Of a stretch of DNA of 64,000 nt, positions 1 through 64,000 are shown piece by piece. The notes below the pieces were generated by a model. The model ran no database searches, was not told where the DNA came from, and saw only the letters and a list, made by a program, of their open reading frames with translations. The position numbers were made by a program, and so were the translations under genes. Origin of the DNA: a virus; IMG/VR virus record IMGVR_UViG_3300046455_000489, positions 1 through 64,000 of that record; one strand, 5' to 3'. Numbering within the stretch: position 1 is the stretch's first letter; the number at the start of each line of letters is the position of its first letter.

Positions 1-497
1 CCGAACTGGCCGCCGTCACCATCGACCAGGTGACCGTGACGGACGACTGGGTGACCGTCTTCATCCCGCTCTCGAAGACTGACACCAATGCCCAAGGTGA
101 AGACGTCGACATCCCCCGAGGCGTGGCCCCAGACATCGACGCTGGGGCCATCGTGACCTCGTACCTCGATGGACTGGCGGAGCATGGATGCACCAGCGGC
201 CATTTCCTCCGGCGCATCGACAAGTGGGGAAACGTCGGCTCCAGCATGACGGCGGGCTCAGTGAACGACATCGTGAAGAAGCTCGCCAAGGATGCCAAGC
301 TCACCGACGCCGAACGGACAACGGCCCACGGCCTCCGGGCGGGAGCTCCAACCGACGCGGCCGAGCGCGGAGTGCCCGTCCCGTTCATCGCCGAGCACGG
401 GCGCTGGAGCAAGAACTCCACCCAGGTGCTCACCTACGTCCGCCCCGCAGACCGCCGCCGGAACAACCCGCTCCTGCCCCGCGACAATCGCTCTTGA
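1..497 (+). CDS. Tyrosine recombinase, C-terminal part (second copy of 62747-63790)
   Basis: This is the C-terminal catalytic half of the XerC/D-like recombinase annotated in full at 62747-63790; the reading frame enters from before base 1, with codons starting at base 3. It carries the HGLR box and the tyrosine within TYVRP. It is not a separate gene. It is the same locus seen twice because the window wraps round a circle. Confidence 0.93.
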   Translation, partial: ELAAVTIDQVTVTDDWVTVFIPLSKTDTNAQGEDVDIPRGVAPDIDAGAIVTSYLDGLAEHGCTSGHFLRRIDKWGNVGSSMTAGSVNDIVKKLAKDAKLTDAERTTAHGLRAGAPTDAAERGVPVPFIAEHGRWSKNSTQVLTYVRPADRRRNNPLLPRDNRS

Positions 498-505
498 ACG
501 CGCGA

Positions 506-538
506 ACGCCCCCGTAGCCGTCTTGGCTGCGGGGGCGT
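506..538. terminator. Terminator after the XerD-like recombinase
   Basis: A 14-bp stem (506-519 with 525-538, one G-T wobble) with a 5-nt loop starts 8 bases after the recombinase stop codon. There is no long T run, which is usual in Streptomyces. The same hairpin recurs at 63799-63831. Confidence 0.85.
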
Positions 539-594
539 CGCGCTGTCCGGTTCATCCCCAGGCGGTGTCGCTCATAGCCCCTCCAAGTTTGAGT

Positions 595-655
595 GCGGCC
601 TGCCAGCGGGGTAGTCCCCACGCCCCGAAGGGTCGCTGCGAACGAGGCAGGCCGC
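595..655. other. Hairpin or junction-like inverted repeat
   Basis: A perfect 10-bp inverted repeat (595-604 with 646-655) encloses smaller complementary blocks, such as GGGG/CCCC at 607-618 and AGCG with CGCT at 605-608 and 634-637. It could be a small structured RNA, a site used by the neighbouring recombinase, or part of the termination region. I see no ORF with convincing coding character in 498-902. Confidence 0.4.
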
Positions 656-799
656 CTGGCCACGGTAGGCGCATCCTGCCCTGCCTGTCAGCCCCTCGCG
701 ACGAGCGGATATTTCCAGTCACGGATCTATCCCCGTGGCTTGTTCTGGTGCATCGTTGATCACGCGGGATCGTCTAGCCCCCCGGCGAAGCTCCCGCTC

Positions 800-862
800 G
801 GGCCCCGCCTGCGCTGCCTCGCGGCGGGGCCCGCCGCTCCTCCCGTCCCTCCCCACGGGAGG
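800..862. terminator. Tandem hairpins in the 405-bp gap 498-902
   Basis: Two perfect hairpins stand in tandem: a 10-bp stem (800-809 with 823-832) and an 8-bp stem (839-846 with 855-862). They close a gene-free stretch that also holds the recombinase terminator and the 595-655 inverted repeat. They may insulate the next gene from upstream transcription. Confidence 0.5.
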
Positions 863-902
863 TCATGCGGCTGCCTGCGGCCGGCCGTGGCAGGCTGACC
901 CC

Positions 903-1097
903 GTGGACGACCGCTATCACCTCTGCCTGACCCTCGACGGCCAGCCCGCGATGCAGGGCTGGTGGCCGCGGGAGTCGACGGCCCGCCGCCAGTTCTCGGC
1001 GTGGGTCGGCGAGCGCGGCAGCATGCCCGGCGTCCGCATCGTCCTCGTCGACGAGGAGACAGGCGAGACGTTGACGACCTGGCCCGACGAGTCGTAG
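903..1097 (+). CDS. Small hypothetical protein (64 aa)
   Basis: I chose the GTG at 903 because the predicted protein becomes protein-like only there (VDDRYHLCLTLDG...), while the frame upstream reads as arginine/proline-rich noise. It is a compact soluble protein with a basic middle and an acidic C-terminus ending TTWPDES. No Shine-Dalgarno is obvious. Family not recognised. Confidence 0.6.
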   Translation: MDDRYHLCLTLDGQPAMQGWWPRESTARRQFSAWVGERGSMPGVRIVLVDEETGETLTTWPDES

Positions 1098-1131
1098 GCG
1101 TCTGCCATCCTGGACCGGACTAGGAGGGGTC

Positions 1132-1356
1132 ATGGCTGCCGCCAAGCTCACAGCGTCTGACGCCGTCATGCGCGTCGTCGCCGTCGGCCTCGCGCTCACG
1201 GGGATCACGATGTTCGTCTGCGGGATCGCGATGTTCTGGGGCCCGCTCCGACAGGTACTGGCCGCGCCGGTCGTCATGGCGCTGGGCGTAGCGGTGTACG
1301 TCGGAGGCCGTGCCGGGTGGTGGATCGTCGAGGAGGACAGGCGAACCCGCCCGTGA
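1132..1356 (+). CDS. Small two-TM membrane protein (74 aa)
   Basis: A good ribosome site (AGGAGG) precedes the ATG. After about 13 residues there is one hydrophobic segment (roughly 14-35, through ITMFVCGIAMFW) and a second (roughly 43-61), then a charged tail EEDRRTRP. This predicts an integral membrane protein with both ends on the same side. Function unknown. Confidence 0.7.
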   Translation: MAAAKLTASDAVMRVVAVGLALTGITMFVCGIAMFWGPLRQVLAAPVVMALGVAVYVGGRAGWWIVEEDRRTRP

Positions 1357-1408
1357 CCTCACCTCGTTGTCAGTGGCCGCCGTTAAGCTGATCCCGTCAA
1401 GCATTCAA

Positions 1409-1422
1409 CGACTAGCTAGTCG
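1409..1422. other. 14-bp perfect palindrome
   Basis: CGACTAGCTAGTCG reads the same on both strands and is AT-richer than its surroundings. It lies between the membrane-protein gene and the convergent toxin-antitoxin-like operon. It could be a regulator or recombinase site; nothing in the sequence assigns it. Confidence 0.5.
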
Positions 1423-1433
1423 GGGATGCTGCT

Positions 1434-1472
1434 GAAGCCCCGCCCCTGGCGTGATGCACCGGGAGCGGGGCT
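1434..1472. terminator. Convergent terminator candidate
   Basis: AGCCCCG is followed about 25 bases later by CGGGGCT, with extra partial pairing inside (CCCTGG with CCGGGA). It lies just beyond the 3' end of the leftward gene at 1482 and downstream of the rightward gene ending at 1356, a suitable place for a bidirectional terminator. Confidence 0.6.
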
Positions 1473-1481
1473 CGCTGCTGT

Positions 1482-1688
1482 CTAGGCCGCCTCGGCCGCC
1501 GGGTGCCGGACGGCCCGCTTGAGCCCCATCTCGACGTCGTACCGCCCGACCCCGGCCTGCTTGGCGAAGGCGGCGACCGCCTCGTGCACGGCCCGCGCCG
1601 TGTCCAGGGTCAGTGCTCCGGCCTGAATCTCAGCCCAGGCGGAACGTTCCAGCTCGATCAGATCGTCGGGGAATTCGATGTCAGCCAC
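1482..1688 (-). CDS. Small acidic helical protein, putative partner of the antitoxin
   Basis: The gene begins 9 bases after the stop of the YefM-like antitoxin gene, so the two are almost surely co-transcribed. The 68-residue product is acidic and looks fully helical (PDDLIELERSAWAEIQ..., RYDVEMGLKRAVRH). By position it would be the toxin, but it has neither the basic charge nor the length typical of YoeB/RelE and no Fic motif like Doc. It may be a different toxin, an extra regulator or an unrelated passenger. Confidence 0.7.
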   Translation of the reverse strand: MADIEFPDDLIELERSAWAEIQAGALTLDTARAVHEAVAAFAKQAGVGRYDVEMGLKRAVRHPAAEAA

Positions 1689-1697
1689 CGCAGGATC

Positions 1698-1922
1698 CTA
1701 CGACGTGGCGCCCTGCTGGCTTGCCTTGAGGATGGCGACGGCCGAGTCGACTCCGCCAACTTCCTGGATCAGCTCGCCGAGGTCAACGGGTACGACGGCG
1801 GCTTCGCGGGTGCCCCTGCTGGTGAGGAAGTAGACGCGCCGGAGTAGCTGCACGGCGTTGTGCAGCTTGCTGATGTTGGCGCGGGCTACCGCGATCGGCT
1901 GATCCTCAACAGTCGGGTCCAT
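1698..1922 (-). CDS. YefM/Phd-family antitoxin and autorepressor
   Basis: The 74-residue protein has the family layout: an N-terminal DNA-binding segment containing ARANISKL, then LTSRGTREAAVVPVDLGELIQ, the usual 'Rg.r.aVlvs...y' strand-helix. Antitoxins of this family neutralise a partner toxin and repress their own promoter. I chose MDPTVEDQP as start. Two TGTACA palindromes lie 27-52 bases upstream; E. coli YefM recognises a TGTACA core, so the regulation can be predicted. The downstream partner is atypical. Confidence 0.8.
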   Translation of the reverse strand: MDPTVEDQPIAVARANISKLHNAVQLLRRVYFLTSRGTREAAVVPVDLGELIQEVGGVDSAVAILKASQQGATS

Positions 1923-1948
1923 GGAGACGAGATTACCATCGCGGCTTG

Positions 1949-1973
1949 ATGTACATAACGGCGCGATGTACAT
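1949..1973. promoter_or_regulatory. Paired ATGTACAT operators of the antitoxin operon
   Basis: Two identical 8-bp palindromes ATGTACAT (1949-1956 and 1966-1973), centres 17 bp apart, sit in the divergent promoter region between the antitoxin gene and the rightward gene at 2002. TGTACA is the known core of the E. coli YefM-YoeB operator, where paired palindromes are bound cooperatively. Assignment to this antitoxin is inference. Confidence 0.75.
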
Positions 1974-2001
1974 TGGAAACATGTCAGAGCAAGGAGCACC
2001 G

Positions 2002-2496
2002 ATGAACCACCCGCACCACCTGACCGTCACCGAGATCGACGGCGAGCGCACCATCGACTGGACCCACCCCGCCGACTGTCCGGACGGCGAACGCTGCGAC
2101 ATCGCCCGCCGCACCCACCGCATGCACAGCGAGGAGCTGAGCGAACTCGCCGACGGCCGCAAGCCTGGCCGCTACCTCCTCGGCCGCTTCGGCTTCCACG
2201 GCCTGGTCCTCGTCGACGAGAACGGCGTCGTCCTCCCCGACGTGGTGGAGGCCCTGAGCCCAGCAGCGCAGGCCGCCCGCGAGATCGCCGTGCAGATGAT
2301 CCGGGATCTCGCGGAGGGCATCTGCGAGGACACCGAACGCCTCCAGGAACTCGGCGAGATCATCCGGCGCGCGGAAGTCCTCGACCACTGGGAGGGCGCG
2401 GCCAACGACGCCATCACCGCAGTCATCGACGAGAACCTCGGCTCCATGCGCGGCTACACCGGCCCCATCGACCGGCTCCTCGGAGACGCGGCGTGA
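2002..2496 (+). CDS. Hypothetical protein (164 aa), accessory operon leader
   Basis: AAGGAG lies five bases before the ATG at 2002, so I prefer this start to the upstream in-frame ATG at 1981. The N-terminus has a beta-rich segment ending in a DCPDGERCD patch; the C-terminal half is helical with many acidic residues. It overlaps the next gene by GTGA, so five genes to 3560 form one operon. Function unknown; the type is common in Streptomyces mobile elements. Confidence 0.75.
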   Translation: MNHPHHLTVTEIDGERTIDWTHPADCPDGERCDIARRTHRMHSEELSELADGRKPGRYLLGRFGFHGLVLVDENGVVLPDVVEALSPAAQAAREIAVQMIRDLAEGICEDTERLQELGEIIRRAEVLDHWEGAANDAITAVIDENLGSMRGYTGPIDRLLGDAA

Positions 2497-2864
2497 GCGT
2501 CAACCTGGAATTGGCCGCCGCAGCCCGGACGCTACGCGACATCGCGCCCGAACTGCGGGGGCCACTGGCCGGTTTGGCGGACCCATTCGCCGAACTGCTT
2601 GAAGAGCGTGCCGCCGTCGCTGCTGGCAACCCGCACGCGTTTGGGGTCGTCATCGACCAGGTTGCGCTCACCGCCGCCCGCCGAATCAACAACAACGGAG
2701 GGCCCGCAACGGCCAACCCGAACAGTTGCGGACTGTGCGGCATTGATCAACGCGGCCATGGGAGCCAGTGGCGGTGGCCCGTCGGCTGGCACTCATGGAC
2801 CTCGCCCACCCAGCAGCAGACCAGAGACCGCATGCTCGCCCGTCGAGCCGAAAGGAAGCCATGA
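2493..2864 (+). CDS. Hypothetical protein with CGLCG motif
   Basis: The GTG start overlaps the preceding stop. The N-terminal 65 residues are helical. The middle carries a CGLCGIDQRGHGSQW patch that could bind one zinc, and the C-terminus is basic (RRAERKP). Translationally coupled to its neighbours. Function unknown. Confidence 0.7.
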   Translation: MSVNLELAAAARTLRDIAPELRGPLAGLADPFAELLEERAAVAAGNPHAFGVVIDQVALTAARRINNNGGPATANPNSCGLCGIDQRGHGSQWRWPVGWHSWTSPTQQQTRDRMLARRAERKP

Positions 2865-3028
2865 CTCACGAAGCCCCTGACCCGGAGCCGGAGTACGGCG
2901 ACGATGAACCCGGATGCCGGGCAGGCCAGTACTCCTCCGTCCCTGACAGCTACAACGGCCGTGCTCTGTGCGGCTGCCTCGACTGCATCGAGTACGTCGC
3001 CGACAGGGAAAGCGAGGACCAGGCATGA
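2861..3028 (+). CDS. Small cysteine-containing protein (55 aa)
   Basis: A ribosome site AAAGGAAG precedes the ATG, which overlaps the previous stop (ATGA). Very acidic N-terminus, then LCGCLDCIEY, a possible metal-binding cluster. Family not recognised. Confidence 0.65.
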   Translation: MTHEAPDPEPEYGDDEPGCRAGQYSSVPDSYNGRALCGCLDCIEYVADRESEDQA

Positions 3029-3312
3029 ACAGCCAGCCTGACCTCGAAGCCTTGTACGTCGCACCGTCCGCCGACATCGGGCCTACTAGTCCGCGTGACG
3101 AACTGCTTGCCGCCGCCCGGGTCTTGCAGAAGCGCGACGGATGGCTCTCCAGCGAACTGTGCACGTTGCTCGTCGACGTCGCGACCATGCACGGCCCCGA
3201 CGAGGAGGGATACTGCTTCCGTGACCAAGACCGGTGGCCATGCTCCGACGTCCAAGCGGCGCAGAAGGTCGCCTTCGCCGTCGGCTACCAGATCCCAGGG
3301 GGCGCGCCGTGA
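3025..3312 (+). CDS. Hypothetical protein (95 aa)
   Basis: Starts on the ATG that overlaps the previous stop. Predicted mostly helical, with two cysteines (SELCTLLV and YCF) in a pattern that does not form a clear zinc site. Part of the 2002-3560 operon. Function unknown. Confidence 0.65.
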   Translation: MNSQPDLEALYVAPSADIGPTSPRDELLAAARVLQKRDGWLSSELCTLLVDVATMHGPDEEGYCFRDQDRWPCSDVQAAQKVAFAVGYQIPGGAP

Positions 3313-3560
3313 CGAACAAGTGCGAGGACGAGGTGACGTGCACGGACTACGACCCGTGTCCCACCTGCCTGGCTGAAGCCCGAGCCGCCGGACTGTTCCC
3401 GGTTGCCGAGCTGGCTGAACAAGCGGCAACCCAAGGATCCTCCGGACCGCCATGCGGCAACAATCCGAACTACCGCCTCAGCCCCGGAGACCGGGAAGCC
3501 GTCGACGAGTTCAAGGCGTACCTGCAACGTCGTCGGGCTGGCGGACCACCGGAACGGTAA
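3309..3560 (+). CDS. Small zinc-ribbon-like protein (83 aa)
   Basis: GTG start overlaps the preceding stop. The N-terminus has spaced cysteines (KCEDEVTCTDYDPCPTC) that could hold zinc; the C-terminus is a helix rich in arginine. Last gene of this operon, followed by a strong terminator. Confidence 0.65.
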   Translation: MTNKCEDEVTCTDYDPCPTCLAEARAAGLFPVAELAEQAATQGSSGPPCGNNPNYRLSPGDREAVDEFKAYLQRRRAGGPPER

Positions 3561-3582
3561 CCAGTAGCAGCCTGCGCACGAA

Positions 3583-3617
3583 CGACGCCCCGCCTGGAGA
3601 AAGCAGGCGGGGCGTCG
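3583..3617. terminator. Bidirectional terminator
   Basis: A perfect 14-bp stem (3583-3596 with 3604-3617) with a 7-nt loop separates the rightward accessory operon from the leftward gene at 3634. It probably serves both strands. Confidence 0.9.
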
Positions 3618-3633
3618 CCGTGCCAGCCTAGCG

Positions 3634-3828
3634 TCACGCCGCTTTCACGATGTCCTCGCGCAGCCGTTCCGCCGCGACCGCGACCGTCCACTCGGCGACG
3701 AGCACCTCGTACCGGTCCCTCGACGGCCCGTACAGCCAGCCGCCCGCGCGCACGACCAGGGCGCGGATCTCCTCGTTCACCACGGCAGCAGGCCGCACGG
3801 GGCCCGGGGGCGGGGGAGTGGGAGGCAT
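3634..3828 (-). CDS. Small hypothetical protein (64 aa)
   Basis: Proline-rich N-terminus (MPPTPPPPGP) followed by a helical domain with GGWLYGPSRDRYEVLVAEWT. The coding character after residue 15 is good. Downstream of, and probably transcribed with, the GntR-like gene at 3862. Not recognised. Confidence 0.6.
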   Translation of the reverse strand: MPPTPPPPGPVRPAAVVNEEIRALVVRAGGWLYGPSRDRYEVLVAEWTVAVAAERLREDIVKAA

Positions 3829-3861
3829 GGATCAAAGCCTAGCCCTCCGGTCGGACAGTGG

Positions 3862-4125
3862 TCAGCCCTCGATCGGAGGCGGCTCGCTGATGTAGGTGCC
3901 CTTACTGGGCAGCGTCACGGCCAGCCCCCGGTCCCGCAGCTCCTCGACGACCCGTCGCGCGGTCCCGCGGGCGATGCCGTACTGCTCCGCCAGATCCTGC
4001 TCGCCGGCCAGGCGGGCGCCGACAGGTAGGCGGCCGGAGCGGATGTCTCGCTCGATCGCGTCGGCGACCTGCACGTACACGTACACCGGCAGGTTCGGAT
4101 CGACGACAGGTTCTTGATCACCCAT
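3862..4125 (-). CDS. Short GntR-type DNA-binding regulator (87 aa)
   Basis: Residues about 12-80 are a complete GntR winged helix (VYVQVADAIERDIRSGRLPVG..., GIARGTARRVVEELRDRGL, GKGTYI-like end). There is no effector-binding domain: a full GntR repressor has 230 residues or more, so this is a stand-alone DNA-binding module. It faces a divergent gene across a promoter region with three 10-bp repeats that may be its operator. Confidence 0.85.
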   Translation of the reverse strand: MGDQEPVVDPNLPVYVYVQVADAIERDIRSGRLPVGARLAGEQDLAEQYGIARGTARRVVEELRDRGLAVTLPSKGTYISEPPPIEG

Positions 4126-4189
4126 GCCTCAATCCTGGGGCGGCCTGATCCCCCATACGCAGGCAGAGAGCCCCGTGGTGCTCCATGCG

Positions 4190-4219
4190 GCGGTATAGAG
4201 CGGTATGGAGCGGTAGCCT
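4190..4219. promoter_or_regulatory. Three 10-bp direct repeats, operator candidate
   Basis: GCGGTATAGA, GCGGTATGGA and GCGGTAGCCT follow each other with a period of exactly one helical turn, between the divergent GntR-like gene (start 4125) and the gene at 4288. A palindrome TGCAATTGCA follows at about 4219-4228. Both are candidate protein sites. Confidence 0.5.
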
Positions 4220-4287
4220 GCAATTGCAAGAGCCTCCGAGACCGCGGCCCAGCAGTCCCGGAGGCAGCCGACGAACGGAGCGTCGAC

Positions 4288-4620
4288 ATGAAGCAGCCTA
4301 CGGACCAGCCAGCCACAGACCAGACCCTCGCCAGCCTCATCGACGAGGCGATCGGCGCCCGGCAGATGCTGCCGCGGCGGGAGCGCTGCGAGGAACTCGA
4401 CCGGGCTTTACGGGATCGCGTCGCCCAGCTGCTGCCCTCGGTTGAGGAGCGGGCCGGCGCGGCCGTGGAGCGGACCCGGGAGTGGTACCGGCTGCGGGCC
4501 ATCGTCGACGACTCCCGCGAGATCCTGAATGCCGGTCTCGGCCACGGTCTGCTGTCCGCGGCGATACAGGTCGGCCGGCTCGCCGAGCAGTGCCAGGCGC
4601 TGGCGGCGGAGGCTTCCTGA
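4288..4620 (+). CDS. Helical hypothetical protein (DUF6415-like?)
   Basis: I chose the ATG at 4288 (MKQPTDQP) because the longer frame upstream is not protein-like. The 110-residue product is fully helical, with ERCEELDRALRDRVAQLLPSVEE resembling the small DUF6415 proteins of Streptomyces elements; I am not sure of that match. It is divergent from the GntR-like regulator. The following 221 bases (4621-4841) hold no gene I can support. Confidence 0.65.
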   Translation: MKQPTDQPATDQTLASLIDEAIGARQMLPRRERCEELDRALRDRVAQLLPSVEERAGAAVERTREWYRLRAIVDDSREILNAGLGHGLLSAAIQVGRLAEQCQALAAEAS

Positions 4621-4841
4621 CTCCCGGGTCAGGTTGCTGTGGAGGTTCTGTGCGCCGCCTATGGGTGTGGGTGTCATGGACTGCCGGGGTATGTGCAGGC
4701 CACGGCTTCCACCGAAGGTGAATGCCAGGTTGCGAATGTGTGGGCAGCGTGAAGAGATGTGCTGTGCATGCTCTTCCGTAACCGATTACGGTGCGCTTGA
4801 ATCTTGTTCAGCTTGTGGCACGAAACAGCGGTTGAGGCAGG

Positions 4842-5096
4842 TCAGCCGTGGAGGAGGTCGGCGATGCGCACACCTAAGACGCGGGCGATCCGCAGCAGCG
4901 TGTTGAGGGACGGGTTAGCGACACCGCTCTCGATCTGCTGGTAGTAGGCCCGGTTGAGCGGAATCGCTAGGAACACCTTCTCCTGGGTGAGGTTGGCGTC
5001 CATGCGGGCGTTGCGGATGGACCTGCCGATGCGTTGCCGTTCCTCGCGGAGGGCGTCGTCGTCTGGCGGGTCGGATGTCACTCGACAAACGCTCAA
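4842..5096 (-). CDS. XRE-family repressor (84 aa)
   Basis: Residues about 22-82 form an HTH_3 domain: IGRSIRNARMDANLTQEKVFLAIPLNRAYYQQIESGVANPSLNTLLRIARVLGV. Such single-domain proteins repress nearby promoters. It is divergent from the gene at 5322, with a 22-bp near-palindrome in between. It may be an accessory regulator, as a separate repressor/Cro pair lies at 7816-8741. Confidence 0.85.
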   Translation of the reverse strand: MSVCRVTSDPPDDDALREERQRIGRSIRNARMDANLTQEKVFLAIPLNRAYYQQIESGVANPSLNTLLRIARVLGVRIADLLHG

Positions 5097-5212
5097 CCCA
5101 AGACGATCATGAGTCAGCCTGGCGGCAGCAGGCTTTCTGTGATCTTGATCGCCCAGCCCTGCGCTATGGCAGATGACGCAGGGCTACAGGTAGTGTCCCT
5201 AAATCGAATACA

Positions 5213-5234
5213 TGTTCGCCCGATCGGGTGAACA
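5213..5234. promoter_or_regulatory. 22-bp near-perfect palindrome
   Basis: Ten of eleven base pairs are symmetric: TGTTC, a mismatched pair, CCCGATCGGG in the centre, then GAACA. It lies between the divergent XRE gene (4842-5096) and the gene at 5322, so it is a good operator candidate for that repressor. Confidence 0.65.
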
Positions 5235-5321
5235 CCCCCTCCCACCTGCATTCGGTTGAACAGGTCGGGCAGTAGCGAACCACCCCCCACCTCAACATCC
5301 GCACCGCCAACGGGAGCCGGC

Positions 5322-5561
5322 ATGGAACGACAGCAGATCCTCGACCTCTACGAATGGGCGCCCGGGAGCTGCTTCCGACATCCCTCCAAAGGCGAGGTGG
5401 CGACGGCCCACGTGAAGACCGTGCACCCGCGCTCCAACCACGACGAGGAACTGCGGGCCTGCAAGGAGTGCATCCTCCAGATGGAGCAGGAGCGCTGGGC
5501 GGCGGCAAGCAGCGAGGGCGTCGAGTACACGCCGGGCCGGGTCGGTGAACCCCTGCCTTAG
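5322..5561 (+). CDS. Hypothetical protein (79 aa)
   Basis: Start chosen at the ATG of MERQQILDLYEWAPG, because the frame before it is low-complexity. The protein has CFRHPSKGEV and a later CKECILQMEQERW, which may form a metal site. Related small proteins seem widespread in Streptomyces. Just upstream of the attP region on the same strand. Confidence 0.7.
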   Translation: MERQQILDLYEWAPGSCFRHPSKGEVATAHVKTVHPRSNHDEELRACKECILQMEQERWAAASSEGVEYTPGRVGEPLP

Positions 5562-5596
5562 CTGCACTCCAGAGGCCTGATCAGCCCCTCATTCGT

Positions 5597-5613
5597 GGGG
5601 AGAATCTGGGGAG
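5597..5613. repeat. Arm-type direct repeat, copy 1
   Basis: GGGGAGAATCTGGGGAG, identical to 5839-5855. The two copies flank the rnpB-like core next to the integrase gene, as arm-binding sites of tyrosine integrases flank the core of an attP. Confidence 0.6.
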
Positions 5614-5726
5614 TGAGGGCGTCCGGGGAGCGCCCGGGGGGCGTCAGTTCTTAAACTGAAAGGCACCCCCGGGCACTCGCGGGAACTCAAAGGAACTCCA
5701 GGTCAGAGGAGTCCCAGAGCCGAAAG

Positions 5727-5787
5727 CCCAGGCCGCGAGGCGACCGGGCGACAGAACCCGGCGTACAGCCCGACTCGTCTGCCGCTT
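5727..5787 (+). other. attP: attP core candidate resembling the 3' end of rnpB
   Basis: The segment GACAGAACCCGGCGTACAG (5750-5768) carries the conserved signature near the 3' end of bacterial RNase P RNA (ACAGAACCCGGCTTA..). It is followed by CCCGACTCGTCTGCCGC, as in actinobacterial rnpB. The rest of rnpB, including the 5' GAGGAAAGTCCGG signature, is absent. It lies 25 bases beyond the 3' end of the integrase gene and between two identical arm-like repeats. I infer integration into the 3' end of host rnpB, restoring the gene. Edges are approximate. Confidence 0.65.
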
Positions 5788-5811
5788 AACCCACTGACCA
5801 GCAACAACCCG

Positions 5812-7191
5812 TCACTTCTCATGATCCAAAGGGGTCCCGGGGAGAATCTGGGGAGAATCAGCAGCGGGAGAGATCGCGGGGAGTTCCTGGGGGGAAGCAC
5901 CACCCCCGGCCTGGCCCATCCACGAGCCCAGCGCAGCCAGCGCCCGCTTCCCGGACTTCGGCATGAAGTGCACGTAAGTCCTCAGCGTGAACGCCGGATC
6001 CGAGTGACCGAGCCACGCAGCCAGCTGAGTGATTGTCTCACCCGCGGCCAGCACCACGCTAGCGAACGTATGCCGCAGAACGTGGAAGCCGTCTTCCCGC
6101 GGCATCCTCCAGCTCACCCGCCGCCACGGCTTCTTGCCCGCGCCCTGGACGTACTCGACCTCTGGTTCAGGGATGACGCCGGCTCGGGCCAGGGCGGGCT
6201 TCCACTGCTTGTCGTCGAACGTGACCCGGTTGACCGCCCCGCCGCTCACACCGTTCGTTCTCGGAGTGGTCACAAGGAGACGTACTGTCCGCAAGGGCCG
6301 CTTCTCCCACTCAAGGCTGGGGCGGTCCGGGTCGACCCACGGCAGCGTCACCTCGACGGTCGGGAAGACGTTGGCATACTCCTTGACGGCCCGCGCCAAC
6401 TCCGGCGGACAGGGCGCCGTCCGGAGCTTGTTTCCCTTCGGCGGGGCGAACCCGAGACGGCTGTTGATCCTCACGATCTGCCGCGTCACATTGATCTCGT
6501 CCCCGGCGATGTCGTCCGGTGAGAAGCCGAGGCACTCCCCCTGCCGCATGCCCGAGCCGGTAGAGAGGTCCACGAGAATCGCGTAGCGGGCGTCCAACTC
6601 GGCCCGGACCGCGGCAGCGGTCTCCTTCGGCCAGGCCTTCGCTTTGGAAGGCGGCGACGCGGGCGGCGACAGGTCTTCGTCCCGGAACGGATTCTCAGGG
6701 ATCCTCTTCGCCTTGTGGGCCGCCTGCATGATCGACGAGAAGTGGCGCCACGTCGTGCGCACCGTATTGACGTCGATGTCCTGCTCGACCCGGGTCAGCC
6801 ACGCCTTGATCTCATCCGGGCCGATCCGGTTCAGAGGCAGGGCGCCGGCGTGCGGGAGGATGTGCAGGAAGACGCGGGGCTTCATGGACTGCTTGGTGCC
6901 GGGCGGCTTGCGCAGGTTGGGCCACCAGGTCTTCTCGACGTACTCCCGCAGGGTCATGTCGCCGTTGCGGGGGTCGTAGAACTGGCCGCGGCTGGTGTCC
7001 GTCTGGGCTTTCGCCAGCCACTCCTCGGCGCTCCCGGGACCTTTCTGGTTCTTGAAGGAGCGGTCTCGCACGCCGGGGATACCGGCGACCCGCCAGCGCT
7101 TCCCCTTGCCCCAGCGTTCGGTCCGGCGCCGCTTCCCCGTCGTCGGATCAGGCTTCTTCGTCAGCCAGCGATCCTCGATGTAACCGGCCAC
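5812..7191 (-). CDS. int: Tyrosine site-specific integrase
   Basis: A full-length 459-residue phage integrase. Residues 1-80 form an arm-binding, strand-rich region; about 80-170 is the SAM-like core-binding domain; 190-415 is the catalytic domain. Catalytic residues are visible: R216 (GMRQGE), K255 (PPKGNK), H370 and R373 (FHVLRHT), H396 (WLGHSD) and the nucleophile Y406 (RTYVHF). It would recombine attP with the host site. The 3' end abuts the attP candidate, and one arm-like repeat lies inside it. The upstream gene at 7213 is only 21 bases away, so they probably share a transcript. Confidence 0.95.
   Translation of the reverse strand: MAGYIEDRWLTKKPDPTTGKRRRTERWGKGKRWRVAGIPGVRDRSFKNQKGPGSAEEWLAKAQTDTSRGQFYDPRNGDMTLREYVEKTWWPNLRKPPGTKQSMKPRVFLHILPHAGALPLNRIGPDEIKAWLTRVEQDIDVNTVRTTWRHFSSIMQAAHKAKRIPENPFRDEDLSPPASPPSKAKAWPKETAAAVRAELDARYAILVDLSTGSGMRQGECLGFSPDDIAGDEINVTRQIVRINSRLGFAPPKGNKLRTAPCPPELARAVKEYANVFPTVEVTLPWVDPDRPSLEWEKRPLRTVRLLVTTPRTNGVSGGAVNRVTFDDKQWKPALARAGVIPEPEVEYVQGAGKKPWRRVSWRMPREDGFHVLRHTFASVVLAAGETITQLAAWLGHSDPAFTLRTYVHFMPKSGKRALAALGSWMGQAGGGASPQELPAISPAADSPQILPGTPLDHEK
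5839..5855. repeat. Arm-type direct repeat, copy 2
   Basis: Second copy of GGGGAGAATCTGGGGAG, 242 bp from the first and inside the last codons of int. It continues into AATC, giving two GGGGAGAATC units in tandem. Confidence 0.6.
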
Positions 7192-7212
7192 GTGTGACCC
7201 CCTCGTCGTCGT

Positions 7213-7656
7213 TCAGGCTGCGTTGGCCTCGGGGGAGTCCATCGTGACGATCTCCCCATGCCACAGCTGGAACCACTGTCCCCCAGCAAGAAGCTCCACG
7301 ATGGAACGGTTGAGCATTCCGATGAACATGCCCGTCGACGTGAGGGGGTGAACGAGCAGAGCAACGTGCCCCTTGTGCTCACGGATCTCGACCGGGGCTT
7401 CCAGCGTGGGCGAGGAGAGTTCGAACGTGACACGCAGAGGGCTACCAGGAGAGGCCGCCGAGACGACCTCACCTTCCCAGATCTGGTACCACTGCGCCGT
7501 GGTGACGAAGTCCAGGAGTGTCTCGTTGAGCGAGGGGATGAAGTCGGCTGGCTCCAGGCCGCGGGCGACCCGGATTTCGACGAGCCCTCTGTCCTCTCTC
7601 CAGTCGGAGAGGATTCCGGGGGCCAGGTTGGCGATCTTGTACACAACACGCAGCAT
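7213..7656 (-). CDS. Hypothetical protein upstream of int (147 aa)
   Basis: I chose the ATG of MLRVVYKIANLAPG, preceded by GGGAGGG; the longer frame adds an unlikely arginine-rich leader. The protein is beta-rich with two similar blocks, each with a W-hydrophobic-W(H/E)GE(I/V)V motif (QWYQIWEGEVV and QWFQLWHGEIV), suggesting an internal duplication. No catalytic motif. Likely co-transcribed with int. Function unknown. Confidence 0.7.
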   Translation of the reverse strand: MLRVVYKIANLAPGILSDWREDRGLVEIRVARGLEPADFIPSLNETLLDFVTTAQWYQIWEGEVVSAASPGSPLRVTFELSSPTLEAPVEIREHKGHVALLVHPLTSTGMFIGMLNRSIVELLAGGQWFQLWHGEIVTMDSPEANAA

Positions 7657-7815
7657 GACGCGCCCTCCCGTTAGAGCGGTGCGCTCGTGACGCAATGGCC
7701 TGAAGCGCACGGTTGTGGAAGGGTACGACCAGTGAGTGTGTGACCACAATCCGTTGAAAGAATGTCTACTTAGGGACTTCGGCGATCAATGCCGGTCTGG
7801 TAGCGCGCGGCTGTG

Positions 7816-8250
7816 CTACCGCTCCTCGCGGCGTGCACGCTCGTCGGCTTCGATCATCGCCCGCCAGCGGCGCAGCTCCGCCTCGGGCATCCCCGCCAAG
7901 TGGCCCACGATGATGCGGACTTCATTGCCGTAGCCCGCCAGCTCGGTCGCCTCGTACTCCAGCCACTGCTCGGCCGCCGCTTCCTTGATGGCGCGCAGAG
8001 ACCGGCCCGTCCCTGCTGCCAGGGCTTTCATCTGGGCTGGGGTGGGCGGATTGGTGGGGGGGTTCTTCACGAGCCTCTGGAGCGACTGCTTGTAGTAGCG
8101 CACGCCAGACTCGGAGTCGACGGCGCGGTCCGCCATCTCCTGGTAGGAGAGGCCCGCGTCCTTCGCTTCCTGGATGAGCTTGGACAGCGCACCGATGGTG
8201 CCGGGTTCCGTAGCCGTGCCGTGGTCCGGGGCATTGGCCGGAACCGTCAT
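7816..8250 (-). CDS. Immunity-repressor-like DNA-binding protein
   Basis: 144 residues from MTVPANAP, chosen for its purine-rich ribosome site. The region ALSKLIQEAKDAGLSYQEMADRA...QSLQRLVKNPPTNPPTPAQMKALAAG reads as an XRE-like HTH followed by a helical C-terminal part (ELRRWRAMIEADERARREER) that could dimerise. It is divergent from a Cro-like gene with an intervening operator region. This is the layout of a temperate phage immunity switch, so I call it the main repressor. Confidence 0.75.
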   Translation of the reverse strand: MTVPANAPDHGTATEPGTIGALSKLIQEAKDAGLSYQEMADRAVDSESGVRYYKQSLQRLVKNPPTNPPTPAQMKALAAGTGRSLRAIKEAAAEQWLEYEATELAGYGNEVRIIVGHLAGMPEAELRRWRAMIEADERARREER

Positions 8251-8350
8251 GTCCTCGTCCTCTCGTGGCACTTCAACACCGATTGTCTCTGTGTGTTTGG
8301 GGTAGTGCCGGAAAAATAGCAGGTCACGCCGTACAACCATCTTGGATCTG

Positions 8351-8363
8351 GGACGGATCGTCC
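8351..8363. promoter_or_regulatory. Repressor operator candidate O1
   Basis: GGACGGATCGTCC is a perfect palindrome of two 5-bp arms around a 3-bp spacer. Related sites occur at 8428 and 8739. It lies just upstream of the repressor gene. Confidence 0.65.
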
Positions 8364-8427
8364 ATGGATCAATGCTATCTGGCCACAACTTTGGCCGACA
8401 CTCGGGATCCAGTCGTCATTGAGTCAT

Positions 8428-8440
8428 TGACGAACCATCC
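8428..8440. promoter_or_regulatory. Repressor operator candidate O2
   Basis: TGACGAACCATCC matches the GACGnnnCGTCC pattern with one change. It overlaps the likely promoter of the Cro-like gene; TTGAGT at 8419 and CAATAG at 8442 are 17 bases apart. Confidence 0.55.
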
Positions 8441-8498
8441 TCAATAGTGTTGACTCAAGGGCAGTGAAAGGCACCTCTGCAACGGGGGAGATCCATAC

Positions 8499-8741
8499 AT
8501 GGTGCGCTATGCCCTGCGGGACCTGGACTACTTCAAGAAGACCATGAAACACCCAGGTCGGGGCGCCCCCTTCGAACCGGAAGAGCTCGCGAAGAAGGTC
8601 GGCATCTCCCGGTCGCAGATGTATCGAATCCTGGCCGGTCAGGTATGCGACCTGCCCGTCAATGAAGCGCATGCCGTATCGGAGGCACTCGGTGTCGCCG
8701 TGCTGGTTCTTTTCGTGCCCCCAGTGTCACCAACTCAATGA
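8499..8741 (+). CDS. Cro-like XRE DNA-binding protein (80 aa)
   Basis: The ATG follows a GGGGGAG ribosome site. Residues about 28-72 form an XRE HTH (EPEELAKKVGISRSQMYRILAGQVCDLPVNEAHAVSEALGV). It is the first rightward gene of the early region and faces the repressor, as Cro does in lambda. Operators with a common consensus stand before it and over its stop codon. Confidence 0.85.
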   Translation: MVRYALRDLDYFKKTMKHPGRGAPFEPEELAKKVGISRSQMYRILAGQVCDLPVNEAHAVSEALGVAVLVLFVPPVSPTQ

Positions 8742-8751
8742 CGAATCGTCC
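8739..8751. promoter_or_regulatory. Repressor operator candidate O3
   Basis: TGACGAATCGTCC overlaps the stop codon of the Cro-like gene and lies 31 bases before the Xis-like gene. It could let the repressor or Cro control the rest of the early operon separately. Confidence 0.55.
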
Positions 8752-8781
8752 CTCAGGTTCACCCCCACAGGAAGGAAGGAC

Positions 8782-9024
8782 ATGCCCCGGCTCGCAAAGG
8801 TCCCCACGCCGGCCCCGCCCGGCTTCGTCTGGATCCAGGAGCTCTCCCGAATGACGGGACTGAGCGTGAAGACGCTCTACAACTACCGCTACCTCGGCAA
8901 GGGTCCGCAGCCCGTCCCCATCGGACGGAAGCTCGCCTACCGCCTGGCCGAAGCCAAGGCCTACGCCGCCGAGCTCCACTCGCCCGAGCCGCTCGACAGC
9001 GAGCCGGCCCGCGCCGCCGCTTAG
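8782..9024 (+). CDS. Excisionase-like HTH protein (80 aa)
   Basis: A strong site GAAGGAAGGA precedes the ATG. The core WIQELSRMTGLSVKTLYNYRYLGKGPQPVPIGRKLAYRLAEAKAYA is a MerR/AlpA-type winged HTH as in excisionases. Such proteins bend attP DNA to favour excision and may also regulate. The position after the Cro-like gene suits expression at induction, although int lies on the other strand. Confidence 0.8.
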   Translation: MPRLAKVPTPAPPGFVWIQELSRMTGLSVKTLYNYRYLGKGPQPVPIGRKLAYRLAEAKAYAAELHSPEPLDSEPARAAA

Positions 9025-9109
9025 AGCGGCAAAGAGGCCGCCCCGTAACTCGCCAGTCCGGGACGACCTCCGATCCACCCACAGATCCCGTAGAGAACAG
9101 GAGTGGACC

Positions 9110-9466
9110 TTGTCCACATCATCCTCCCAGACCCCCGGCCGCGACGACTACATCGCTGGCCTCCGTCAGTTCGCTGACTTCCTGGAGCAGCACCCGGCCG
9201 TACAGGCACCCGACGGCGAGCGACTGCTCCTCCCCCTCCTCACGAACGCCGCCGTGGACGAGTTCGCCGCCACGCACGAGTTGACGGTCACGACGGACCA
9301 GGACGGCAACAAGTCCGCGGACCTCGTCTTCGGTCCCGTCGTCTTCCACGCCTACGGCTACGTGGACTTCGTCGACCACCTGAAGCGAGGCCAGGAGAAG
9401 CAGGCTCGCACCTGGGCCGACGCGAACGGCATGGTCATCGAGCCCGCGAACGAGGTGGCCGCGTGA
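9110..9466 (+). CDS. Hypothetical early protein (118 aa)
   Basis: Probably starts at the TTG at 9110 with AGGAG upstream. Helical N-terminus (YIAGLRQFADFLEQHP) and a beta-rich middle (LVFGPVVFHAYGYVDF). First of a tightly overlapping run of nine genes to 11761. Function unknown; the type is common in Streptomyces phages. Confidence 0.7.
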   Translation: MSTSSSQTPGRDDYIAGLRQFADFLEQHPAVQAPDGERLLLPLLTNAAVDEFAATHELTVTTDQDGNKSADLVFGPVVFHAYGYVDFVDHLKRGQEKQARTWADANGMVIEPANEVAA

Positions 9467-9891
9467 ACGCCGAGACGTTCAACTCCCGCTTCCCGGTAGG
9501 CACTCCGGTCTTCGCCTACCCGGGCGCCCGACCGGAGGACATCCCGAGCGCGCGTCGCCTTGTGACCCGCACCCGCACGGAAGCGCGGACGTCGGCGAGC
9601 GGCGACCCGGTCGTCTGGGTCGACGGCGAAGGCGCCTACATCTGCCTCACGCACGTCGACCCCGTATCGATGGACGAGTGGGAGGCCGCGAAGGCGACCG
9701 AGGTTGCGGCTGCCGAGCAGGCCCCCAGGGACACGCTCGCCCCGTGGCTGGCTCAGCGGTTCGATCCGCAGGGCGCCCCGTGGGACGGCATGTCCGACGA
9801 TGACCGCTCCTACTGGGAGCACCAGGCCCGAGCGGTCCGTCGTGCGGTCGCCCGGGATGGCTTCAAGGCCGAAGAGGCGGTGACCTCATGA
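9463..9891 (+). CDS. Hypothetical early protein (142 aa)
   Basis: GTG start overlaps the previous stop. The first 65 residues look like a small beta-barrel (PVGTPVFAYPGARP..., VVWVDGEGAYICL) that could bind nucleic acid; the rest is helical. Function unknown. Confidence 0.7.
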   Translation: MNAETFNSRFPVGTPVFAYPGARPEDIPSARRLVTRTRTEARTSASGDPVVWVDGEGAYICLTHVDPVSMDEWEAAKATEVAAAEQAPRDTLAPWLAQRFDPQGAPWDGMSDDDRSYWEHQARAVRRAVARDGFKAEEAVTS

Positions 9892-10163
9892 CCGCCGTCA
9901 ACCGCCGCCTCGCTGCCGCGATCGCCGAGCAGGGCATCCCGCTGACCGCCGACCTGGTGGCTGCAGGGCCGGAGCGCCGGTACCCGATCAGCCCGCGCCC
10001 GGCCGAGGACCCGCGGTTCACCCTCGGGCTCGCGCTCGACGTCGCGAAGGTGCTGCACGAGCACGGCTACCCGAATGTCACCAGCGGCCGCGACTTCCTG
10101 GAGTTGCAGCAGGCGCTGTTCGGCTTCCTGTACGTCGGCCCGGACGAGGGAGACGCGTCATGA
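9888..10163 (+). CDS. Hypothetical early protein (91 aa)
   Basis: ATG overlaps the previous stop. Helical with LALDVAKVLHEHGYPNVTSGRDFLELQQALFGFLYV; similar small proteins appear in many actinophage early operons. Function unknown. Confidence 0.7.
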   Translation: MTAVNRRLAAAIAEQGIPLTADLVAAGPERRYPISPRPAEDPRFTLGLALDVAKVLHEHGYPNVTSGRDFLELQQALFGFLYVGPDEGDAS

Positions 10164-10462
10164 CCTTCACCCCGAAGCGCTTCCAGACCGTCGCCCCGCC
10201 CATCACCCGCGCGGACGTGCCGCTGTCGACGCTGGCCGCCGACATGAAGCAGCTGGTCGCCCGACAGCGGGCTTGCCGGCTCCTCGCCGACGCGGCCAAC
10301 CGCAGCAAGTCCCCGTCGGATCGCATCGCCTATGCCCTCGACGCCTGGCTGGTCACCCACCCCGACGCGAAGGTCACCCAGCTCGCCGACTACCCGGCCT
10401 GGGCTGCCGAGATGGCCGCCCGCGAAACCGCCAACCGTGCCGTCCGCAAGGAGACGACGTGA
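10160..10462 (+). CDS. Hypothetical early protein (100 aa)
   Basis: Overlaps its neighbours at both ends by 4 bases. Helical, basic in the middle (VARQRACRLLADAANRSKS). No motif recognised. Confidence 0.65.
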   Translation: MTFTPKRFQTVAPPITRADVPLSTLAADMKQLVARQRACRLLADAANRSKSPSDRIAYALDAWLVTHPDAKVTQLADYPAWAAEMAARETANRAVRKETT

Positions 10463-10824
10463 AGCCCGTTGAGATCTACCTGAAGGCCGCCGAGGTCATC
10501 CGCGTCAACGGCCACTACAAGGGCGCCTACTTCGAGCCGTCGCCCGAGTCGGGAGTCGGCATCACGCCCAACCCGTCCGAGTGCCGGGTGTGCGCCGGTG
10601 GCGCCCTGAGTATCGCGATGTTCGGGAATCCGATCCCGCCGAGCGACGGGTCGGACCGCGAGGAGTTCGACGAGATCACAGAGGTGGTCGCGAACAGGAT
10701 CGACCCCGAAGGCGGCTGGGCCGACTCCCCGGTTACCCGCCTCGCAGGCTGGAACGACACCGACCTGGTCACCGCCGCCGACGTGATCAACGTGTTCGAG
10801 CAGGCTGCGAAGGCGGTGGCCTGA
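10459..10824 (+). CDS. DUF6197-like protein (121 aa)
   Basis: GTG start overlaps the previous stop; the longer frame upstream is not coding. IYLKAAEVIRVNGHYKGAYFE, then CRVCAGGALSIAM, and a C-terminal TRLAGWNDTD match the pattern of small proteins called DUF6197. Known members have no assigned role. The family call is from memory only. Confidence 0.65.
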   Translation: MKPVEIYLKAAEVIRVNGHYKGAYFEPSPESGVGITPNPSECRVCAGGALSIAMFGNPIPPSDGSDREEFDEITEVVANRIDPEGGWADSPVTRLAGWNDTDLVTAADVINVFEQAAKAVA

Positions 10825-10825
10825 C

Positions 10826-11017
10826 ATGGCGACCGTGATCGAGTCCCGCCCGCTGGCGGACCTGGAGTTGGAGTCGCTGGCTGCGGTCGAGCTGGAGTGG
10901 GCTCGGCGCGCGAAGGGCGCCAAGCCGTGGACGACGACCGAATACCTCGACCGTATCGACGCCGTCCACGCCCGCTACCGCAACTTCCGCCGCTGGCAGG
11001 AAAGGCGGGCCGCCTGA
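10826..11017 (+). CDS. Small helical protein (63 aa)
   Basis: Two helices with a basic end (YRNFRRWQERRAA). Adjacent genes are coupled. Not recognised. Confidence 0.6.
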   Translation: MATVIESRPLADLELESLAAVELEWARRAKGAKPWTTTEYLDRIDAVHARYRNFRRWQERRAA

Positions 11018-11172
11018 TGGTCGCCGTCATCGACCTCCGCGCCCTCCCCGACAAGGGCCTCGTCGTCCCCGGTATCGCGGCCTGGCTCGGCTACCCGCCC
11101 GTCGAGGACGCCGAGCCGGAGGAGAGCTACGAGGCCCTGTGCGCCCGACTCAGCCGGGAGCCGGCCCCGTGA
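11017..11172 (+). CDS. Small hypothetical protein (51 aa)
   Basis: The ATG shares a base with the preceding TGA (TGATG). Short, ending in an acidic helix (EDAEPEESYEALCARL). Not recognised. Confidence 0.55.
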   Translation: MVAVIDLRALPDKGLVVPGIAAWLGYPPVEDAEPEESYEALCARLSREPAP

Positions 11173-11330
11173 CCGCCCCGCTGCCGTCGCGCATGTCGCC
11201 GATGGCTGGCTTCGCCAACGCCCTCTACCTGCTCTTCATCCGCCGCGCCGCTCCCGTCGTCGCCGAACTCGAAGTCCGCCTCGCACTCGCCACCGCCAAG
11301 AACGAGCACCTGAAAGGAGACCGGCCGTGA
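11169..11330 (+). CDS. Small hypothetical protein (53 aa)
   Basis: GTG overlaps the previous stop. A hydrophobic stretch MAGFANALYLLFI could be a short membrane or amphipathic helix, followed by a charged helix. Function unknown. Confidence 0.55.
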   Translation: MTAPLPSRMSPMAGFANALYLLFIRRAAPVVAELEVRLALATAKNEHLKGDRP

Positions 11331-11761
11331 GCATCGCCAACCTGATCCCCGCCCTGAAGGGCAGCGGCAGCCGCCGCGCCGTCGACGAGGTGGAACGCCT
11401 TCGCGAGGAGAGCCGCAAGCTCCTCGACCGGCAGCTCGCCGCCGACGACTTCTTCGCCCTCCTCATGCACGACGTCGTCACCACCAATGCCGCGCTGGAG
11501 CAGGAGCAGCGCCTCCGCGGGGAAGCCAAAGAGGCCGCCGCTCAGATGCGGATGGAACGCGACGACTGGATCGAGGAAGCCGAGCGCCTCGCCGCCGAAC
11601 TGGCCCCGTACAAGGCGGCCGAGGCCAACGCCAACCGGGTCGACGTCCCGCCGATGCACAGGGACACCGAGCACCCGGCCGACCAGGCGACCACGCCGAT
11701 CGACGTCCGCCCCCTGTGGGTGGCACTCGGCATCGGACCGACCGTCGCAGCCACCCCCTGA
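11327..11761 (+). CDS. Coiled-coil protein (144 aa)
   Basis: Residues about 18-105 are a long charged coiled coil (VERLREESRKLLDRQ..., EEAERLAAELAPYKAAEA), then a proline-containing tail. Last gene of this run; a terminator follows at once. Possibly a scaffold in replication or regulation; unknown. Confidence 0.65.
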   Translation: MSIANLIPALKGSGSRRAVDEVERLREESRKLLDRQLAADDFFALLMHDVVTTNAALEQEQRLRGEAKEAAAQMRMERDDWIEEAERLAAELAPYKAAEANANRVDVPPMHRDTEHPADQATTPIDVRPLWVALGIGPTVAATP

Positions 11762-11765
11762 TCGT

Positions 11766-11798
11766 CCGGCCGGGCGGTGGACCGTCCCGCCCGGCCGG
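11766..11798. terminator. Terminator after the first early operon
   Basis: A perfect 12-bp stem (11766-11777 with 11787-11798) and 9-nt loop starts 5 bases after the stop at 11761. A second small hairpin (AACCCCG/CGGGGTT) follows near 11813-11828. Confidence 0.85.
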
Positions 11799-11872
11799 CG
11801 CCCAACGCAGAAACCCCGCCCGGGGTTAGCGGGCGGGATTCACCAACCAGCATCCCACGGAAGGGAAACCCA

Positions 11873-12400
11873 ATGTCCGTCGACACCATCGCCTACACGA
11901 TGCGCGGCCGGAAAGGCCAGTCCTACGAGGTCACCGGCGCAGTGCAGGTAGCGCCCGGCCTGGTCGTGTTCCGCGTCCCCGGCGACCTCGACCTGAACAA
12001 CCCGGCCCGCTGGAACATCGGCCACCACTCCGGCCTCGTCGTCGCCGAAGCGATGACCCGCGAGTTCGCGATGGCCGGAGCCGCGGCGATCGCCCCGCTC
12101 TACGACTGGACCCGCGACGTTGACGACCTCAACGGGGAGATCGACCACAGCCGGGTGCTGTCGGCCCTCGGCAGCAAGCACTGCGGCCCGGTCCACAGCC
12201 ACGACTACCTGCGCGGCGACGTCTCCCACAACGGCACGTACACCGACGCGGACATCGAGAAGGCTGCCGCCGAATCGGACGGCATGAGCGCCTACGACAT
12301 CTTGCTCGGCATGGTGCACACCGTCCCGTGGATGGGCCTCGACACGAACGACTTCAACGAGGCCCACGACCGGATCGTCGCTCTCGCCGACGCCGCCTGA
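11873..12400 (+). CDS. Hypothetical protein (175 aa)
   Basis: Start chosen at MSVDTIAYT, after GGAAGGG. N-terminal beta-rich third (YEVTGAVQVAPGLVVFRVPGDLDL), then an acidic helical region with HDYLRGDVSHNGTYTDADIEKA. I do not recognise the fold. The 127 bases that follow hold no gene. Confidence 0.65.
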   Translation: MSVDTIAYTMRGRKGQSYEVTGAVQVAPGLVVFRVPGDLDLNNPARWNIGHHSGLVVAEAMTREFAMAGAAAIAPLYDWTRDVDDLNGEIDHSRVLSALGSKHCGPVHSHDYLRGDVSHNGTYTDADIEKAAAESDGMSAYDILLGMVHTVPWMGLDTNDFNEAHDRIVALADAA

Positions 12401-12527
12401 CCAACCCCGAGACGCGGCGTAGAGCGCTTCCCCCAGCCGCTCCGCCGCAGCCGAGGCCTCGCCGCCCCACCAACCCCCCGGTCACGGGCGGTGAGGCCCG
12501 GCACCCCACACCTTGAAACGAGGATTC

Positions 12528-13268
12528 ATGAGCACCAACGGCCCCAAGAGCGGCCCTCGGCCTCTCGCCTTCATCGACACCGAGACCACCGGCCTGGACT
12601 CGCGAAAGCACGACGTGTGGGAGATCGCCGTCATCCTGCGCCGCCCCGGCTACGCAGATCACGAGCACCTCTTCCAGATCCGCACGAGCCTCGTCGGCGC
12701 CGACCCGAAGGCGCTGGAGATCAACCAGTACGAGCAGCGATTCGTTGTCCCTGACGGCGAGTTCGCTGTCGAGATCTCCACCGCCACACCGGCAAAGGTC
12801 ACGCCCCTTACCGAGGCGGACCTTATGCACGACCTGATGACCATCCTCGATGGCGCCATGCTCGTCGGATCTAACCCCGCCTTCGACGACCGGTTCCTGT
12901 CGAAGATCTTCCATGAGGCGGGCGTCACTCCTCGCTGGCACTACCGCACCATCGACATCGCCACCCTCGCCGTCGGCCACCTCTACGGGCAGGCCTACAC
13001 GCTCACCAAGCAGAACTGCGACGACGAGTTCTACGCCCGTGCCGACCGTCTCCTTGCAGACGGCTGGAAGTCCTACGAGTTGTCCCGCCTCATGGGCATC
13101 GAGCCCCCGGCCAAGGACGTCGCCCACACCGCCCTCGGTGACGCCCGCTGGGCACGCGACGTATACGACGCGATCACCAAGGCTGACGCCTTCTACACCG
13201 CTTCCGACGAGCAACTTGTCGGCATGGTCCGCGAGGCCAGCCACAACAGCTTCGGTGGCCAGCAGTGA
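12528..13268 (+). CDS. DnaQ-like 3'-5' exonuclease (DEDDh)
   Basis: 246 residues from the ATG after GAAACGAGG. Exo I is FIDTETTGLD near the N-terminus (residues about 14-23), Exo II is GSNPAFDDRFL, and Exo III is DVAHTALGDARWA with the catalytic histidine. This is a free-standing DEDDh exonuclease, like polymerase proofreading subunits but without polymerase. Its stop overlaps the RecE-like nuclease start, so they form a DNA-processing operon. Confidence 0.88.
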   Translation: MSTNGPKSGPRPLAFIDTETTGLDSRKHDVWEIAVILRRPGYADHEHLFQIRTSLVGADPKALEINQYEQRFVVPDGEFAVEISTATPAKVTPLTEADLMHDLMTILDGAMLVGSNPAFDDRFLSKIFHEAGVTPRWHYRTIDIATLAVGHLYGQAYTLTKQNCDDEFYARADRLLADGWKSYELSRLMGIEPPAKDVAHTALGDARWARDVYDAITKADAFYTASDEQLVGMVREASHNSFGGQQ

Positions 13269-14110
13269 CTGCCGCGGTGGAGGTCGAGGCGCCGGCCGAG
13301 GTCGAGCCTGGCGTGTACGACGACGTCGCCGCCGAGGTCTACCACGCCGACCCCGTCCCCGGCGGCAGCCTCTCCTCGACCGGCGCCCGCAAGCTCGCCA
13401 CGGAATGCCCGGCCGCCTTCAAGCACTGGCTCGACAACCCCGAGCCCGCCAAGAAGGAGTTCGACTTCGGCACGGCCGCCCACAAGGTCGTGCTCGGCGA
13501 CGGGCCCGAACTCGTCCTCGTCGAGCGGGACATCTGGAACACCAACGAGGTCAAGGAGGAGATCAAGAAGATCCGTGCCGCAGGGAACATCCCGCTCAAG
13601 AAGCGTGACCTCGACAAGGTCCACGCCATGGCGGACGTACTCCGTGCTCACCCCGAAGCCGCGGAACTTCTGGAGCCGGGCAGCGGCGTCGCCGAACGCA
13701 CGATCATCTGGAACGACCGCGGAGTCTGGCGCCGCATCCGCATCGACTGGGCCCGCCACGACGGCACCCTCGTCGACTACAAGTCCTGCCGCTCCGCCAA
13801 CCCTTCGAAGCTGGCCAACCACCTCTTCGAATACGGCTATCACCAGCAGCAGGAGTACTACCGCGACGGCGCCCTGGAGTTCGAGCTGACCGAGCTGGTC
13901 TGCCCGTTCAAGTTCATCTTCCAGGAGAAGGAACCGCCGTACCTGGTCTCGGTGATCGAGCTCGACGCCGCCGCCACAGCCATCGGCCGACACCTCAACG
14001 AGGTCGCGCTGAACACCTACGCCCTCTGCCGCGAAGCCGGCGAATGGCACGGCTACCTCCAGACCCCGCTCATCTCGCCCCCTGCCTGGCTTGAGCGCCA
14101 GTACCGCTAG
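13265..14110 (+). CDS. RecE-like PD-(D/E)XK nuclease
   Basis: 281 residues, GTG start overlapping the previous stop. LSSTGARKLATECPAAFKHW and FDFGTAAHKVVLG are typical of RecE/VRR-type phage nucleases (PDDEXK_12 group). The active site is visible as RIRIDWARHDGTLVDYKSC, with the D..(D)YK signature. The predicted role is 5'-3' resection for single-strand annealing with the adjacent ATPase. Confidence 0.85.
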   Translation: MTAAVEVEAPAEVEPGVYDDVAAEVYHADPVPGGSLSSTGARKLATECPAAFKHWLDNPEPAKKEFDFGTAAHKVVLGDGPELVLVERDIWNTNEVKEEIKKIRAAGNIPLKKRDLDKVHAMADVLRAHPEAAELLEPGSGVAERTIIWNDRGVWRRIRIDWARHDGTLVDYKSCRSANPSKLANHLFEYGYHQQQEYYRDGALEFELTELVCPFKFIFQEKEPPYLVSVIELDAAATAIGRHLNEVALNTYALCREAGEWHGYLQTPLISPPAWLERQYR

Positions 14111-14121
14111 GAGAGATCTCT

Positions 14122-15087
14122 ATGTCCCAGCTCGGCAAGCCCGTCCAGACCAGCCGCCAACGGTCACAGCCCGACGAGTACGACGACGGCCCGGTCGTCT
14201 TCCGGCCGGCCAGCAAGGACGGGCACAAGGCCCGCCTTTCCCTCCAGGGCCCCTCCGGATGCGGCAAGACCTGGACCGGGCTGTCCATCGCGGGCGGCCT
14301 CGCAGAGGGGGAGCGGTTCGCCGTCATCGACACCGAACGCAACGCCGCCACGCTCTACGTCAACGACCTCCCGGTTGAGTTCGACCACTTTCCGATGCGC
14401 CGCTACAACCCGCGCGGTCTCATCAAGGCCCTCGCGGCGGCAGCTCAGGCCGGCTACCCGGTCGTCATGATCGACTCCCTGACCCACTTCTGGAAGGGCG
14501 CCGAAGGCACCCTGGACCAGGTCTCGCAGGTCGCCGACAGCAAGTACAGCGGCAACAAGTTCGCCGCCTGGAAGGACGGCGGCGAGATCCAGGACGACAT
14601 GATCGACGCCCTCATGTCGTACCCCGGACACGTCGTGACGACGATGCGGGCGTCGGAAAAGTGGGTCCTCGAAAAGGGCAACAAGACCCCCGTCAGCAAG
14701 GGCCTGCTCGCCGAGCAGCGCAAGGGCATCGAGTTCGAGTTCGGCGTGGCCGCAGAGATGGACGAAGCCAACCGGCTCCGCTTCATCAAGTCCCGCTGCC
14801 CCTCTTTCCGCGGCCTGGTCCTCAACCAGCCCGACGGGGCCCGCGACATCGCCAAGCCCTACCTGGACTGGCTGCGCGACGGCGGCAAGGAGATCGACGC
14901 CGCCGTCTGGATCGACGCCGCTGGCAGCGACGAGGCGACGCCGGACAGCCTGCTCGCCCTCTACCGCGAGGTCGAAGCGTCCAGCGCGCTCGCGACGCCG
15001 CTGATGCACCCGCAGACCGGCCAGCCCACCAGCCTCGGCGCCTACATCAAGGAGCGCGGTCTCGCACTGAAGGCCGCCCAGAAGTAG
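14122..15087 (+). CDS. RecA/Sak4-like AAA ATPase
   Basis: 321 residues. Walker A GPSGCGKTWT and Walker B VVMIDSLTHFW are clear, in a RecA-like core of about 220 residues (AAA_24 or Sak4 group). Partnered with the upstream RecE-like exonuclease, it would act in annealing or strand exchange. The C-terminal 80 residues are extra and helical. A terminator follows. Confidence 0.85.
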   Translation: MSQLGKPVQTSRQRSQPDEYDDGPVVFRPASKDGHKARLSLQGPSGCGKTWTGLSIAGGLAEGERFAVIDTERNAATLYVNDLPVEFDHFPMRRYNPRGLIKALAAAAQAGYPVVMIDSLTHFWKGAEGTLDQVSQVADSKYSGNKFAAWKDGGEIQDDMIDALMSYPGHVVTTMRASEKWVLEKGNKTPVSKGLLAEQRKGIEFEFGVAAEMDEANRLRFIKSRCPSFRGLVLNQPDGARDIAKPYLDWLRDGGKEIDAAVWIDAAGSDEATPDSLLALYREVEASSALATPLMHPQTGQPTSLGAYIKERGLALKAAQK

Positions 15088-15100
15088 CCCGCACACCGGA

Positions 15101-15127
15101 GGCCGGCCCGCGGGAATCGGGCCGGCC
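15101..15127. terminator. Terminator after the recombination genes
   Basis: A perfect 10-bp GC stem (15101-15110 with 15118-15127) with 7-nt loop in the short gap between the ATPase gene and the next gene. Confidence 0.75.
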
Positions 15128-15163
15128 CCACCTCCAGAACACCACAGCCTCAAGGAGCCCGCC

Positions 15164-15547
15164 ATGGCCCGCAATCTGACACCCGCCGAACGTCTCGCCT
15201 CCGCCGACAAGGATCTCCTGCTGGAGGAGATCGCCGACCAGTCCTCGTGGGACCAGTTCATCGTCGAGCGCGCCGTCTTCCACTACGGCCAGCGCCACGA
15301 CGAATGGAGTTGCAACGACCTCCGTGACGTACTGCCCGAGCTCGGCCACGGGTTCCTCGGCGCCGCGATCAACTCGCTGCGCACCGGCGGGGTCATCGAG
15401 CACACCGACCGCATGGTGCCGTCCACACAGCCGAGCACGCACGCCCACCGGATCGCAGTCTGGCGGCTGACGGCCAAGGGACGAGGCATCGCAGCCGCCC
15501 GCCGGGCCGCCGCCCAGACCGCCAGCGACCAGCGGAGCGCGGCATGA
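15164..15547 (+). CDS. Hypothetical protein, winged-helix-like (127 aa)
   Basis: AAGGAG precedes the ATG. The middle (WSCNDLRDVLPELGHGFLGAAINSLRTGGVIEHTDR...VWRLTAKGRGIA) resembles a winged helix of replication or regulatory proteins: helix pair, then wing, then the WRLT strand. DNA binding is inference. Confidence 0.65.
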   Translation: MARNLTPAERLASADKDLLLEEIADQSSWDQFIVERAVFHYGQRHDEWSCNDLRDVLPELGHGFLGAAINSLRTGGVIEHTDRMVPSTQPSTHAHRIAVWRLTAKGRGIAAARRAAAQTASDQRSAA

Positions 15548-15663
15548 AGCGCCTCACCTTCACCCAGGCGTACCTGGCCCTGATCGCCGCGGGTGCCGTC
15601 GTCGGCGCCCTGACCGCAGCCTTGACCGTCGTCGTCGAGCAGCTGACCGGGAGGCGGACGTGA
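15544..15663 (+). CDS. 39-residue single-TM protein
   Basis: Starts on the ATG overlapping the previous stop and ends overlapping the next start, so it fills the operon exactly. One hydrophobic helix from AYLALIAAGAVV to VVVEQ, then a basic tail GRRT. Function unknown. Confidence 0.65.
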   Translation: MKRLTFTQAYLALIAAGAVVGALTAALTVVVEQLTGRRT

Positions 15664-15899
15664 GCCCCGACCCGAGCCTGCCGCCGGTCGTCGACTGGTT
15701 CGTCAACCTCGTCGCCACCTACGGAGTCCTCCCCGTGATCTTCGTCGGGAGCGGGCTGATCCTCACCGTCTGGACTGGCCTCGGCACCCTCCTCGACCAG
15801 GCCGAACGCCGACGCGAAGAACGCCGCATCCCCCACGCCATCCACCAACTCGAACTCTTCGCCAACGACCCCGACAACCAGCGGAAGGAGAAGCCGTGA
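15660..15899 (+). CDS. Small single-TM protein (79 aa)
   Basis: GTG start overlaps the preceding stop. One membrane helix (LPVIFVGSGLILTVWTGLG) followed by a charged cytoplasmic helix (QAERRREERRIPHAI). With the 39-residue gene before it, it forms a pair of membrane proteins. Unknown. Confidence 0.65.
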   Translation: MSPDPSLPPVVDWFVNLVATYGVLPVIFVGSGLILTVWTGLGTLLDQAERRREERRIPHAIHQLELFANDPDNQRKEKP

Positions 15900-16768
15900 C
15901 CAGGTCCGCCATTCCCGCCGAAGCCTTCGAGCACGGCGACCCGCGCCGCTACCGCCGCGGATGCAAGTGCCGCGCCTGCACGGACGGAATCAGCACCGAA
16001 GTCCGTCGGGGCCGCTTCCTGCGCGCAACCGGACGCGGACGATCAACCACGCCCGAGCGCGCCGCACGTCACGTCACCCACCTTCGCAACGCCGGCATGC
16101 CCGACAGGGAGATCATGACCGACGCGCTCATCGGCCAAGACGTGCTGTACCGGATCGTTCGACAGGAAGGAACCATCCACCGCAGCACCGAGATCCGCGT
16201 CCTCGCCGTCAGGCCGCGCGCCACCGAACTCGCAGGCTCCGGCCACCGCATTCCAGGCATCGGAACCGTCCGACGCCTACGCGCACTGGCCGCCGACGGA
16301 TGGACCGCCGCCGAGCTCGGCCAACGCTGCGGCAAGCACAAGCAGTTCATCGTCCACCTGCAGAACCAGACCGGCGAGATCACTGTCCGCCGCTGGGTCG
16401 CCACCTACGTCAACAAGCTCTACACGGAGCTCGCTCACCTCAAGCCGGAGGACAACGGCGTAGCCGCCCACTTCGCGCAGAGGACACGCGACCGGGCCGC
16501 CGCAAAGGGCTGGATGGGCACCGCCTGGTGGGACGACGAGAGCCTCGACGACCCGGACTTCGACCCGGCCGCCGCCCTCGCGGAACCCAGCTTCCTTGAC
16601 CGGGCGGCCCTCCGCCGCGAGGAGATCATCCACCTGGCCTGGCACGGCGAGACCCCCGACCAGATCGTCGCTCGACTGGGCGGCGAAATGTCGATCTCCA
16701 CCGTCCGGCAGATCGTCCAGGACTGGCGCACCGGCCAGAAGCGCGACCGGAAGCAGGTGGCGGCATGA
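15896..16768 (+). CDS. DNA-binding protein with CxC-type N-terminus and HTH segments
   Basis: 290 residues. The N-terminus RRGCKCRACTDG is a compact cysteine motif. Helix-turn-helix-like segments follow (DGWTAAELGQRCGKHKQFIVHLQ and WHGETPDQIVARLGGEMSISTVRQIVQDW). Such proteins recur in Streptomyces phages as putative regulators. Its stop overlaps the start of the methyltransferase gene. Confidence 0.65.
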   Translation: MTRSAIPAEAFEHGDPRRYRRGCKCRACTDGISTEVRRGRFLRATGRGRSTTPERAARHVTHLRNAGMPDREIMTDALIGQDVLYRIVRQEGTIHRSTEIRVLAVRPRATELAGSGHRIPGIGTVRRLRALAADGWTAAELGQRCGKHKQFIVHLQNQTGEITVRRWVATYVNKLYTELAHLKPEDNGVAAHFAQRTRDRAAAKGWMGTAWWDDESLDDPDFDPAAALAEPSFLDRAALRREEIIHLAWHGETPDQIVARLGGEMSISTVRQIVQDWRTGQKRDRKQVAA

Positions 16769-17793
16769 TCCGCCGCCCGCATCTGACGGTTCACGGTTTC
16801 GCCGGCATCGGCTGGTCCGAGGCGGGCCTGTCCGACGAGGTCGGTCTGGAGCTGGACGCCGCGGCGTGCCTGACCCGCATCAACGCCGGGCACAGCACGA
16901 TCCGCTGCGACGTCACCCGGTACCCGACGGCGCCGTTCAAGGGCTACGACGTCGACAAGATCGACTCCCCGCCGTGCCCCGGCTTCGGCAAGTCCGGCAA
17001 GAAGCTCGGACTCCAGGATCTGCCCCGCGTCCACCAGGCCATCGAAGACCTCTCCCGCGGCAAGGACACCCGGACGGCGATCGGCGCCAACTGCTTGGAC
17101 TGGCGGTCGGTCCTCACCGCCGAACCCATGCGCTGGCACTACGACCTCCAGCCCCACCGCATCGCCATGGAACAAGTCCCCAGCGTCCTGCCCGTCTGGG
17201 AGCAGTACGCCGACATCCTCCGCCGGTGGGGCTACAGCACCGCCACCGGAGTCCTCGACGCCGCCGACTACGGGCTCGGCCAGACCCGCAAGCGGGCCGT
17301 CCTCATCGCCAGCCGCGTCGACGACGTCGCCCTCCCGGCACCCACCCACGGCGGCCTCGGCCAGCCCGCACAGACCGCCATGGCCGACGTCATCAGCTGG
17401 GGCTACACCCAGCGGCCCGCACCGTCCGTCACCGGCGGCGGCACCTACACCGGAGGCGCCGAACCCTTCGGCAACGGCACCCGGCAGGCGATGGCCAAGA
17501 CCATCGGCACCGTCGACGAACGCGGCCGACAGCTGTGGACGGACCGGGGCGTGCCGCTGCGTGAGCCCACCCCGAAGGAAGCCGCCGAGGGCAAGACGCC
17601 CCGGCCCAACCTCCGCCCCACCGTCGCCGAGTGCGCGAAGCTCCAGGGTTTCCAGCCCGGCCTCGTCTTCTACGGCACCGCCGGCCAGCAGCACCTCATC
17701 GTCGGCAACGCCGTGCCGGTGCCGCTCGCCGCAGTGGTGCTCGAAGCCGCCGGGATCATCCGGCAGTCGGCGCGACTGGCGGTGGCGGCATGA
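16765..17793 (+). CDS. Orphan C5-cytosine DNA methyltransferase
   Basis: 342 residues with the m5C order: motif I (GFAGIGWSEAG, 11-21), motif IV with catalytic C71 (DSPPCPGFG), motif VI as MEQV (135-138), where ENV is usual but EQV also occurs, motif VIII LGQTRKRAVLIA (about 171-182), and a GNAVPVPLA end. No restriction enzyme is nearby. It would methylate phage DNA to evade host restriction or mark it. The specificity region (about 190-300) is short. Confidence 0.9.
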   Translation: MIRRPHLTVHGFAGIGWSEAGLSDEVGLELDAAACLTRINAGHSTIRCDVTRYPTAPFKGYDVDKIDSPPCPGFGKSGKKLGLQDLPRVHQAIEDLSRGKDTRTAIGANCLDWRSVLTAEPMRWHYDLQPHRIAMEQVPSVLPVWEQYADILRRWGYSTATGVLDAADYGLGQTRKRAVLIASRVDDVALPAPTHGGLGQPAQTAMADVISWGYTQRPAPSVTGGGTYTGGAEPFGNGTRQAMAKTIGTVDERGRQLWTDRGVPLREPTPKEAAEGKTPRPNLRPTVAECAKLQGFQPGLVFYGTAGQQHLIVGNAVPVPLAAVVLEAAGIIRQSARLAVAA

Positions 17794-17981
17794 CCTACAG
17801 CTACCGCGACGCCGAAGGCGACCGCCTCCAGATCGAGGCCATTCGCAAAGACGGGGAGGCGTTCCTCAGCGTCGACGCCTTTGAACGAAACGGCGCCTGG
17901 ACCACCGTCCACATCGCTGTCGAGGACGTCGAGGAACTCATCGCCGGCATCCGCGAGCAAGCGCGTCAGGCCAGCAGCTAG
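17790..17981 (+). CDS. Small hypothetical protein (63 aa)
   Basis: ATG overlaps the methyltransferase stop. Beta-rich first half (YRDAEGDRLQIEAI...), acidic helix at the end (VEDVEELIAGIREQARQ). Unknown. Confidence 0.65.
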   Translation: MTYSYRDAEGDRLQIEAIRKDGEAFLSVDAFERNGAWTTVHIAVEDVEELIAGIREQARQASS

Positions 17982-17996
17982 CCCACGCATGACGAA

Positions 17997-18014
17997 GCCC
18001 CGCCGAGGCGGGGC
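17997..18014. terminator. Convergent terminator
   Basis: GCCCCGCC and GGCGGGGC pair tightly around a tiny loop, between the rightward operon and the convergent leftward gene at 18037. Confidence 0.65.
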
Positions 18015-18036
18015 CGGAGGAGGAGGGGACGTGACG

Positions 18037-18375
18037 TCAGTCGTCGACAGCCAGAGCCGCGGAGTGCAGCGCATCGCGGATGGTGCGGGACTTGGCCTTG
18101 TCGTGCGGCTTGGCGTCGTCTCCCCGGTCCTCGGTCGCCCGGTGGAGCTCGTCGATGATCGCGCGGTCGCGGATGGCCTGCTCGTAGAAGGCCGGCGTCA
18201 CGACGTAGACGCGTCGCTCGCCGCGGTCGGTGAAGGCAGCAGACCGGCCGTCTTCGCGAACGGCGCGGATCAGCCTCGTCAGCGCCGCGCGGGCGCCGGT
18301 CATGGAGACCTCAGCGGTTCCGTCGTCAGCGATCCGAATGTCCTGGTCAGCAGCCATGAACAGAGTGTAAGTCAT
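18037..18375 (-). CDS. Phd-like antitoxin-type DNA-binding protein
   Basis: 112 residues from MTYTLFMAAD. The centre TGARAALTRLIRAVREDGRSAAFTDRGERRVYVVTPAFYEQAIRDRAIIDEL resembles the Phd/YefM fold (strand 'tdrg.r.a.vvtp' and the following helices). No toxin gene adjoins it, so it may be an orphan antitoxin used as a regulator. It is divergent from the O-like replication gene, with 9-bp repeats at its own start. Confidence 0.65.
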   Translation of the reverse strand: MTYTLFMAADQDIRIADDGTAEVSMTGARAALTRLIRAVREDGRSAAFTDRGERRVYVVTPAFYEQAIRDRAIIDELHRATEDRGDDAKPHDKAKSRTIRDALHSAALAVDD

Positions 18376-18401
18376 TTCCAATCCTTCCATTCTTTCCAAT
18401 C
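18375..18401. repeat. Three 9-bp direct repeats in the divergent promoter
   Basis: TTTCCAATC, CTTCCATTC and TTTCCAATC stand in tandem across the start of the Phd-like gene and upstream of the replication gene, in AT-richer DNA. They also give the leftward gene its purine-rich ribosome site. Possible operator of the Phd-like protein. Confidence 0.55.
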
Positions 18402-18481
18402 TTTAAAGTAGTATGGCAGTGGAGGACCGGCCCTGCCAACAAGCCAGCCCTGCAGAGCAGTTGCGACCGAGAGAAGACACC

Positions 18482-19381
18482 GTGGGAATCCGCCTGTTCG
18501 TCGAGGTTCTGGACTACGCGCCAGACACGCTGACCTGGCGCGAGCGGCACGCCCTGAGCGTCCTGGCCGAGAACGCCAACGACGCCACCAGGGAGTGCTG
18601 GCCCGGCATCGAAGACGATCCGGTCATCGCCCACCGCATGCGCCTGCCCGGTCGGTCGAGCCGGTACGAAGTCATGAAGGCACTGCGCGAGAAGAAGGCC
18701 CTCGAAGGTGTCAGCGCGGGACGCCGAGGCCACCGCGCGGTCTACCGAATCCCCGTCCTCGGCCCCGCAAAGGGTCCGGGAATCCCGGACGCTAACGGCG
18801 AGACAGGGTCCGGGAACCCCGGACATGGCGTCCAGGAAGCCCGGACCCAAACGAACGGACAGCGTCCGGGAACTCCGGACCCTAACCCCGAGAAAGGGTC
18901 CGGGAACGACAGCGATTGGGTCCGGGAACCACATGGAAAGGGTCCGGGTTTCCCGGACCCCTCCCCCTCAGACTCCTCAGACCCCTCAGCTAGCAAGCAA
19001 GAGGGCGAGGCGGATCAGACCTTCGGCATCCCCGAAGCAGCACGCCCCCTCGTGGACGGCCTCACCGCAGCAGGCGTCATCGTCCGCTGGCCGTTCAAGG
19101 ACAACGCCTGGTTCCCGGTCCTGGCCATGATCAGCAAGAGCGGCGTCCCCGCCATGGTCGACCACGCCATGAAGGCCGCCGCACGGACGGACGTTGAGTC
19201 CGCGAACTATTTCCTCAAGGGCTGGCGCGAACTTCCGCCCATGCCCGGCCCCGACGTCGAGCGCCCCAAGCTCCGCCCGGTCGGCGGCAAGAAGCACACG
19301 CCGTACCAGCCACCCACAGATCACTCCGTCTACGAGAGCGGGTTCCACAGTCATGCCCGACCCCAAGCCTCTGGCGAGTGA
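18482..19381 (+). CDS. Lambda O-like replication initiator with internal origin
   Basis: I prefer the GTG at 18482 (VGIRLFVEVLDYAPD), preceded by GAGAGAAG, over the ATG at 18413. Residues about 10-90 form a winged HTH (LTWRERHALSVLAENANDATRECWPG..., SSRYEVMKALREKKALEGV). Residues about 98-175 are a Gly/Pro-rich linker with repeats such as GPGIPD and GSGNPGH, encoded by seven DNA iterons. The rest is a helical domain. A DNA-binding half, an iteron-bearing linker and a helicase-loader neighbour are the arrangement of lambda O and ori. Confidence 0.8.
   Translation: MGIRLFVEVLDYAPDTLTWRERHALSVLAENANDATRECWPGIEDDPVIAHRMRLPGRSSRYEVMKALREKKALEGVSAGRRGHRAVYRIPVLGPAKGPGIPDANGETGSGNPGHGVQEARTQTNGQRPGTPDPNPEKGSGNDSDWVREPHGKGPGFPDPSPSDSSDPSASKQEGEADQTFGIPEAARPLVDGLTAAGVIVRWPFKDNAWFPVLAMISKSGVPAMVDHAMKAAARTDVESANYFLKGWRELPPMPGPDVERPKLRPVGGKKHTPYQPPTDHSVYESGFHSHARPQASGE
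18774..18958. other. ori: Origin of replication candidate: seven phased iterons
   Basis: Iterons begin at 18774, 18808, 18830, 18864, 18898, 18920 and 18942. Three are perfect 17-bp palindromes (GTCCGGG, 3 bp, CCCGGAC), two have one change, and two (18898, 18920) keep only the left half. Spacing is 34, 22, 34, 34, 22 and 22 bp, close to whole helical turns. They lie inside the initiator-like gene, as in lambda. An AT-richer stretch with CCTCAGA repeats follows. Confidence 0.75.
18966..18992. repeat. Three 9-bp CCTCAGA-type repeats beside the origin
   Basis: CCTCAGACT, CCTCAGACC and CCTCAGCTA follow the iterons directly. In lambda an easily melted segment sits at this place; this stretch is less GC-rich than its surroundings, so it could be the unwinding element. 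Confidence 0.45.
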
Positions 19382-20090
19382 GGCCGTCATGCAGCGCATG
19401 CAGCAGATGCTCGAAGCGCGCGGCCTCGGCCACGTCACCGCCGGCCCCATCGACGACCAGCCCACCCCCGACGAACCCGGCCACCCCGAATACCACCGCC
19501 GCCAGCGCATCGGTATCGCCGTCAACCGCTGGAAGACAGCCACCCCCTACCGCTATCAGGACGCCACGGCCTCCCACCCCCAGGTGATCGCCTGGGCGGA
19601 CCGGGCCGTCGAAGACCCGCGCACCGCCGGGATCCTCTTCCTCACCGGCCCGTTCGGAACCGGGAAGACGCACGAGGCCTACGGCGCACTCCGCCGCATC
19701 GCCGAAGCCGGACCCGACCGCTTCGAACTTGTCGCCCTCACCGCCCCCGACATGTACGCCCTGATGCGCCCCGGCGGCAGCGAGAAGGGGCCCGAGTACG
19801 AAGTCAAGCGGCTCATGCGGATCCCGCTACTCCTCGTCGACGACCTCGGCACCGAGAAGATCAGTGAGTTCACCGAGGAAGCCACCTACCGGCTCCTCAA
19901 CGAGCGCTACAACGAATGCCGCCCGCTGATCATCACCAGCAACCTGCCCGTCGACTCGCGGGACAGGGACGGCGTGAAGCACGGCACCGACCTCCACGAC
20001 CAGCTCGGCGCCCGCATCACCTCCCGGCTCGCCCAGACGACCACCGTCGTCGCCATCGGCGGCAACGACCGCCGGCTCGGGGCCGCCTGA
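19353..20090 (+). CDS. DnaC-like helicase loader ATPase
   Basis: 245 residues from MPDPKPLAS, overlapping the end of the O-like gene. The AAA+ core has Walker A GPFGTGKT, Walker B LLLVDDLGTE and sensor SNLP, as in DnaC/IstB-type loaders. It would load the host replicative helicase at the iteron origin, like lambda P. No phage helicase or polymerase is seen, so the host supplies them. Confidence 0.87.
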   Translation: MPDPKPLASEAVMQRMQQMLEARGLGHVTAGPIDDQPTPDEPGHPEYHRRQRIGIAVNRWKTATPYRYQDATASHPQVIAWADRAVEDPRTAGILFLTGPFGTGKTHEAYGALRRIAEAGPDRFELVALTAPDMYALMRPGGSEKGPEYEVKRLMRIPLLLVDDLGTEKISEFTEEATYRLLNERYNECRPLIITSNLPVDSRDRDGVKHGTDLHDQLGARITSRLAQTTTVVAIGGNDRRLGAA

Positions 20091-20383
20091 TGGACGCCAA
20101 CGACCCCCGCATGGCAAGCGTCGACTGCGCCATCGCCCGCGTCGGATACGCCCACGGCCAAACCGGCATCGAGATCGCCGAACAGTGGATCGTCTCCCAC
20201 GTCGACGCGATCATCGCCGTCCGCGAAGGCCGAGCCGAGAACCCGATGGCGTTCCCCGGCTACGGCGACGGCACCTCCCAGGAGACCGCCCGCCGAATCG
20301 TGGCCCGCCTTCTTGACGCCGGCTGGCGCCCGCCGGACAGCGAGTGTCTCGACCTTCCGGACACCCCGGAGGCCGCGTCATGA
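20090..20383 (+). CDS. Hypothetical protein (97 aa)
   Basis: TGATG coupling with the loader gene. Helical N-terminal half, then DGTSQETARRIVARLLDAGWRPPDS. Function unknown; possibly accessory to replication by position. Confidence 0.65.
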   Translation: MDANDPRMASVDCAIARVGYAHGQTGIEIAEQWIVSHVDAIIAVREGRAENPMAFPGYGDGTSQETARRIVARLLDAGWRPPDSECLDLPDTPEAAS

Positions 20384-20712
20384 GTGATCACCCGATCCCC
20401 GACGACGGCATCCAGATCGATGACGTGAAGGCGGTCCGGCGAGAGGGCCGTGACGAGTTGCGGTCGCTGATGCGGGCGCAGATCGCGATCGGCAAGGCCA
20501 GGCGCGAGCCGGCCGCCAAGCCGGCCCCGTCAAAGCCGCCCGGTCACCGCCCCGGCGCCTGGCCGGTGGGGACCAGCCCGCCGGGACCGCCGCCGGAGTG
20601 GCGGATACCGAAGCCGATCTGGGACGCGGCCGTCCGCCACTACAGCAACGAAGAACACCGACCCGACGAACCCTGCGACTGCGGCAACTGCCCACCCGAG
20701 GGGGCCCGATGA
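20380..20712 (+). CDS. Hypothetical protein with C-terminal CDCGNC (110 aa)
   Basis: ATGA overlap with the previous gene. Proline/alanine-rich middle and a C-terminal EPCDCGNCPPEGAR cluster with three cysteines. Unknown. Confidence 0.6.
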   Translation: MSDHPIPDDGIQIDDVKAVRREGRDELRSLMRAQIAIGKARREPAAKPAPSKPPGHRPGAWPVGTSPPGPPPEWRIPKPIWDAAVRHYSNEEHRPDEPCDCGNCPPEGAR

Positions 20713-20981
20713 CGTACCGCCCGTCGGACTACGGCACGGACCGGGCCGCCCGAATGATCGCCCTCGTCCGTAAGCAGCTCACTCCCGCAGAGATCAGCGA
20801 CCTGATCGGCACCCGGCATGAGCCGTGGGAGCACGACTGGTACGCGGCCTACGCCCACAACAACCCGCGGCTGATCTCCGGCTCGCTTCTGCGTGACGCC
20901 ATCGAGGCCTACATCGACCCCGGCCCCGATCCGCGCGGCAAGTCCGCCTGTACCGAAGACCTCACCAAGGAGACCCGATGA
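20709..20981 (+). CDS. Hypothetical protein (90 aa)
   Basis: ATGA overlap. Soluble, helical; KQLTPAEISDLIGTRHEPWEHDW could be a short HTH-like segment. Unknown. Confidence 0.6.
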   Translation: MTYRPSDYGTDRAARMIALVRKQLTPAEISDLIGTRHEPWEHDWYAAYAHNNPRLISGSLLRDAIEAYIDPGPDPRGKSACTEDLTKETR

Positions 20982-21283
20982 CGATTCACGCCGGTGCCCC
21001 GATGCCCGCCGAGCTCCGCCACTGGATGCGCGCCAAGCAGGACCCCGCCCGCGCCGTCCCGTGCAGCCACTGCGGGGCCGCCGCCCACAAGCCCTGCCGC
21101 CTCCGCACCACCGGCCGCGTGCTGACCGAGCCGCACCCGCAGCGCCGCTCCGACTGGGCGAAGACCACCGCCTGCTGCCCCGACTGCCAGGTCACCCCCG
21201 AAGTCTCCTGCCACGACGAAGGCCGCGCCCGCAACACCGTCCACGCCCGCCGCTACCAGGAAGCCGAGGCAACCGCCGCATGA
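20978..21283 (+). CDS. Phage zinc-finger protein (101 aa)
   Basis: CSHCGAAAHKPCRLRTTGRVLTEPHPQR is a CxxC...H..C finger of the kind called 'DNA-binding phage zinc finger' in actinophages; a second pair CCPDCQVTPEVSCHDEG follows. Likely binds DNA or RNA. Coupled to its neighbours by ATGA overlaps. Confidence 0.7.
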   Translation: MTIHAGAPMPAELRHWMRAKQDPARAVPCSHCGAAAHKPCRLRTTGRVLTEPHPQRRSDWAKTTACCPDCQVTPEVSCHDEGRARNTVHARRYQEAEATAA

Positions 21284-21615
21284 ACGCCACCCCGATCGAA
21301 GCCCGCTGCGACCACTGCAAGCAGCCCCGCCCGCTGTTCCTGTTCGAGCCGGACCATGGCCACCTCGGCGCCGGAATGTTCACCTGCCGCTGGTGCACGC
21401 GCGACAAGCAGCCGCTGCTCTGCGTCCGCTGCTGGGGCGCCGAGAAGGAGCTCGAAGAGAACGACTCGGCGATCAACGAGGACGCCGCGACGATGGAGAA
21501 GATCTGCGCGACCAACGCCCGCATCGCGGAGCGCGAGGACGCCGAACGCGCACGGCTCCAGCAGGAGTGCGACGGCATCGCGGCTGCCACCGATCGCACG
21601 GAGGTCACGCCGTGA
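21280..21615 (+). CDS. Zinc ribbon plus coiled coil (111 aa)
   Basis: N-terminal CDHCKQPRPLF and CRWCTRD plus CVRCWG pairs can bind one or two zinc ions; from about residue 55 the protein is an acidic coiled coil (AEKELEENDSAINEDAATMEKI). Unknown role. Confidence 0.65.
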   Translation: MNATPIEARCDHCKQPRPLFLFEPDHGHLGAGMFTCRWCTRDKQPLLCVRCWGAEKELEENDSAINEDAATMEKICATNARIAEREDAERARLQQECDGIAAATDRTEVTP

Positions 21616-21887
21616 AGGTCCGCGCCGACGTCGCCGCCCTGATCCGCCGGGGCCACACCGACTCGTACATCGCCAGCCAGGTCGGCTGTCACCGCACCAC
21701 CGTTGCCCGAGCTCGCCGCGCCATGCGGATCCCGCCCGCGCAGATCCTCGGCCACGTGTACGCGGAAGCCGCCCCCACCGGCCGCGTCAAGGACTACCGG
21801 CCGGCGCACGGCCTCATGCCGCTGGCCCCCGCGCGACAGGCCGCCAACCGGGCCCGGCTGCTCGCCGCGCTCAAGAACGCCGCTTGA
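21612..21887 (+). CDS. HTH DNA-binding protein (91 aa)
   Basis: GTG start overlaps the previous stop. VAALIRRGHTDSYIASQVGCHRTTVARARRAM is a clean homeodomain-like helix-turn-helix, followed by a basic tail. Probably a small transcription factor. Confidence 0.7.
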   Translation: MKVRADVAALIRRGHTDSYIASQVGCHRTTVARARRAMRIPPAQILGHVYAEAAPTGRVKDYRPAHGLMPLAPARQAANRARLLAALKNAA

Positions 21888-21989
21888 CCTCGCCCGTTGA
21901 CCCGCGCCCGACCCCCGCCGCCTGACCCCCGTCCCGCCACACCCCCGCCACCCACCCACCCCGACACACCGAAAGACGCAGGTCACACC

Positions 21990-22550
21990 ATGACTGCCAC
22001 CGCCCCAGCCCCCATCACCGAGGACGAACTCCGCACCTGGCTCACCCAGAAGGTCGGCCCGATCATCAGCGACGACGACCAGGCCGCCCGCCTCCTGATC
22101 GCCACATTCGATCTTGCGGCGAGGGAGGGCGCCAGCCTCAACAACCCGCACCACATCGCGAACTGCATCGCCTCCACGCCTGCTGGAGCCGACAACCCGC
22201 CCTGGTCGCCCGTCGACACCGTTCGGGCCGCGGCCGTGCTGCACGACGCGTACTGGATCACCCGCAAGCCCGCCGACCTGGACCGCCTGTTCGTCGACCT
22301 GCCCATGCCTGTCGTCGTCAGCCGCCACCAGTGCCCGTTCTGCCGCCGTTTCACCCGAGCCGACGCCGCACAGGTCCGCGACCACATGACCCGCTGCTGG
22401 CAGAACCCGGTCCTGCGCTGCTGCAAGACATGCGTCCACCACCAGGACGGCAGCGGCTTCGAGGACGTCGAGTCGTGCACCAACCCGGACGGGCCCGACG
22501 AGGACTACCGGTTCCCCGTCCTGCACTGCCCGCTGTACGCCGCGCCCTGA
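21990..22550 (+). CDS. Hypothetical zinc-binding protein (186 aa)
   Basis: The ATG starts after a 102-base gap with no clear signal. The first 110 residues are helical. The C-terminus has CPFCRRFTRADAAQVRDHMTRC (a C2HC-like finger) and a CCKTCVHH...C...C cluster. Possible nucleic-acid binding. Terminator downstream. Confidence 0.65.
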   Translation: MTATAPAPITEDELRTWLTQKVGPIISDDDQAARLLIATFDLAAREGASLNNPHHIANCIASTPAGADNPPWSPVDTVRAAAVLHDAYWITRKPADLDRLFVDLPMPVVVSRHQCPFCRRFTRADAAQVRDHMTRCWQNPVLRCCKTCVHHQDGSGFEDVESCTNPDGPDEDYRFPVLHCPLYAAP

Positions 22551-22614
22551 CTGTCTGCCGCGGCTACCCGGACACGGGACACCCGACAGACCCCGCCCAC
22601 ACCACCACGCAGGA

Positions 22615-22645
22615 CGGGCCGGCCTCGGTGAAGGAGGCCGGCCCG
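22615..22645. terminator. Terminator
   Basis: Perfect 11-bp stem (22615-22625 with 22635-22645), 9-nt loop, 64 bases after the stop at 22550 and before the gene at 22684. Confidence 0.8.
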
Positions 22646-22683
22646 CACCTCGAACCCTACCGACACCCCGACTTGGAGTCCGC

Positions 22684-23568
22684 ATGACCGACACCACCAA
22701 CCCGCCCGCCGACGAGCTGCTGCGCCGTGCCGAGGCGTACCTGTCCGCCCTGCACGGCAGCGTCGCCCGACACGACAACCTCGCCGCGAACTACGGCTGC
22801 GCGGGCTGCGAGTTGCGGGACCAGATCCGTGCCGCCGCCTCGGCCCCGGAGCCTGAGACCACCGGCCCCACCGCGGCGTTGAGCGAGGCCGAGCAGACGA
22901 TGCTGGCCTACGCCCTCGACCAAGCGCAGGAACGGATCTGGTCGGAGGGCGGGTTCACGGAGGAGGACCAGGCCGCGGTCGACTCGCTGCGCCACCGCGC
23001 TGTGCTGCCCGCCGACCGGGCCGCGATTGAGCGCGTCCGTTCCGTGCTGGAGTCGGAGGCCGTCGTAGGCCGGAGCGCTCTCGACTACCGGGGGCTGATC
23101 ACCTCGGCCCTCATGGCCGACGCCGTGCCCGTGTCCGGCCCGGGTGGTGCGGCCGACGAGACACAGGCCGAGCCCGAGTCCGGCTGTGCGCACTGCGGCG
23201 GCCCGCACGCCTGGGACGACTGCGAGACGTACACCGCGCTCGTAGCCAGCGAGCGGCAGCCTGAGACGCAGGGCGCGTTGAAGCGCGCGCACGTCGCCCT
23301 CGCCGCACAGGCAGGCCGCCAGCAGGCCGCGCTCGCCCGCATCGGGCAGATGACCGACCACTGGGAGCAGCACCTGCCCGAGGTGATCCGGACCCCTGCC
23401 GTCGTGTCCGCGATCCGCGCTGCACTGGGGCCCGCCGTCGTGTCCCAGCCCGAGCCTGCCCCGCCCGTCGAGCACTGCATCCACGACCGGGCCGTCCACC
23501 GCACCCACCACACGACGCCCGTCACCGGATGCCCCTGGTGCACCACAGCGGCCGGCAAGGAGGCCTGA
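22684..23568 (+). CDS. Hypothetical modular protein (294 aa)
   Basis: Several short modules seen in Streptomyces phage proteins: a helical N-terminus with GCAGCELRDQI, a segment ALSEAEQTMLAYALDQAQERIWSEGG, a CAHCGGPHAWDDC zinc motif and a C-terminal HCIHDRAVHRTHHTTPVTGCPWC. Probably a mosaic regulatory or nucleic-acid-binding protein; no enzyme motif. Confidence 0.65.
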   Translation: MTDTTNPPADELLRRAEAYLSALHGSVARHDNLAANYGCAGCELRDQIRAAASAPEPETTGPTAALSEAEQTMLAYALDQAQERIWSEGGFTEEDQAAVDSLRHRAVLPADRAAIERVRSVLESEAVVGRSALDYRGLITSALMADAVPVSGPGGAADETQAEPESGCAHCGGPHAWDDCETYTALVASERQPETQGALKRAHVALAAQAGRQQAALARIGQMTDHWEQHLPEVIRTPAVVSAIRAALGPAVVSQPEPAPPVEHCIHDRAVHRTHHTTPVTGCPWCTTAAGKEA

Positions 23569-23571
23569 CCC

Positions 23572-23766
23572 ATGGCCGCCGACGCCTACCTGATCATCCT
23601 CTGCGACCACCCCGACTGCCCGACCCCTGAAGGCCACTACCCGGTGCGGTTCGAGCCCCACACCCACCGCGAACTCCGCCGGCTCCTCAAGCGGGACCGC
23701 GGCTGGCGACGTACCCGCGACGGCCGCGACCTCTGCCCGCAGCACGCGGCCGGGGCCCCGTCGTGA
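23572..23766 (+). CDS. Small zinc-ribbon-like protein (64 aa)
   Basis: CDHPDCPTPEGHYPV at the start and CPQHAAG at the end can form one zinc site; basic middle (RRLLKRDRGWRRTRDGRD). Unknown. Confidence 0.6.
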   Translation: MAADAYLIILCDHPDCPTPEGHYPVRFEPHTHRELRRLLKRDRGWRRTRDGRDLCPQHAAGAPS

Positions 23767-24032
23767 CCGGCCCCCTGTTCGGTGAGGCGCTCACCGCCTT
23801 GTTCGTCACCTGCCGCGCCCTCGCCTACTGGATCGCGGCGGGTGCGTTCGCCGCGACGGTGGTGTGCGTCGTCGGGGTGGCGGGCGCGGCGTGGGCGTGG
23901 CGACGGGCGAGAAGGGGCCTGTGCGCCCGTCTGCGGCCCGAAGTCCCGGCGGAGGCCCCTCGCTTGCTCCCGGCCCCGGAGAGGCCCGCAGGCGCCCGCT
24001 CCGCCAACCCGAGCCCGCACAACGCCGCCTGA
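23763..24032 (+). CDS. Small membrane protein (89 aa)
   Basis: One or two hydrophobic segments between residues 8 and 45 (ALTALFVTCRALAYWIAAGAFAATVVCVVGVAGAAWAWRR), then a proline/arginine-rich tail. GTG start overlaps the previous stop. Unknown. Confidence 0.6.
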   Translation: MTGPLFGEALTALFVTCRALAYWIAAGAFAATVVCVVGVAGAAWAWRRARRGLCARLRPEVPAEAPRLLPAPERPAGARSANPSPHNAA

Positions 24033-24042
24033 GGCGACGGCA

Positions 24043-24065
24043 GGGGCTCGGACCACCCGAGCCCC
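24043..24065. terminator. Short terminator hairpin
   Basis: Perfect 9-bp stem (24043-24051 with 24057-24065) and 5-nt loop in the gap before the gene at 24118. Confidence 0.6.
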
Positions 24066-24117
24066 ACCCGCGCCATCCCGACCCCGCACACGCCCACACA
24101 GACCCCAAGGAGCAGCC

Positions 24118-24525
24118 GTGACCGCCCGCCCCTACCGAATCCTCGTCACCGGAAGCCGCGACTGGCAGGGCATCGGCGTCGTCCGCCGCGCCCTCGCCGA
24201 AGTTCTCGCCATCCTCCCGAACGATCAGCCCCTGGTCGTCGTCCACGGGGACTGCCCGACCGGCGCCGACATCATGGCCAAGGCGTGGGCGCTCACGACC
24301 TTCACCCCGGTCTGCACGGACGACTTCGAGCGCGTCACCGAGGAACCGCATCCCGCCGCCTGGCACGTCCACGGCAACAAGGCCGGTCCGATCCGCAACA
24401 AGGCCATGGTCGACAAGGGCGCCGACGTCTGCCTCGCCTTCATCCGCGGCGGCAGCCGAGGCGCCTCCCACACCGCAGCCCTCGCCGAGCAGGCCGGGAT
24501 CCCGACACGGCGGTGGACCGCATGA
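24118..24525 (+). CDS. YspA/DUF2493-like SLOG-family nucleotide-binding protein
   Basis: 135 residues; GTG start with AAGGAG. RILVTGSRDWQGIGVVRRAL, VVVHGDCPTGADIMAKAW and KAGPIRNKAMVDKGADVCLAFIRGGSRGASHTAALAEQAGIP are the classic Rossmann-like motifs of the YspA (DUF2493) SLOG family. Members are proposed to bind nucleotide-derived ligands and are common in actinophages; their role is unknown. Confidence 0.85.
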   Translation: MTARPYRILVTGSRDWQGIGVVRRALAEVLAILPNDQPLVVVHGDCPTGADIMAKAWALTTFTPVCTDDFERVTEEPHPAAWHVHGNKAGPIRNKAMVDKGADVCLAFIRGGSRGASHTAALAEQAGIPTRRWTA

Positions 24526-24710
24526 CCGCCCCGCAGACCCCGGTGTACCTGGACCGGGACATCGCCGAGATCCTCGCCCGCTGCTACCCCGGCGAACGCA
24601 AACGCGCCGTCATCGCACGGGCCGTCCGGCTACTCGCCGCAGCCGACGGGCACCTCCGGCCCGACGGGAAACCGAAACTGCCCGGACGGCCGGCGGGGAG
24701 GCGGATGTGA
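24522..24710 (+). CDS. Small basic protein (62 aa)
   Basis: YLDRDIAEILARCYPGERKRAVIARAVRLLAAADG resembles the strand-helix-helix of small regulators, with a basic tail PGRPAGRRM. Possibly a DNA-binding partner of neighbours; uncertain. Confidence 0.55.
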   Translation: MTAPQTPVYLDRDIAEILARCYPGERKRAVIARAVRLLAAADGHLRPDGKPKLPGRPAGRRM

Positions 24711-25039
24711 CCGGCCGGGACCTCAGCGAGAGGGAGGCCGAAGTGCTGCGCCGGGCCGCGAACGGCGAGACGTACCGGCAGATAGCCAGCGACTGGGGCG
24801 TCGAAGAGATCACCGTCCGCACGACCGGCGCCCGCGTCCTGCGGAAGCTCGGCGCCAACAACATCGCCCACGCCGTCCACCTCGCCCACCTCGACGGCCT
24901 GCTGCGTCGTGAACGCCACGGCGACCACGCCGGCTACGCCGCCCACATCTACCGAGGCGAGAAAGCCTGCGACGCATGCAAGGCGGGCGAGCGCGACTAC
25001 CGCAACGACCTGCGCCAGCAACGAGGGAAAGCCGCATGA
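24707..25039 (+). CDS. LuxR/GerE-type HTH protein with zinc-like tail
   Basis: Residues about 3-62 form a LuxR-type HTH (DLSEREAEVLRRAANGETYRQIASDWGVEEITVRTTGARVLRKLGANN). The C-terminus has HAGYAAHIYRGEKACDACKAGERDYR, a motif seen in many small actinobacterial phage proteins. No receiver domain, so regulation by phosphorylation is unlikely. Confidence 0.75.
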   Translation: MTGRDLSEREAEVLRRAANGETYRQIASDWGVEEITVRTTGARVLRKLGANNIAHAVHLAHLDGLLRRERHGDHAGYAAHIYRGEKACDACKAGERDYRNDLRQQRGKAA

Positions 25040-25099
25040 CCGGCCAGACCAAGTACGACCGCCCCTAGCCCAGCCCGCACGCCGCAAGGAGCCACCGCC

Positions 25100-25753
25100 G
25101 TGACCGACGCCCACGTCTGCGCCAGCTGCCACGCCAACCTCTGGGACACCGAACTCGCCGCCGGCCGCCACGCCTGCTACCGCTGCGAGGACCAGGCCGC
25201 CGAACAACTCCACGCCATCCGCGGCATCTTCAAGCGCCTCGACAGCCTCGACGCCCTCACCAAGGTCACCGCAGGCAGCGACGGCCCCCGCGGCGCCAGC
25301 CGGGAAGCGCCCGCCCCGCTGCGCATCGCGATCCTCAACCAGACCGGACCCGGCGGCGTCGTCACCCAACTCCAGTCCGGCATCGAAGACTCCTGGCGTA
25401 AGGCTCTCGGCTGGACCGTCGCCCCCACCCGCCGCCACAGCGACATCGACGGCATCACCGTCTTCCTGATCAACAACTTGCCGTGGGCCTGCGAGCGCTA
25501 CGACGAAATCGCCGACGACCTCAAGACCATCGCCACCATCCACAGCACCCTCAACGGACTGGAGACAGGCGAACGACGGCCCCGCAGCTTCGCCGCCTAC
25601 TGCGAGACCCCCGACTGCGAAGGCCAACTTCGGATCACCCTCTGGACCAGCCGGGCCACCTGCCCCATCTGCGGAACCCGCTACGAGAAGGCCGACATCG
25701 GCGGACTGCGAACCGAACTCGACCCCGACCCCGTCCAGCAGCCCGCAGCATGA
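25100..25753 (+). CDS. Hypothetical protein with two zinc ribbons (217 aa)
   Basis: N-terminal CASCHANLWDTELAAGRHACYRC and C-terminal CETPDCEGQ...CPICG each offer four cysteines. The middle (residues about 40-160) is helical. This type is frequent in Streptomyces phages and plasmids. Last gene of the rightward early region. Confidence 0.7.
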   Translation: MTDAHVCASCHANLWDTELAAGRHACYRCEDQAAEQLHAIRGIFKRLDSLDALTKVTAGSDGPRGASREAPAPLRIAILNQTGPGGVVTQLQSGIEDSWRKALGWTVAPTRRHSDIDGITVFLINNLPWACERYDEIADDLKTIATIHSTLNGLETGERRPRSFAAYCETPDCEGQLRITLWTSRATCPICGTRYEKADIGGLRTELDPDPVQQPAA

Positions 25754-25755
25754 CG

Positions 25756-25790
25756 AACGCCCCCGTAGCCAACCCGGCCGCGGGGGCGTT
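25756..25790. terminator. Bidirectional terminator between converging operons
   Basis: AACGCCCCCG and CGGGGGCGTT (25756-25765 with 25781-25790) pair perfectly. It separates the rightward early genes from the leftward gene ending at 25800. Confidence 0.85.
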
Positions 25791-25799
25791 CTGCTGCGC

Positions 25800-26114
25800 C
25801 TAGAAACGGCCCGTGCAGGCGAGGCAGATCCGAGCCACGCTCCAGTCCGCGAGCGACGCCTGATACCGCTGAACCCCGGCATGCATTGCCGCACCCGAGA
25901 CCAGACCGGCCACCGCCACCAGCAACCCGAGCAGGACCGCGCCCGACACCACGAATGCGATCCCCGCCCCGACCGCCAGCAATGCCATCCACGCCTTCAC
26001 CTCAGGCTCTGACGGCGGCGCGTACTTCACCCGCAACGGCGACTCCGCCGGCAACGACTGCCAGTAGTGCGACAGCCTCTCGACGTTCGTCGACGAACAC
26101 GCCTTGCACTCCAT
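25800..26114 (-). CDS. Zinc ribbon plus two-TM membrane protein (104 aa)
   Basis: I chose the ATG of MECKACSS, preceded by GGAGG. CKAC at the start and CLAC at the end can form a zinc ribbon, with two membrane helices between (WMALLAVGAGIAFVV and VLLGLLVAVAGLVSG). Architecture resembles small membrane-anchored ribbon proteins. Unknown role. Confidence 0.65.
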   Translation of the reverse strand: MECKACSSTNVERLSHYWQSLPAESPLRVKYAPPSEPEVKAWMALLAVGAGIAFVVSGAVLLGLLVAVAGLVSGAAMHAGVQRYQASLADWSVARICLACTGRF

Positions 26115-26220
26115 GCCAACCTCCGACGCCCACGCCACAGTTGACGGCAGGTTGGCCAGCGCAGAAGACGGCGGCAAGAGCTACTGACGGGTCCGTGAGC
26201 GGAGCCACAACCCAAACGGC

Positions 26221-26255
26221 GCGAGGGCCCCACCCGACACAGGCGGAGCCCTCGC
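26221..26255. terminator. Hairpin between leftward genes
   Basis: GCGAGGGC and GCCCTCGC pair (26221-26228 with 26248-26255) with a 19-nt loop, downstream of the 47-residue gene at 26320. Confidence 0.5.
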
Positions 26256-26319
26256 GTAGCAGTGCGACTACAGCGCGCTGAGCTCGTACATCCCCGGCAG
26301 CCGGCCCAGTGGCACCCGC

Positions 26320-26463
26320 CTACTGGGCGGGCTGGCCGCTCCCCGGGCACATCTCCCGACTGCCCTGCGGCTGATGCGGCGCCGTCGGATCACCCGGCTC
26401 CGCACCCCCATACGCCCCGCACACCGGGCAGCAGGCCGAGCACTCGACAGGATCGACGCGCAT
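26320..26463 (-). CDS. 47-residue zinc-ribbon microprotein
   Basis: Short leftward ORF with GAGGGAG eight bases before its ATG. It reads MRVDPVECSACCPVCGAY..., then PQGSREMCPGSGQPAQ, with two cysteine pairs in a zinc-ribbon spacing and a proline-rich loop. The composition and ribosome site make it a likely gene. Confidence 0.6.
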   Translation of the reverse strand: MRVDPVECSACCPVCGAYGGAEPGDPTAPHQPQGSREMCPGSGQPAQ

Positions 26464-26540
26464 GAGCAGCTCCCTCAAACGACGGAACAGTGCATCGTGC
26501 GCAACCCACAGTGAGGCAGCCGGCCAGCCGCGGGAAGGGC

Positions 26541-26930
26541 TCAGACCAGGCGCACGAAGGCGCGCTCGCCGTTATGGAAGAACGCTGTCAGGCCGTGGCT
26601 AGCCTTGTCCCCGGCGGCCGACCACACCTCGATGCGCTCCGTATCCACAGGCTCCGCCGCACCGATCAACCCAGCCAGCCAAGCATCAGCCGGACCATCC
26701 ACCGGCGCCGCCGAAAACGCGGGCGGACCGGCCTGAACCGCAGCCGTCGGCGAGTCATGCTTCGCACCATCCGCCAACTGCCCGATCACCTGCCAACGCA
26801 GCTCCCGGCCACCCACAGAAACAGCCAGAGCACACGGCTGCTTACCGCCCTCCAACACCTCCACACGCTGCACACCAGGAGTGTTTTTCAGCAGGTCAAC
26901 CAGGTAGTCGCGGTAATTCCTCGGGCGCAT
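26541..26930 (-). CDS. Hypothetical protein (129 aa)
   Basis: Starts MRPRNYRDYLVDLLKNTPGVQRVEVLEGG, a helix-strand unit, with a beta-rich core (ALAVSVGGRELRWQVIGQLA) and C-terminal strand HNGERAFVRLV. Soluble, no motif. Recurrent type in Streptomyces elements. Confidence 0.65.
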   Translation of the reverse strand: MRPRNYRDYLVDLLKNTPGVQRVEVLEGGKQPCALAVSVGGRELRWQVIGQLADGAKHDSPTAAVQAGPPAFSAAPVDGPADAWLAGLIGAAEPVDTERIEVWSAAGDKASHGLTAFFHNGERAFVRLV

Positions 26931-27043
26931 AAGGAGAGTCCTCTCGTGGTGGCCTAGGTCAGCCTAGGGGTGGATGAGCGGGCAGGAGACGGAAGGGCAG
27001 GTGATGCGGGCGAGCCGCCAGCGGAGCCGGTATAGGGGGCCGG

Positions 27044-27805
27044 CTAACGCGGGAATCTGGTCAGCCAGGCAGGCAGCGGCTTGTCGTCCTGGCTGTAGTG
27101 CTGCAGCGCGTACTTGAAGCTGAGTAGGTCGACCTCGCGGACCGACTGCAGGGCCTCGGGATCCTCGCGGCCGAGCTGCGCGAGCGTCTTCTGCCGCTGC
27201 TGCCGGTATACCTGCGGGCGCTTCCTCTCGAACTGCAGCAGCAGGCGGCGGAGTCGGTCGTCGGGGAGCTTGTCGGCCGCGTCGTACAGCCGCTTCAAAT
27301 CCGGCGCCAACTTGCTCTCGCGCGCGACCTCGCCCGCACGAGCGGCAGCGAGCGCGGAGGAATGTTGGTCGCCGGCATCTTCTTCATCCGTACTTCGTCG
27401 GTCAGTACTTCCTGAAGAGGTACCGCCCGCCGACGTCGCGCTGGCCGACGTGCCGCCCGCCGACGTACCGCGAGCGGTACCCCGGTCCTGTGGGACGTCA
27501 TAGATCTCCAGCACGGTCACGAACCGGCCCTTCGCCGCCTTCTCCTTCCGTCGGATGATGTAGCCGGCCACTTCCAATTCGGCGAATGCGGAGCGCAGTC
27601 CGCGCCTGCCCTCGCCGACGACGTCCCCGCGGTGCCGACGGGCCCGGTCCGACAAGGCGTCGGCGTTCGTCTCCCAGCCCTCGGGGCGGGTGAGCAGCTC
27701 GGCCAGTACGCCCCGCGCGCAGTACGTCAGCCGGTCGTCCCGCAGGGTCGCGTTGGGAAGGATCGTGAAGTTGTCGGCCGGACGCGACCGACGGATCTTC
27801 AGCAT
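27044..27805 (-). CDS. Second replication-initiator-like protein with iteron-encoding linker
   Basis: 253 residues from MLKIRRSR, chosen for GAGGTG upstream. Residues about 10-110 form a winged HTH (FTILPNATLRDDRLTYCARGVLAELLTRPEGW..., RGLRSAFAELEVAGYIIRRKEK). Residues about 110-140 are five-residue repeats (GTSAG, GTSAS, ATSAG, GTSSG), encoded by tandem 15-bp DNA units. The rest is helical and basic. This resembles plasmid or phage initiators with the origin in the linker. It could equally be a regulator, so I call it initiator-like. Confidence 0.65.
   Translation of the reverse strand: MLKIRRSRPADNFTILPNATLRDDRLTYCARGVLAELLTRPEGWETNADALSDRARRHRGDVVGEGRRGLRSAFAELEVAGYIIRRKEKAAKGRFVTVLEIYDVPQDRGTARGTSAGGTSASATSAGGTSSGSTDRRSTDEEDAGDQHSSALAAARAGEVARESKLAPDLKRLYDAADKLPDDRLRRLLLQFERKRPQVYRQQRQKTLAQLGREDPEALQSVREVDLLSFKYALQHYSQDDKPLPAWLTRFPR
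27390..27480. repeat. Six tandem 15-bp units (second origin candidate)
   Basis: Units begin at 27390, 27405, 27420, 27435, 27450 and 27465, each starting GT(A/G/C)C. The last forms an inverted repeat GTACCGC-GA-GCGGTAC. They lie in the linker-coding part of the initiator-like gene. Part of the periodicity comes from the five-residue protein repeat. Confidence 0.55.
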
Positions 27806-27892
27806 TCGCTGCACCTCGCGGCGTGAGCGCGCGCCAAAAGAATCATGGGAGTCCTAGGTGTTGCGCGGGCTGCAACGCCCGCTGATCTGCGA

Positions 27893-27922
27893 AGCGGCCG
27901 GACGATGATCCGTCCGGCCGCT
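27893..27922. terminator. Terminator between leftward genes
   Basis: Perfect 12-bp stem (27893-27904 with 27911-27922) with a 6-nt loop. It follows the stop of the leftward gene at 27948, upstream of the initiator-like gene. Confidence 0.8.
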
Positions 27923-27947
27923 GTTGTTGCCGTGGGCTGCCAGGTGG

Positions 27948-28265
27948 CTACGCCGCTGCGGCGAGGTCCGTTAGCTCGAACGGCGCAGGGAGGGGCGGCA
28001 TGGGCACGCTGTACGCGCTGCCGATCATCGAGCGCGCCACCATCTCTCGCTCCCAACGGTTCTGGCCGGTCGGCATCCGGAGCGCCATACGGCCCTCGTG
28101 TACAACGGCGTAGCCGCACGCAGGCAGCCGCTCTGCGGGGCGCTCTTCCAGTTCCACCCCAAGTTCCGCGAGCAGCTGGGGGAGTGGAGTGTCGAGCAGG
28201 TAGTCGGCGGAGAGAGCCGAGACGGGGGACACAGAGACGGCGGCCTCAGGGGTTGCTAAGGTCAT
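27948..28265 (-). CDS. Hypothetical protein (105 aa)
   Basis: Alanine/valine-rich start, then LLDTPLPQLLAELGVELEERPAERLPACGYAVVHEGRMALRMPTGQNRWEREMVARSMIG. Soluble, possibly DNA-linked by location next to the initiator-like gene. Family not recognised. Confidence 0.65.
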   Translation of the reverse strand: MTLATPEAAVSVSPVSALSADYLLDTPLPQLLAELGVELEERPAERLPACGYAVVHEGRMALRMPTGQNRWEREMVARSMIGSAYSVPMPPLPAPFELTDLAAAA

Positions 28266-28330
28266 GGGAAGAGCTCCGATCTCAACGGGTTGGGTTCTTG
28301 ATCAGCGAGTGGCGACTCGCTTTGATCTTC

Positions 28331-28358
28331 AGGCCGGGTGGTGGCGACCACCCGGCCT
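28331..28358. terminator. Hairpin in the divergent gap before the GntR gene
   Basis: Perfect 11-bp stem (28331-28341 with 28348-28358) followed by TTCTCGT on the plus strand; another small hairpin (AGCGAGT/ACTCGCT) lies just before it at about 28304-28321. The 318-bp gap 28266-28583 otherwise holds the regulator's promoter and operator and no convincing gene. Confidence 0.6.
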
Positions 28359-28512
28359 TCTCGTGTTCGAGGGCCTCCCATCTGGCGTTCCACGTGGAAG
28401 CTGTGCGTACAGTGGTCCGTGGGCACGTGGACATGACCTGGCGGCGGGCGCAGCCCTTCTTGCCGCAGGTCAAGCCTCTGCGTACTTGTGGAACTACTGG
28501 ACTACGGTCCGC

Positions 28513-28530
28513 GACCTAGACGTGTAAGTC
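28513..28530. promoter_or_regulatory. Operator OA of the HutC/GntR regulator
   Basis: GACCTAGACGTGTAAGTC is a near-palindrome (GAC-TA-ACGT-TA-GTC). It lies 54 bases before the regulator start and matches the two sites at 29412 and 29451, so I infer autoregulation. Confidence 0.75.
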
Positions 28531-28583
28531 AAGCGGGTCGTAAGAACTGCCCTCAAAGGGGCCCGAATGGTGGAGGGAACGGC

Positions 28584-29330
28584 TTGGCTGGGAGCAAGCT
28601 CGGGTACAAGGAGATCGCCGACGAACTGCGCGCACGCATCGAGCGCGGCCAGTACCGTCCCGGCGATCCAATCCCCAGCGAGTCTGAAGTGATGGCGGAG
28701 TTCACCGCCGGGCGTGAGACCGTCACCAAGGCGCTCCGTCTCCTCCGCGACCAGGGCCTCACCGTCGGCGGGCAGGGCAAGCCGGCCACCGTTCGGGACT
28801 TCAAGCCGATCCGCCGCTACGCCAACGAGCGCCTCTCGCGCGACGTTTGGGGCGGCGGCACCTCCATGTGGGCGGTCGACGTCCGCAACGCGAAGCCCAA
28901 GGTGGCCGGGCTGGAGGTCGACACCTTTGAGGCCTCCGCTCGCGTGGCGGAATCCCTTGGCCTGCGACGCGGGGAGTCTGTAGTCCGCCGCCGCCGCCAC
29001 TACCTGCTCGACGGGCGGCCCGTCCTCATGTCCGACTCGTACATCCCGCTCGACCTTGCCGAGGGCACGCCGATCATGGAGCGTGACACCGGCGAGGGCG
29101 GGATCTACAACCGCCTCAAGGACGCAGGGCACGGGCCAGTGCGCTTCAAAGAGGAAGTCCGCGTGCGCATGCCCAACGCTCGGGAGCTCGCGGTGATGGA
29201 GCTCGCGCCCGGCACTCCCGTCGCCTGCGTCGTGCGCACCGCTTTCGAGGAAGGCGGCCGGGCTGTCGAGGTCAACGAGATGACCCTGGACGGCGGCTCG
29301 TACATCCTGGACTACGTGATCGAGGCGTAG
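28584..29330 (+). CDS. HutC-subfamily GntR regulator (KorSA-like)
   Basis: 248 residues from a TTG start with GGAGGG seven bases before it; the longer frame is not coding-like. N-terminal winged helix: GYKEIADELRARIERGQYRPGDPIPSESEVMAEFTAGRETVTKALRLLRDQGL. C-terminal HutC-type UTRA ligand domain from about residue 90 (SVVRRRRHYLLDGRPVLMSDSYIPLDLA..., GGSYILDYVIEA). In Streptomyces conjugative elements such proteins (KorSA, TraR) repress transfer and excision genes. Three matching operators flank the gene. Confidence 0.88.
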   Translation: MAGSKLGYKEIADELRARIERGQYRPGDPIPSESEVMAEFTAGRETVTKALRLLRDQGLTVGGQGKPATVRDFKPIRRYANERLSRDVWGGGTSMWAVDVRNAKPKVAGLEVDTFEASARVAESLGLRRGESVVRRRRHYLLDGRPVLMSDSYIPLDLAEGTPIMERDTGEGGIYNRLKDAGHGPVRFKEEVRVRMPNARELAVMELAPGTPVACVVRTAFEEGGRAVEVNEMTLDGGSYILDYVIEA

Positions 29331-29347
29331 CGACAGCTGCCTCATCT

Positions 29348-29378
29348 GGGCTCCCACCTAGCGGTGGGGGCCCTTTTT
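29348..29378 (+). terminator. Intrinsic terminator after the GntR gene
   Basis: An 11-bp stem with one G-T pair (29348-29358 with 29363-29373) and 4-nt loop, followed by TTTTT: one of the few classical terminators in this genome. Confidence 0.92.
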
Positions 29379-29411
29379 CATGCCCGCTTCGACGTGGAAC
29401 TCGAAGGGCTT

Positions 29412-29468
29412 GACTTAGACGTGTAGGTCGGCGCACTCTTGGAACACGCCGACCTACACGTCTAAGTG
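29412..29468. promoter_or_regulatory. Double operator OB/OC of the GntR regulator
   Basis: GACTTAGACGTGTAGGTC (29412-29429) and its inverted partner (29451-29468) form a perfect 21-bp inverted repeat (29413-29433 with 29447-29467) around a 13-bp spacer. Each half is itself a near-palindrome matching the 28513 site. It lies upstream of the Xis-like gene, so the regulator should control the plasmid-like block. Confidence 0.8.
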
Positions 29469-29508
29469 GGGAAGGCGGAGCCCATTCCTGCCTACTCCGG
29501 GAGCTCCC

Positions 29509-29751
29509 TTGAGCCACGACGCCCCGGCCGCGGACACCGTGGCCGAAGCCCCCCAGTTCTTGAACGCGGCCGAAGTTGCCATTCGGCTCCGCGTCTCCCG
29601 TTCCACCGTCTACAACCTGATCGCCTCCGGCCGGCTCACCGCCCACCGCAACGGAGGCGGCAAGATCCGCCCCCGCGGAGTGCGGGTCCCCGAGGTCGCC
29701 GTGACGGCGTACCTGGCCGACTCCCTCATCGCACCCTCGGAGGTGGCGTAG
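29509..29751 (+). CDS. Excisionase-like MerR/HTH_17 protein (80 aa)
   Basis: TTG start with GGGAG upstream. FLNAAEVAIRLRVSRSTVYNLIASGRLTAHRNGGGKIRPRGVRVPEVAVTAYL is the HTH_17 form common to Streptomyces excisionases. Behind the double operator of the GntR regulator, matching the KorSA-controlled layout of integrative elements. With the gene at 8782 this gives two Xis-like proteins. Confidence 0.8.
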   Translation: MSHDAPAADTVAEAPQFLNAAEVAIRLRVSRSTVYNLIASGRLTAHRNGGGKIRPRGVRVPEVAVTAYLADSLIAPSEVA

Positions 29752-29753
29752 CC

Positions 29754-29978
29754 ATGAGCACCGCAACCCCGTCCCTGTCGCTCGCCCCGGCCATCGTCCG
29801 TGCCGTGACCGTGCATGAGACGGCCGCCCTCCACCGTTCCGCTCTGGCCGAGCTCGCCGAAGCCGGTCAGTTGTCGGACCTGGACGCGGAGGGCTTCGCC
29901 GTCGCCGAGGAACTGATCGCCGGCTCCCGCGCCACCCTCGCCGCGGCCGGGATGCTGTACCTGATCGAGGTGGCCTGA
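29754..29978 (+). CDS. Small helical protein (74 aa)
   Basis: ATG two bases after the previous stop. Alanine-rich helices (HETAALHRSALAELAEAGQLSDLDAEGFAVAEELIAGS). Unknown. Confidence 0.6.
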   Translation: MSTATPSLSLAPAIVRAVTVHETAALHRSALAELAEAGQLSDLDAEGFAVAEELIAGSRATLAAAGMLYLIEVA

Positions 29979-30190
29979 TGACCGCCTACACCCCGCTGCG
30001 TTCCTCGGGTGAGCCGCAGGCGATGCACGCCCTCCTGGAGTCGGAACTCCAGTGGGCCGGCACGGCTCTTGCCAGGGTGGCCGACGCGAACCTTCACGAC
30101 CATGACGCGATGCTCGATGCCGCGGTCGACCTCTATCTCAGGCTGCGGTCGCTCGTTGCCGCGGTCGAGGCTGAGCGAGGCGGTGCGTGA
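29978..30190 (+). CDS. Small helical protein (70 aa)
   Basis: TGATG coupling. Helical, with WAGTALARVADANLHDHDAMLDAAVDLYLRLRSLVAAVE. Unknown. Confidence 0.6.
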   Translation: MTAYTPLRSSGEPQAMHALLESELQWAGTALARVADANLHDHDAMLDAAVDLYLRLRSLVAAVEAERGGA

Positions 30191-30345
30191 TGGCGACCGT
30201 GACTGAGCCGCGGATGCCGGCCGAGTTCTCCGACGACCTGGACCAGGCCCTGTACCGGGAGACCCGCACCCAGGTTCCCGCCGAGCAGCGGACGACGTGC
30301 CCCGTGCACCTCGACTGGACCGACCGCTGCCGCAGCTGGCACTAG
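30190..30345 (+). CDS. Small protein with CPVH...C motif (51 aa)
   Basis: TGATG coupling with the previous stop; end at TAG 30343-30345. TTCPVHLDWTDRCRSWH could bind a metal. This short gene completes the operon before a terminator. Confidence 0.6.
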   Translation: MATVTEPRMPAEFSDDLDQALYRETRTQVPAEQRTTCPVHLDWTDRCRSWH

Positions 30346-30359
30346 CCGGCCCCTGATCG

Positions 30360-30406
30360 GCCGCGCTGGCGGGGATGACGTTCCCCCGCGGCCCCCGTCA
30401 GCGCGG
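30360..30406. terminator. Terminator
   Basis: A long imperfect stem (GCCGCGCTG-GCGGGG with CCCC-CGTCAGCGCGGC) in the gap 30346-30462. Confidence 0.7.
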
Positions 30407-30462
30407 CTCTCCACCCCGCACCACCCCTTCCCATTCCGTTGATCCACGTGAAAGGCACCCCC

Positions 30463-30687
30463 ATGTCTGTTCTGACCCTCGTCCCGGCCGCCAGTGACCC
30501 GTTCGACGCCGCTGAGGCCGACGTGCGAGCCCGCTACGTATCCGCCTACCTGGCCGACGACCGGGCCGGTGACGTGATCGCCCGCGACTGGACGCTCTAC
30601 GAGATCGAGATGTACGACGCCGCGAACCCCGGCCAGCCGCCGCTCATGGACGAGATTCGCAGCCTCGACTACCCGGCCGCCGCCTGA
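30463..30687 (+). CDS. Hypothetical protein (74 aa)
   Basis: ATG with AAAGG upstream. Helical and acidic (FDAAEADVRARYVSAYLADDRAGDVIARDWTLYEIEMYDAA). Unknown. Confidence 0.6.
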   Translation: MSVLTLVPAASDPFDAAEADVRARYVSAYLADDRAGDVIARDWTLYEIEMYDAANPGQPPLMDEIRSLDYPAAA

Positions 30688-30780
30688 CCGCAACCCCAGC
30701 CCCGGCCCGGCCAGTACGGGCGTCCGCAGCAAAGCAGGCCGGGGCACGCACCACACCCGAACCCGACCCGAGAGGACTCC

Positions 30781-30948
30781 ATGAAGAGGCACTTCACCGC
30801 CACCGTCCGCGATCACCGCACCGGCGAGGTCACCACCGCGACCGGCACCACCACCGTTCCGGACGACAGGCAGGCCAAGGCCGCGATCCAGGACGAGGTC
30901 CGCAAGCTGCCCGGCCGCAAGACCGCCACCGACATCGACCTGTACTGA
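30781..30948 (+). CDS. Small basic protein (55 aa)
   Basis: GAGAGGA before the ATG. Beta-rich start with threonines (FTATVRDHRTGEVTTATGTTTV), basic helix, acidic end. A small gene in an otherwise empty 290-bp gap; good ribosome site supports it. Confidence 0.6.
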   Translation: MKRHFTATVRDHRTGEVTTATGTTTVPDDRQAKAAIQDEVRKLPGRKTATDIDLY

Positions 30949-30976
30949 CCTTCAACTCCCGCTAGGAGAGCCCGTC

Positions 30977-31183
30977 ATGCGCCGTCATCCCATTCTCTGG
31001 TCGCTGCTTGTGGCGTTCCTGATGCTCGTCGGCGCATGGCCGGCCGCCGCAGCCCCGATCGGTCTGGCCGGCGCCGGCCTCGGTGTCGTCATCGGTGCGA
31101 TCCCCCTGCCGATCCTCGCCCTGGCCGCCGTCGTCGTCTGGGAGTGGCGGCACCGGCACACCCCCAAGCCCGCCACCGCCTGA
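30977..31183 (+). CDS. Small membrane protein with signal-like N-terminus (68 aa)
   Basis: MRRHPILWSLLVAFLMLVGAWPAAAAPIG looks like a signal sequence or first TM; a second hydrophobic helix (VVIGAIPLPILALAAVVVWEW) follows. Probably a two-TM protein, maybe of the Spd (spread) type found by transfer genes. Confidence 0.65.
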   Translation: MRRHPILWSLLVAFLMLVGAWPAAAAPIGLAGAGLGVVIGAIPLPILALAAVVVWEWRHRHTPKPATA

Positions 31184-31212
31184 CCACCCACTGACCCTTG
31201 AAGGGAGCGGTT

Positions 31213-32517
31213 GTGACCGCCATGTCCGTCGAGAAGCAGGTCAACGGCACGTCCGTGGCCTCGCCCGAGCTGCGGTTCGACCCGCGCGCGCTGGCCGAGG
31301 CGGAGGCGATCCGTACCCGAGCCGCCGCCGAAGCCGACGCGGTGCGCACCAAGGCCGAGGCCGAGGCTGAAGCAGAGAAGATCCTCGCTGTCGAGAAGGC
31401 GGAGAAGGAGCGCATCGCCAACGAGCGTGCGGCGATGCGCCTGGAGAAGGACAAGGCCGACCACCGGGCGCACCTCGCCAAGAAGGCCGCCGAGACGGCC
31501 AAGGCGAACGCGGAGGAGGAGAAGGGCAAGAAGGCCGCCGCCGAGAAGGAGGCAGCCGAGTCGAAGCATGTCGCTGAGCAGCAGCGCTCCGAGCAGTGGT
31601 GGAAGTGGGGCGCCCGCAGTATCTACGCGGTCGGCCTGGTGATCGCCGCACCGGTGCAGCTGATCCACTTCTGGGACCCGGCGCGCAAGTTCCTCATCGC
31701 GGCCCCCGTCCTCCTGGAAGGCCTGGCCCTCGTCCTGGCGTTCGGTGCCACATGGGCGGTCGCCCATCGCCGGGACGTCGCCCCGTACCGGGTCGGCATC
31801 ATGCTCGGCGCCGCCATCGCCGCCGGCATCAACATGTACGGCGGCCTGTCCGACGACCGGATCGGCTTCAACGCCGGCCTCATCGGCGCCATCGCCTCAC
31901 TCGGCGGGCCGATCGTTCTCATGGCCTACGAGCACGGCATCGCCCAGAAGGCCGACGGCATCCCGTCCTGGCGAGAGCGACGCAGCGCCGACAAGGCCGC
32001 GGAGGCGGAGGCCGCTGCCGTCGAGCGGGCGCGCCTGGAGAAAGAGGCGGCCGAAGCTGCTGCGGCGGCCGAGAAGAAGGCCGCGCAGGAGCGTGCCGAG
32101 GAGGAGCAGCGTCGCCGCGACGACGACCGGCGCGAGGGTCACCCGGAGGTTTGGAAGACCGCCGAGGCGATGCGTTCGGCGCGCGGCTCGCAGTACGTCA
32201 CAGAGCAGATCTGGGCCGAGGCCTGGTACCGCAAAACCGGCTCGAAGCTCGTCGGTGTGACCGCCGAAATTGAGGCCGAGTCGCGCGCCGCGCAGGCCCG
32301 CATGCAGAACGTCACCAGCACACCGATTATCGGTGAGTTTTCCCTGATCGAATCCCAAAAGGGTCCCCGCGAGAAGCGTGACCCCAACGCCCCCGACGGG
32401 CGCCGCAACAACGGCGGCACCCCGCCCGTCCGCCGGGCTGGCGAAAGCGCCCCGCACCACCCCCTCGCACGCAAGCAGGCGTCCGTCGAGCAGACCACCG
32501 AGAAGGACTCGAAGTGA
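31213..32517 (+). CDS. Spd/DUF2637-like membrane protein with coiled coils
   Basis: 434 residues from the GTG after AAGGGAG. Residues about 30-130 are a long charged coiled coil (Ala/Glu/Lys-rich). Four membrane helices lie between about 135 and 245 (SIYAVGLVIAAPVQLIHFW, FLIAAPVLLEGLALVLAF, VGIMLGAAIAAGINMYGG, AGLIGAIASLGGPIVLMAY). A second coiled coil follows to about 310. Such proteins (DUF2637 or Spd group) accompany FtsK-type transfer genes in Streptomyces and help plasmid spread in mycelium. Its stop overlaps the translocase start. Confidence 0.7.
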   Translation: MTAMSVEKQVNGTSVASPELRFDPRALAEAEAIRTRAAAEADAVRTKAEAEAEAEKILAVEKAEKERIANERAAMRLEKDKADHRAHLAKKAAETAKANAEEEKGKKAAAEKEAAESKHVAEQQRSEQWWKWGARSIYAVGLVIAAPVQLIHFWDPARKFLIAAPVLLEGLALVLAFGATWAVAHRRDVAPYRVGIMLGAAIAAGINMYGGLSDDRIGFNAGLIGAIASLGGPIVLMAYEHGIAQKADGIPSWRERRSADKAAEAEAAAVERARLEKEAAEAAAAAEKKAAQERAEEEQRRRDDDRREGHPEVWKTAEAMRSARGSQYVTEQIWAEAWYRKTGSKLVGVTAEIEAESRAAQARMQNVTSTPIIGEFSLIESQKGPREKRDPNAPDGRRNNGGTPPVRRAGESAPHHPLARKQASVEQTTEKDSK

Positions 32518-34649
32518 GCATCGAAAGGATCCCCAGCGGCACACCCGACCCCGAGTGGGAGCAGCTCGTCGCCGGCTACCTCAATACCCCCGTGCCCGAG
32601 CCGGCCCTGCAGTCCGCCGGCCCGGCCGCCGCGACGCCGACACTCCCCGCCGACCCGATGGGCGACACCCCCCTCGTTCCCGAATGGACGCGCACCACCG
32701 GCGGATGGAAGAGCCGCACCACCGTCGGCCGCGTCAACTCCACCCGTACCTTCCGCAAGTGGATCCGCCGCCAGAAGACCCAGCACGGGCACGGCGCCCA
32801 GACGTTCCGCGGCCTGCGCCGCACCTTCCACTGGATCCAGGGCACCGAAGGCGCACAGATCACCGCCGCCCGACACGAACTGCAGCAGACGCAGCGCGAC
32901 TACAAGACCGCCAAGTGGGCCCACGACCGGCGCCTCGTCCCCGGCAAGGAGAAGGAGAAGCGCCGCAAGGACATGGAGAAGTCGTTCGCCGAGTCCGCGT
33001 CGGCGATGAACAAGTACAAGTCGGCCCAGCGGGATGCGCGCCTGCGCCGCCTCGGTCGCGGTGCCGTCGCTCTCGGGCCGATCGCTGCCGCCGAAGGAGC
33101 CGGCCTGTCCCTCCTCGGCGGGCCCGGCGGACTCCTCGCCACCGGGGCAACCCTCCTCACCTTCGCGCTCCTCGGCCGCCGCACCGACGCGGGGGAGCTG
33201 TACACCGACCGCGACGCGAAGATCGGCGACGGTGACCGGATGACCGACGAGATGGTCAACCGCGTCTACCGGGACGCCCGCGTCATCGCCGCCGACGACA
33301 TGCTCAGCCTCGTCACCCCCTGCACGCTCACCGCCGACGGAACCGCCTGGGCCGTCGTGTTCGACCTGCCGTCCGGGGTGCCGTCCAAGAAGGCGTTCGG
33401 GGCGGCCGACGGGATTGCGGGAGCGTTCGGTGTGTCCGTCCAGCAGATCAGCCAGCGCCGCGGCGACCGCGAAGGCCGCATCCGCCTGCGGGTCGCCCTG
33501 CGGATGCCGTTCTCCGGCGTGACTCCGCAGGGCCCGCTTCTGACCGCCGAACGGATCAACCTGTGGCGCGAGATCCCCATGGGCGTCGACCAGCGGGGCG
33601 AAGGCGTCGAGGTGTCCTGGGTCGAACGGTCTGGGCTGTTCGGTGGCGAGCCCGGATCGGGCAAGTCCGCGGCAGCCAACGACCTGCTCCTTGCCGCGGC
33701 CCTCGACCCGACCGTGTCCCTGTACCTCGCGGACGGCAAAGCCGGCGCCGACATCACCCCGTTCGAACCCATCGCCGCCATGTACGACACCGACGGCGAC
33801 CCCCTCCAGATGCTCGCCATCCTCGAACACATCTGGAACGTCGAGATCCCGGAGCGGCGCGCCCTGGCCAAGGAGCACGGCTCCAGGAAGTTGACCGAGG
33901 CCATGGCCGCCGTGGATTCCCGCGTGCGCCTGGCGGTGCTCCTCGTCGACGAATGGTCGTCCTACGGTGCCGCCGCACCGCCGAAGATCCGCGAAGAGAT
34001 GGAACGCCTGCTCCGCCTGATCGTCCAGCAGGGCCGAGCGCTCGGCATCATCACCCTCGCCGCCACGCAAAAGCCCGACGGCGACTCCGTCCCGACCGGC
34101 ATCCGCGACATCCTGTCGATCCGCTGGGCGATGCGCTGCCTCACCCCACAGGCCTCCGACACGATCCTCGGCCAGGGCTACGCGGCCACCGGGCACAACG
34201 CCCAGACGATCCTCAAGTCGCAGCGCGGCGTGGGCATCCTCATGTCCGGCGAGGCCGCCGAACCGGACCTCGTCATCAGCCACTACTACGACGACGACGA
34301 GGTCGCGGCCATCCTGCGTCGGGCCCACGCCCTGCGGCAGGAGGCGGGCACCCTGCCCGTCACCGTCGAGCCCGAGATCACCATCCTCGACCACCTGATC
34401 AAGGCGGCATCCGCGACCGGCCGCGGCGTGGTCACCCGGGCCGAACTGTTCGCCTACCTCGCCGGCGTCGACGAGCAGTACGCACGGACCGAGGGGGAGA
34501 GCGACGCCGCCTACAACGCGCGCGCCGGCCGAGCCCTCGCCGCCGCCCTCGACGCGCAAGGCGTGAGCGTCGACGCGGTGAAGGTGCCCACCGAGGACGG
34601 CGGCCGGTCCATGGGCTACCGCCTCGAAGACCTCAACGCCACCCGATAA
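32514..34649 (+). CDS. traB-like: FtsK/SpoIIIE-type DNA translocase, TraB-like
   Basis: 711 residues. A basic N-terminal part precedes two membrane segments at about 185-222. The motor has Walker A GEPGSGKS (378-385) and Walker B VLLVDEW (D479, E480), then an ATQKP motif. The C-terminal 90 residues (GRGVVTRAELFAYLAG...GYRLEDL) fit the winged helix by which TraB proteins read 8-bp repeats at clt. In Streptomyces plasmids one such protein suffices to move double-stranded DNA between mycelial cells. An array of short repeats follows the gene directly. An FtsK-like packaging or segregation role is the alternative. Confidence 0.85.
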   Translation: MSIERIPSGTPDPEWEQLVAGYLNTPVPEPALQSAGPAAATPTLPADPMGDTPLVPEWTRTTGGWKSRTTVGRVNSTRTFRKWIRRQKTQHGHGAQTFRGLRRTFHWIQGTEGAQITAARHELQQTQRDYKTAKWAHDRRLVPGKEKEKRRKDMEKSFAESASAMNKYKSAQRDARLRRLGRGAVALGPIAAAEGAGLSLLGGPGGLLATGATLLTFALLGRRTDAGELYTDRDAKIGDGDRMTDEMVNRVYRDARVIAADDMLSLVTPCTLTADGTAWAVVFDLPSGVPSKKAFGAADGIAGAFGVSVQQISQRRGDREGRIRLRVALRMPFSGVTPQGPLLTAERINLWREIPMGVDQRGEGVEVSWVERSGLFGGEPGSGKSAAANDLLLAAALDPTVSLYLADGKAGADITPFEPIAAMYDTDGDPLQMLAILEHIWNVEIPERRALAKEHGSRKLTEAMAAVDSRVRLAVLLVDEWSSYGAAAPPKIREEMERLLRLIVQQGRALGIITLAATQKPDGDSVPTGIRDILSIRWAMRCLTPQASDTILGQGYAATGHNAQTILKSQRGVGILMSGEAAEPDLVISHYYDDDEVAAILRRAHALRQEAGTLPVTVEPEITILDHLIKAASATGRGVVTRAELFAYLAGVDEQYARTEGESDAAYNARAGRALAAALDAQGVSVDAVKVPTEDGGRSMGYRLEDLNATR

Positions 34650-34659
34650 CAACTGGTTT

Positions 34660-34798
34660 GACCCTGGACAGTGCCTGGACGGCACGCCGTCCACCCTGGA
34701 CACCCGCGCTCGACCCTGGACATCCCCGTCCAGGGTCGAACCCCCCAAGTCCAGGCACTGTCCAGGCTCCCACCTGCACAAACGCCAGCCAGTCCAGG
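34660..34798. other. clt: clt-like array of eight CCTGGAC motifs
   Basis: CCTGGAC occurs in one orientation at 34663, 34674, 34695 and 34715, and as GTCCAGG at 34728, 34749, 34760 and 34792. Spacings are 11, 21 and 20, then 21, 11 and 32 bp, near multiples of one helical turn. CCTGGACAGTGCCTGGAC (34663-34680) is the exact reverse complement of 34749-34766, and TCGACCCTGGAC (34710-34721) pairs with 34728-34739. TraB of pSVH1 binds repeats of GACCCGGA; here GACCCTGGA sits just after the traB-like gene. Transfer locus is inference; a terminator or partition site is possible. Confidence 0.7.
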
Positions 34799-34846
34799 TC
34801 GTGTCCACGCTCCACCCGCCCAGCCAACCCTCGCCAGGAGCCCCCA

Positions 34847-35299
34847 GTGCCCACCGAGACCAACCCCGCCATGACCGACGCGGAAGCCGCCATCGAGGCC
34901 CGCCGCATCATCACCGACTTCGCCACCGCCTACCGAGACCACACCCCCGTCCCGCACGTCGGTGCCACCCCGCCGGTCCCGCAGCCCGGCCGCCCGCCGA
35001 TGAGTCAGGGCGCTGTCGACGCGAGCACGGTGATGCTGTCCGCCGGCGTCGCCTCGCTGCCTGTCGGCGCCGTTGCCATCGGCGTGCTGCTCGCCTCCGG
35101 GCACGCAGACCCGACCGTCATCGGCATGATCTGCGCCGCCCCCGCCGCGCTCGCCGTCCCGATCCTCGCGATCGCCCGGCTCGTCCGCGGGGCCAAGCCC
35201 GAGCCCGACGTCCACCACCACTACAGCGGGCCCGTCGACCAGCGGCACGTCCACACGACGACCAGGGGCGTGTGGGCCAAGACCAACAACCAGCAGTAG
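34847..35299 (+). CDS. Two-TM protein downstream of the translocase (Spd-like)
   Basis: 150 residues from GTG 34847, with CAGGAG upstream. A soluble helical N-terminus of about 65 residues, then two hydrophobic helices (STVMLSAGVASLPVGAVAIGVLLAS and PTVIGMICAAPAALAVPILAIARLV), and a histidine-rich tail (VHHHYSG). Position after the traB-like gene suggests a spread protein. Confidence 0.65.
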   Translation: MPTETNPAMTDAEAAIEARRIITDFATAYRDHTPVPHVGATPPVPQPGRPPMSQGAVDASTVMLSAGVASLPVGAVAIGVLLASGHADPTVIGMICAAPAALAVPILAIARLVRGAKPEPDVHHHYSGPVDQRHVHTTTRGVWAKTNNQQ

Positions 35300-35310
35300 A
35301 AGGAGCGCAC

Positions 35311-35481
35311 GTGATCTATTACGACAAGACCGGAAGCCGGATCTACCGGCCCCTCCAGCACCGCACCCCACGGCCCGACAGCCCACCCGGCAACGAGCAA
35401 CCGAACTGCGGGGCACCCGGCGGCCACCCCGAGGACCACCCGACCATCGGCCGAACGCCCGGCGACGGCACCCGCGAGTAG
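35311..35481 (+). CDS. Small hypothetical protein (56 aa)
   Basis: GTG start with AAGGAG. MIYYDKTGSRIYRP then a proline-rich stretch. Unknown; end of the plasmid-like operon. Confidence 0.6.
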   Translation: MIYYDKTGSRIYRPLQHRTPRPDSPPGNEQPNCGAPGGHPEDHPTIGRTPGDGTRE

Positions 35482-35506
35482 GCATGCGACCTGAACCGCT
35501 CCCTGG

Positions 35507-35528
35507 CACCCCCGGCCAGCCGGGGGTG
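35507..35528 (+). terminator. Terminator
   Basis: CACCCCCGGC pairs with GCCGGGGGTG (35507-35516 with 35519-35528), followed by TTCTCGTT. Confidence 0.8.
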
Positions 35529-35618
35529 TTCTCGTTCCGGTGGAACCTCGCCCCGACCCGTCCGTAACCTGCCCGTCCGCCGCTAGCATCCCGACTCCGT
35601 ACCGTCCTTGGGGGGACC

Positions 35619-35966
35619 ATGACCAACCTGCCGCCAATGCCCACCGCGCCGCCCACGCCGCCGGCAGCGAGGAGACGCACCGGCTGGATCATCGCCGCGT
35701 CCATCGCCGCCGTGCTGGCCATCATCACGACCGTCGTGTGGATGAACGGAAGGTCCTACGACGACACCGTCGCAGCCTGCGAGAAGGCGCTCGCCGTACA
35801 GACGAAGGCAGGCGGGCAAGGGAAACCGGACGCCTGCGACGAGGTGAAGCAGGACGACTACGACGCGCTGGTCGTGGGCGCGGTCCTGAAGTACGGCATG
35901 ACGCAGAAGGACCGGGACACGCTCGACTACTACGACAACGGGACGATCGACGGCAGCATTGGTTGA
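35619..35966 (+). CDS. Membrane-anchored extracytoplasmic protein (115 aa)
   Basis: GGGGGGA site and ATG. A proline-rich cytoplasmic start, one membrane helix (GWIIAASIAAVLAIITTVVW), then about 70 soluble residues with two cysteines (AACEKAL and DACDEVKQ) that could form a disulfide outside the cell. It stands alone between terminators, like a lysogenic conversion gene or moron. Confidence 0.7.
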   Translation: MTNLPPMPTAPPTPPAARRRTGWIIAASIAAVLAIITTVVWMNGRSYDDTVAACEKALAVQTKAGGQGKPDACDEVKQDDYDALVVGAVLKYGMTQKDRDTLDYYDNGTIDGSIG

Positions 35967-36053
35967 GGTCAGCAGGAACGGAACCCTCAACCACAACTTG
36001 ACACTTCAGCCCCACCGAAGCCATGATCTGCTCAGATAGCCTTCGTGCGCTTT

Positions 36054-36079
36054 GAGGCCCACCCCAACCGGTGGGCCTC
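36054..36079. terminator. Terminator
   Basis: Perfect 10-bp stem (36054-36063 with 36070-36079), 6-nt loop, ahead of the gene at 36105. Confidence 0.8.
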
Positions 36080-36104
36080 AGCCAATTCCCGGGGGAGGTG
36101 CACG

Positions 36105-36332
36105 ATGCCCTCAGGGCTCGTAACAGCCGCCGACGCCGCCTACTACGCCGGCGTCCCCGTCGGCACCATCTGGCGCTGGGCATCCGAAGGGCGCATCAGC
36201 CGGCACGGCCACGGCAAAGCCACCCGGTACAGCGTGTTCGAGCTCAACAAAGCCCACCGCGACGAGTGGACGCGCCAGCTCATCGAGCCCGGCAAGCCGC
36301 CACCGCTGCCCGCGGGAGCGAAGGCGGCCTGA
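36105..36332 (+). CDS. HTH_17-type DNA-binding protein (75 aa)
   Basis: I chose MPSGLVTAADAAYYAG, with GGGAGGTGC upstream. LVTAADAAYYAGVPVGTIWRWASEGRISRHGHGKATRYSVFEL is a MerR/excisionase-like HTH. It begins the rightward run into the packaging genes and could regulate late expression. Confidence 0.75.
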   Translation: MPSGLVTAADAAYYAGVPVGTIWRWASEGRISRHGHGKATRYSVFELNKAHRDEWTRQLIEPGKPPPLPAGAKAA

Positions 36333-36342
36333 AAGGGGAGTC

Positions 36343-36699
36343 GTGCCCCACGTGGACCTGCTCGTAGCTGACGAGCTCCTGGATGAACTCCCCACGGCGC
36401 TGACGCTGCTGAACGCCAGCGAGGTAAGCAGGACGCCCGGCGACGACGGCATGACGGTCGTCACGCTCGATATGGTCTACGTGCCCGAGGGTGCAGAGGC
36501 CATCGAGCCCACCTTCCAGCGCACGCCCGATGGGATCCGAGTGCAGTCGATCGTCTGGCAGTTCACCGGACCCGACGCCGAAGACAACGTGCAGTGCTGG
36601 CATATCGAGCCCACCACCACCTGTGACTGGAACATCTGCCGTCAACCTGAACGCCTGGTCGCTGGCGACTACGGGAGAGACCCCAGCCGTCACCACTAG
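36343..36699 (+). CDS. Hypothetical protein (118 aa)
   Basis: GTG start with GGGGAG. Alpha/beta protein with VDLLVADELLDELPTALTLLNASE and a cysteine-containing C-terminus. Unknown. Confidence 0.6.
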   Translation: MPHVDLLVADELLDELPTALTLLNASEVSRTPGDDGMTVVTLDMVYVPEGAEAIEPTFQRTPDGIRVQSIVWQFTGPDAEDNVQCWHIEPTTTCDWNICRQPERLVAGDYGRDPSRHH

Positions 36700-36710
36700 G
36701 GAGTCGTCGA

Positions 36711-37055
36711 GTGATCCGCGCCCACGTCAGCGAACCGTTCTTCGGACTCTCCAGCCTCGAAGTCGTCATCGCCGATCACCGACAAGAAGGCCGCGTCGTC
36801 GTGATGCACCTCGACGATGACGGCCGTGTGCGCTGGGACGAACACGATCCGCAGACCCAGCCAAAGCCCACCCTGACCCTGCCCATGGACACCGGGCGTG
36901 CCCTACTGGACGCCCTCACCCAGCACTACCAGGGTGCTGAGGACAGTAGGCAGCTACGCCAGGACTATGAGCGGGAGCGCAGCCGGGTGGACGAGCAGGC
37001 CAAGGTGCTGGCCGACATCGCCCGCACCCTCGCAGCCAAGGTGCCGCAGCAGTAG
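36711..37055 (+). CDS. Hypothetical protein (114 aa)
   Basis: N-terminal beta-rich half (LEVVIADHRQEGRVVVMHLDDDGRVRW), C-terminal coiled coil (DYERERSRVDEQAKVLADIARTLAAKV). Unknown; directly before the HNH gene. Confidence 0.65.
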   Translation: MIRAHVSEPFFGLSSLEVVIADHRQEGRVVVMHLDDDGRVRWDEHDPQTQPKPTLTLPMDTGRALLDALTQHYQGAEDSRQLRQDYERERSRVDEQAKVLADIARTLAAKVPQQ

Positions 37056-37066
37056 CGGGGGTGGCC

Positions 37067-37357
37067 ATGGCCTACAGCAAGGGTCGTGCAGGCACGGCAT
37101 GGAACAGACTGCGCGCTCAAGTCTTCGTCGAAGAAGCGGACTGCTGGATCTGCGGCAAGTGGGTCGATCAAGAGTTGCCGCGCACGCATCCCATGTCCCG
37201 CACTGTGGACCACCTCGTGCAGCTGTCGCATGGCGGGCCGCCGCTGGATCGGGCGAACTGCCGGCTGGCGCACCGCCGGTGCAACGGCCGGAGGGCCGTG
37301 CGGCCTGGCGGGAGGTCGCCTCGGAGGTGGGTGGCAGTCGATTCGAGGGCCTTGTAG
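37067..37357 (+). CDS. HNH endonuclease next to terminase
   Basis: 96 residues (ATG 37067; a GTG six bases earlier is possible). CWICGKWVD, TVDHLVQLSHGG and ANCRLAHRRCNGRRA form a zinc-bound HNH. In HK97-type cos phages a small HNH beside the terminase genes is needed for cos cleavage; that role fits here. Confidence 0.88.
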   Translation: MAYSKGRAGTAWNRLRAQVFVEEADCWICGKWVDQELPRTHPMSRTVDHLVQLSHGGPPLDRANCRLAHRRCNGRRAVRPGGRSPRRWVAVDSRAL

Positions 37358-37379
37358 GTGCGATCAAGCCTATGACCTG

Positions 37380-37486
37380 CACAAACGTGCATGGGTATCC
37401 AGAATGTCCGTTTTTTAATTTGATCTTGCTTTGACCCCGCACACCCCTGAAAAATATCTCCCCCCGCAGTTTTTGCAGAGGGCTCG
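37380..37486. other. cos: cos site candidate in AT-rich gap
   Basis: Between the HNH gene and the terminase small subunit there is an unusually AT-rich segment with TTTTTTAATTT, GAAAAATATCTCC and GCAGTTTTTGCAG (an inverted repeat GCAG-nnnn-TGC). This is where cos lies in related phages. I cannot place the nicks. Confidence 0.45.
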
Positions 37487-37507
37487 ATGATCTTGGGGGG
37501 AGGGGCT

Positions 37508-37903
37508 TTGAGTGAAATTCCTGCCGGTCTCGGTTCCCGTGGCTCTCGGCTCTGGCGGGATGAGACGGCCTCTGGCTCTCTGACTCCTGCGCATTCGCTG
37601 CTGCTGGAGGAGGCTTGCCGTCTCGCTGACCGGCTTGATTGGCTCAACTCGATTCTCCTGCGGGCCTGTTCGCCGGTCAAGGCGAATGACGAAGACGATG
37701 AGGGTGAATCTCCGGCAATCGGGCCCCTTCTCGCGGAAGCCCGGCAGCAGCAGACGGCTCTTCGAGGACTTGTGGCGGAGATTCGGCAGGGCTTGAAGGG
37801 TTCGGCGACGTCTTCGCCGTCACCGGCGGAGAGTTCGGGGGGTTCTGGTGTCTCGGACCTCACGGCGCGCATCAATGACAGGCGCGCGCAAGCCAAGGGT
37901 TGA
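37508..37903 (+). CDS. terS: Terminase small subunit
   Basis: I prefer the TTG at 37508 (LSEIPAGLGSRG), preceded by GGAGGGGC, over an ATG at 37487. The 131-residue product is helical, with a SPxxSG-rich tail and C-terminal helix SDLTARINDRRAQAKG, as in actinophage small terminases. It would recognise the packaging site and stimulate the large subunit, whose gene overlaps it. Confidence 0.75.
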   Translation: MSEIPAGLGSRGSRLWRDETASGSLTPAHSLLLEEACRLADRLDWLNSILLRACSPVKANDEDDEGESPAIGPLLAEARQQQTALRGLVAEIRQGLKGSATSSPSPAESSGGSGVSDLTARINDRRAQAKG

Positions 37904-39380
37904 GCTGGCACCGCCCTACGAATACACGCTCGGGCCGGAGGCGTGCGAGCTCGCCAAGCGGGCCGGCCTGGTCCCGGATCCCTGGCAGGCGGACGCGGTC
38001 AACCTGATGCTGGCATGCCGGGACGACGGCAAATGGGCGTGCTACGAATTCGGCGAAATCGTGGCCAGGCAGAACGGCAAGGGCTCGATCCTGGAGATCC
38101 GCGCTCTGGCTGGCCTTCTGCTGCTAGGCGAGCAGTTGATCATGTGGTCCGCTCACGAGTACAAGACCAGCATGGAGGCGTACCGGCGTTGCCGGACGCT
38201 TCTGCGGCGGCTCGGCAAGCAGGTCAATCCGAACAACGAGAACCTGTGGGACGTCGACGGCGTTCTCATCAAGTTCGTCAATACGAACGGCGAGGAAGGC
38301 TTCGAGCGCCTCGACACCGAGGCCCGCATCAAGTTCGTGGCTCGCAGCAAAGGTTCGGGCCGCGGGTTCTCCGGCGACCTCGTCATTATCGACGAGTCTT
38401 TCGCCTTTACGGCGGAGCAGCAGGACGCGCTGATGCCCGCGATGGCGGCCCGCCCGAACGCGCAGATCATCTACACGTCGTCGCCGCCTTTGAATGGCGA
38501 GTCCGGCGAGGTCATGTTCAATCTGAAGCGCCGGGCGGATGCGGGCGGCGACGACAGTCTGGGCTGGCGGGACTGGGGGATCGAGGGCGACCTCGACCAC
38601 CTCGACGACATCGACCTGGATGACCGCCGGTTGTGGGCAGCCTCGAACCCAGCGCTCGGGATGCGACTGACGGAGGAGACGATCCTTCGCGAACGCCGCT
38701 CGATGGGAAACGCTGGCTTCGCGCGGGAACGGCTGTGTATCTGGCCGAAGATCTCGCAGGGCAACACGGTCATCGACACGGCGGCCTGGGCGCGGCTGGC
38801 GGATCCGGGCTCGCAGCGCGACCGAGAAGCAGGCGTGGCGGTCGGCGTCGACATCAGTCCCCTGCGGGACTACGCGGCGGTGTGCGTGTACGGGCTGCGC
38901 GAGGACGGTCTGGGGCATACGCAGGTCGCGGACTACCGGCCGGGCACGAAGTGGCTGGTACCGCGGCTGGTCGAGCTGCGGGAGGCGCTCGGTCCGGTGT
39001 CGGTGGCGATGGGGCGGGGCACGTTCGCGTTCCTGGACACCGACCTGGACAAGGCTGGATTCCAGCGGCCGGACGATCTGGAGGTTCCGGAGTCTGGCGA
39101 TCTGGCGGTGACGAACGCGGTCGATATGGCTGCCGCGGCTGGCCAGCTGCTGGAGGCGGTGCGCGAGGAGTCGTTCCGTGTCGTTCCGAACCGGCATCTG
39201 GATGTGGCGGTCGCGTCGGCGAAGACGCGGCAGACCGGCGACACGATCGCGTGGACGGTGAAGGGCGTTGAGGGCGACATCAGCCTGCTTGTGGCGATGA
39301 CGCTGGCCCGCTGGTCCTACGTGACCCGGTCGCATCTGCTTGAGGGCAGCCAGTACGACGTTCTGCAGTCGATCTGTTAG
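37875..39380 (+). CDS. terL: Terminase large subunit
   Basis: About 501 residues (start MTGARKPRVELAPP). ATPase: YEFGEIVARQNGKGS as Walker A (RQNGKGS type), LVIIDESFAF as Walker B, then TSSPP coupling motif. Nuclease domain begins with VGVDISPLRDYAA and keeps further acidic residues. The product cuts concatemers and pumps DNA into the prohead. The 29-base overlap with terS suggests coupling. Confidence 0.92.
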   Translation: MTGARKPRVELAPPYEYTLGPEACELAKRAGLVPDPWQADAVNLMLACRDDGKWACYEFGEIVARQNGKGSILEIRALAGLLLLGEQLIMWSAHEYKTSMEAYRRCRTLLRRLGKQVNPNNENLWDVDGVLIKFVNTNGEEGFERLDTEARIKFVARSKGSGRGFSGDLVIIDESFAFTAEQQDALMPAMAARPNAQIIYTSSPPLNGESGEVMFNLKRRADAGGDDSLGWRDWGIEGDLDHLDDIDLDDRRLWAASNPALGMRLTEETILRERRSMGNAGFARERLCIWPKISQGNTVIDTAAWARLADPGSQRDREAGVAVGVDISPLRDYAAVCVYGLREDGLGHTQVADYRPGTKWLVPRLVELREALGPVSVAMGRGTFAFLDTDLDKAGFQRPDDLEVPESGDLAVTNAVDMAAAAGQLLEAVREESFRVVPNRHLDVAVASAKTRQTGDTIAWTVKGVEGDISLLVAMTLARWSYVTRSHLLEGSQYDVLQSIC

Positions 39381-39388
39381 GGGGCGTG

Positions 39389-40816
39389 ATGGCGTTCGGA
39401 CGGTGGTTCCGTCGCGCTCCGCATAGGGCTGCAGCGGATGACGCCGGGCCAGTTCTGGTCGGCGATATCTGGATGGATGGGCGGGGTCACACGGCGAGTA
39501 GTTGGCGGGCGACCGCGCGCGCGACGTGGGGCCGACGGCTCGGCCTCGTGGCGCGCGGATTCCGTCAGACCGGTGCGTGGCTCGTCGGGGTCGAGACTCG
39601 GTCGGGAGTGGAGAAGCGCTCGATCGACTCGGTGCCGTGGGGGCACGGCGGTGGCGTCACTGGCGGATCTGTCAGTGTCGACCGCGTGCTGCGACTGGCT
39701 CCTGTGTACGCGGCTGGACGGCTCCTGGCGTCCAACATTGCGGCGGCCCCGCTGCGGCAGTTCCGGGACTCGGGCGGCACGGTCCAGCCGTTGCCGCTGT
39801 CCAGCCTCTTCGCGAATCCGTCAGTGCAGGGCAACTTCAACGACTGGATCTGGCGAGCGGTCCTGTCGATGGTGTACCGGGGCAATGCCGTCGGCTACGT
39901 CACCGCGAGGGACTACTACGGCTACCCGACAATGATCGAGTGGCTGCCCCTGGACTGGGTTCAGGTCATCGACTCGATGCCGTCCGGGCCCGGCTCGTTC
40001 GTCAACCCGATCTGGTACATCCGCGGCAACCAGGTCGACGCCACGGACATCGTGCACATCCCGTGGTTCCCGCTGCCGGGCAGGGTGCTCGGGCTCAGCC
40101 CGATCGGTGCGTTCGCCTCGATGGCGACGACGAACCTGGCCGCGCAGGAGTACATGGAGGCGTGGCATGCCACCGGGGGTGTTCCGCCCGGCACCTTCAA
40201 GAACGTTACGCAGACGGTGGACCAGGCGGATGCTGCGGTCATCAAGGCGCGGCTGATGGATGCGATCCGCACCCGCCAGCCGATCGTGTACGGCAAGGAC
40301 TGGGACTACAGCCCGATCACCGTGCCCGCCTACGAGGCGCAGTTCATTGCGACACTGAAGCTCGGTGCGACGCAACTGGCGGCGATCTACGGGGTTCCGC
40401 CCGAACTGATCGGCGGCGAGACCGGCGGGTCGATGTCCTACAGCAGCCCGGAGCAGCGAGAGATCGAACTGATCCAGCTGACGCTGCTGCCGTGGATGAG
40501 CAAGCTGGAGTCGCACCTGTCGATGCTGACCCCCCGCGGGCAGTGCGTGCAGTTCGACGCGGACAAGCTGATCCGACTGGACCCGCTGACCCGCTGGACG
40601 ATCTACGAGAAGCAGCGGCTCATCGGTGGCGCGAACATCGACGAGATTCGCAACAGGGAGAGCATGCCGCCACTGCCGGACAGCCAGGGGCAGGACTACA
40701 CGCCGCTGCCCATCGCGGCCGGCGTGAACATCACCCCGCCGGCGATCCGCGGCCACAGCGATCAGGACCTGGACCGGCTGAGGCTGGTCCGCAGGGAAGG
40801 CAGCGGAAATGGCTGA
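39389..40816 (+). CDS. Portal protein (HK97 family)
   Basis: 475 residues. RLAPVYAAGRLLASNIAAAPLRQF, NPSVQGNFNDWIWRAVLSMVYRGNAVGYV, DIVHIPWFPLPGRVLGLSPIGAF and LGATQLAAIYGVPPELIGG...YSSPEQREIELIQLTLLPWMSKLE are typical portal segments. Forms the ring at the head vertex. Overlaps the protease gene. Confidence 0.92.
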   Translation: MAFGRWFRRAPHRAAADDAGPVLVGDIWMDGRGHTASSWRATARATWGRRLGLVARGFRQTGAWLVGVETRSGVEKRSIDSVPWGHGGGVTGGSVSVDRVLRLAPVYAAGRLLASNIAAAPLRQFRDSGGTVQPLPLSSLFANPSVQGNFNDWIWRAVLSMVYRGNAVGYVTARDYYGYPTMIEWLPLDWVQVIDSMPSGPGSFVNPIWYIRGNQVDATDIVHIPWFPLPGRVLGLSPIGAFASMATTNLAAQEYMEAWHATGGVPPGTFKNVTQTVDQADAAVIKARLMDAIRTRQPIVYGKDWDYSPITVPAYEAQFIATLKLGATQLAAIYGVPPELIGGETGGSMSYSSPEQREIELIQLTLLPWMSKLESHLSMLTPRGQCVQFDADKLIRLDPLTRWTIYEKQRLIGGANIDEIRNRESMPPLPDSQGQDYTPLPIAAGVNITPPAIRGHSDQDLDRLRLVRREGSGNG

Positions 40817-41528
40817 CCAGCGCACCAACCCACCAAGCGCCGTTGGAGGCACCGTGGAGATCGAACGCCGGTACACCTCCGGCGACACAGGCAAGGCCGA
40901 ACTGCGCGCCGACGGCGAGAAGCGCCGCATCGGCGGCTACGCGGCCGTGTTCAACCGGCAGTCCCGCAACCTGGGCGGCTTCATCGAGGTCGTTGACCCG
41001 GTGGCCTTCAACCAGGCCCGCGGCGACGGCTGGCCGGACGTCATCGCCCGCTACAACCACGACGACAACCAGCTCCTGGGCACGACTGCGGCTGGGACAC
41101 TTCGGATGGGCCTGGACAGCTACGGCCTCACCTACGAGGTGGACCCGCCCACGTCGATGGCGCACGTGACGGAGCTGGTGCAGCGCGGCGACGTCCGCAA
41201 GAGCTCGTTCGCGTTCCGCACAGTGAGCGACGACTGGGCCACCACCGATCAGGGCTATCCACTGCGCCGCCTGACGGGCGTCCAGCTCGTCGACGTCGCA
41301 CCGGTGAACGTGCCCGCCTATCCGGACAGCACGGCGGGACTTCGCTCGCTGGCGAACCGGTTCGAGGCGGACTTCGAGGAGGTCCGCTCGATGGCGCGGG
41401 AGGACGAGCTGCGGAAGTTCTTCGTCCGCACCGACGGGCCGCAGCCCAAGAAGCCTGCCCGCAGGGGCATGTTCGGCCCGGCCGCTGCTGCGGCGCTTCT
41501 GGCCCGCAGGGAAGACCCCTACGTCTGA
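40809..41528 (+). CDS. HK97-type prohead protease
   Basis: 239 residues. RIGGYAAVFNRQS, RYNHDDNQLLG with the catalytic histidine, and RKSSFAFR with the serine identify peptidase S78. It would remove the delta domain of the capsid protein, whose gene follows. Confidence 0.9.
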   Translation: MADQRTNPPSAVGGTVEIERRYTSGDTGKAELRADGEKRRIGGYAAVFNRQSRNLGGFIEVVDPVAFNQARGDGWPDVIARYNHDDNQLLGTTAAGTLRMGLDSYGLTYEVDPPTSMAHVTELVQRGDVRKSSFAFRTVSDDWATTDQGYPLRRLTGVQLVDVAPVNVPAYPDSTAGLRSLANRFEADFEEVRSMAREDELRKFFVRTDGPQPKKPARRGMFGPAAAAALLARREDPYV

Positions 41529-41553
41529 GGCTGAGGCCTCCTGCAAGACAAGA

Positions 41554-41570
41554 CCCCCGTCATGCGGGGG
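41554..41570. terminator. Hairpin between protease and capsid genes
   Basis: CCCCCG and CGGGGG with a 5-nt loop, in a 275-base gap (41529-41803) that has no convincing gene. It could attenuate upstream transcription or protect a separate capsid transcript. Confidence 0.55.
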
Positions 41571-41803
41571 CGGTACGCCGTCCTTGGACCGCGTAGCCGT
41601 ACTGCCACGGCGTCGACTTGGGCTCTCCCGGTCGGTGTCCGCTCTGGGTGCGGTGAAGCACACAACGGGCCAGCGTGCGACACGAGGAAGTGATCAGCGG
41701 ACCGCCGGTTGCGCAAAGGCGCCGGCCACCGGCACCCCACGGGGTGTGGGACCGCGTGGGCTCCGCGTTCGAGATCGATTTCGAGCGGACGAGGAGTCCA
41801 TCC

Positions 41804-43075
41804 ATGTCGGACATGGTTCAGAGGCTGCGCGAGCGGCGTGCCAACGTGTGGGAGCAGATGAAGGGGCTCGCCGACAAGGCGGCCGACGAGAACCGTGCCT
41901 TCGAGCCCAGCGAGCAGGGCTCGTGGGACGCGATGAACGACGAGCTGGACAAGCTCGACGAGCGCATCAAGTCGGCGCTGGACACGGAGGCCCGCGCCAA
42001 GGAGGCCGACGACGCTTTCGAGCGGCTGCACGGCCAGGGCGGTCAGGGCGGTCAGCGCGGGGGTGCTGCGGCCGGCGGGCAGGCGGCCACTCGGGGAGAG
42101 CAGCAGGGTGGCGGGGACCGTGGCGAGGAGCTGCGCTCCTTCCTGCGTGGTGAGCGCGGCCGGTTCTACGACGTCAACCCGAACGGCCCGGTCGACTACC
42201 GGTCGCTGACGAAGGGTTCGGCGACGGCGGGCGGTAACACGGTCCCGACGTCGTTCTACGACCGGCTGATCGCGCATCTCATCGAGGTGTCCGCGATCAT
42301 GCAGGCCGGGGCGACGGTCCTGAACACCAACTCGGGCGAGGTTATCCAGGTCCCGAAGACGACCGCGCACTCCAGCGCGTCCATCGTCACCGAGGGCAAC
42401 ACGATCGGTGCGTCGGACCCGGCGTTCGGTCAGATCCCGCTGGGCGCCTACAAGTACGGCACCATGATCCAGGTGTCGCGCGAGCTCCTGGACGACACGG
42501 GTGTCGACCTGGAGGGCTACCTCGCCATGCAGGCGGGCCGCGCGCTGGGCAATGCCTTCGGCGCGCACGCCATGACCGGCACCGGCACCTCGCAGCCGCG
42601 CGGCGTCATCACCGACGCCACGCTCGGCGTGACGGGCGGCACGGGCGTCACGGGCGCGTTCTCCGGGGACAACCTGATCGACCTGTTCTTCAGCGTGATC
42701 GCCCCTTACCGGGCGTCCGCATCCTGCAAGTGGATCATGAAGGACTCGACGGTCGCCAACGCCCGCAAGCTCAAGGACACGACCGGTCAGTACATCTGGC
42801 AGCCGGGTCTGCAGGCCGGATCCCCGGACATGATCCTCGGCAAGCCGGTTCTCACCGACCCGAACGTGCCCGCGACCGCCCTGTCGGCGAAGTCCCTCGT
42901 CTTCGGCGACTTCAGCCAGTTCTTCGTCCGCTTCGCCGGCGGCGTCCGCTTCGAGCGGTCCGATGACTACGCGTTCAACACGGACCTGGTGACTTTCCGG
43001 GCCCTGCTCCGCGCGGACTGCTCCCTCGTCGACCTCACCGGGGCGGTCAAGTTCTTCCAGGGGAATGCCGCCTGA
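41804..43075 (+). CDS. Major capsid protein (HK97 fold)
   Basis: 423 residues, ATG after GAGGAG. Residues 1-105 are a charged coiled coil (the scaffolding delta domain), followed by a glycine-rich linker; from about 130 the mature HK97 fold (VPTSFYDRLIAHLIEVSAIMQAGATVL..., IPLGAYKYGTMIQVSRELLDDTG, NAFGAHAMTGTGTSQPRGV, FGDFSQFFVRFAGGVRFERSDDYAFNTDLVTFRALLRAD). The protease next door would trim it. Confidence 0.95.
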   Translation: MSDMVQRLRERRANVWEQMKGLADKAADENRAFEPSEQGSWDAMNDELDKLDERIKSALDTEARAKEADDAFERLHGQGGQGGQRGGAAAGGQAATRGEQQGGGDRGEELRSFLRGERGRFYDVNPNGPVDYRSLTKGSATAGGNTVPTSFYDRLIAHLIEVSAIMQAGATVLNTNSGEVIQVPKTTAHSSASIVTEGNTIGASDPAFGQIPLGAYKYGTMIQVSRELLDDTGVDLEGYLAMQAGRALGNAFGAHAMTGTGTSQPRGVITDATLGVTGGTGVTGAFSGDNLIDLFFSVIAPYRASASCKWIMKDSTVANARKLKDTTGQYIWQPGLQAGSPDMILGKPVLTDPNVPATALSAKSLVFGDFSQFFVRFAGGVRFERSDDYAFNTDLVTFRALLRADCSLVDLTGAVKFFQGNAA

Positions 43076-43088
43076 CCTGCAAGTTTCC

Positions 43089-43123
43089 GACGCGGGGGCG
43101 GACTTCGTGCCCGCCCCCGCGTC
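43089..43123. terminator. Strong terminator after capsid gene
   Basis: Perfect 13-bp GC stem (43089-43101 with 43111-43123) and 9-nt loop 13 bases after the capsid stop. It would let capsid mRNA exceed downstream mRNAs. Confidence 0.88.
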
Positions 43124-43147
43124 ACCCCTCACCATCAGGAGAACCTC

Positions 43148-43366
43148 ATGGCCAAGGGCCAGCAGAGCCTCGGAAGCGACCTGGCGTGGGCGACTCGCTC
43201 CGCGCTCACGGATCTGACCAGTGCTGTGGGTACGCCCGCGGGCGGCACGGTCGACGTGACGGGTACGCCCACCCAGACCACGGTCAACAACAACTTCGCG
43301 ACGCTCGTGTCGCGCCTCAACGCCCTGACGGCCGCCCTGCGCGACGCCGGAATCATCGCCAGCTGA
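43148..43366 (+). CDS. Head fibre or decoration-like protein (72 aa)
   Basis: Follows the capsid gene at once. VNNNFATLVSRLNALTAALRDAGIIAS resembles the end of small head-spike proteins that bind the capsid. Confidence is moderate because the protein is short. Confidence 0.6.
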   Translation: MAKGQQSLGSDLAWATRSALTDLTSAVGTPAGGTVDVTGTPTQTTVNNNFATLVSRLNALTAALRDAGIIAS

Positions 43367-43379
43367 GGAGGGAAGATCC

Positions 43380-43688
43380 ATGCGTGTTCGCATGAAGATG
43401 GAAGTGTCGGGGGCTCGGAACGGCGTGGCATGGCCGAAGCGCGGGGAGACCTTCGACGTCTCGGACTCCGAGGGTGCCGATCTGTGCGCCTCCGGGCTCG
43501 CCGAGCCGGTCGCGGATTCCGACGGCGACGTCGAGAAGGCCGTACCCGCCGAGGACGCCGAAGAGCGGGCCTTGACGACGGAGAACTCCGCCGCCGTGAC
43601 CCCCGGCGCCTCGGAGGAGAAGCCGTCCGCCTCCGCGAAGAAGACCGCCGCGAAGCGCGCCCCGGCCAAGCCCGCGGAGGGCAAGTAG
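43380..43688 (+). CDS. Hypothetical structural-region protein (102 aa)
   Basis: A beta-rich N-terminal domain of about 40 residues (MRVRMKMEVSGARNGVAWPKRGETF) and an acidic then lysine/alanine-rich tail (ASAKKTAAKRAPAKPAEGK). Similar head-region proteins occur in HK97-type actinophages. Unknown. Confidence 0.6.
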   Translation: MRVRMKMEVSGARNGVAWPKRGETFDVSDSEGADLCASGLAEPVADSDGDVEKAVPAEDAEERALTTENSAAVTPGASEEKPSASAKKTAAKRAPAKPAEGK

Positions 43689-43690
43689 CC

Positions 43691-43798
43691 GTGGAAGAGC
43701 ACGTGTTCATCGTGACGTTGGAAGCCTCTGGCGAGGTCACTCGCGCGCAGCCTGCCGATGACGCCGCTGAGCCGGATCCCGAGGAGGTCGAGCAGTGA
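43691..43798 (+). CDS. 35-residue protein
   Basis: GTG start two bases after the previous stop and GTGA overlap with the next gene. VEEHVFIVTLEASGEVTRAQPADDAAEPDPEEVEQ: strand then acidic tail. Plausible by its position in the operon. Confidence 0.5.
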   Translation: MEEHVFIVTLEASGEVTRAQPADDAAEPDPEEVEQ

Positions 43799-44202
43799 CC
43801 GCAGGACTCGCCCCCAGCCTCGTCTCCGGCTGGCTCAATACGCAGCGCACCACCGGCAACGGCGGCGCCGCATACAGCGCGGTCGTCGGCACGTTCGTGC
43901 AGCTGCACACTGGCGACCCGGGTGCGGCCGGCACCTCCAATGTCAGCGTCGGCTCCACCACGCGGAACTCGTTCGTGTTCTCCAGCTCGTCGTCGGGGTC
44001 GGCGCTGTCGCTGGGCACTCCGCCATCGGCGTGGACGAACGGCGGCACGTCGGAGACGCTCACCCACATCTCCGTGTGGACAGCGTCGACGTCCGGGACC
44101 TTCCTGTTCTCCGTGGCGCTGACAGTCAGCAAAGCTTGGGCCTCGGCAGACACGTTCACTTTGCAGTCTTTGTCTGCAAGCCTGTCGCCGCAAGCCGCTT
44201 GA
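43795..44202 (+). CDS. Tail-fibre-like or head-decoration structural protein (135 aa)
   Basis: LAPSLVSGWLNTQRTTGNGG, FVQLHTGDPGAAGTSN and SETLTHISVWTASTSGTFLFSVALTVSKAWASADTFTLQSLSASLSP match a small beta protein found in many actinophages after the capsid gene, often called tail fibre. The location suggests a virion surface role. Confidence 0.7.
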   Translation: MTAGLAPSLVSGWLNTQRTTGNGGAAYSAVVGTFVQLHTGDPGAAGTSNVSVGSTTRNSFVFSSSSSGSALSLGTPPSAWTNGGTSETLTHISVWTASTSGTFLFSVALTVSKAWASADTFTLQSLSASLSPQAA

Positions 44203-44217
44203 TTTAGACTTAGAGGT

Positions 44218-45318
44218 ATGGCGGAAGAGCGACGGCAACGAGGAACTCCATTCAGTGCAGAGCAAGTTGCGGACATGGTCCGCCGGTACGAGGCGGGCGA
44301 GACGAATCGCGCGATCGGCAAGGTGTACGCATGCGGCAAAGACCGCGTGGCGAAAGTCATCAAAGCTGAGGGCGTATACCAAGGCCGGGCCCGCTTTCGC
44401 GCTCTGAATGAAACGCAGAAGCAAGAGGCTCTGCAGCGGTATGAGGCTGGCGAGTCGGCCCGTTCGATCAGTCTCTCGATGGGCTGCAAGAGCGCGAAGC
44501 CCGTGGAGGCACTGCTCAAGGCTGAAGGCGTGTACCGCCCTAGGCTCTTCGAGGGCTTCACTTCCGGGGAAGAAGACGACCTCGTCACACGATACGAAGC
44601 TCGTGAGTCAGTCGAGAGCTTGGCCCGAAGTTACGACTGTGGGCGTGGGCCGGTGGTGACCATCCTCAGACGCCGCGGCGTCTACAAGGCTCAGCGCTAC
44701 CAAGGATTCACCCCAGAAGAGAGGGACCGTATCGTTGCGGGCTATCGCGACGGCGTAACCCCCGCAGCTCTCGCCCGTGAGTTTAAATGTGCTCACGAAA
44801 CGATTGATCGAATGCTTCAGCGGCTGGGTGAGTGGAAGACCCCGACGGCGCTTGAGCGGGTCGGGTCGCGCTTCACGATGGATCAGAAGCGCGAGATGGT
44901 CGCCCTCTACGAGGCTGGGGATAGCATCTATAAGATCGGTAAGAGCTTCGGTGCGATCCCCCAGTCGATCTGGAGCATCCTTCGGGCCGCCGACGTTCAG
45001 TTCCGTGACAAAGCGTGGCGCGGTGGCCGAGTTGGGGCGTCGGGTGGATACATCGCGGTAGCGGCTGACCCCGATGATCCGATCGCGTCATCCATGGCCA
45101 CCGTCACGGGCTACGTACTTGAACACAGGCTCGTGATGGCGAAGTCGCTCGGACGACCCCTGACCCGCCACGAGACGGTGCATCACATCAACGGTGACAA
45201 GCGGGATAACCGCCTGGAGAACCTCCAGCTTCGTAACGGCAATCACGGCAAGGGCGTTCGGCTCGCCTGCTTGGACTGCGGATCGCACAACGTGGCTGCC
45301 GCTCCTCTGACTCCGTAG
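44218..45318 (+). CDS. HNH endonuclease with five tandem HTH repeats
   Basis: 366 residues. Five repeats of about 50 residues (starting near 11, 62, 113, 163 and 219) each read F-acidic-basic 'RYEAGES...SLARSYDCG...LRRRGVY', an HTH with a following basic arm. The C-terminal HNH has EHRLVMAKSLGRPL, H322 H323 and N325 (VHHINGDKRDNRLENL), plus C351 and C354. This is the architecture of a free-standing homing endonuclease, with an unusually long DNA-reading array. Composition and codon use (AAA, CGT, GGC mix) differ from neighbours, and it interrupts the head/connector genes. Confidence 0.9.
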   Translation: MAEERRQRGTPFSAEQVADMVRRYEAGETNRAIGKVYACGKDRVAKVIKAEGVYQGRARFRALNETQKQEALQRYEAGESARSISLSMGCKSAKPVEALLKAEGVYRPRLFEGFTSGEEDDLVTRYEARESVESLARSYDCGRGPVVTILRRRGVYKAQRYQGFTPEERDRIVAGYRDGVTPAALAREFKCAHETIDRMLQRLGEWKTPTALERVGSRFTMDQKREMVALYEAGDSIYKIGKSFGAIPQSIWSILRAADVQFRDKAWRGGRVGASGGYIAVAADPDDPIASSMATVTGYVLEHRLVMAKSLGRPLTRHETVHHINGDKRDNRLENLQLRNGNHGKGVRLACLDCGSHNVAAAPLTP

Positions 45319-45343
45319 ACGCGGCCCTGGCAGGGAGGCCGTC

Positions 45344-46540
45344 ATGACGACCTTCACCGACGACTTCAACCGGTCCAACGGCGCCCCTGGAGCCAACTGG
45401 GTTGACGCGACCGGCCTCTGGGCCATCGTCTCCAATCAGCTCTCGTCGGGGACCGTGGGCGGCACGATCGTCATCCGTGCCGCCACCACGATGGCCACGA
45501 ACGACAACTCGGCGCAGGTCACGATCGCCGCCACCGCAGCCGTCAGCCACGGCATCTGGTGCCGCGGCAATACGGGCTTCACGCAGGGCTATCTCTGGCG
45601 CAACGACGGCAGTAGCTGGACGTTGTTCTCGGTCGTCGGCGGGTCGTTCACCTCGATCGGCTCCTTCGCGGCAGCAGCCGTCGCGGGCGACGTCGTGAAA
45701 GTCCAGGCAGTCGGCTCTACGATCAAGGGTTTCGTCAACGGAGTCGCCCGCGTCACCGTCACCGACACCGCCGTGACTACCGGCACCAGCGTCGGACTCA
45801 GGGCCGAATCCACCAACTCGCTCCGTTTTGACGACTTCACCGCGGCGGACGTCACCTCCGGCGCCACAGGCGACGCCGCACTCGCGGGTACGGCCTCCCT
45901 GTCTGCCAGCGGCGTGCGGGCCACCAGCGGCGCCTCTTCGCTGGCCGCGACAGCAGGCCTGACGGCCTCGGGCCAGCGGGCTACGACGGGCGATGCCGCT
46001 CTGGCGGCCTCGGTCGGACTTACTGCGAGCGGCCAGCGGGCCACTACCGGCAACGCGGGACTGACCGCCACGGCGGGCCTGACAGCCGACGGTGTGCGCG
46101 CCGCAGCGGGAGCCGCGAGCCTGTCGGCCACCGCAGGCCTGACGGCAGACGGTGTTCGAGGTGCGTCCGGAGTGGCCGCCCTCGCCGTGTCGGCGTCGCT
46201 GTCAGCCGCCGGTGTGGTGGTCACCAGCGGTACGGGCGACGCGGCGATAACCGCAACCGCGACCCTCGCCGCAGCGGGCTCGGTCGCCCGCCGCCTCGAC
46301 GCATCACTCACCGGCACGGCCGCCCTGGTGGCCGCCGGAGCGATCGGGGCCGCATCCGGAGGCAGCCTGGCCGTCATTGCAGGCCTCCACGCCTCCGGGC
46401 AGGTCGCCGGCGCGATCGTCCGTGGCAGTGCGCGGCGAGCAGCAGGGGTCCAACCCGGCGCCCGTCGTGGAGAGCCGGTCGGACCCCAGACGCGGCGCGC
46501 AAAGCCGACCGTACCGACAGCGAGGGGAGGAGCCCAGTGA
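45344..46540 (+). CDS. Virion protein: lectin-like domain plus Ala-rich repeats
   Basis: 398 residues. Residues 1-170 form a jelly-roll, LamG-like domain (FTDDFNRSNGAPGANWVDATGLWAI..., GLRAESTNSLRFDDFTA). From about 175 to 330 come repeats of about 22 residues of the type TTGDAALAATAGLTASGQRA, probably a beta solenoid or stalk. C-terminus is basic. Likely a capsid-bound fibre or carbohydrate-binding surface protein. Confidence 0.75.
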   Translation: MTTFTDDFNRSNGAPGANWVDATGLWAIVSNQLSSGTVGGTIVIRAATTMATNDNSAQVTIAATAAVSHGIWCRGNTGFTQGYLWRNDGSSWTLFSVVGGSFTSIGSFAAAAVAGDVVKVQAVGSTIKGFVNGVARVTVTDTAVTTGTSVGLRAESTNSLRFDDFTAADVTSGATGDAALAGTASLSASGVRATSGASSLAATAGLTASGQRATTGDAALAASVGLTASGQRATTGNAGLTATAGLTADGVRAAAGAASLSATAGLTADGVRGASGVAALAVSASLSAAGVVVTSGTGDAAITATATLAAAGSVARRLDASLTGTAALVAAGAIGAASGGSLAVIAGLHASGQVAGAIVRGSARRAAGVQPGARRGEPVGPQTRRAKPTVPTARGGAQ

Positions 46541-47340
46541 TCGACCTCGGAGCCGTCTATCAAGTGGCCGTCGACGTTGCCGACGCTTCGGGAGCTCCCG
46601 CGGACCCGTCCTCTGCTGACCTCACGATCATCCTGCCGGACGGGACCACGGTCAGCCCCGGCGTCCCGGCACCGTCGACCACCGGGCAGGTCCGCGTCGA
46701 CTACGTGACCGTCCAGGCGGGCCGTCACGTGTGGCGGCTCGTCACCAGCGGGCCCACCACCGCGTTCGCGGATGTCTTCGATGTGCAGCCTGCGATGCCG
46801 GTCGGCATCGTGTCGCTGGCGGACGCGCGTGCCCAGCTGAACATGGGGGCGTCGGAGATCGCTGACGACGATGAGCTCCGCGGCTTCATCGCGGCGGCGA
46901 CGGGGGCGGTCGAGCGGGCGCTCGGCCGAGTCGTGGTGCGGCGCACGATTGTCGAGCGGCATCAGATCGGCCGGGCCAGCGAGGTTCTGCTTCGCGAGGT
47001 GCCGGTGCTGTCGCTGACGTCGGCGGCGACAGCGGACGGATCGACGACGTGGAACACGGCGAACCTGCGAGTCGACGGCGAGACGGGCCTATTGAAGGTC
47101 ACCTCCGGCGAACTGCTCGCGGGCGACGTGGACTTTACGTACCAGGCGGGCGAGGTCGTCATCCCGGATGACTACCGGCTCGCAGCCCTGATCATCATCG
47201 AACATCTGTGGGAGACGCAGCGCGGCACGATGGGTGTGCAGCTGGGCGGCGACAGTGAGGCGTACACGCCGGGCCGCGGCTTCGCGATCCCACGCCGGGC
47301 CCTTGAGCTCCTCGATCCGCCTTTGCCGGGGGTGGCGTAG
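46537..47340 (+). CDS. Head-tail connector (gp6/adaptor-like)
   Basis: 267 residues. The first 90 residues are beta-rich; from about 90, IVSLADARAQLNMGASEIADDDELRGFIAAATGAVERALGRVVVRRT is the helix bundle of HK97 gp6-type head-completion proteins; it ends with PDDYRLAALIIIEHLWETQRG and ALELLDP, also typical. Confidence 0.85.
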   Translation: MIDLGAVYQVAVDVADASGAPADPSSADLTIILPDGTTVSPGVPAPSTTGQVRVDYVTVQAGRHVWRLVTSGPTTAFADVFDVQPAMPVGIVSLADARAQLNMGASEIADDDELRGFIAAATGAVERALGRVVVRRTIVERHQIGRASEVLLREVPVLSLTSAATADGSTTWNTANLRVDGETGLLKVTSGELLAGDVDFTYQAGEVVIPDDYRLAALIIIEHLWETQRGTMGVQLGGDSEAYTPGRGFAIPRRALELLDPPLPGVA

Positions 47341-47529
47341 ATGGGCCGTGAGATCCGTCGGGTCGAGGTAGCGGCGGTCTGCTTCGTCTCGCGCCACAAC
47401 TCCAAGCAGGATGACATTGACGACGCCTTGGTTGAGGAGATGCGGCAGCGACTGCAGGAAGTAGCCCGCCCCATCTTCGATGACCCCCGCTACAAGGGAG
47501 TCATCGGCTACACGGAGGGGATCGAGTAA
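47341..47529 (+). CDS. Small hypothetical protein (62 aa)
   Basis: Coupled directly to the connector gene and to the next gene by ATG overlap. Helix KQDDIDDALVEEMRQRLQEVARPIFDDPRYKG. Unknown neck-region protein. Confidence 0.65.
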   Translation: MGREIRRVEVAAVCFVSRHNSKQDDIDDALVEEMRQRLQEVARPIFDDPRYKGVIGYTEGIE

Positions 47530-47990
47530 TGGCCTGGTCGTCCAAGCTCCCGGCCGCGATGGATGCTCTCGTGGCAGCTTTCGTCGCCTGGCCGGGCCTG
47601 GAAGGCGTGACGGTGCGGGACGGGCCGTCGACCTCACAGGCGTCCGTGCAGGAGATCGTGTCCGTCGGCTACACAGGCGGCGAGAATGAGACCGACGCCG
47701 AGTCCACGCTGATGACCGAGGGCCTCGGCGGAACCGTGGACCGCGAGCAGTTCATCATCCGCTGCGCCACCGCAGTCCTGGTCGGCGGGGACGGCGTTGC
47801 TGGCGCCCGGCGACGCGCGTATGAGCTGCTCACCGAGGCCGGGGCCGCCATCGCGGCGAACCGGCAGCTCGGCGGCAGCGTCATGCGGGCGATGATCGCA
47901 GCGCACGCCCTGACGATGGACCAGACGGCCAAGGGTGCGCAGGCCGTCGTCGTGTTCGAGGTGTCCTGCGACGCCTACAGCGGCGCCTAG
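47529..47990 (+). CDS. Tail-terminator/neck protein (153 aa)
   Basis: A compact alpha/beta protein in neck position: PAAMDALVAAFVAWPGLEGVTVRDGP, AYELLTEAGAAIAANRQLGG, and a C-terminal beta strand AVVVFEVSCDAYSGA. It fits a minor neck or tail-terminator protein. Confidence 0.65.
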   Translation: MAWSSKLPAAMDALVAAFVAWPGLEGVTVRDGPSTSQASVQEIVSVGYTGGENETDAESTLMTEGLGGTVDREQFIIRCATAVLVGGDGVAGARRRAYELLTEAGAAIAANRQLGGSVMRAMIAAHALTMDQTAKGAQAVVVFEVSCDAYSGA

Positions 47991-48226
47991 GAATCCTCCT
48001 CCTTGGCCCGCGCATTCCGGGCCCCCTGGATGACGCCGAGGCCGATGTTCTTCGCCAGCCACGCCACGACCCGGTATATGCAGGCGACCGTCGTCAGCGT
48101 CACCGCCGCATAGCCGATGCCCAGCAGGACGAGAAGCACCAGCCCGCCCCAGCTCTTCCAGTGCGGCTCCATCAGGTGCCAGCCCCATTCGGGCACGTCC
48201 ACGAACCACCAACGCAGGACAGTCAT
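47987..48226 (-). CDS. Leftward membrane protein inside the late operon (79 aa)
   Basis: The only leftward gene among the structural genes. It reads MTVLRWWFVDVPEWGWHLM, one long hydrophobic segment (GGLVLLVLLGIGYAAVTLTTVACIYRVVAWLA, perhaps two helices), then a basic tail ending AKEEDS. GAGGA lies before the ATG. This layout is typical of a moron expressed in lysogens, for example for superinfection exclusion; that function is inference. Confidence 0.75.
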   Translation of the reverse strand: MTVLRWWFVDVPEWGWHLMEPHWKSWGGLVLLVLLGIGYAAVTLTTVACIYRVVAWLAKNIGLGVIQGARNARAKEEDS

Positions 48227-48280
48227 GCGCGGATCGTCCTCGCGTGCTGATGACACGTCAATCAGAACAGGAGTACGCGG

Positions 48281-48622
48281 ATGACCGCGCTCGTCACCCA
48301 AGTCGTCCCGAATGTGGGCGTCGACATCTCCACCTCGCTCGTCGCGGCCACCAACGGCGATACGGCCGCATGCGGATCCGGCACGTTCCTGCTCGTCAAG
48401 AACGCCAGCGGCGCCGGTATCACCGTCACGATCGCCACGCCCGGCGTCGTCGACGGCCGGCTCGCCATCGCGGACAGCACGTCGCCGTCCATCGCGCTGA
48501 CGAGCGGGCTGGGTCTCATCCCGCTGATCTCCAGCCTGTACGCGGACCCGACGACGGGCCTGGCGACGATCACCTACTCGGCCACCTCCTCGGTGACCGT
48601 CGCGGTGGTGAGGGTCCCGTGA
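48281..48622 (+). CDS. Beta-rich virion protein (113 aa)
   Basis: VGVDISTSLVAATNGDTAACGSGTFLLVKNASGAGITVTIATPG... looks like a small beta-sandwich decoration or tail protein of actinophages. It resumes the rightward structural order after the leftward gene. Confidence 0.65.
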   Translation: MTALVTQVVPNVGVDISTSLVAATNGDTAACGSGTFLLVKNASGAGITVTIATPGVVDGRLAIADSTSPSIALTSGLGLIPLISSLYADPTTGLATITYSATSSVTVAVVRVP

Positions 48623-48912
48623 GCACCGTCGTACTGCGTCACCCCACCCTGCCGCCCGCGCAGGAAATCGAAGTCGACGCCGCCGCCCTGCCGCACTACA
48701 CGGGCGCTGGCTGGCAGCAGGTGCCCGCCGAGGAGCTGCAGCAGCGGGCCGAGTTGAAGGCGCAGGCCGACGCGGAGGCCGCCGCAACTGCCGCGGGCGA
48801 GGTCTCCGAGCCCGTCGACGAGCCGGAGCAGTCGGAGCCGGCTGAAGTCCCCACCGAGAAGCCGGCGCGATCGCGCGTCAAGGCGTCCGAGAAGAAGACC
48901 GAGGAGAGCTGA
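48619..48912 (+). CDS. Hypothetical protein with acidic/lysine tail (97 aa)
   Basis: GTG overlap with the previous gene. Short beta start (TVVLRHPTLPPAQEIEVD), helix AEELQQRAELKAQADAEAAATAAG, then charged tail like the gene at 43380. Unknown structural-region protein. Confidence 0.6.
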   Translation: MSTVVLRHPTLPPAQEIEVDAAALPHYTGAGWQQVPAEELQQRAELKAQADAEAAATAAGEVSEPVDEPEQSEPAEVPTEKPARSRVKASEKKTEES

Positions 48913-48914
48913 CC

Positions 48915-49394
48915 ATGGTCGCCACGCCGATCGCTGCTACGTCCCGCTACATCCCGCCGGGTACGACCCGCTACTACTGGGTCGCGACCATCGCGAACAA
49001 GAACTCACCGACCAGGTCGGAGCTGAACGCCGGTTCGGACCTCACGGCTGAAGTCGCCGCCGTGAGCGGCTTCGCGACCAACTCGGACCAGCAGGACACC
49101 CCGGACCTGGGCTCCCGGTTCGTCTCGAAGATCCCGGGCCGCATCACGGCCGACGACTCCAGCATCACGCTGTACATGTCGTCGACGTCGTCGGACGTGC
49201 GGACGCTGCTGACGCGCGATACGGCTGGGTTCATCTGCATCTTCCCCGAGGGTGACACCGCGGGCCTCAAGTACGACGTGTTCCCCGTCAAGGTCACCGG
49301 TCAGCCGAAGGCGCGTGACGTCGAGAACCCGGCGCAGATCACCATCCAGTTCTCGGTGACCAGCATCCCCGTCGAGAACATCACGGTGCCGTAA
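48915..49394 (+). CDS. Major tail (tube) protein
   Basis: 159 residues: IPPGTTRYYWVATIANKNSPTRSELNAGSDLTAEVAAVSGFATNSDQQDTPDLGSRFVSKIPG..., with a beta-barrel pattern. Position before the gp10-like and chaperone genes, and length, fit the tube protein of siphoviruses. Confidence 0.82.
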   Translation: MVATPIAATSRYIPPGTTRYYWVATIANKNSPTRSELNAGSDLTAEVAAVSGFATNSDQQDTPDLGSRFVSKIPGRITADDSSITLYMSSTSSDVRTLLTRDTAGFICIFPEGDTAGLKYDVFPVKVTGQPKARDVENPAQITIQFSVTSIPVENITVP

Positions 49395-49873
49395 TGCCCG
49401 GGGAGTGGGGGCTGCGCCACGGGGATGACCTGCGGCGCGTCTCTCGCGAGCTGCGCGGGATGGACAACAAGGAGATCAAGAAGCGGTTCACCAAGGAATT
49501 GCGGGCAGCCGCCAAGCCGCTCGTCCCCGTGGTCCGCAACTCGATCCGCTCGATCCCGTCAAAGCGCGCCTACAGCCCGACCGGGCTGCGGGGGAACCTG
49601 GCCCGCGCCACGAAGCTCGAAGTCCGCACCGTCGGACGCCAGGCCGGTATCGCGATCCGTGTCGACGGCCGCAAAATGCCCAGCCACATGAAGGGCCTCC
49701 CGAAGGCAGTGGAGGGCACCAAGCGGTGGCGCCACCCTGTCTTCGGCAACCGCGACGTGTGGGTCACCCAGCCGAAACAGCCCTACTTCTTCCACGTCGT
49801 GCGACCCCTCGGCCCGGCCTCCCGCAGGGCCGTCAACCGCGTCCTCGACGGCATCACCAAAGACATCCGCTAG
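49394..49873 (+). CDS. HK97 gp10-like tail-completion protein
   Basis: 159 residues. LRRVSRELRGMDNKEIKKRFTKELRAAAKPLVPVVRNSI, then beta strands and a C-terminal helix RRAVNRVLDGITKDIR. This is the usual gp10-type neck or tail-completion protein. Coupled to the major tail gene (stop and start overlap). Confidence 0.8.
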   Translation: MPGEWGLRHGDDLRRVSRELRGMDNKEIKKRFTKELRAAAKPLVPVVRNSIRSIPSKRAYSPTGLRGNLARATKLEVRTVGRQAGIAIRVDGRKMPSHMKGLPKAVEGTKRWRHPVFGNRDVWVTQPKQPYFFHVVRPLGPASRRAVNRVLDGITKDIR

Positions 49874-49881
49874 GAGAAACC

Positions 49882-50346
49882 ATGGCCCTGTCCGACGACA
49901 TCCTCGCCGAAGACGACATCGAGGTCGAAGCCGTCGACATCCCCGAGTGGCACCGCAAGCTGTGGATGCGAGGCCTGACCGGTGAGGAGCGCGACGCCTA
50001 CGAGTCGTCGCGACGCCAGGTCCGCAACATGGGCACCCCGCAGCAGGAACTGATCCTGATCAACGACAACATGCGCGCCAACCTGATCGTGAAGTGCCTG
50101 GTCGACGAGAACCGGGAGCGCATCTTCACCGACCGGCAGGCGCCGGCCCTGGGGCAGAAGAACGGCAAGGTGCTTGACCGCCTCTTCGATGTCGCTGCCC
50201 GGCTGTCCGGTCTTACCGACGAAGAGGCCGAGCAGATCGAGGGAAACTCCGAAGCCGTCCAGAGCGACGGCTCTACTTCGTCCTCGCCCGAGACCTCGGA
50301 TGCACCGTCCGGGAACTCCTACGGCGGGTCAGTTCCCGCGAACTGA
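49882..50346 (+). CDS. Tail assembly chaperone, short form (G-like)
   Basis: 154 residues after AGGAG. Acidic start (LSDDILAEDDIEVEAVDIPEWHRKLWMRGLTGEERDAYE), then LIVKCLVDENRERIFTDRQAPALGQKNGKVLDRLFDVAARLSGLTDEEAEQIEGN. This is the first of the two chaperones used to build the tube. A GGGAAAC slippery site at 50241 can shift some ribosomes into the T-like frame. Confidence 0.88.
   Translation: MALSDDILAEDDIEVEAVDIPEWHRKLWMRGLTGEERDAYESSRRQVRNMGTPQQELILINDNMRANLIVKCLVDENRERIFTDRQAPALGQKNGKVLDRLFDVAARLSGLTDEEAEQIEGNSEAVQSDGSTSSSPETSDAPSGNSYGGSVPAN
50241..50247 (+). promoter_or_regulatory. Programmed -1 frameshift site GGGAAAC
   Basis: In the chaperone frame the codons are GAG GGA AAC, so G GGA AAC is a canonical slippery heptamer. 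A -1 slip makes translation continue in the frame that reads LRSRPERRLYFVLARDLG and ends at 50447. Lambda and many siphoviruses make G and G-T this way. Confidence 0.9.
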
Positions 50347-50447
50347 CCGAGTGGGAAGCGTTCTACCGCATCGAGAACGAGGAACGCGAAGCCGCCGACA
50401 ACGAGGCAATCGAAGGCGACAAGCGCAGCAACCGCAACTGGCCCTGA
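50247..50447 (+). CDS. Tail assembly chaperone, T-like extension (-1 frame)
   Basis: From the slip site the -1 frame reads LRSRPERRLYFVLARDLG, CTVRELLRRVSSRELTEW, EAFYRIENEEREAADNE and so on, ending NRNWP. The block 'FVLARDLGcTVrELLRRvSSRELtEW' is the typical T part of actinophage chaperones. It has no start codon, so it is made only as a fusion with residues 1-122 of the G-like protein. Confidence 0.9.
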   Translation, partial: LRSRPERRLYFVLARDLGCTVRELLRRVSSRELTEWEAFYRIENEEREAADNEAIEGDKRSNRNWP

Positions 50448-50476
50448 CCGACCACCCGTGAGTGAGGGGAGGCGTC

Positions 50477-53400
50477 ATGACCAGCTCCAGCATCGTCTAC
50501 CGGCTCATCGCCCACGACTCGGCGTCGCGGACGTTCCACAACATTGCCAAGGCGGCCAAGGGCGCAGACACGACGCTCGGCAAGCTCGGCAAGGTCGCGG
50601 CGGTGGCCGGGAAGGCGGTCGCTGGCGGACTGGCCCTCGGTCTGGCCAAGGGCGCCAAGGACGCGAGCCGCTTCCAGGCGGAGATGACCCGCATCTCCAC
50701 GCAGGCCGGCGGCACCGCGAAGGACGTGAAAGTCCTCAGTGACGCGGTCCTGAAGCTCGGCACGAGTACCCAACAGGGCCCGCAGCACCTCGCCGAGTCG
50801 CTGTACCACCTGAAGAGCGTTGGCATGGACAACGTTCAGGCGATGAAGGCGCTGAAGGAGTCCAGCGACCTCGCGGCGGTCGGTCACGCCAATTTGGAAG
50901 AAACCACAAATGCATTGGCGGGCGCCTGGCGTACAGGAATTAAGGGCGCCACGAGTTTCCATGAGGCAGTCAGCACCGTAAATGCAATTATCGGCGCTGG
51001 AAATATGAGCATGGACCAATTTAACGCTGCAATTGGTACCGGCATCCTGCCTTCTGCAAAAACCTTCGGCCTGTCGATGAAGCAGGTCGGTGCCGCCCTC
51101 GCGCTGATGACAGACGAGGGCATCGACTCGGCCAGCGCAGCGACCCGGCTGCGCATGAGCTTCTCGCTGCTCGGAGCTCCGTCCAAGGCGGCCGAGAAGC
51201 AGCTGGGGAGAATTCACCTGACCGGCCTTCAGCTCGCGGAGGCGATGCGCGGCCCCAAGGGGCTGATCGGCGCCATCAGTCTGTTGAAGGAGCATCTCGA
51301 CAAGTCGGGGATGTCCGCGTCGAAGCAGTCCCAGCTGCTGTCCCGTGCGTTCGGTGGCGGCCGGTCGAGTTCCGGCATTCTCCTCATGCTCAATAACCTC
51401 GACGTGCTGGAGAAGAAGCAGGAGCAGATCAACCACAGCACCGGGAAATTCGACGACGCCATCAAGATGCAGCGCAAGACCGCCGAGGCCCAATGGCACC
51501 TCCTCGTCTCGAATCTCGAAGTGATGGGTATCCGGGTCGGCACGAAGGTGCTGCCCCCGGTGACCTCGTTCGTCCACTTCCTGGCCGCCGAGGCCATGCC
51601 CGCGGCCGCCCATTTCGGCAGCGTCATGAAGAACCTGATCCCCGTAGGTGCGATCAAGACTGGCGTCGGCGAGGCCAAGTCGGTGATCAGTAGCTTCTTC
51701 TCGGGCCTGACCGGCGGCAAGTCGCCGCTCGCCATGGTCGACGACTTCGTGGACGGGCTGACGGGCGGGTCGAAGAAGAAGGGGCCGAGCAAGAAGTCCA
51801 CGGGTCCGTCGGTGGCGTTGACCAACCCGCAGGCGCCCCGGCTGCTGGCGAAGCCGCAGAAGGCTGTCACTCCCATGCTCAAGGCACCCTCGGTGCCTCG
51901 GCTTTTGGCGCGCCCGAAGTCCCTTGCGGCCCCTTCGATCTTCAAGCAGAAGTCGGACCCCGGGCTGCTGGCCATGCCGAAGGCGGTCAAGCCTCCGAAG
52001 TCGGCTGCCGAGAAACTCGGCGACACGATCCACGACGCCATCGCCGGCGGATTCAAAGACATCGACTGGGGCAACCTGGGCTCGATCCTCGGCAAGGGGC
52101 TCAGCGACGCGATCGGCTGGGTCGCCAAGCACACCGCCGATTTCACCAAGAAGATCGCATCGATTCTCGGCGGAATGGACTTCGTCTCCATCGGCAAGGG
52201 CTTCGGGGCGCAGGCGATCCCGATGGCCGTCGGTTTCCTCTCCAGCCTATTTGACCCGCTGTTCAGCCTCGATTTCTGGAAGAAGCACTGGCTCGACACG
52301 ATCATCGCGGTAGTCTCGGTCATTCCGATCGGGCGCCTCGCGGGGATTTTCGGGAAGGTTTTCTCGCACGTCCCTGTCCTGAAAATGTTCGAGCCGATGC
52401 TCAAGGGCATCAGCAAACTCGGCGGGCTGGTCGAGAAGGGTTTCGGGAAACTCCTCAAGCCCATCGGTCGGGGCATTGTCGATGGCTTCAAGAAGGCTTT
52501 CCCTGCGGCCGAGGGTGTCCTGAGGAGTGCGATCGACCGGTTCATCCTTCGGCCGTTCGGCAAGTTCCGCGAGATCGGACGACTGGCGCCGCGCTGGCTC
52601 TCCGACGGCATCCAGCGTGGTACGGCCTGGGTCACCGAGAAGATCCTCACCCTCGGAAAGCTGATCGTGAAGCCGTTCGCCAGGGCTGGCAGCTGGCTGC
52701 TCGGCAAGGGCTCAGAGCTGGTTCGCGGCTTCACCCGCGGTGTCACCACCGCAGCCAAGGGGGTCGGGTCCTTCCTGTGGCGCTGGGTGGGCAAGCCCGT
52801 CATCGACGCATTCAAGGGCGCAGGCTCCTGGCTGTGGTCGAAGGGCAAGTCAGTTGCATCCGGCTTCAAGTCGGGCGCCGTCTCGGGCGCGAAGGGGATT
52901 GGGTCCTTCTTCTGGCGTTGGGTCGGCAAGCCCGTCGTGGACGCATTCAAGGGCGCTGGATCGTGGCTGTGGTCCAAAGGCAAGTCGGCGGTCAGCGGCT
53001 TCAGGTCCGGGTCTGTATCGGCGGCCAAGGGGATCGCTGGCTGGATCAACCGCATCGTGATCAAGCCTGTGACCGGCGCGTTCAGGAAGGCCGGGTCGTG
53101 GCTCGTGAGCGCGGGCGGCCACCTGCTGTCGGGCCTGAAGGACGGCATTGTCGGCGCGATCAAAGGCATCGGCGGCTGGCTCTGGAAGAACCTGGTCAGT
53201 CCGATCATCAGCGCCGTGAAGCACTTCTTCGGCATCCACTCGCCCAGCCGCGTCTTCATGGGCATCGGCGGCCACCTGGTCGGCGGCCTCATGAAGGGCA
53301 TGGCCACGACCAGCGGCACAGCCATCGCGAAGAAGATCTTCGGTGACCTGCCGCACGCGCTCAGCCGCATCGTCCACAAGGGCCTGATCTCCGTCAAGAA

Positions 53401-55159
53401 GCTCCCCGGAAAGGCGCTCGACGCGCTCAGCAGCATCGGCGACTCGATCGGTCTCGGCGACAACTCGACCTCTGGCAGTGCCCAGCAGTTCGCGCAGGCG
53501 GCCCTCAAGTCGTATGGCTGGGGGCCGTCCCAGTGGCCTGCCCTCAAGGCGCTGTGGAACGGCGAGTCGGGCTGGAACTACCGGGCTGAGAACGCCTCCT
53601 CCGGCGCCTATGGCATCCCGCAGGCGCTGCCGGCCAGCAAGATGGCCTCGGCTGGCTCGGACTGGAAGACCAACGCGGCCACCCAGATCAAGTGGGGCCT
53701 CGGCTACATCAAGGACCGGTACGGCAGCCCCGCCAACGCCTGGTCGCAATGGCAGGCGCGCAGTCCGCACTGGTACGCCAAGGGAGGCTTCGCACAGTTC
53801 GGGGAAACGGCATGGGTTGGCGAGAAGGGCGCCGAGCTGATGCAGGTGACGAAGCAGGGCACCCGCATCTTCAATCATGAGGACTCGGTGGCCATGGCCA
53901 AGACTCACGGCATCAAGCTGCCCGGGTACGCGTCAGGCACCATCACCAATGCCGCTGACCGGGTTGCGCGCGACCACCGGCGCGTCCAGGAGGCGAAGGA
54001 CGATGTTGCGCGGGCCAAGCGGCGCCACAAGGGCGTTGCCGCGGCCGAGAAGCGGCTCAAGGCCGCAGAGAAGGAACTCCAGGCCGCCGAGATCTCCCTG
54101 AAGAACGCTAAGCGCTCGGCGAAGACGTCGATCGCCAACACGATCTCGACCGGCTTGCTGAAGAAGTTGCAGACCGGCACGTCGGCGGCTATCGCGTCGG
54201 CCGTCAAGTCCTTGGCGACGAAGTTGTTGAACGCTGGCTACAACAAGACCGCCGCCAGCATCCAGAAGAAGGCGACCAAGCTGGAGGGGCTCGCCGACAA
54301 GCGCGCCTCGGTGCAGAAGACGATCGCCACCGCCAAGACCTACGCGACCGATCAGGCCAGCAACATCCGCGACTTCCTGAGCATTTCCGGGACGTCGGCG
54401 ATGAACGTCCAGGATCTGATCTCGCAGGCCGGCGCCCAGCAGAAGACCGCATCCGACTTCGTCGCTCTGTCCAAGTCGCTGAAGGAGCGCGGCGCGTCGA
54501 AGGATCTGCTTCAGCAGCTCAGCGACGCCGGTCCGGGCAGCCAGCTCGCGACGATCCTCAGCGCGAAGGACGTCACCACGACGGACATCGCAAAGCTCAA
54601 CAAGCTGATGACGTCCGGCGGGAAGCTGGCCACGAGCTTCGGCAACTCGATGGCCGACATGATGTACGACACCGGCAAGCACGCCGGGGAAGGTTTCCTG
54701 GCCGGCTTGAAGGCGACCGAGAAGGATCTCCAGAAGCAGATCGACAAGCTGGCCAAGGACTTGGTCTCGGCGATCAAGAAGGCGCTGAAGATCAAGAGCC
54801 CGTCCGGCGTCTTCCGCGACGAGGTCGGCAAGCAGGTGGTTCTCGGCTGGGTTGCCGGAATGGACATGCACGGCCACCTCGTCGGCGGTGCCGCCCAGCG
54901 CCTCGCCGACACCGCGACCGGCGTATCCCTGCGCCGCCGCTACGTCCCCACGGCAGCCAGCCAGGTAGGCGCTCGCCAGGACGCGCTGTGGGACCGACTC
55001 GCCACCGCCCTGGAGAACCGCGACGACGCAACGGAGGTGCACGTCCACTTCAACGACGACCGGCTCCGCGACCTCATCGACGTCACAGTCAAACCGAAGA
55101 TCAAGGCGTCTGCGGCGGCGCAGGCTCACCGGGCCAAGGTGGGGAGGCGCAGTCCATGA
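50477..55159 (+). CDS. Tape measure protein with lytic transglycosylase domain
   Basis: 1560 residues from the ATG after GGGGAGG. N-terminal helical TMP core (ASRTFHNIAKAAKG..., MTRISTQAGGTAKDVKVLSDAVLKLG). Around residues 760-850 are two near-identical 44-residue repeats (FLWRWVGKPVIDAFKGAGSWLWSKGKS). Around 1000-1115 is an SLT-like domain: ALKALWNGESGWNYRAENASSGAYGIPQALPASKM, with the catalytic glutamate. A coiled coil follows. It fixes tail length (about 1.5 A per residue suggests roughly 230 nm, inference) and may open peptidoglycan. An AT-rich patch lies at about 50890-51065. Confidence 0.95.
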   Translation: MTSSSIVYRLIAHDSASRTFHNIAKAAKGADTTLGKLGKVAAVAGKAVAGGLALGLAKGAKDASRFQAEMTRISTQAGGTAKDVKVLSDAVLKLGTSTQQGPQHLAESLYHLKSVGMDNVQAMKALKESSDLAAVGHANLEETTNALAGAWRTGIKGATSFHEAVSTVNAIIGAGNMSMDQFNAAIGTGILPSAKTFGLSMKQVGAALALMTDEGIDSASAATRLRMSFSLLGAPSKAAEKQLGRIHLTGLQLAEAMRGPKGLIGAISLLKEHLDKSGMSASKQSQLLSRAFGGGRSSSGILLMLNNLDVLEKKQEQINHSTGKFDDAIKMQRKTAEAQWHLLVSNLEVMGIRVGTKVLPPVTSFVHFLAAEAMPAAAHFGSVMKNLIPVGAIKTGVGEAKSVISSFFSGLTGGKSPLAMVDDFVDGLTGGSKKKGPSKKSTGPSVALTNPQAPRLLAKPQKAVTPMLKAPSVPRLLARPKSLAAPSIFKQKSDPGLLAMPKAVKPPKSAAEKLGDTIHDAIAGGFKDIDWGNLGSILGKGLSDAIGWVAKHTADFTKKIASILGGMDFVSIGKGFGAQAIPMAVGFLSSLFDPLFSLDFWKKHWLDTIIAVVSVIPIGRLAGIFGKVFSHVPVLKMFEPMLKGISKLGGLVEKGFGKLLKPIGRGIVDGFKKAFPAAEGVLRSAIDRFILRPFGKFREIGRLAPRWLSDGIQRGTAWVTEKILTLGKLIVKPFARAGSWLLGKGSELVRGFTRGVTTAAKGVGSFLWRWVGKPVIDAFKGAGSWLWSKGKSVASGFKSGAVSGAKGIGSFFWRWVGKPVVDAFKGAGSWLWSKGKSAVSGFRSGSVSAAKGIAGWINRIVIKPVTGAFRKAGSWLVSAGGHLLSGLKDGIVGAIKGIGGWLWKNLVSPIISAVKHFFGIHSPSRVFMGIGGHLVGGLMKGMATTSGTAIAKKIFGDLPHALSRIVHKGLISVKKLPGKALDALSSIGDSIGLGDNSTSGSAQQFAQAALKSYGWGPSQWPALKALWNGESGWNYRAENASSGAYGIPQALPASKMASAGSDWKTNAATQIKWGLGYIKDRYGSPANAWSQWQARSPHWYAKGGFAQFGETAWVGEKGAELMQVTKQGTRIFNHEDSVAMAKTHGIKLPGYASGTITNAADRVARDHRRVQEAKDDVARAKRRHKGVAAAEKRLKAAEKELQAAEISLKNAKRSAKTSIANTISTGLLKKLQTGTSAAIASAVKSLATKLLNAGYNKTAASIQKKATKLEGLADKRASVQKTIATAKTYATDQASNIRDFLSISGTSAMNVQDLISQAGAQQKTASDFVALSKSLKERGASKDLLQQLSDAGPGSQLATILSAKDVTTTDIAKLNKLMTSGGKLATSFGNSMADMMYDTGKHAGEGFLAGLKATEKDLQKQIDKLAKDLVSAIKKALKIKSPSGVFRDEVGKQVVLGWVAGMDMHGHLVGGAAQRLADTATGVSLRRRYVPTAASQVGARQDALWDRLATALENRDDATEVHVHFNDDRLRDLIDVTVKPKIKASAAAQAHRAKVGRRSP

Positions 55160-56619
55160 CGATCTCGTTCGGTTCGACGGGCACGCAGGCGACGCACACC
55201 GACACGGTCACGCCGACGGTCGTCGGGTCAGCGGGGAACCTCGCCGTCCTCCAGGTTGTGTCCGGGCACCCCCTCGACTCGGTGCCGTCCACGCCGTCCG
55301 GATGGACGCTGGTCGGTAGCGCGTCGGGAGGCGGCGGGTCCTTCGGGGCGTCCGCCGGCCCGCGACGGCTGACGTACTTCGCCCGCGTCCTTCTGGGCGG
55401 CGACGCGAACCCGACCACCGCCATCCCGTCGGGCTCGTCGGGATCGCTCATCATCGGACGGATAGTCAGCCTGTCGAAGACGGCTGGCACCGGCTGGCGA
55501 TGGGCCGCATCCTTTGGAGACGACCAGACGAGCGGAACCGGCTTTTCGGCCGCGGGCACCAGTGCCCTGACCTGGAAGGCGGGCGACTTCGCGCTGATCG
55601 GCTACGGCGTGGCGTCCAACGCTGACAGCTACACCGTCGAAGCCATCACCGCGGCAGGCATCACCTTCGGCAGCGTCACCGAACGGGCTGATGCGGCGGT
55701 GACGACCGGCAACGGGGCGACCGTGGCTCTGGCCTCGTGCTCGGTGTCCTCCGGCACCGCCACTGTGACACCCACTGTGACCACGACGCTGGCCAGCGCC
55801 TCAATCGGCATCGCTGGCGTGATGCGCGTCCGCGAGGCCAGCTCCGACATCGCCGTCACCGCGCAGTCCGTGTTCCCACCCCGCAACTTGGTCTCGGCGA
55901 CCGGCCTCACGGGGGATGACATCGTCACGGTCAGCCTGCTCCGGCAGGCAGGTTCGGACCTCGACCCGGTGCGCGCCGCGACCGAAATCGACGTCACCGG
56001 GCAGGCGTCCCTCCTCCGCGTGGATGCCGAGCAGCCGTTCGGCATCAGCCTCACCTACTCGGCTGTCCTCACCGACGTCAACGGCGCCCAGTGGACGATC
56101 ACCTCGGCGTCCATCACCTCGACCGTCACCTCGGACGTGATCTCCGACGCGATCCGCGGCGTCGGCGCCGCCGTGAAAATCGAGTCGCCGTTGGAGTGGA
56201 AGCGGGACCGGGACGCCACCCAGTTCAACGTCAACGGGCGGATCATCGTGGTCGGGAAGCCGCGCTCGTCCCGCTCCGGCACCCTCACCGTTCGCACGGA
56301 GACCGATGACGACGGCGACGCGATGAACGAACTCCTCGACAACGCGACCGAGGGCGTGGTCCTCGTGCGCAAGCAGACGTCCCTGCCCCGCCTCGACGGC
56401 ACATACGCACTGCTTGACGACACCGAATCGCCGAACTGGTACGACGAATACCGCTGGTTCGCCCTCAACGCGGTCAGGGCTGACGACTGGCCGGACGTCA
56501 TGGAAGCCGCGGGTTTCGACTTGCAGGACATCGCAGACAACTTCACCACGCTCCAGGACATCGCCAACGCCTTCCCCGGCACGCTCCTGGACATCGCCCT
56601 CTACGATTTCGGGCCCTGA
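55156..56619 (+). CDS. Distal tail/baseplate protein (487 aa)
   Basis: ATG overlaps the tape measure stop. The N-terminal two thirds are a repeated beta-sandwich region (adhesin-like), and the C-terminal part (IESPLEWKRDRDATQFNVNGRIIVVGKPRSSRSGTLTVRTET..., LPRLDGTYALLDDTESPNWYDEYRWFAL) resembles Dit-like tail proteins. Second tip gene follows at once. Confidence 0.78.
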   Translation: MTISFGSTGTQATHTDTVTPTVVGSAGNLAVLQVVSGHPLDSVPSTPSGWTLVGSASGGGGSFGASAGPRRLTYFARVLLGGDANPTTAIPSGSSGSLIIGRIVSLSKTAGTGWRWAASFGDDQTSGTGFSAAGTSALTWKAGDFALIGYGVASNADSYTVEAITAAGITFGSVTERADAAVTTGNGATVALASCSVSSGTATVTPTVTTTLASASIGIAGVMRVREASSDIAVTAQSVFPPRNLVSATGLTGDDIVTVSLLRQAGSDLDPVRAATEIDVTGQASLLRVDAEQPFGISLTYSAVLTDVNGAQWTITSASITSTVTSDVISDAIRGVGAAVKIESPLEWKRDRDATQFNVNGRIIVVGKPRSSRSGTLTVRTETDDDGDAMNELLDNATEGVVLVRKQTSLPRLDGTYALLDDTESPNWYDEYRWFALNAVRADDWPDVMEAAGFDLQDIADNFTTLQDIANAFPGTLLDIALYDFGP

Positions 56620-56620
56620 C

Positions 56621-57706
56621 ATGCTCGACATGTCCGCCACCGCGCTCACCGTCGTCCAGGGCAGCTACACCATGAACATCCGCGCCGAGTCCTGGCTCGG
56701 CGAGACCCTCCTCGCAGACAGCATCCCCATCTCCGACGGCAGCGAGAGCCGCGACCGCTCCCTGGCCGTCCCCGAGCAGATCAGTCTCACCGTGCCCCGC
56801 CGAGACCGCGGCTTCGACTGGGATCCGGGCACCGACCCCGCCCATCCGCTCGCCGCATTCGGGCAGATGCTGCGCATCGATTACGGCGTCGACGTCGGCG
56901 GCAGCTTCGAATGGGTCAACAGGGGCTGGTTCCTGATCACGGAATCCAGCACCGACGGCGACACCGTGTCCGTCAACTGCCAGGGCCTGCTCACGCTCAT
57001 CGACGAGGCGTCCCTGATCGCGCCCTTCCAGCCGAGCTCCACCGACACCCTCGCCTCCGTGGTCCGCGGTCTCGTCGAGCCTGCCCTGACCGTCAGCTTC
57101 GACGGGGCGCTCATCGACCGGGCCGTCCCGCTCGGCATGCAGTGGGACTCCGACCGCCTCGGCGCCGTCACTGAAGTCCTCACCGCCTGGGGGGCTGCCG
57201 AGAGGGTCACCGAGGACGGCTTCCTGCTCATCGAGCCGGTCAGTGACGCCGGGGCATCCGTCCTGTCCATCAGCGACGACCGGGCAACCGGCACCGTTGT
57301 CCGCTGGCAGGGCGCCACTACCCGGGACGGCGCGTTCAACTGCGTTGTCGCCCAGGGCGAGGACTCGGCCGGCAATCAGATCCAGGGCATCGTCTACGAC
57401 GAGGACGGCAACAGCCCCTACCAGTTCGGCGGGAACTTCAACCCGCTGCCGGTCCCCTTCCCCTACCAGTCGTCACTGCTCACCACCGTCGCCCAGTGCC
57501 GGACCGCTGCCGCCGCCCAGCTGGATCTTCTGCGCAGGCAGGCATTCCGGCGCCTCGACGTCACCATGGTCCCGCACCCGGGCCTCGTAACCGGCGACAT
57601 CGTCACCGTCACCGGCGCCGGCCTGACGAACGCGCGCTGCGCGATCGAGTCACTGAGCCTGCCCTACTCGCCGGGCGAGCAGAGCCTGACCGTTCGAGTG
57701 CTGTAG
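56621..57706 (+). CDS. Tail tip protein, DUF5047-like (361 aa)
   Basis: Begins one base after the previous stop. SWLGETLLADSIPISDGSESRDRSLAVPEQISLTVPRRDRGFDWDPGTDP..., GWFLITESSTDGDTVSVNCQGLLTLID and a C-terminal VPHPGLVTGDIVTVTGAGLTNARCAIESLSLPYSPGEQSLTVRVL are typical of DUF5047 tail proteins in actinophages. Probably the baseplate hub or next ring. Confidence 0.82.
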   Translation: MLDMSATALTVVQGSYTMNIRAESWLGETLLADSIPISDGSESRDRSLAVPEQISLTVPRRDRGFDWDPGTDPAHPLAAFGQMLRIDYGVDVGGSFEWVNRGWFLITESSTDGDTVSVNCQGLLTLIDEASLIAPFQPSSTDTLASVVRGLVEPALTVSFDGALIDRAVPLGMQWDSDRLGAVTEVLTAWGAAERVTEDGFLLIEPVSDAGASVLSISDDRATGTVVRWQGATTRDGAFNCVVAQGEDSAGNQIQGIVYDEDGNSPYQFGGNFNPLPVPFPYQSSLLTTVAQCRTAAAAQLDLLRRQAFRRLDVTMVPHPGLVTGDIVTVTGAGLTNARCAIESLSLPYSPGEQSLTVRVL

Positions 57707-57714
57707 GAGGTGCA

Positions 57715-58521
57715 GTGGCCGACTTCGCCGACACCCGGGTCTCCCTCGCCGGGAAGGGCATGGTGCGCGGCACCGCGCTGACCGCAGCCGCCTCTAACTG
57801 CTGCCTCGTGACTGTCGGCGGGATCACGGTCACCGCCCGGGTTGCGGTCGGGCTCACCGTGGCCGCGGGCAATATCGTGCTGATGGCCCGGCTCGGCAGC
57901 CTCTACTACGTGGTCATCGTCGTCCCGGTCGCGCCGACGTCGACCCCGGCTACACCGCCGCCACCAGACGCGCCGCCAGTGGACACGGGCGACAAGCCGC
58001 CCACGCCGCGGCCGTCAACGACAACCGGCACGCTGACCTGCGTGCCGGTGGCGACAGCCTGCTACCGGAATAGCTCCTGGCGCTCCGACGGCAACCCGGC
58101 CAACTCATTCGACCTTTACCAAGGCCGCTACAGCGGCAGCAGTTACGGCCGCAACACCGGCGCCGCGTTCTACGGCTCCAAACCGCACACCCTCTCCGGG
58201 GCCACCTGCACCAAGGTGACGGTGAAGATCAAGCGCCTGTCCGCCGGTGACTTCGCAGCCCGCTCCGCGACCCTGCGGCTCGTCTCCCAGACCAGCCGCC
58301 CCGGCGGAGCCCCCACCCTCAACGAGACCACGTCCGGCCCCAGCCTGGCGATCAACACCTCGACGACGTTCACCCTCCCGACCTCCTGGGGCCAGGCCCT
58401 CATCGACGGCACCCGCGGAGGCATCGCCATCGCCATATCCAGCGACGACCCGTACATCCGCTTCGCGGGCCGCAACTCCTGGTCCGCGGCCATGACCCTG
58501 ACGCTCTCCTGGAGGCGATGA
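57715..58521 (+). CDS. Minor tail protein (268 aa)
   Basis: GTG at 57715 (VADFADTRVSLAG) right after GTAGGAGGTG. N-terminal beta barrel (VGGITVTARVAVGLTVAAGNIVLMARLGSLYYVV), proline/threonine-rich linker (about residues 75-105), then a C-terminal beta domain for binding. Likely attached to the tip. Confidence 0.75.
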   Translation: MADFADTRVSLAGKGMVRGTALTAAASNCCLVTVGGITVTARVAVGLTVAAGNIVLMARLGSLYYVVIVVPVAPTSTPATPPPPDAPPVDTGDKPPTPRPSTTTGTLTCVPVATACYRNSSWRSDGNPANSFDLYQGRYSGSSYGRNTGAAFYGSKPHTLSGATCTKVTVKIKRLSAGDFAARSATLRLVSQTSRPGGAPTLNETTSGPSLAINTSTTFTLPTSWGQALIDGTRGGIAIAISSDDPYIRFAGRNSWSAAMTLTLSWRR

Positions 58522-59283
58522 ATGACCGCGAACACCTCCAAGGGCATCACCTATCCGCAGAACACAGACAACACGCGCATCTGGGAGCTGATGCAGTCCC
58601 TCGCGACGACCGCCGACGCGATCATTATCGGCAACAAGGACGTGCAGACCTTCACCGCGAGCGGCACCTGGACCAAGCCGAGCGGGGCGATCCTGGTCAT
58701 CGTCGAGGTCGTCGGAGCAGGAGGCGGCTCAGGGGGAGTGGCAACCACCGGCGCCAGCCAAGGATCATGCTCGGCCGGCGGCGGGGGCGGCGAGTACGCG
58801 CGCGGCACGTACAAGGCATCCACTCTCGGTGCAAGCGTCGCCGTCACCATCGGGGCAGGCGGAACCGCGGCGACGGCGGGCAACAACACTGGCGGAACTG
58901 GCGGTACCAGCTCTTTCGGGGCCACGATCACGGCGCTGGGCGGCACCGGCGGGGGCGGCATGGCTGCGACATCGACAACCGACGTGGCCGCCGGAGGAAG
59001 CGGCGGCACGGGCGGCACCGGCGGCGACATCCGCATCGTCGGCGGCGCCGGCGGCCACGGGGCGGTGCTCACTGGAACCGCGATCAAGATGAACACCGGC
59101 GGTGGCTCCCAGCTCAGCACCCCGGTCCAGCCGAGCGCCTCCATCTCCGGCCAGCGCGTGGGCACCACCGGCCACGCCTACGGCGGCGGCGCCTCCGGAT
59201 CCTCCAACGGACAGTCAGTGTCCGCGACCGCCGGCGCGGCAGGCGCCGACGGCGTCGTCGTTGTCACCACCTACACGGCCTGA
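58522..59283 (+). CDS. Glycine-rich tail fibre
   Basis: 253 residues. N-terminal adaptor about 75 residues (KGITYPQNTDNTRIWELMQSLATTADAII), then glycine-rich stretches (GAGGGSGG, GGGGGEYARG, GGTGGGG, GGSGGTGGTGGD) that can form a polyglycine II-type bundle, as in receptor-binding proteins. Its stretches would present loops for host recognition. Confidence 0.8.
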   Translation: MTANTSKGITYPQNTDNTRIWELMQSLATTADAIIIGNKDVQTFTASGTWTKPSGAILVIVEVVGAGGGSGGVATTGASQGSCSAGGGGGEYARGTYKASTLGASVAVTIGAGGTAATAGNNTGGTGGTSSFGATITALGGTGGGGMAATSTTDVAAGGSGGTGGTGGDIRIVGGAGGHGAVLTGTAIKMNTGGGSQLSTPVQPSASISGQRVGTTGHAYGGGASGSSNGQSVSATAGAAGADGVVVVTTYTA

Positions 59284-59294
59284 GAGGCAGTCAC

Positions 59295-59786
59295 GTGATC
59301 ACATCCGCTTCCGACCTGACCCTCGCCGGCCTGTACGCCACGACCGAGGTCCCGGCCAAGACCCTGCCCATCGGCACCGGGCCTGGGCAGGGGTACCGGA
59401 CGCTGCTGCGCGTCGTCGTGCCGGTCGCGGCGGGAGACGTGCTGGACATCGTGGGCCGTGCGCGAGTCACCAATGACACGTCTCCGGCGTACACCGTGGG
59501 GGTCGGCTACCACCTGTGGATGTACGACGCCGATGACGGCCTCGGCAGCAGTGGCCCCTGGACGCAGATCAGCAGCCTCTGCGGCGACAACGTCGACCAC
59601 GTCAGACACCACATGCCGCTGCTCACCGACACCGTCTACACGGTCCCCGCCGACTGGCCGACCGGACATCGCATGACGGTCGTTCTCCGCGGTGACGCCA
59701 TGTCCACCGCCGCCGACGGGCAGTCCATCACCGTCGACCAGGCCTACGGGCAGCTCACCGTCCGGCGGTACCAGCCCGCCGCCTGA
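59295..59786 (+). CDS. Minor tail or fibre protein (163 aa)
   Basis: GTG start. Beta-sandwich with LDIVGRARVTNDTSPAYTVGVGYHLWMYDADDG...SSLCGDNVDHVRHHMPLLTDTVYTVPADWPTGHRMTVVLRGDAMS, of a kind found at the end of actinophage tail operons. Probably carbohydrate-related binding. Confidence 0.68.
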   Translation: MITSASDLTLAGLYATTEVPAKTLPIGTGPGQGYRTLLRVVVPVAAGDVLDIVGRARVTNDTSPAYTVGVGYHLWMYDADDGLGSSGPWTQISSLCGDNVDHVRHHMPLLTDTVYTVPADWPTGHRMTVVLRGDAMSTAADGQSITVDQAYGQLTVRRYQPAA

Positions 59787-59852
59787 CCGGCACCTCAACC
59801 CGCCGCCCGAGCCGTCGGCCGGGGACTTCTCCATGCACGAAAAGGGGGCCTC

Positions 59853-60818
59853 ATGGCCAAGACGGGCCCGCAGCGTTACCCGGGCGCCTCGACCGCGTAC
59901 TGGTACCAGACGCAGTACGGCGGCGACTCCATGGAGTCGAACGTGGTGTGCTGGCACACCACCGAAGGAACGTCTCTCCCCAGCTATGCGGGTGGGGCGG
60001 AGGCGCCGAACTTCACGGCCAAGCCGGACTTCGCAGCCGAGCGGCTCGTCTGGTACCAGCACTTCGACTTCGACACCTCCAGCCGGGCCCTGGTGAATCT
60101 GGCGGGCGGCGTGGAGACGAACACGCTGAACGTGTGCCAGGTCGAGATCGTCGGCACCTGCGACCCGGGCACGCACGAGAAGTGGAGGGCGGCCGGGTAC
60201 GCGCACCTCTTCACGCCGGAGCTGCCGGACTGGGCGATCCGCGACCTGGCCGCCTTCGCGGAGTGGGCCCACGACAACCACGGGGTGCCCCTCACGAGCG
60301 ACGTCACGTTCAAGGCGTACCCGGGTAGCTACGGCACCAGCAACGGCGTGCGCATGTCCGCCACCAAGTGGCAGTCCTTCACCGGGCACTGCGGCCATCA
60401 GCACGTCCCCGAAAACCTCCACGGCGATCCGGGCCTGCTTCCGATGGCCGCCATCCTCACCGCCGCCACGGGCGGCACGACCCCGTCCCAGGAGGACGAC
60501 GTGGCCCTGACCGCCGACGACATCGCCAAGGTCGCGGCAGCCGTGTACGCGAAGCTGCTGAAGACCGACGACATGCTCACCGCTCCCGCGGACGCCTCCG
60601 ACTACGCGACGAACAAGTACTGGACGTGGCAGACCCACATCCAGGACGTCACCACCCGTGTGCGCGACCTCGGCAAGAAGGTCGACGGGCTGCCCAAGGT
60701 CGAGCTGACGGACTCGCAGGTCGCCACTCTGGCCGCCGCGGTCGCCGCGAACCCGGCGCTCGCCGAGCGGATCGCGGAACTGGTCGCCAGCAAGCTCGCC
60801 GCACGGCTCGCCCAGTGA
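59853..60818 (+). CDS. Endolysin: N-acetylmuramoyl-L-alanine amidase
   Basis: 321 residues. Amidase_2 fold with H35 (VCWHTTEG) and the later GHCGHQHVPENLHGDPG (H179, H182, D192) as zinc ligands and acid. The rest from about 210 is a helical segment (ADDIAKVAAAVYAKLL..., LGKKVDGLPKV, LAERIAELVASKLAARLAQ) for cell-wall binding or oligomerisation. No signal peptide, so a holin is needed. Confidence 0.92.
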   Translation: MAKTGPQRYPGASTAYWYQTQYGGDSMESNVVCWHTTEGTSLPSYAGGAEAPNFTAKPDFAAERLVWYQHFDFDTSSRALVNLAGGVETNTLNVCQVEIVGTCDPGTHEKWRAAGYAHLFTPELPDWAIRDLAAFAEWAHDNHGVPLTSDVTFKAYPGSYGTSNGVRMSATKWQSFTGHCGHQHVPENLHGDPGLLPMAAILTAATGGTTPSQEDDVALTADDIAKVAAAVYAKLLKTDDMLTAPADASDYATNKYWTWQTHIQDVTTRVRDLGKKVDGLPKVELTDSQVATLAAAVAANPALAERIAELVASKLAARLAQ

Positions 60819-61111
60819 GCCACGGCGACGCCCTCAACGCCGCCTACCGGGAACGCGCGCACCTGGTAGCGCACCTCGCTGCTTCGTTCCCGTCAACGAT
60901 CGGCCACCACGACCGGGACGAGCCTGACTGGGCGGTCGTCACCATCGACCTCCCGACCGGCCAGGTCTCCTGGCACGTCTCCCCGCACGACATGGACCTC
61001 TTCGAGCAGACGCCTCGCTCCGAGATCAACACCTGGGACGGGCACAGCACGGAAGAGAAGTACGCGCGTCTGGACGCGCACACCCGCGCACTCGCGCAGA
61101 AGGAAGGCTGA
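60815..61111 (+). CDS. Hypothetical lysis-region protein (98 aa)
   Basis: GTG overlaps the endolysin stop. TIDLPTGQVSWHVSPHDMDLFEQTPRSEINTWDGHSTEEKYARLDAHTRALA includes the WDGHSTEEKY block common to many actinophages. Function unknown. Confidence 0.75.
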   Translation: MSHGDALNAAYRERAHLVAHLAASFPSTIGHHDRDEPDWAVVTIDLPTGQVSWHVSPHDMDLFEQTPRSEINTWDGHSTEEKYARLDAHTRALAQKEG

Positions 61112-61113
61112 CC

Positions 61114-61437
61114 ATGCACCCCACCGATGCACAGCTGTGGGCCGCGGCCCTCGGCTACCTGCTGCCGCTCGCCATCGCGATCGTTGCGCAGCCCCGCTGG
61201 ACCGGAGCGGTAAAGGGCCTCCTCATGCTCGCCGTCGCCGTCCTCGACGGTGTCGGCACCGCCTACTTCAACGGCGAGTTCAGCGGCAAGTCCATCGTCA
61301 CCTGCATGCTCGTCGCAGCAGTCGCCATCGGCGCCGCATACCACCTGCTGTGGAGGCCGTCCGGGATCGCGCCTGGCATCGAGCGGGCCACCTCGACTGG
61401 CGGAACCGCGCCGGCGAGTACCCCTCAGGGCGTGTAG
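61114..61437 (+). CDS. Holin-like membrane protein (107 aa)
   Basis: Three hydrophobic segments: WAAALGYLLPLAIAIVAQ, GLLMLAVAVLDGVGTAYF and IVTCMLVAAVAIGAAYHLLW, then a short polar tail. Position after the endolysin fits a holin. Confidence 0.78.
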   Translation: MHPTDAQLWAAALGYLLPLAIAIVAQPRWTGAVKGLLMLAVAVLDGVGTAYFNGEFSGKSIVTCMLVAAVAIGAAYHLLWRPSGIAPGIERATSTGGTAPASTPQGV

Positions 61438-61863
61438 GTGCCGCGCCGTATCGTCCGGCGGCTGGGCAGGCTGCTCGGCCGCCGCGGCGCGATCCTCCTC
61501 AGCTACGGGACGGTCTGGGCCTTGTACGGATACGGCCAGCTCATCTCCCCGCAGCCCGACCAACGCGGCCTCGAACCACTCCTACACACGGTGCCCCTCG
61601 AAGTGTGGGCCTGGCTGTGGGTGGCGACAGGCTTAGTCGCCATCGCCTCGGCATGGCTACCGCAGGGCCGCGACTGGGTCGGCTTCCTCGCACTCCCCGC
61701 CATCGTCCTTCCCTGGATGGGCTCCTACCTCATCTCATGGATCCTGGGCGACTTCCCCAGGGGGTGGATAGCGGCCCTGGTCTGGGGAGTGATCGCCGTG
61801 CCGGTGAGTGTGGTTGCCGGATGGCAGGAGCCTCCCCGGGTGAAGAGAGTGAGCTCGGTATGA
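61438..61863 (+). CDS. Membrane protein in lysis module (141 aa)
   Basis: GTG directly after the previous stop. A basic N-terminus (RRIVRRLGRLLGRRG), then four hydrophobic stretches (ILLSYGTVWALYGYGQLI, AWLWVATGLVAIASAWL, FLALPAIVLPWMGSYLISWIL, WIAALVWGVIAVPVSVVAGW). Perhaps a second holin or antiholin, or a membrane stress protein. Confidence 0.7.
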   Translation: MPRRIVRRLGRLLGRRGAILLSYGTVWALYGYGQLISPQPDQRGLEPLLHTVPLEVWAWLWVATGLVAIASAWLPQGRDWVGFLALPAIVLPWMGSYLISWILGDFPRGWIAALVWGVIAVPVSVVAGWQEPPRVKRVSSV

Positions 61864-62213
61864 CGGTGGACACCTGGGTACAGGCCGGGCTGGCACTGGT
61901 CGGCGCGGGCGGCGGGATCGTCGCCGCCCGGTCGGCGCGGAGAACGAAGCGCCAAGAGAGCCGGGACGACTTCCTGGCCGTCACCGAGCAGCAGGGCAAG
62001 GCGATCGAACGCCTGGAGACCCGCGTTCAACGCCAGGAGAACGAAGCAGAGAAACAGCGACAGAGGATCGGCGACCAGGACGAAGCCATCAGCTGGCTGC
62101 TACATCGGGTCCGCTCGCTCGTGTCCCACATCAAGAAGGCCGGCATGGAACCGCCGCAGGCTGAGCCGATGTCCGAGCCGGCCGCCCGCTACATCCGCAA
62201 CATCGACGCGTGA
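61860..62213 (+). CDS. TM plus coiled-coil protein (117 aa)
   Basis: ATG overlaps the previous stop. N-terminal hydrophobic segment (WVQAGLALVGAGGGIVAARSARR) and a long basic/acidic coiled coil (QGKAIERLETRVQRQENEAEKQRQRIGDQDEAISWLL). Such one-TM/coiled-coil proteins occur in actinophage lysis modules (spanin-like or holin partner). A GTG/ATG upstream at 61821 is also possible. Confidence 0.7.
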   Translation: MTVDTWVQAGLALVGAGGGIVAARSARRTKRQESRDDFLAVTEQQGKAIERLETRVQRQENEAEKQRQRIGDQDEAISWLLHRVRSLVSHIKKAGMEPPQAEPMSEPAARYIRNIDA

Positions 62214-62230
62214 GAACTGGAGTACGGCCG

Positions 62231-62311
62231 ATGGACGAAGACCCGCCGCCGTTCTGGTTGTCGCCGCGCCCGTTCCTCGAACCCGACTGGCCGCCCGACG
62301 ACGAAGACTGA
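62231..62311 (+). CDS. 26-residue acidic/proline-rich peptide
   Basis: ATG 17 bases after the previous stop. It reads MDEDPPPFWLSPRPFLEP, then DWPPDDED. Short but lies before a strong terminator in the expected place, so it may be a real small gene. Confidence 0.4.
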   Translation: MDEDPPPFWLSPRPFLEPDWPPDDED

Positions 62312-62314
62312 CAA

Positions 62315-62353
62315 CGCCCCCGCCCTGCTGCCAACTGGCAGCGGGCGGGGGCG
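62315..62353. terminator. Strong late terminator
   Basis: Stem of 17 bp (11 bp CGCCCCCGCCC with GGGCGGGGGCG, one bulged T, then GCTGCC with GGCAGC) around a 4-nt loop. The strongest hairpin in the window; it ends the lysis and late transcript. Confidence 0.92.
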
Positions 62354-62439
62354 CCTCGTCGTCTGCTCGGCCGTCGTCCACGTGGCTGCTGGCAGACTGG
62401 ACAACCTGCCCATTACCTGCCAAGCCCCGAGGAGGGGCA

Positions 62440-62592
62440 ATGCCCTCACTGGACATCACGAAACTCGCTCAAGCATTGCAGCGGCTCCTCGACGAACACT
62501 ACGGCGGCAACCCGCTGGGAGATGACGTGGAGGATCTCGCAGCGGAACTGATGGGCTACTACGAGGAGGAGGGAGGAACTGTCGCCGAGTGA
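62440..62592 (+). CDS. 50-residue protein
   Basis: GGAGGGG six bases before the ATG. LDITKLAQALQRLLDEHYGGNPLGDDVEDLAAELMGYYEEEGG: two acidic helices. A small gene in the gap between late terminator and recombinase. Confidence 0.6.
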   Translation: MPSLDITKLAQALQRLLDEHYGGNPLGDDVEDLAAELMGYYEEEGGTVAE

Positions 62593-62746
62593 CCCCAGGT
62601 GGGCGCCACTTGGGCTGGCGTTCTCAGGAGTGCTAGCGCTCAACGTCGGGTGACTTCGAGCGCGCTCTAACCCTCGATAACCCACACATATCAAGGCTCT
62701 GTTGGCGTATGCTAGTTCGACCCAAACGCCCACAAAGGAGCCACAG

Positions 62747-63790
62747 TTGGCAAGTGAACTCGTACCGGCAACAGAGGTAGAAATCGTCTCCGAAGGCTTA
62801 GCGCCAGAGGATCGCGACTACACAATCTCGGACGAGACTGCCGCAGACCTCAAGCGCGCCACGGCCGCCAACACGGATCGCGCCTATGCGCGTTGGTGGC
62901 GCATGGCTCTCCACTGGTGCGAGCAGGAGGAACGTACTCCTCTGCCCATGACCGCACAGACCGTTGCCGAGTTCATTGGCTACCTCAAGCGAGCCACGTC
63001 GCCGACGACCGGGAAGCCGTACTCTCCCGCCAGCCTGGACCAGGCCCTCGCCGCGATCCGCACCGCGCACTTCCGCGCCGGCTTCGAAGGTCAACCGCAG
63101 TCCCGAGCAGCCCGCGACATCATCAAGGTCCACCGGCAAGACCGTGCACGGGAGGGGTGGCGCCCGCGTCGGGCCAAGCCCATCACCCTCGATGTCCTGC
63201 GCCTGCTGCTCGCCCAATGCGACAGAGACTCCCTGAGCGGGCGGCGTGACGCAGCCACGCTCATCCTGGGCTACGGACTCATGGGTCGCCGCTCCGAACT
63301 GGCCGCCGTCACCATCGACCAGGTGACCGTGACGGACGACTGGGTGACCGTCTTCATCCCGCTCTCGAAGACTGACACCAATGCCCAAGGTGAAGACGTC
63401 GACATCCCCCGAGGCGTGGCCCCAGACATCGACGCTGGGGCCATCGTGACCTCGTACCTCGATGGACTGGCGGAGCATGGATGCACCAGCGGCCATTTCC
63501 TCCGGCGCATCGACAAGTGGGGAAACGTCGGCTCCAGCATGACGGCGGGCTCAGTGAACGACATCGTGAAGAAGCTCGCCAAGGATGCCAAGCTCACCGA
63601 CGCCGAACGGACAACGGCCCACGGCCTCCGGGCGGGAGCTCCAACCGACGCGGCCGAGCGCGGAGTGCCCGTCCCGTTCATCGCCGAGCACGGGCGCTGG
63701 AGCAAGAACTCCACCCAGGTGCTCACCTACGTCCGCCCCGCAGACCGCCGCCGGAACAACCCGCTCCTGCCCCGCGACAATCGCTCTTGA
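62747..63790 (+). CDS. XerC/D-like tyrosine recombinase
   Basis: 347 residues from the TTG at 62747, preceded by AAAGGAG; the in-frame start at 62702 lies in the likely promoter. N-terminal SAM-like domain (about 28-125) and catalytic domain. R181 (MGRRSEL), K208 (LSKTD), H292 and R295 (AHGLRAG), W318 where a histidine or tryptophan is allowed, and Y328 (TYVRP). No arm-binding domain, unlike the integrase at 5812. It may resolve multimers of the circle or act at an inverted-repeat site behind it. Confidence 0.9.
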   Translation: MASELVPATEVEIVSEGLAPEDRDYTISDETAADLKRATAANTDRAYARWWRMALHWCEQEERTPLPMTAQTVAEFIGYLKRATSPTTGKPYSPASLDQALAAIRTAHFRAGFEGQPQSRAARDIIKVHRQDRAREGWRPRRAKPITLDVLRLLLAQCDRDSLSGRRDAATLILGYGLMGRRSELAAVTIDQVTVTDDWVTVFIPLSKTDTNAQGEDVDIPRGVAPDIDAGAIVTSYLDGLAEHGCTSGHFLRRIDKWGNVGSSMTAGSVNDIVKKLAKDAKLTDAERTTAHGLRAGAPTDAAERGVPVPFIAEHGRWSKNSTQVLTYVRPADRRRNNPLLPRDNRS

Positions 63791-63798
63791 ACGCGCGA

Positions 63799-63831
63799 AC
63801 GCCCCCGTAGCCGTCTTGGCTGCGGGGGCGT
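63799..63831. terminator. Terminator (second view of 506-538)
   Basis: Same 14-bp stem and 5-nt loop, 8 bases after the recombinase stop. Confidence 0.85.
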
Positions 63832-63887
63832 CGCGCTGTCCGGTTCATCCCCAGGCGGTGTCGCTCATAGCCCCTCCAAGTTTGAGT

Positions 63888-63948
63888 GCGGCCTGCCAGC
63901 GGGGTAGTCCCCACGCCCCGAAGGGTCGCTGCGAACGAGGCAGGCCGC
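63888..63948. other. Junction-like inverted repeat (second view of 595-655)
   Basis: The same 10-bp inverted repeat, listed so the locus is complete in the window. Confidence 0.4.
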
Positions 63949-64000
63949 CTGGCCACGGTAGGCGCATCCTGCCCTGCCTGTCAGCCCCTCGCGACGAGCG

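Follow-up and report, generated by a model that had tools for sequence, protein, structure and literature searches.

The window analysed here, 64,000 nucleotides of DNA (positions 1 to 64,000 of the IMG/VR record IMGVR_UViG_3300046455_000489), comes from a record that is a complete phage genome of 63,293 bp, circular or terminally redundant, with an exact end repeat of 6,615 bp and with host flanks absent from the record. The virion genes comprise TerL, portal, protease, capsid and tape-measure, and the combination of packaging, head and tail genes with an integrase and an att site is that of a temperate tailed phage (Caudoviricetes). A preliminary description of the sequence had called the phage a complete siphovirus; the virion genes and the terminal repeat uphold its completeness, and the long-tailed morphology is presumptive. 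By DNA-level search, no close relatives were found among phages. The attP core corresponds to the 3′ end of the host RNase P RNA gene, with the integrase adjoining it.

Between the early genes and the terminase that opens the late region lies a block of regulatory, membrane and translocase genes, in the place that the preliminary description had given it, and the parts named there were all recovered (Table 1). The initiator-like gene, which matches phage replication-initiation and HTH families, carries a tandem repeat at 27423-27471 and has no counterpart in the relatives compared. A 13-bp motif, AGACGTGTA[GA]GTC, occurs in just three copies genome-wide, one before the gene for the GntR regulator and two in inverted orientation at 29417 and 29451. 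Downstream of an excisionase-like gene and a run of small ORFs, three genes encode Spd-like membrane proteins, the largest of them homologous to pSVH1 SpdB2 and the other two with two hydrophobic segments each.

Table 1. Features of the transfer block and of the flanking integration and packaging loci
Feature	Position	Strand	Evidence
attP core, 3′ end of host RNase P RNA gene	5743..5787	.	44-bp identity to S. wuyuanensis prophage att repeats; Rfam RF00010 fragment, E 8e-6
Integrase adjoining attP core	5812-7191	-	position beside 5743..5787
104-aa zinc-ribbon-like protein, CxxC pairs, one hydrophobic segment	25800..26114	-	44-50% homologues in two relatives
Winged-helix replication-initiator-like gene, GC-rich repeats inside	27044..27805	-	phrog_1456, E 9e-22; phrog_4707 'replication initiation', E 1e-9; phrog_37920
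Operator-like 13-mer AGACGTGTAAGTC before GntR gene	28518..28530	+	copy of 13-bp motif
GntR/HutC-family repressor, KorSA-like	28584..29330	+	UTRA, E 1e-25; GntR, E 9e-16; homologues in pSVH1, pFP11 and relatives
Operator-like inverted repeat AGACGTGTAGGTC...GACCTACACGTCT before HTH/transfer operon	29417..29463	.	inverted pair of 13-bp motif
HTH_17/excisionase-like gene	29509..29751	+	PF12728; TIGR01764 above cut-off
Small-ORF run, HTH gene to Spd genes	29754..30948	+	gene model; homologues in same place in some relatives
68-aa protein, two hydrophobic segments, Spd-like by position	30977..31183	+	homologues 46-56% identical upstream of Spd/TraB in relatives
SpdB2-like coiled-coil membrane protein (spread protein)	31222..32517	+	hhalign: pSVH1 SpdB2 98%, E 3e-14; pFP11 DUF2637 protein 98%; hydrophobic segments
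traB-like dsDNA translocase, 711 aa	32514..34649	+	PF01580 above cut-off; 42.7% identity to pSVH1 TraB over 597 aa; AlphaFold model and Foldseek to TcpA/FtsK
clt-like array: four CCTGGAC, then four GTCCAGG	34663..34798	.	homologous arrays in same place in relatives and pSVH1/pFP11
150-aa protein, two hydrophobic segments, directly after clt	34847..35299	+	phrog_19266, E 5e-50; same position in relatives
Second HTH_17/MerR-like gene, late-gene border	36105..36332	+	PF12728; homologues 60-77% identical between traB and terminase in several relatives
Terminase large subunit, start of late region	37875..39380	+	phrog_9, E 2e-69

The translocase has its best plasmid matches among TraB proteins of the pSVH1/pFP11 type and is predicted to adopt the fold of the TcpA/FtsK motor. 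It comprises a putative membrane-type N-terminus, an FtsK-like motor at about residues 350-612 and a C-terminal winged-helix domain at residues 624-710. Two moderately hydrophobic stretches within residues 183-221, a low-confidence region of the model, equal those of pSVH1 TraB and fall below the strict cut-off. In the AlphaFold model the helix and strand order of residues 624-710 fits a winged-helix DNA-binding domain (pLDDT about 87); sequence similarity to the corresponding domain of pSVH1 TraB is absent (score 0.03), with the predicted folds compatible. Plasmid TraB is a single FtsK-like protein in which helix α3 of the wHTH reads 8-bp clt motifs (PMC4170104, PMC3583192). Outside phages, the closest relatives of the phage TraB are TraB proteins encoded by conjugative Streptomyces plasmids, pSVH1 among them, and the membrane domains of the phage proteins form one phage-only clade (support 99/96). 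No homologue was detectable by tblastn among INPHARED phages; within PHROGs the protein matches the phage/prophage family phrog_1358, and PADLOC returned weak matches to other ATPases and nothing more.

Directly 3′ of traB, the eight repeats of the clt-like array account for 8 of the 41 genome copies of the 7-mer CCTGGAC/GTCCAGG within 136 bp, against 0.09 expected (Poisson 1e-13), and any other 230-bp window of the genome holds at most two. Against shuffles of its own 231-bp region the signal is weaker (82/5000), because that region consists of the repeat. Most relatives whose TraB belongs to clade 1, as well as three lineage members whose translocase is very divergent, have arrays with differing repeats in the same place. 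At the level of 7-mers, the array of six relatives (L005, L010, L011, L022, L025 and L026) is indistinct from shuffled sequence. At 18.76-18.95 kb the genome has its strongest repeat array (GGTCCGGGAAC), which sits within an initiator-like gene and was rejected as a clt candidate.

Across relatives, variation in the C-terminal recognition domain of TraB goes hand in hand with variation in the clt repeat (partial Mantel r=0.54, p=0.0005). Relatives L004 and L007 have motors that are 98% identical, yet their C-terminal domains are unrelated, as are their repeats; conversely, the motors of this phage and L006 are only 60% identical, whereas their C-terminal domains are similar and their repeat is the same. 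This co-variation argues for a selected self-recognition of phage DNA and for a system that is kept functional, and it suggests, at the level of sequence, that the TraB of this phage recognises its own clt. Since clt adjoins the codons of the recognition domain, a swap of both as a single DNA piece can explain part of the effect.

The module is present in about twenty related records, including prophages of six cultured Streptomyces, and the traB reading frame is full-length in about 20 elements. TerL lies downstream of traB on the same strand, 3.6-18 kb away, in 16 of the 20 records searched, and the order of integrase, early, tra and late genes is conserved end to end among kin of this phage. 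S. wuyuanensis has this gene order in full inside a prophage of 56 kb, whose flanking att repeats come from the 3′ end of rnpB. Within the wider lineage, a clade-1 TraB was matched in 10 of 22 long records. The idea that part of this lineage is without the module did not survive inspection of three seemingly lacking records, in each of which the same site holds a divergent translocase of P-loop type and a CTGCTCA-type array that belongs to it. Pfam does not recognise this protein as FtsK, so its function is a presumed one.

We favour the reading that the phage owns, in this block, a working TraB/clt module for DNA transfer, by which TraB would pump the phage's own genome across hyphal septa without virions; from the sequence evidence we regard this as likely. 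That the block works in translocation is a shade likelier still, and the odds that such transfer is inter-mycelial, rather than spread within one mycelium alone, are about even. What the sequences show directly is the anatomy of the block, its homologies, its constant place in integrating prophages and the joint variation of the TraB recognition domain with clt; the DNA binding, the pore and the transfer itself, with its timing and control, belong to the scheme that we infer. TraB would be a membrane-anchored FtsK-type hexameric pump, whose C-terminal winged helix would read the phage's own 7-8-bp repeats just 3′ of traB and with which the SpdB2-like protein and small membrane partners would work. 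The pump would move the excised, circular, double-stranded phage genome across hyphal septa and probably also into contacting mycelium, while the GntR repressor, acting on three operators, would keep the transfer operon off in the quiescent state.

The same parts could instead serve intramycelial maintenance only, with the pump moving prophage or episome DNA through septa, or segregating replicating phage DNA into compartments or spores, and no transfer between strains. Within the recipient mycelium, spread does involve Spd-type genes (PMC4170104), and the phage encodes O-like initiators on a record that is circular or terminally redundant and free of host flanks. However, a search of this phage for ParA found none, inter-mycelial transfer results from the same parts in pSVH1, and diversification of the recognition domain and clt better fits self/non-self discrimination between elements than plain housekeeping; we therefore consider maintenance alone rather unlikely. 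It is far less plausible that the FtsK-like protein assists in packaging DNA or in timing lysis. Its constant position upstream of TerL would agree with such a role, but the TerL, portal and capsid set is normal, conjugative plasmids free of virion genes have a homologue while no INPHARED phage has a detectable one, and SpdB2, the clt arrays and the joint change of clt and recognition domain would be left unexplained. Lastly, despite a mild GC and skew shift across the block and the resemblance of its parts to plasmid genes, a chimeric contig or the chance insertion of an AICE or plasmid into this phage alone can be dismissed, since about twenty related records carry the module, many of them independent metagenome and isolate records with it in the same place (an att-flanked prophage among them), with conserved synteny from end to end and a single phage clade of TraB membrane domains.

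If the transfer reading is true, certain Streptomyces prophages that look ordinary would form a group of viruses that are conjugative elements at the same time, which would change the view of how lysogeny spreads in mycelial bacteria. It would also bear on the mobilisation of chromosomal DNA, because plasmid TraB probably acts on chromosomal clt-like sites too (PMC4170104). More tentatively, and with slightly less than even confidence, we propose that TraB would give the integrating Streptomyces phages of a widespread lineage a second, virion-free horizontal route between hyphae; through swaps of clt and recognition domain each phage would have a transfer specificity private to itself, comparable to an immunity group but for conjugation. 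These natural joint swaps offer a ready code table from protein sequence to short DNA target.

Among known systems, pSVH1 (NC_007431) and pFP11 share with this phage the series GntR, small ORFs, SpdB2, TraB and clt repeats, together with a conserved GACCTGC box. As in pSVH1-type systems, a TraB-homologous motor, several clt repeats by traB, Spd and a GntR repressor with operators are all present; clt lies directly downstream of traB in pSVH1 as well, and pFP11 has the CCTGGAC repeat in common with the phage. Both plasmids are without phage genes, with a plasmid-type Rep in pSVH1 and a relaxase in pFP11, and the phage TraB differs from theirs in its C-terminal recognition domain and its phage-specific N-terminus.

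The block had also been described as the parts of an actinomycete integrative conjugative element. AICEs such as pSAM2 and SLP1 (Ghinet et al. 2011, PMC3218068) likewise have a site-specific integrase, a xis-like gene, a GntR/KorSA-like regulator and an FtsK-domain Tra. An AICE combines Int and Tra with a Rep of RepSA, RepAM or Prim-Pol type; Int and Tra are both present here, and a search for DUF3631/RepAM drew no match, with its control equally blank. Unlike AICEs, which are free of virion genes, this phage has the full virion set, and it exceeds a typical pSAM2-like element in size. What stands of that description is the presence of actinomycete TraB/clt transfer parts in a real phage lineage; the block is not an integrated AICE, because a search of this phage for Prim-Pol found none, the initiator is of phage type and the TraB membrane domain belongs to a phage-only clade. 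On sequence grounds, the module is one adapted to the phage and not an AICE that had inserted there. Phage-plasmids of the P1, N15 and SSU5 types combine phage genes with plasmid functions; in contrast, kin of this phage are integrated at rnpB, ParA was not found in it, and it carries a conjugation-type dsDNA pump.

For the hybrid life style, of which the preliminary description knew no account, the Streptomyces plasmid-phage pZL12 (phage ZL12, NC_013420) is a reported case: its replication, transfer and lytic phage cycle are published (Zhong et al. 2010, J Bacteriol; cited in PMC3583192 and PMC4487206), the title of that paper naming the plasmid/lytic phage cycle and later papers citing the conjugal transfer (PMC3583192). 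Like this phage, pZL12 is a Streptomyces element that joins a phage structural operon to plasmid-type transfer, and its map has the same layout, with GntR, small ORFs, a membrane protein, the FtsK-like gp071, the adjoining gp070 (a homologue of the 150-aa protein that follows clt here) and the terminase region. In contrast to this phage, it has no repeat array after gp071, and it is annotated with ParA/ParB and leads a plasmid life, whereas kin of this phage integrate at rnpB. That gp071 is the same translocase as the TraB described here is unsupported, the two being very distant at best (hhalign 42%, E 3e-4; blastp E 3.0; no PF01580 match in gp071). The double life thus has a precedent and is not new in principle, although the pZL12 translocase is only very distantly related; if the transfer reading is true, pZL12 would become a single case of a broader pattern.

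Between its early genes and the terminase, the window carries all the parts of the transfer-type block that the preliminary description had listed (see the table), with small ORFs between the excisionase-type gene and the Spd-region genes. The sequence AGACGTGTA[GA]GTC occurs only three times in the whole genome: one copy precedes the GntR gene, and the other two, inverted relative to each other, precede the HTH/transfer operon; together with the GntR regulator, these copies likely form a Kor-type circuit.

Features of the transfer-type block, the integration site and the translocases of related records (window positions unless a record is named)
Feature	Location	Strand	Remarks
attP core	5743-5787		copy of bacterial RNase P RNA 3' end (RF00010 fragment, E 8e-6)
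Tyrosine integrase	5812-7191		
Initiator-like wHTH gene	27044-27805	-	
GntR/HutC regulator	28584-29330		
Excisionase-type HTH	29509-29751		
Two-segment membrane protein	start 30977		
SpdB2 homologue	31222-32517		hhalign 98% vs pSVH1 SpdB2
TraB	32514-34649		
clt-like array	34663-34798 (136 bp)		directly past traB stop; four CCTGGAC then four GTCCAGG
Divergent P-loop translocase L183	G026:C1:32831-34843		
Divergent P-loop translocase L187	G023:C1:33712-35808		
Divergent P-loop translocase L191	G031:C1:45958-48213		

The TraB protein shows 42.7% identity over 597 aa with its pSVH1 counterpart. In its predicted model the motor is confident, with TcpA (a coupling protein of conjugation) and FtsK as best PDB matches, and the C-terminal part is modelled, likewise with confidence, as a winged-helix-type succession of helices and strands. 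The clt repeat occurs 41 times genome-wide, with 0.09 copies expected in the 136-bp array (Poisson 1e-13) and at most two per 230-bp window elsewhere. A dinucleotide shuffle of the array region gave 82/5000, a weak test because the region itself consists of the repeat. At the same place the repeats of pSVH1 read CCCGGA/GACCCGG; plasmids and many of the phages share a GACCTGC box close by.

The comparison of 35 TraB proteins covered identity of the motor, similarity of the C-terminal domain and the profile of repeats in the 200 bp past traB. Domain and clt correlated at 0.67, and at 0.54 after allowing for motor similarity (permutation p 0.0005), a relation to be read with the caveat that clt adjoins the domain, so that a single recombination tract can carry both. 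Clean swaps were found. The TraB locus L004 shares 97-98% motor identity with L007, L008 and L013, with unrelated domains and repeats; at 60% motor identity, the window and L006 have a domain similarity of 0.77 and the same repeat, and L004 and L009 reach 0.88 for the domain and 0.81 for clt. The arrays change as wholes, in concert, and matching partners are kept, as would be expected if mismatched domain/clt pairs were lost.

The block resides in a phage genome. The IMG/VR record measures 69,908 bp and, because its first 6,615 bp are repeated exactly at its end, represents a 63,293-bp unit, circular or terminally redundant. It encodes TerL (phrog_9, E 2e-69), portal, prohead protease, HK97-type capsid, a RecE-like exonuclease and a 1,560-aa tape-measure protein, within whose gene lies a 135-bp tandem repeat (52757-53036). 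The early region includes a YspA/SLOG-family gene (PF10686; 24118-24525). An iteron-like array (GGTCCGGGAAC; 18763-18948) inside an initiator-like gene (18482-19381) is a probable replication origin; the genome may have two, because the second initiator-like gene likewise has internal repeats.

The 3' terminus of a full rnpB from another Streptomyces is nearly the same sequence as the attP core; rnpB is the integration target of this phage type, which was seen integrated in S. wuyuanensis. There, a 42-bp repeat identical to the attP core flanks the prophage, which is integrated, because an adjacent contig overlaps its left end by 95 bp and runs on into host DNA. The order integrase, early genes, GntR, Spd, TraB, homologue of the two-segment protein encoded after clt (34847-35299), HTH, TerL and tail is kept across 56 kb. 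Another such prophage, 90.7 kb long and bounded by an 18-bp repeat, lies in S. parvus. Far from the integrase, a second tyrosine recombinase (295 aa; 62903-63790) has 84% identical homologues at the same position in two relatives (G006 and G010) and resembles a pFP11 plasmid recombinase (36%).

Relatives were found in 14 IMG/VR contigs and 6 cultured Streptomyces genomes (41-76% identity), a set in which L011/L014, L015/L016 and G037/S. wuyuanensis probably stand for one strain or element each. In 16 of these 20 records, TerL shares the strand of traB and follows it after 3.6-18.3 kb. Three long records of the wider lineage that lack the window's TraB type (clade 1) have at the traB site a divergent putative translocase that Pfam does not recognize, each followed by CTGCTCA/CCTGATC repeat arrays, with the same GACCTGC/GACCAGC box. 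A segment (43737-45840) with an HNH gene (45094-45318) and adjacent minus-strand ORFs recurs at 63-92% identity in L015/L016 and G023, past the capsid gene in the window and between traB and terminase in the others, possibly as a mobile cassette. Since the membrane domains of the phage TraB proteins form one clade (99/96) and the motors two, the transfer module is old, phage-owned and mosaic.

Judged from sequence, the TraB/clt module is real and conserved, and apparently self-specific, within an integrating phage lineage; the original interpretation is supported in part, and identity as an AICE was rejected. By all computational tests made, the putative transfer module would work like the pSVH1 transfer system. 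The literature searched, with most subscription journals outside its scope, yielded no description of TraB/clt modules in integrating phages. The proposed hybrid life style, for which the preliminary description knew no earlier case, has a precedent in pZL12/phage ZL12 (NC_013420), a Streptomyces plasmid-phage for which replication, transfer and a lytic cycle are published (Zhong et al. 2010, as covered in PMC3583192 and PMC4487206). Like the window, pZL12 has GntR, small ORFs, the FtsK-like gp071 and a homologue of the protein after clt, then the terminase region. Unlike the window, it has no array past gp071, which is only remotely akin to the window TraB; ParA/ParB are present. The window group differs from pZL12 in pump type, clt, integration and breadth.
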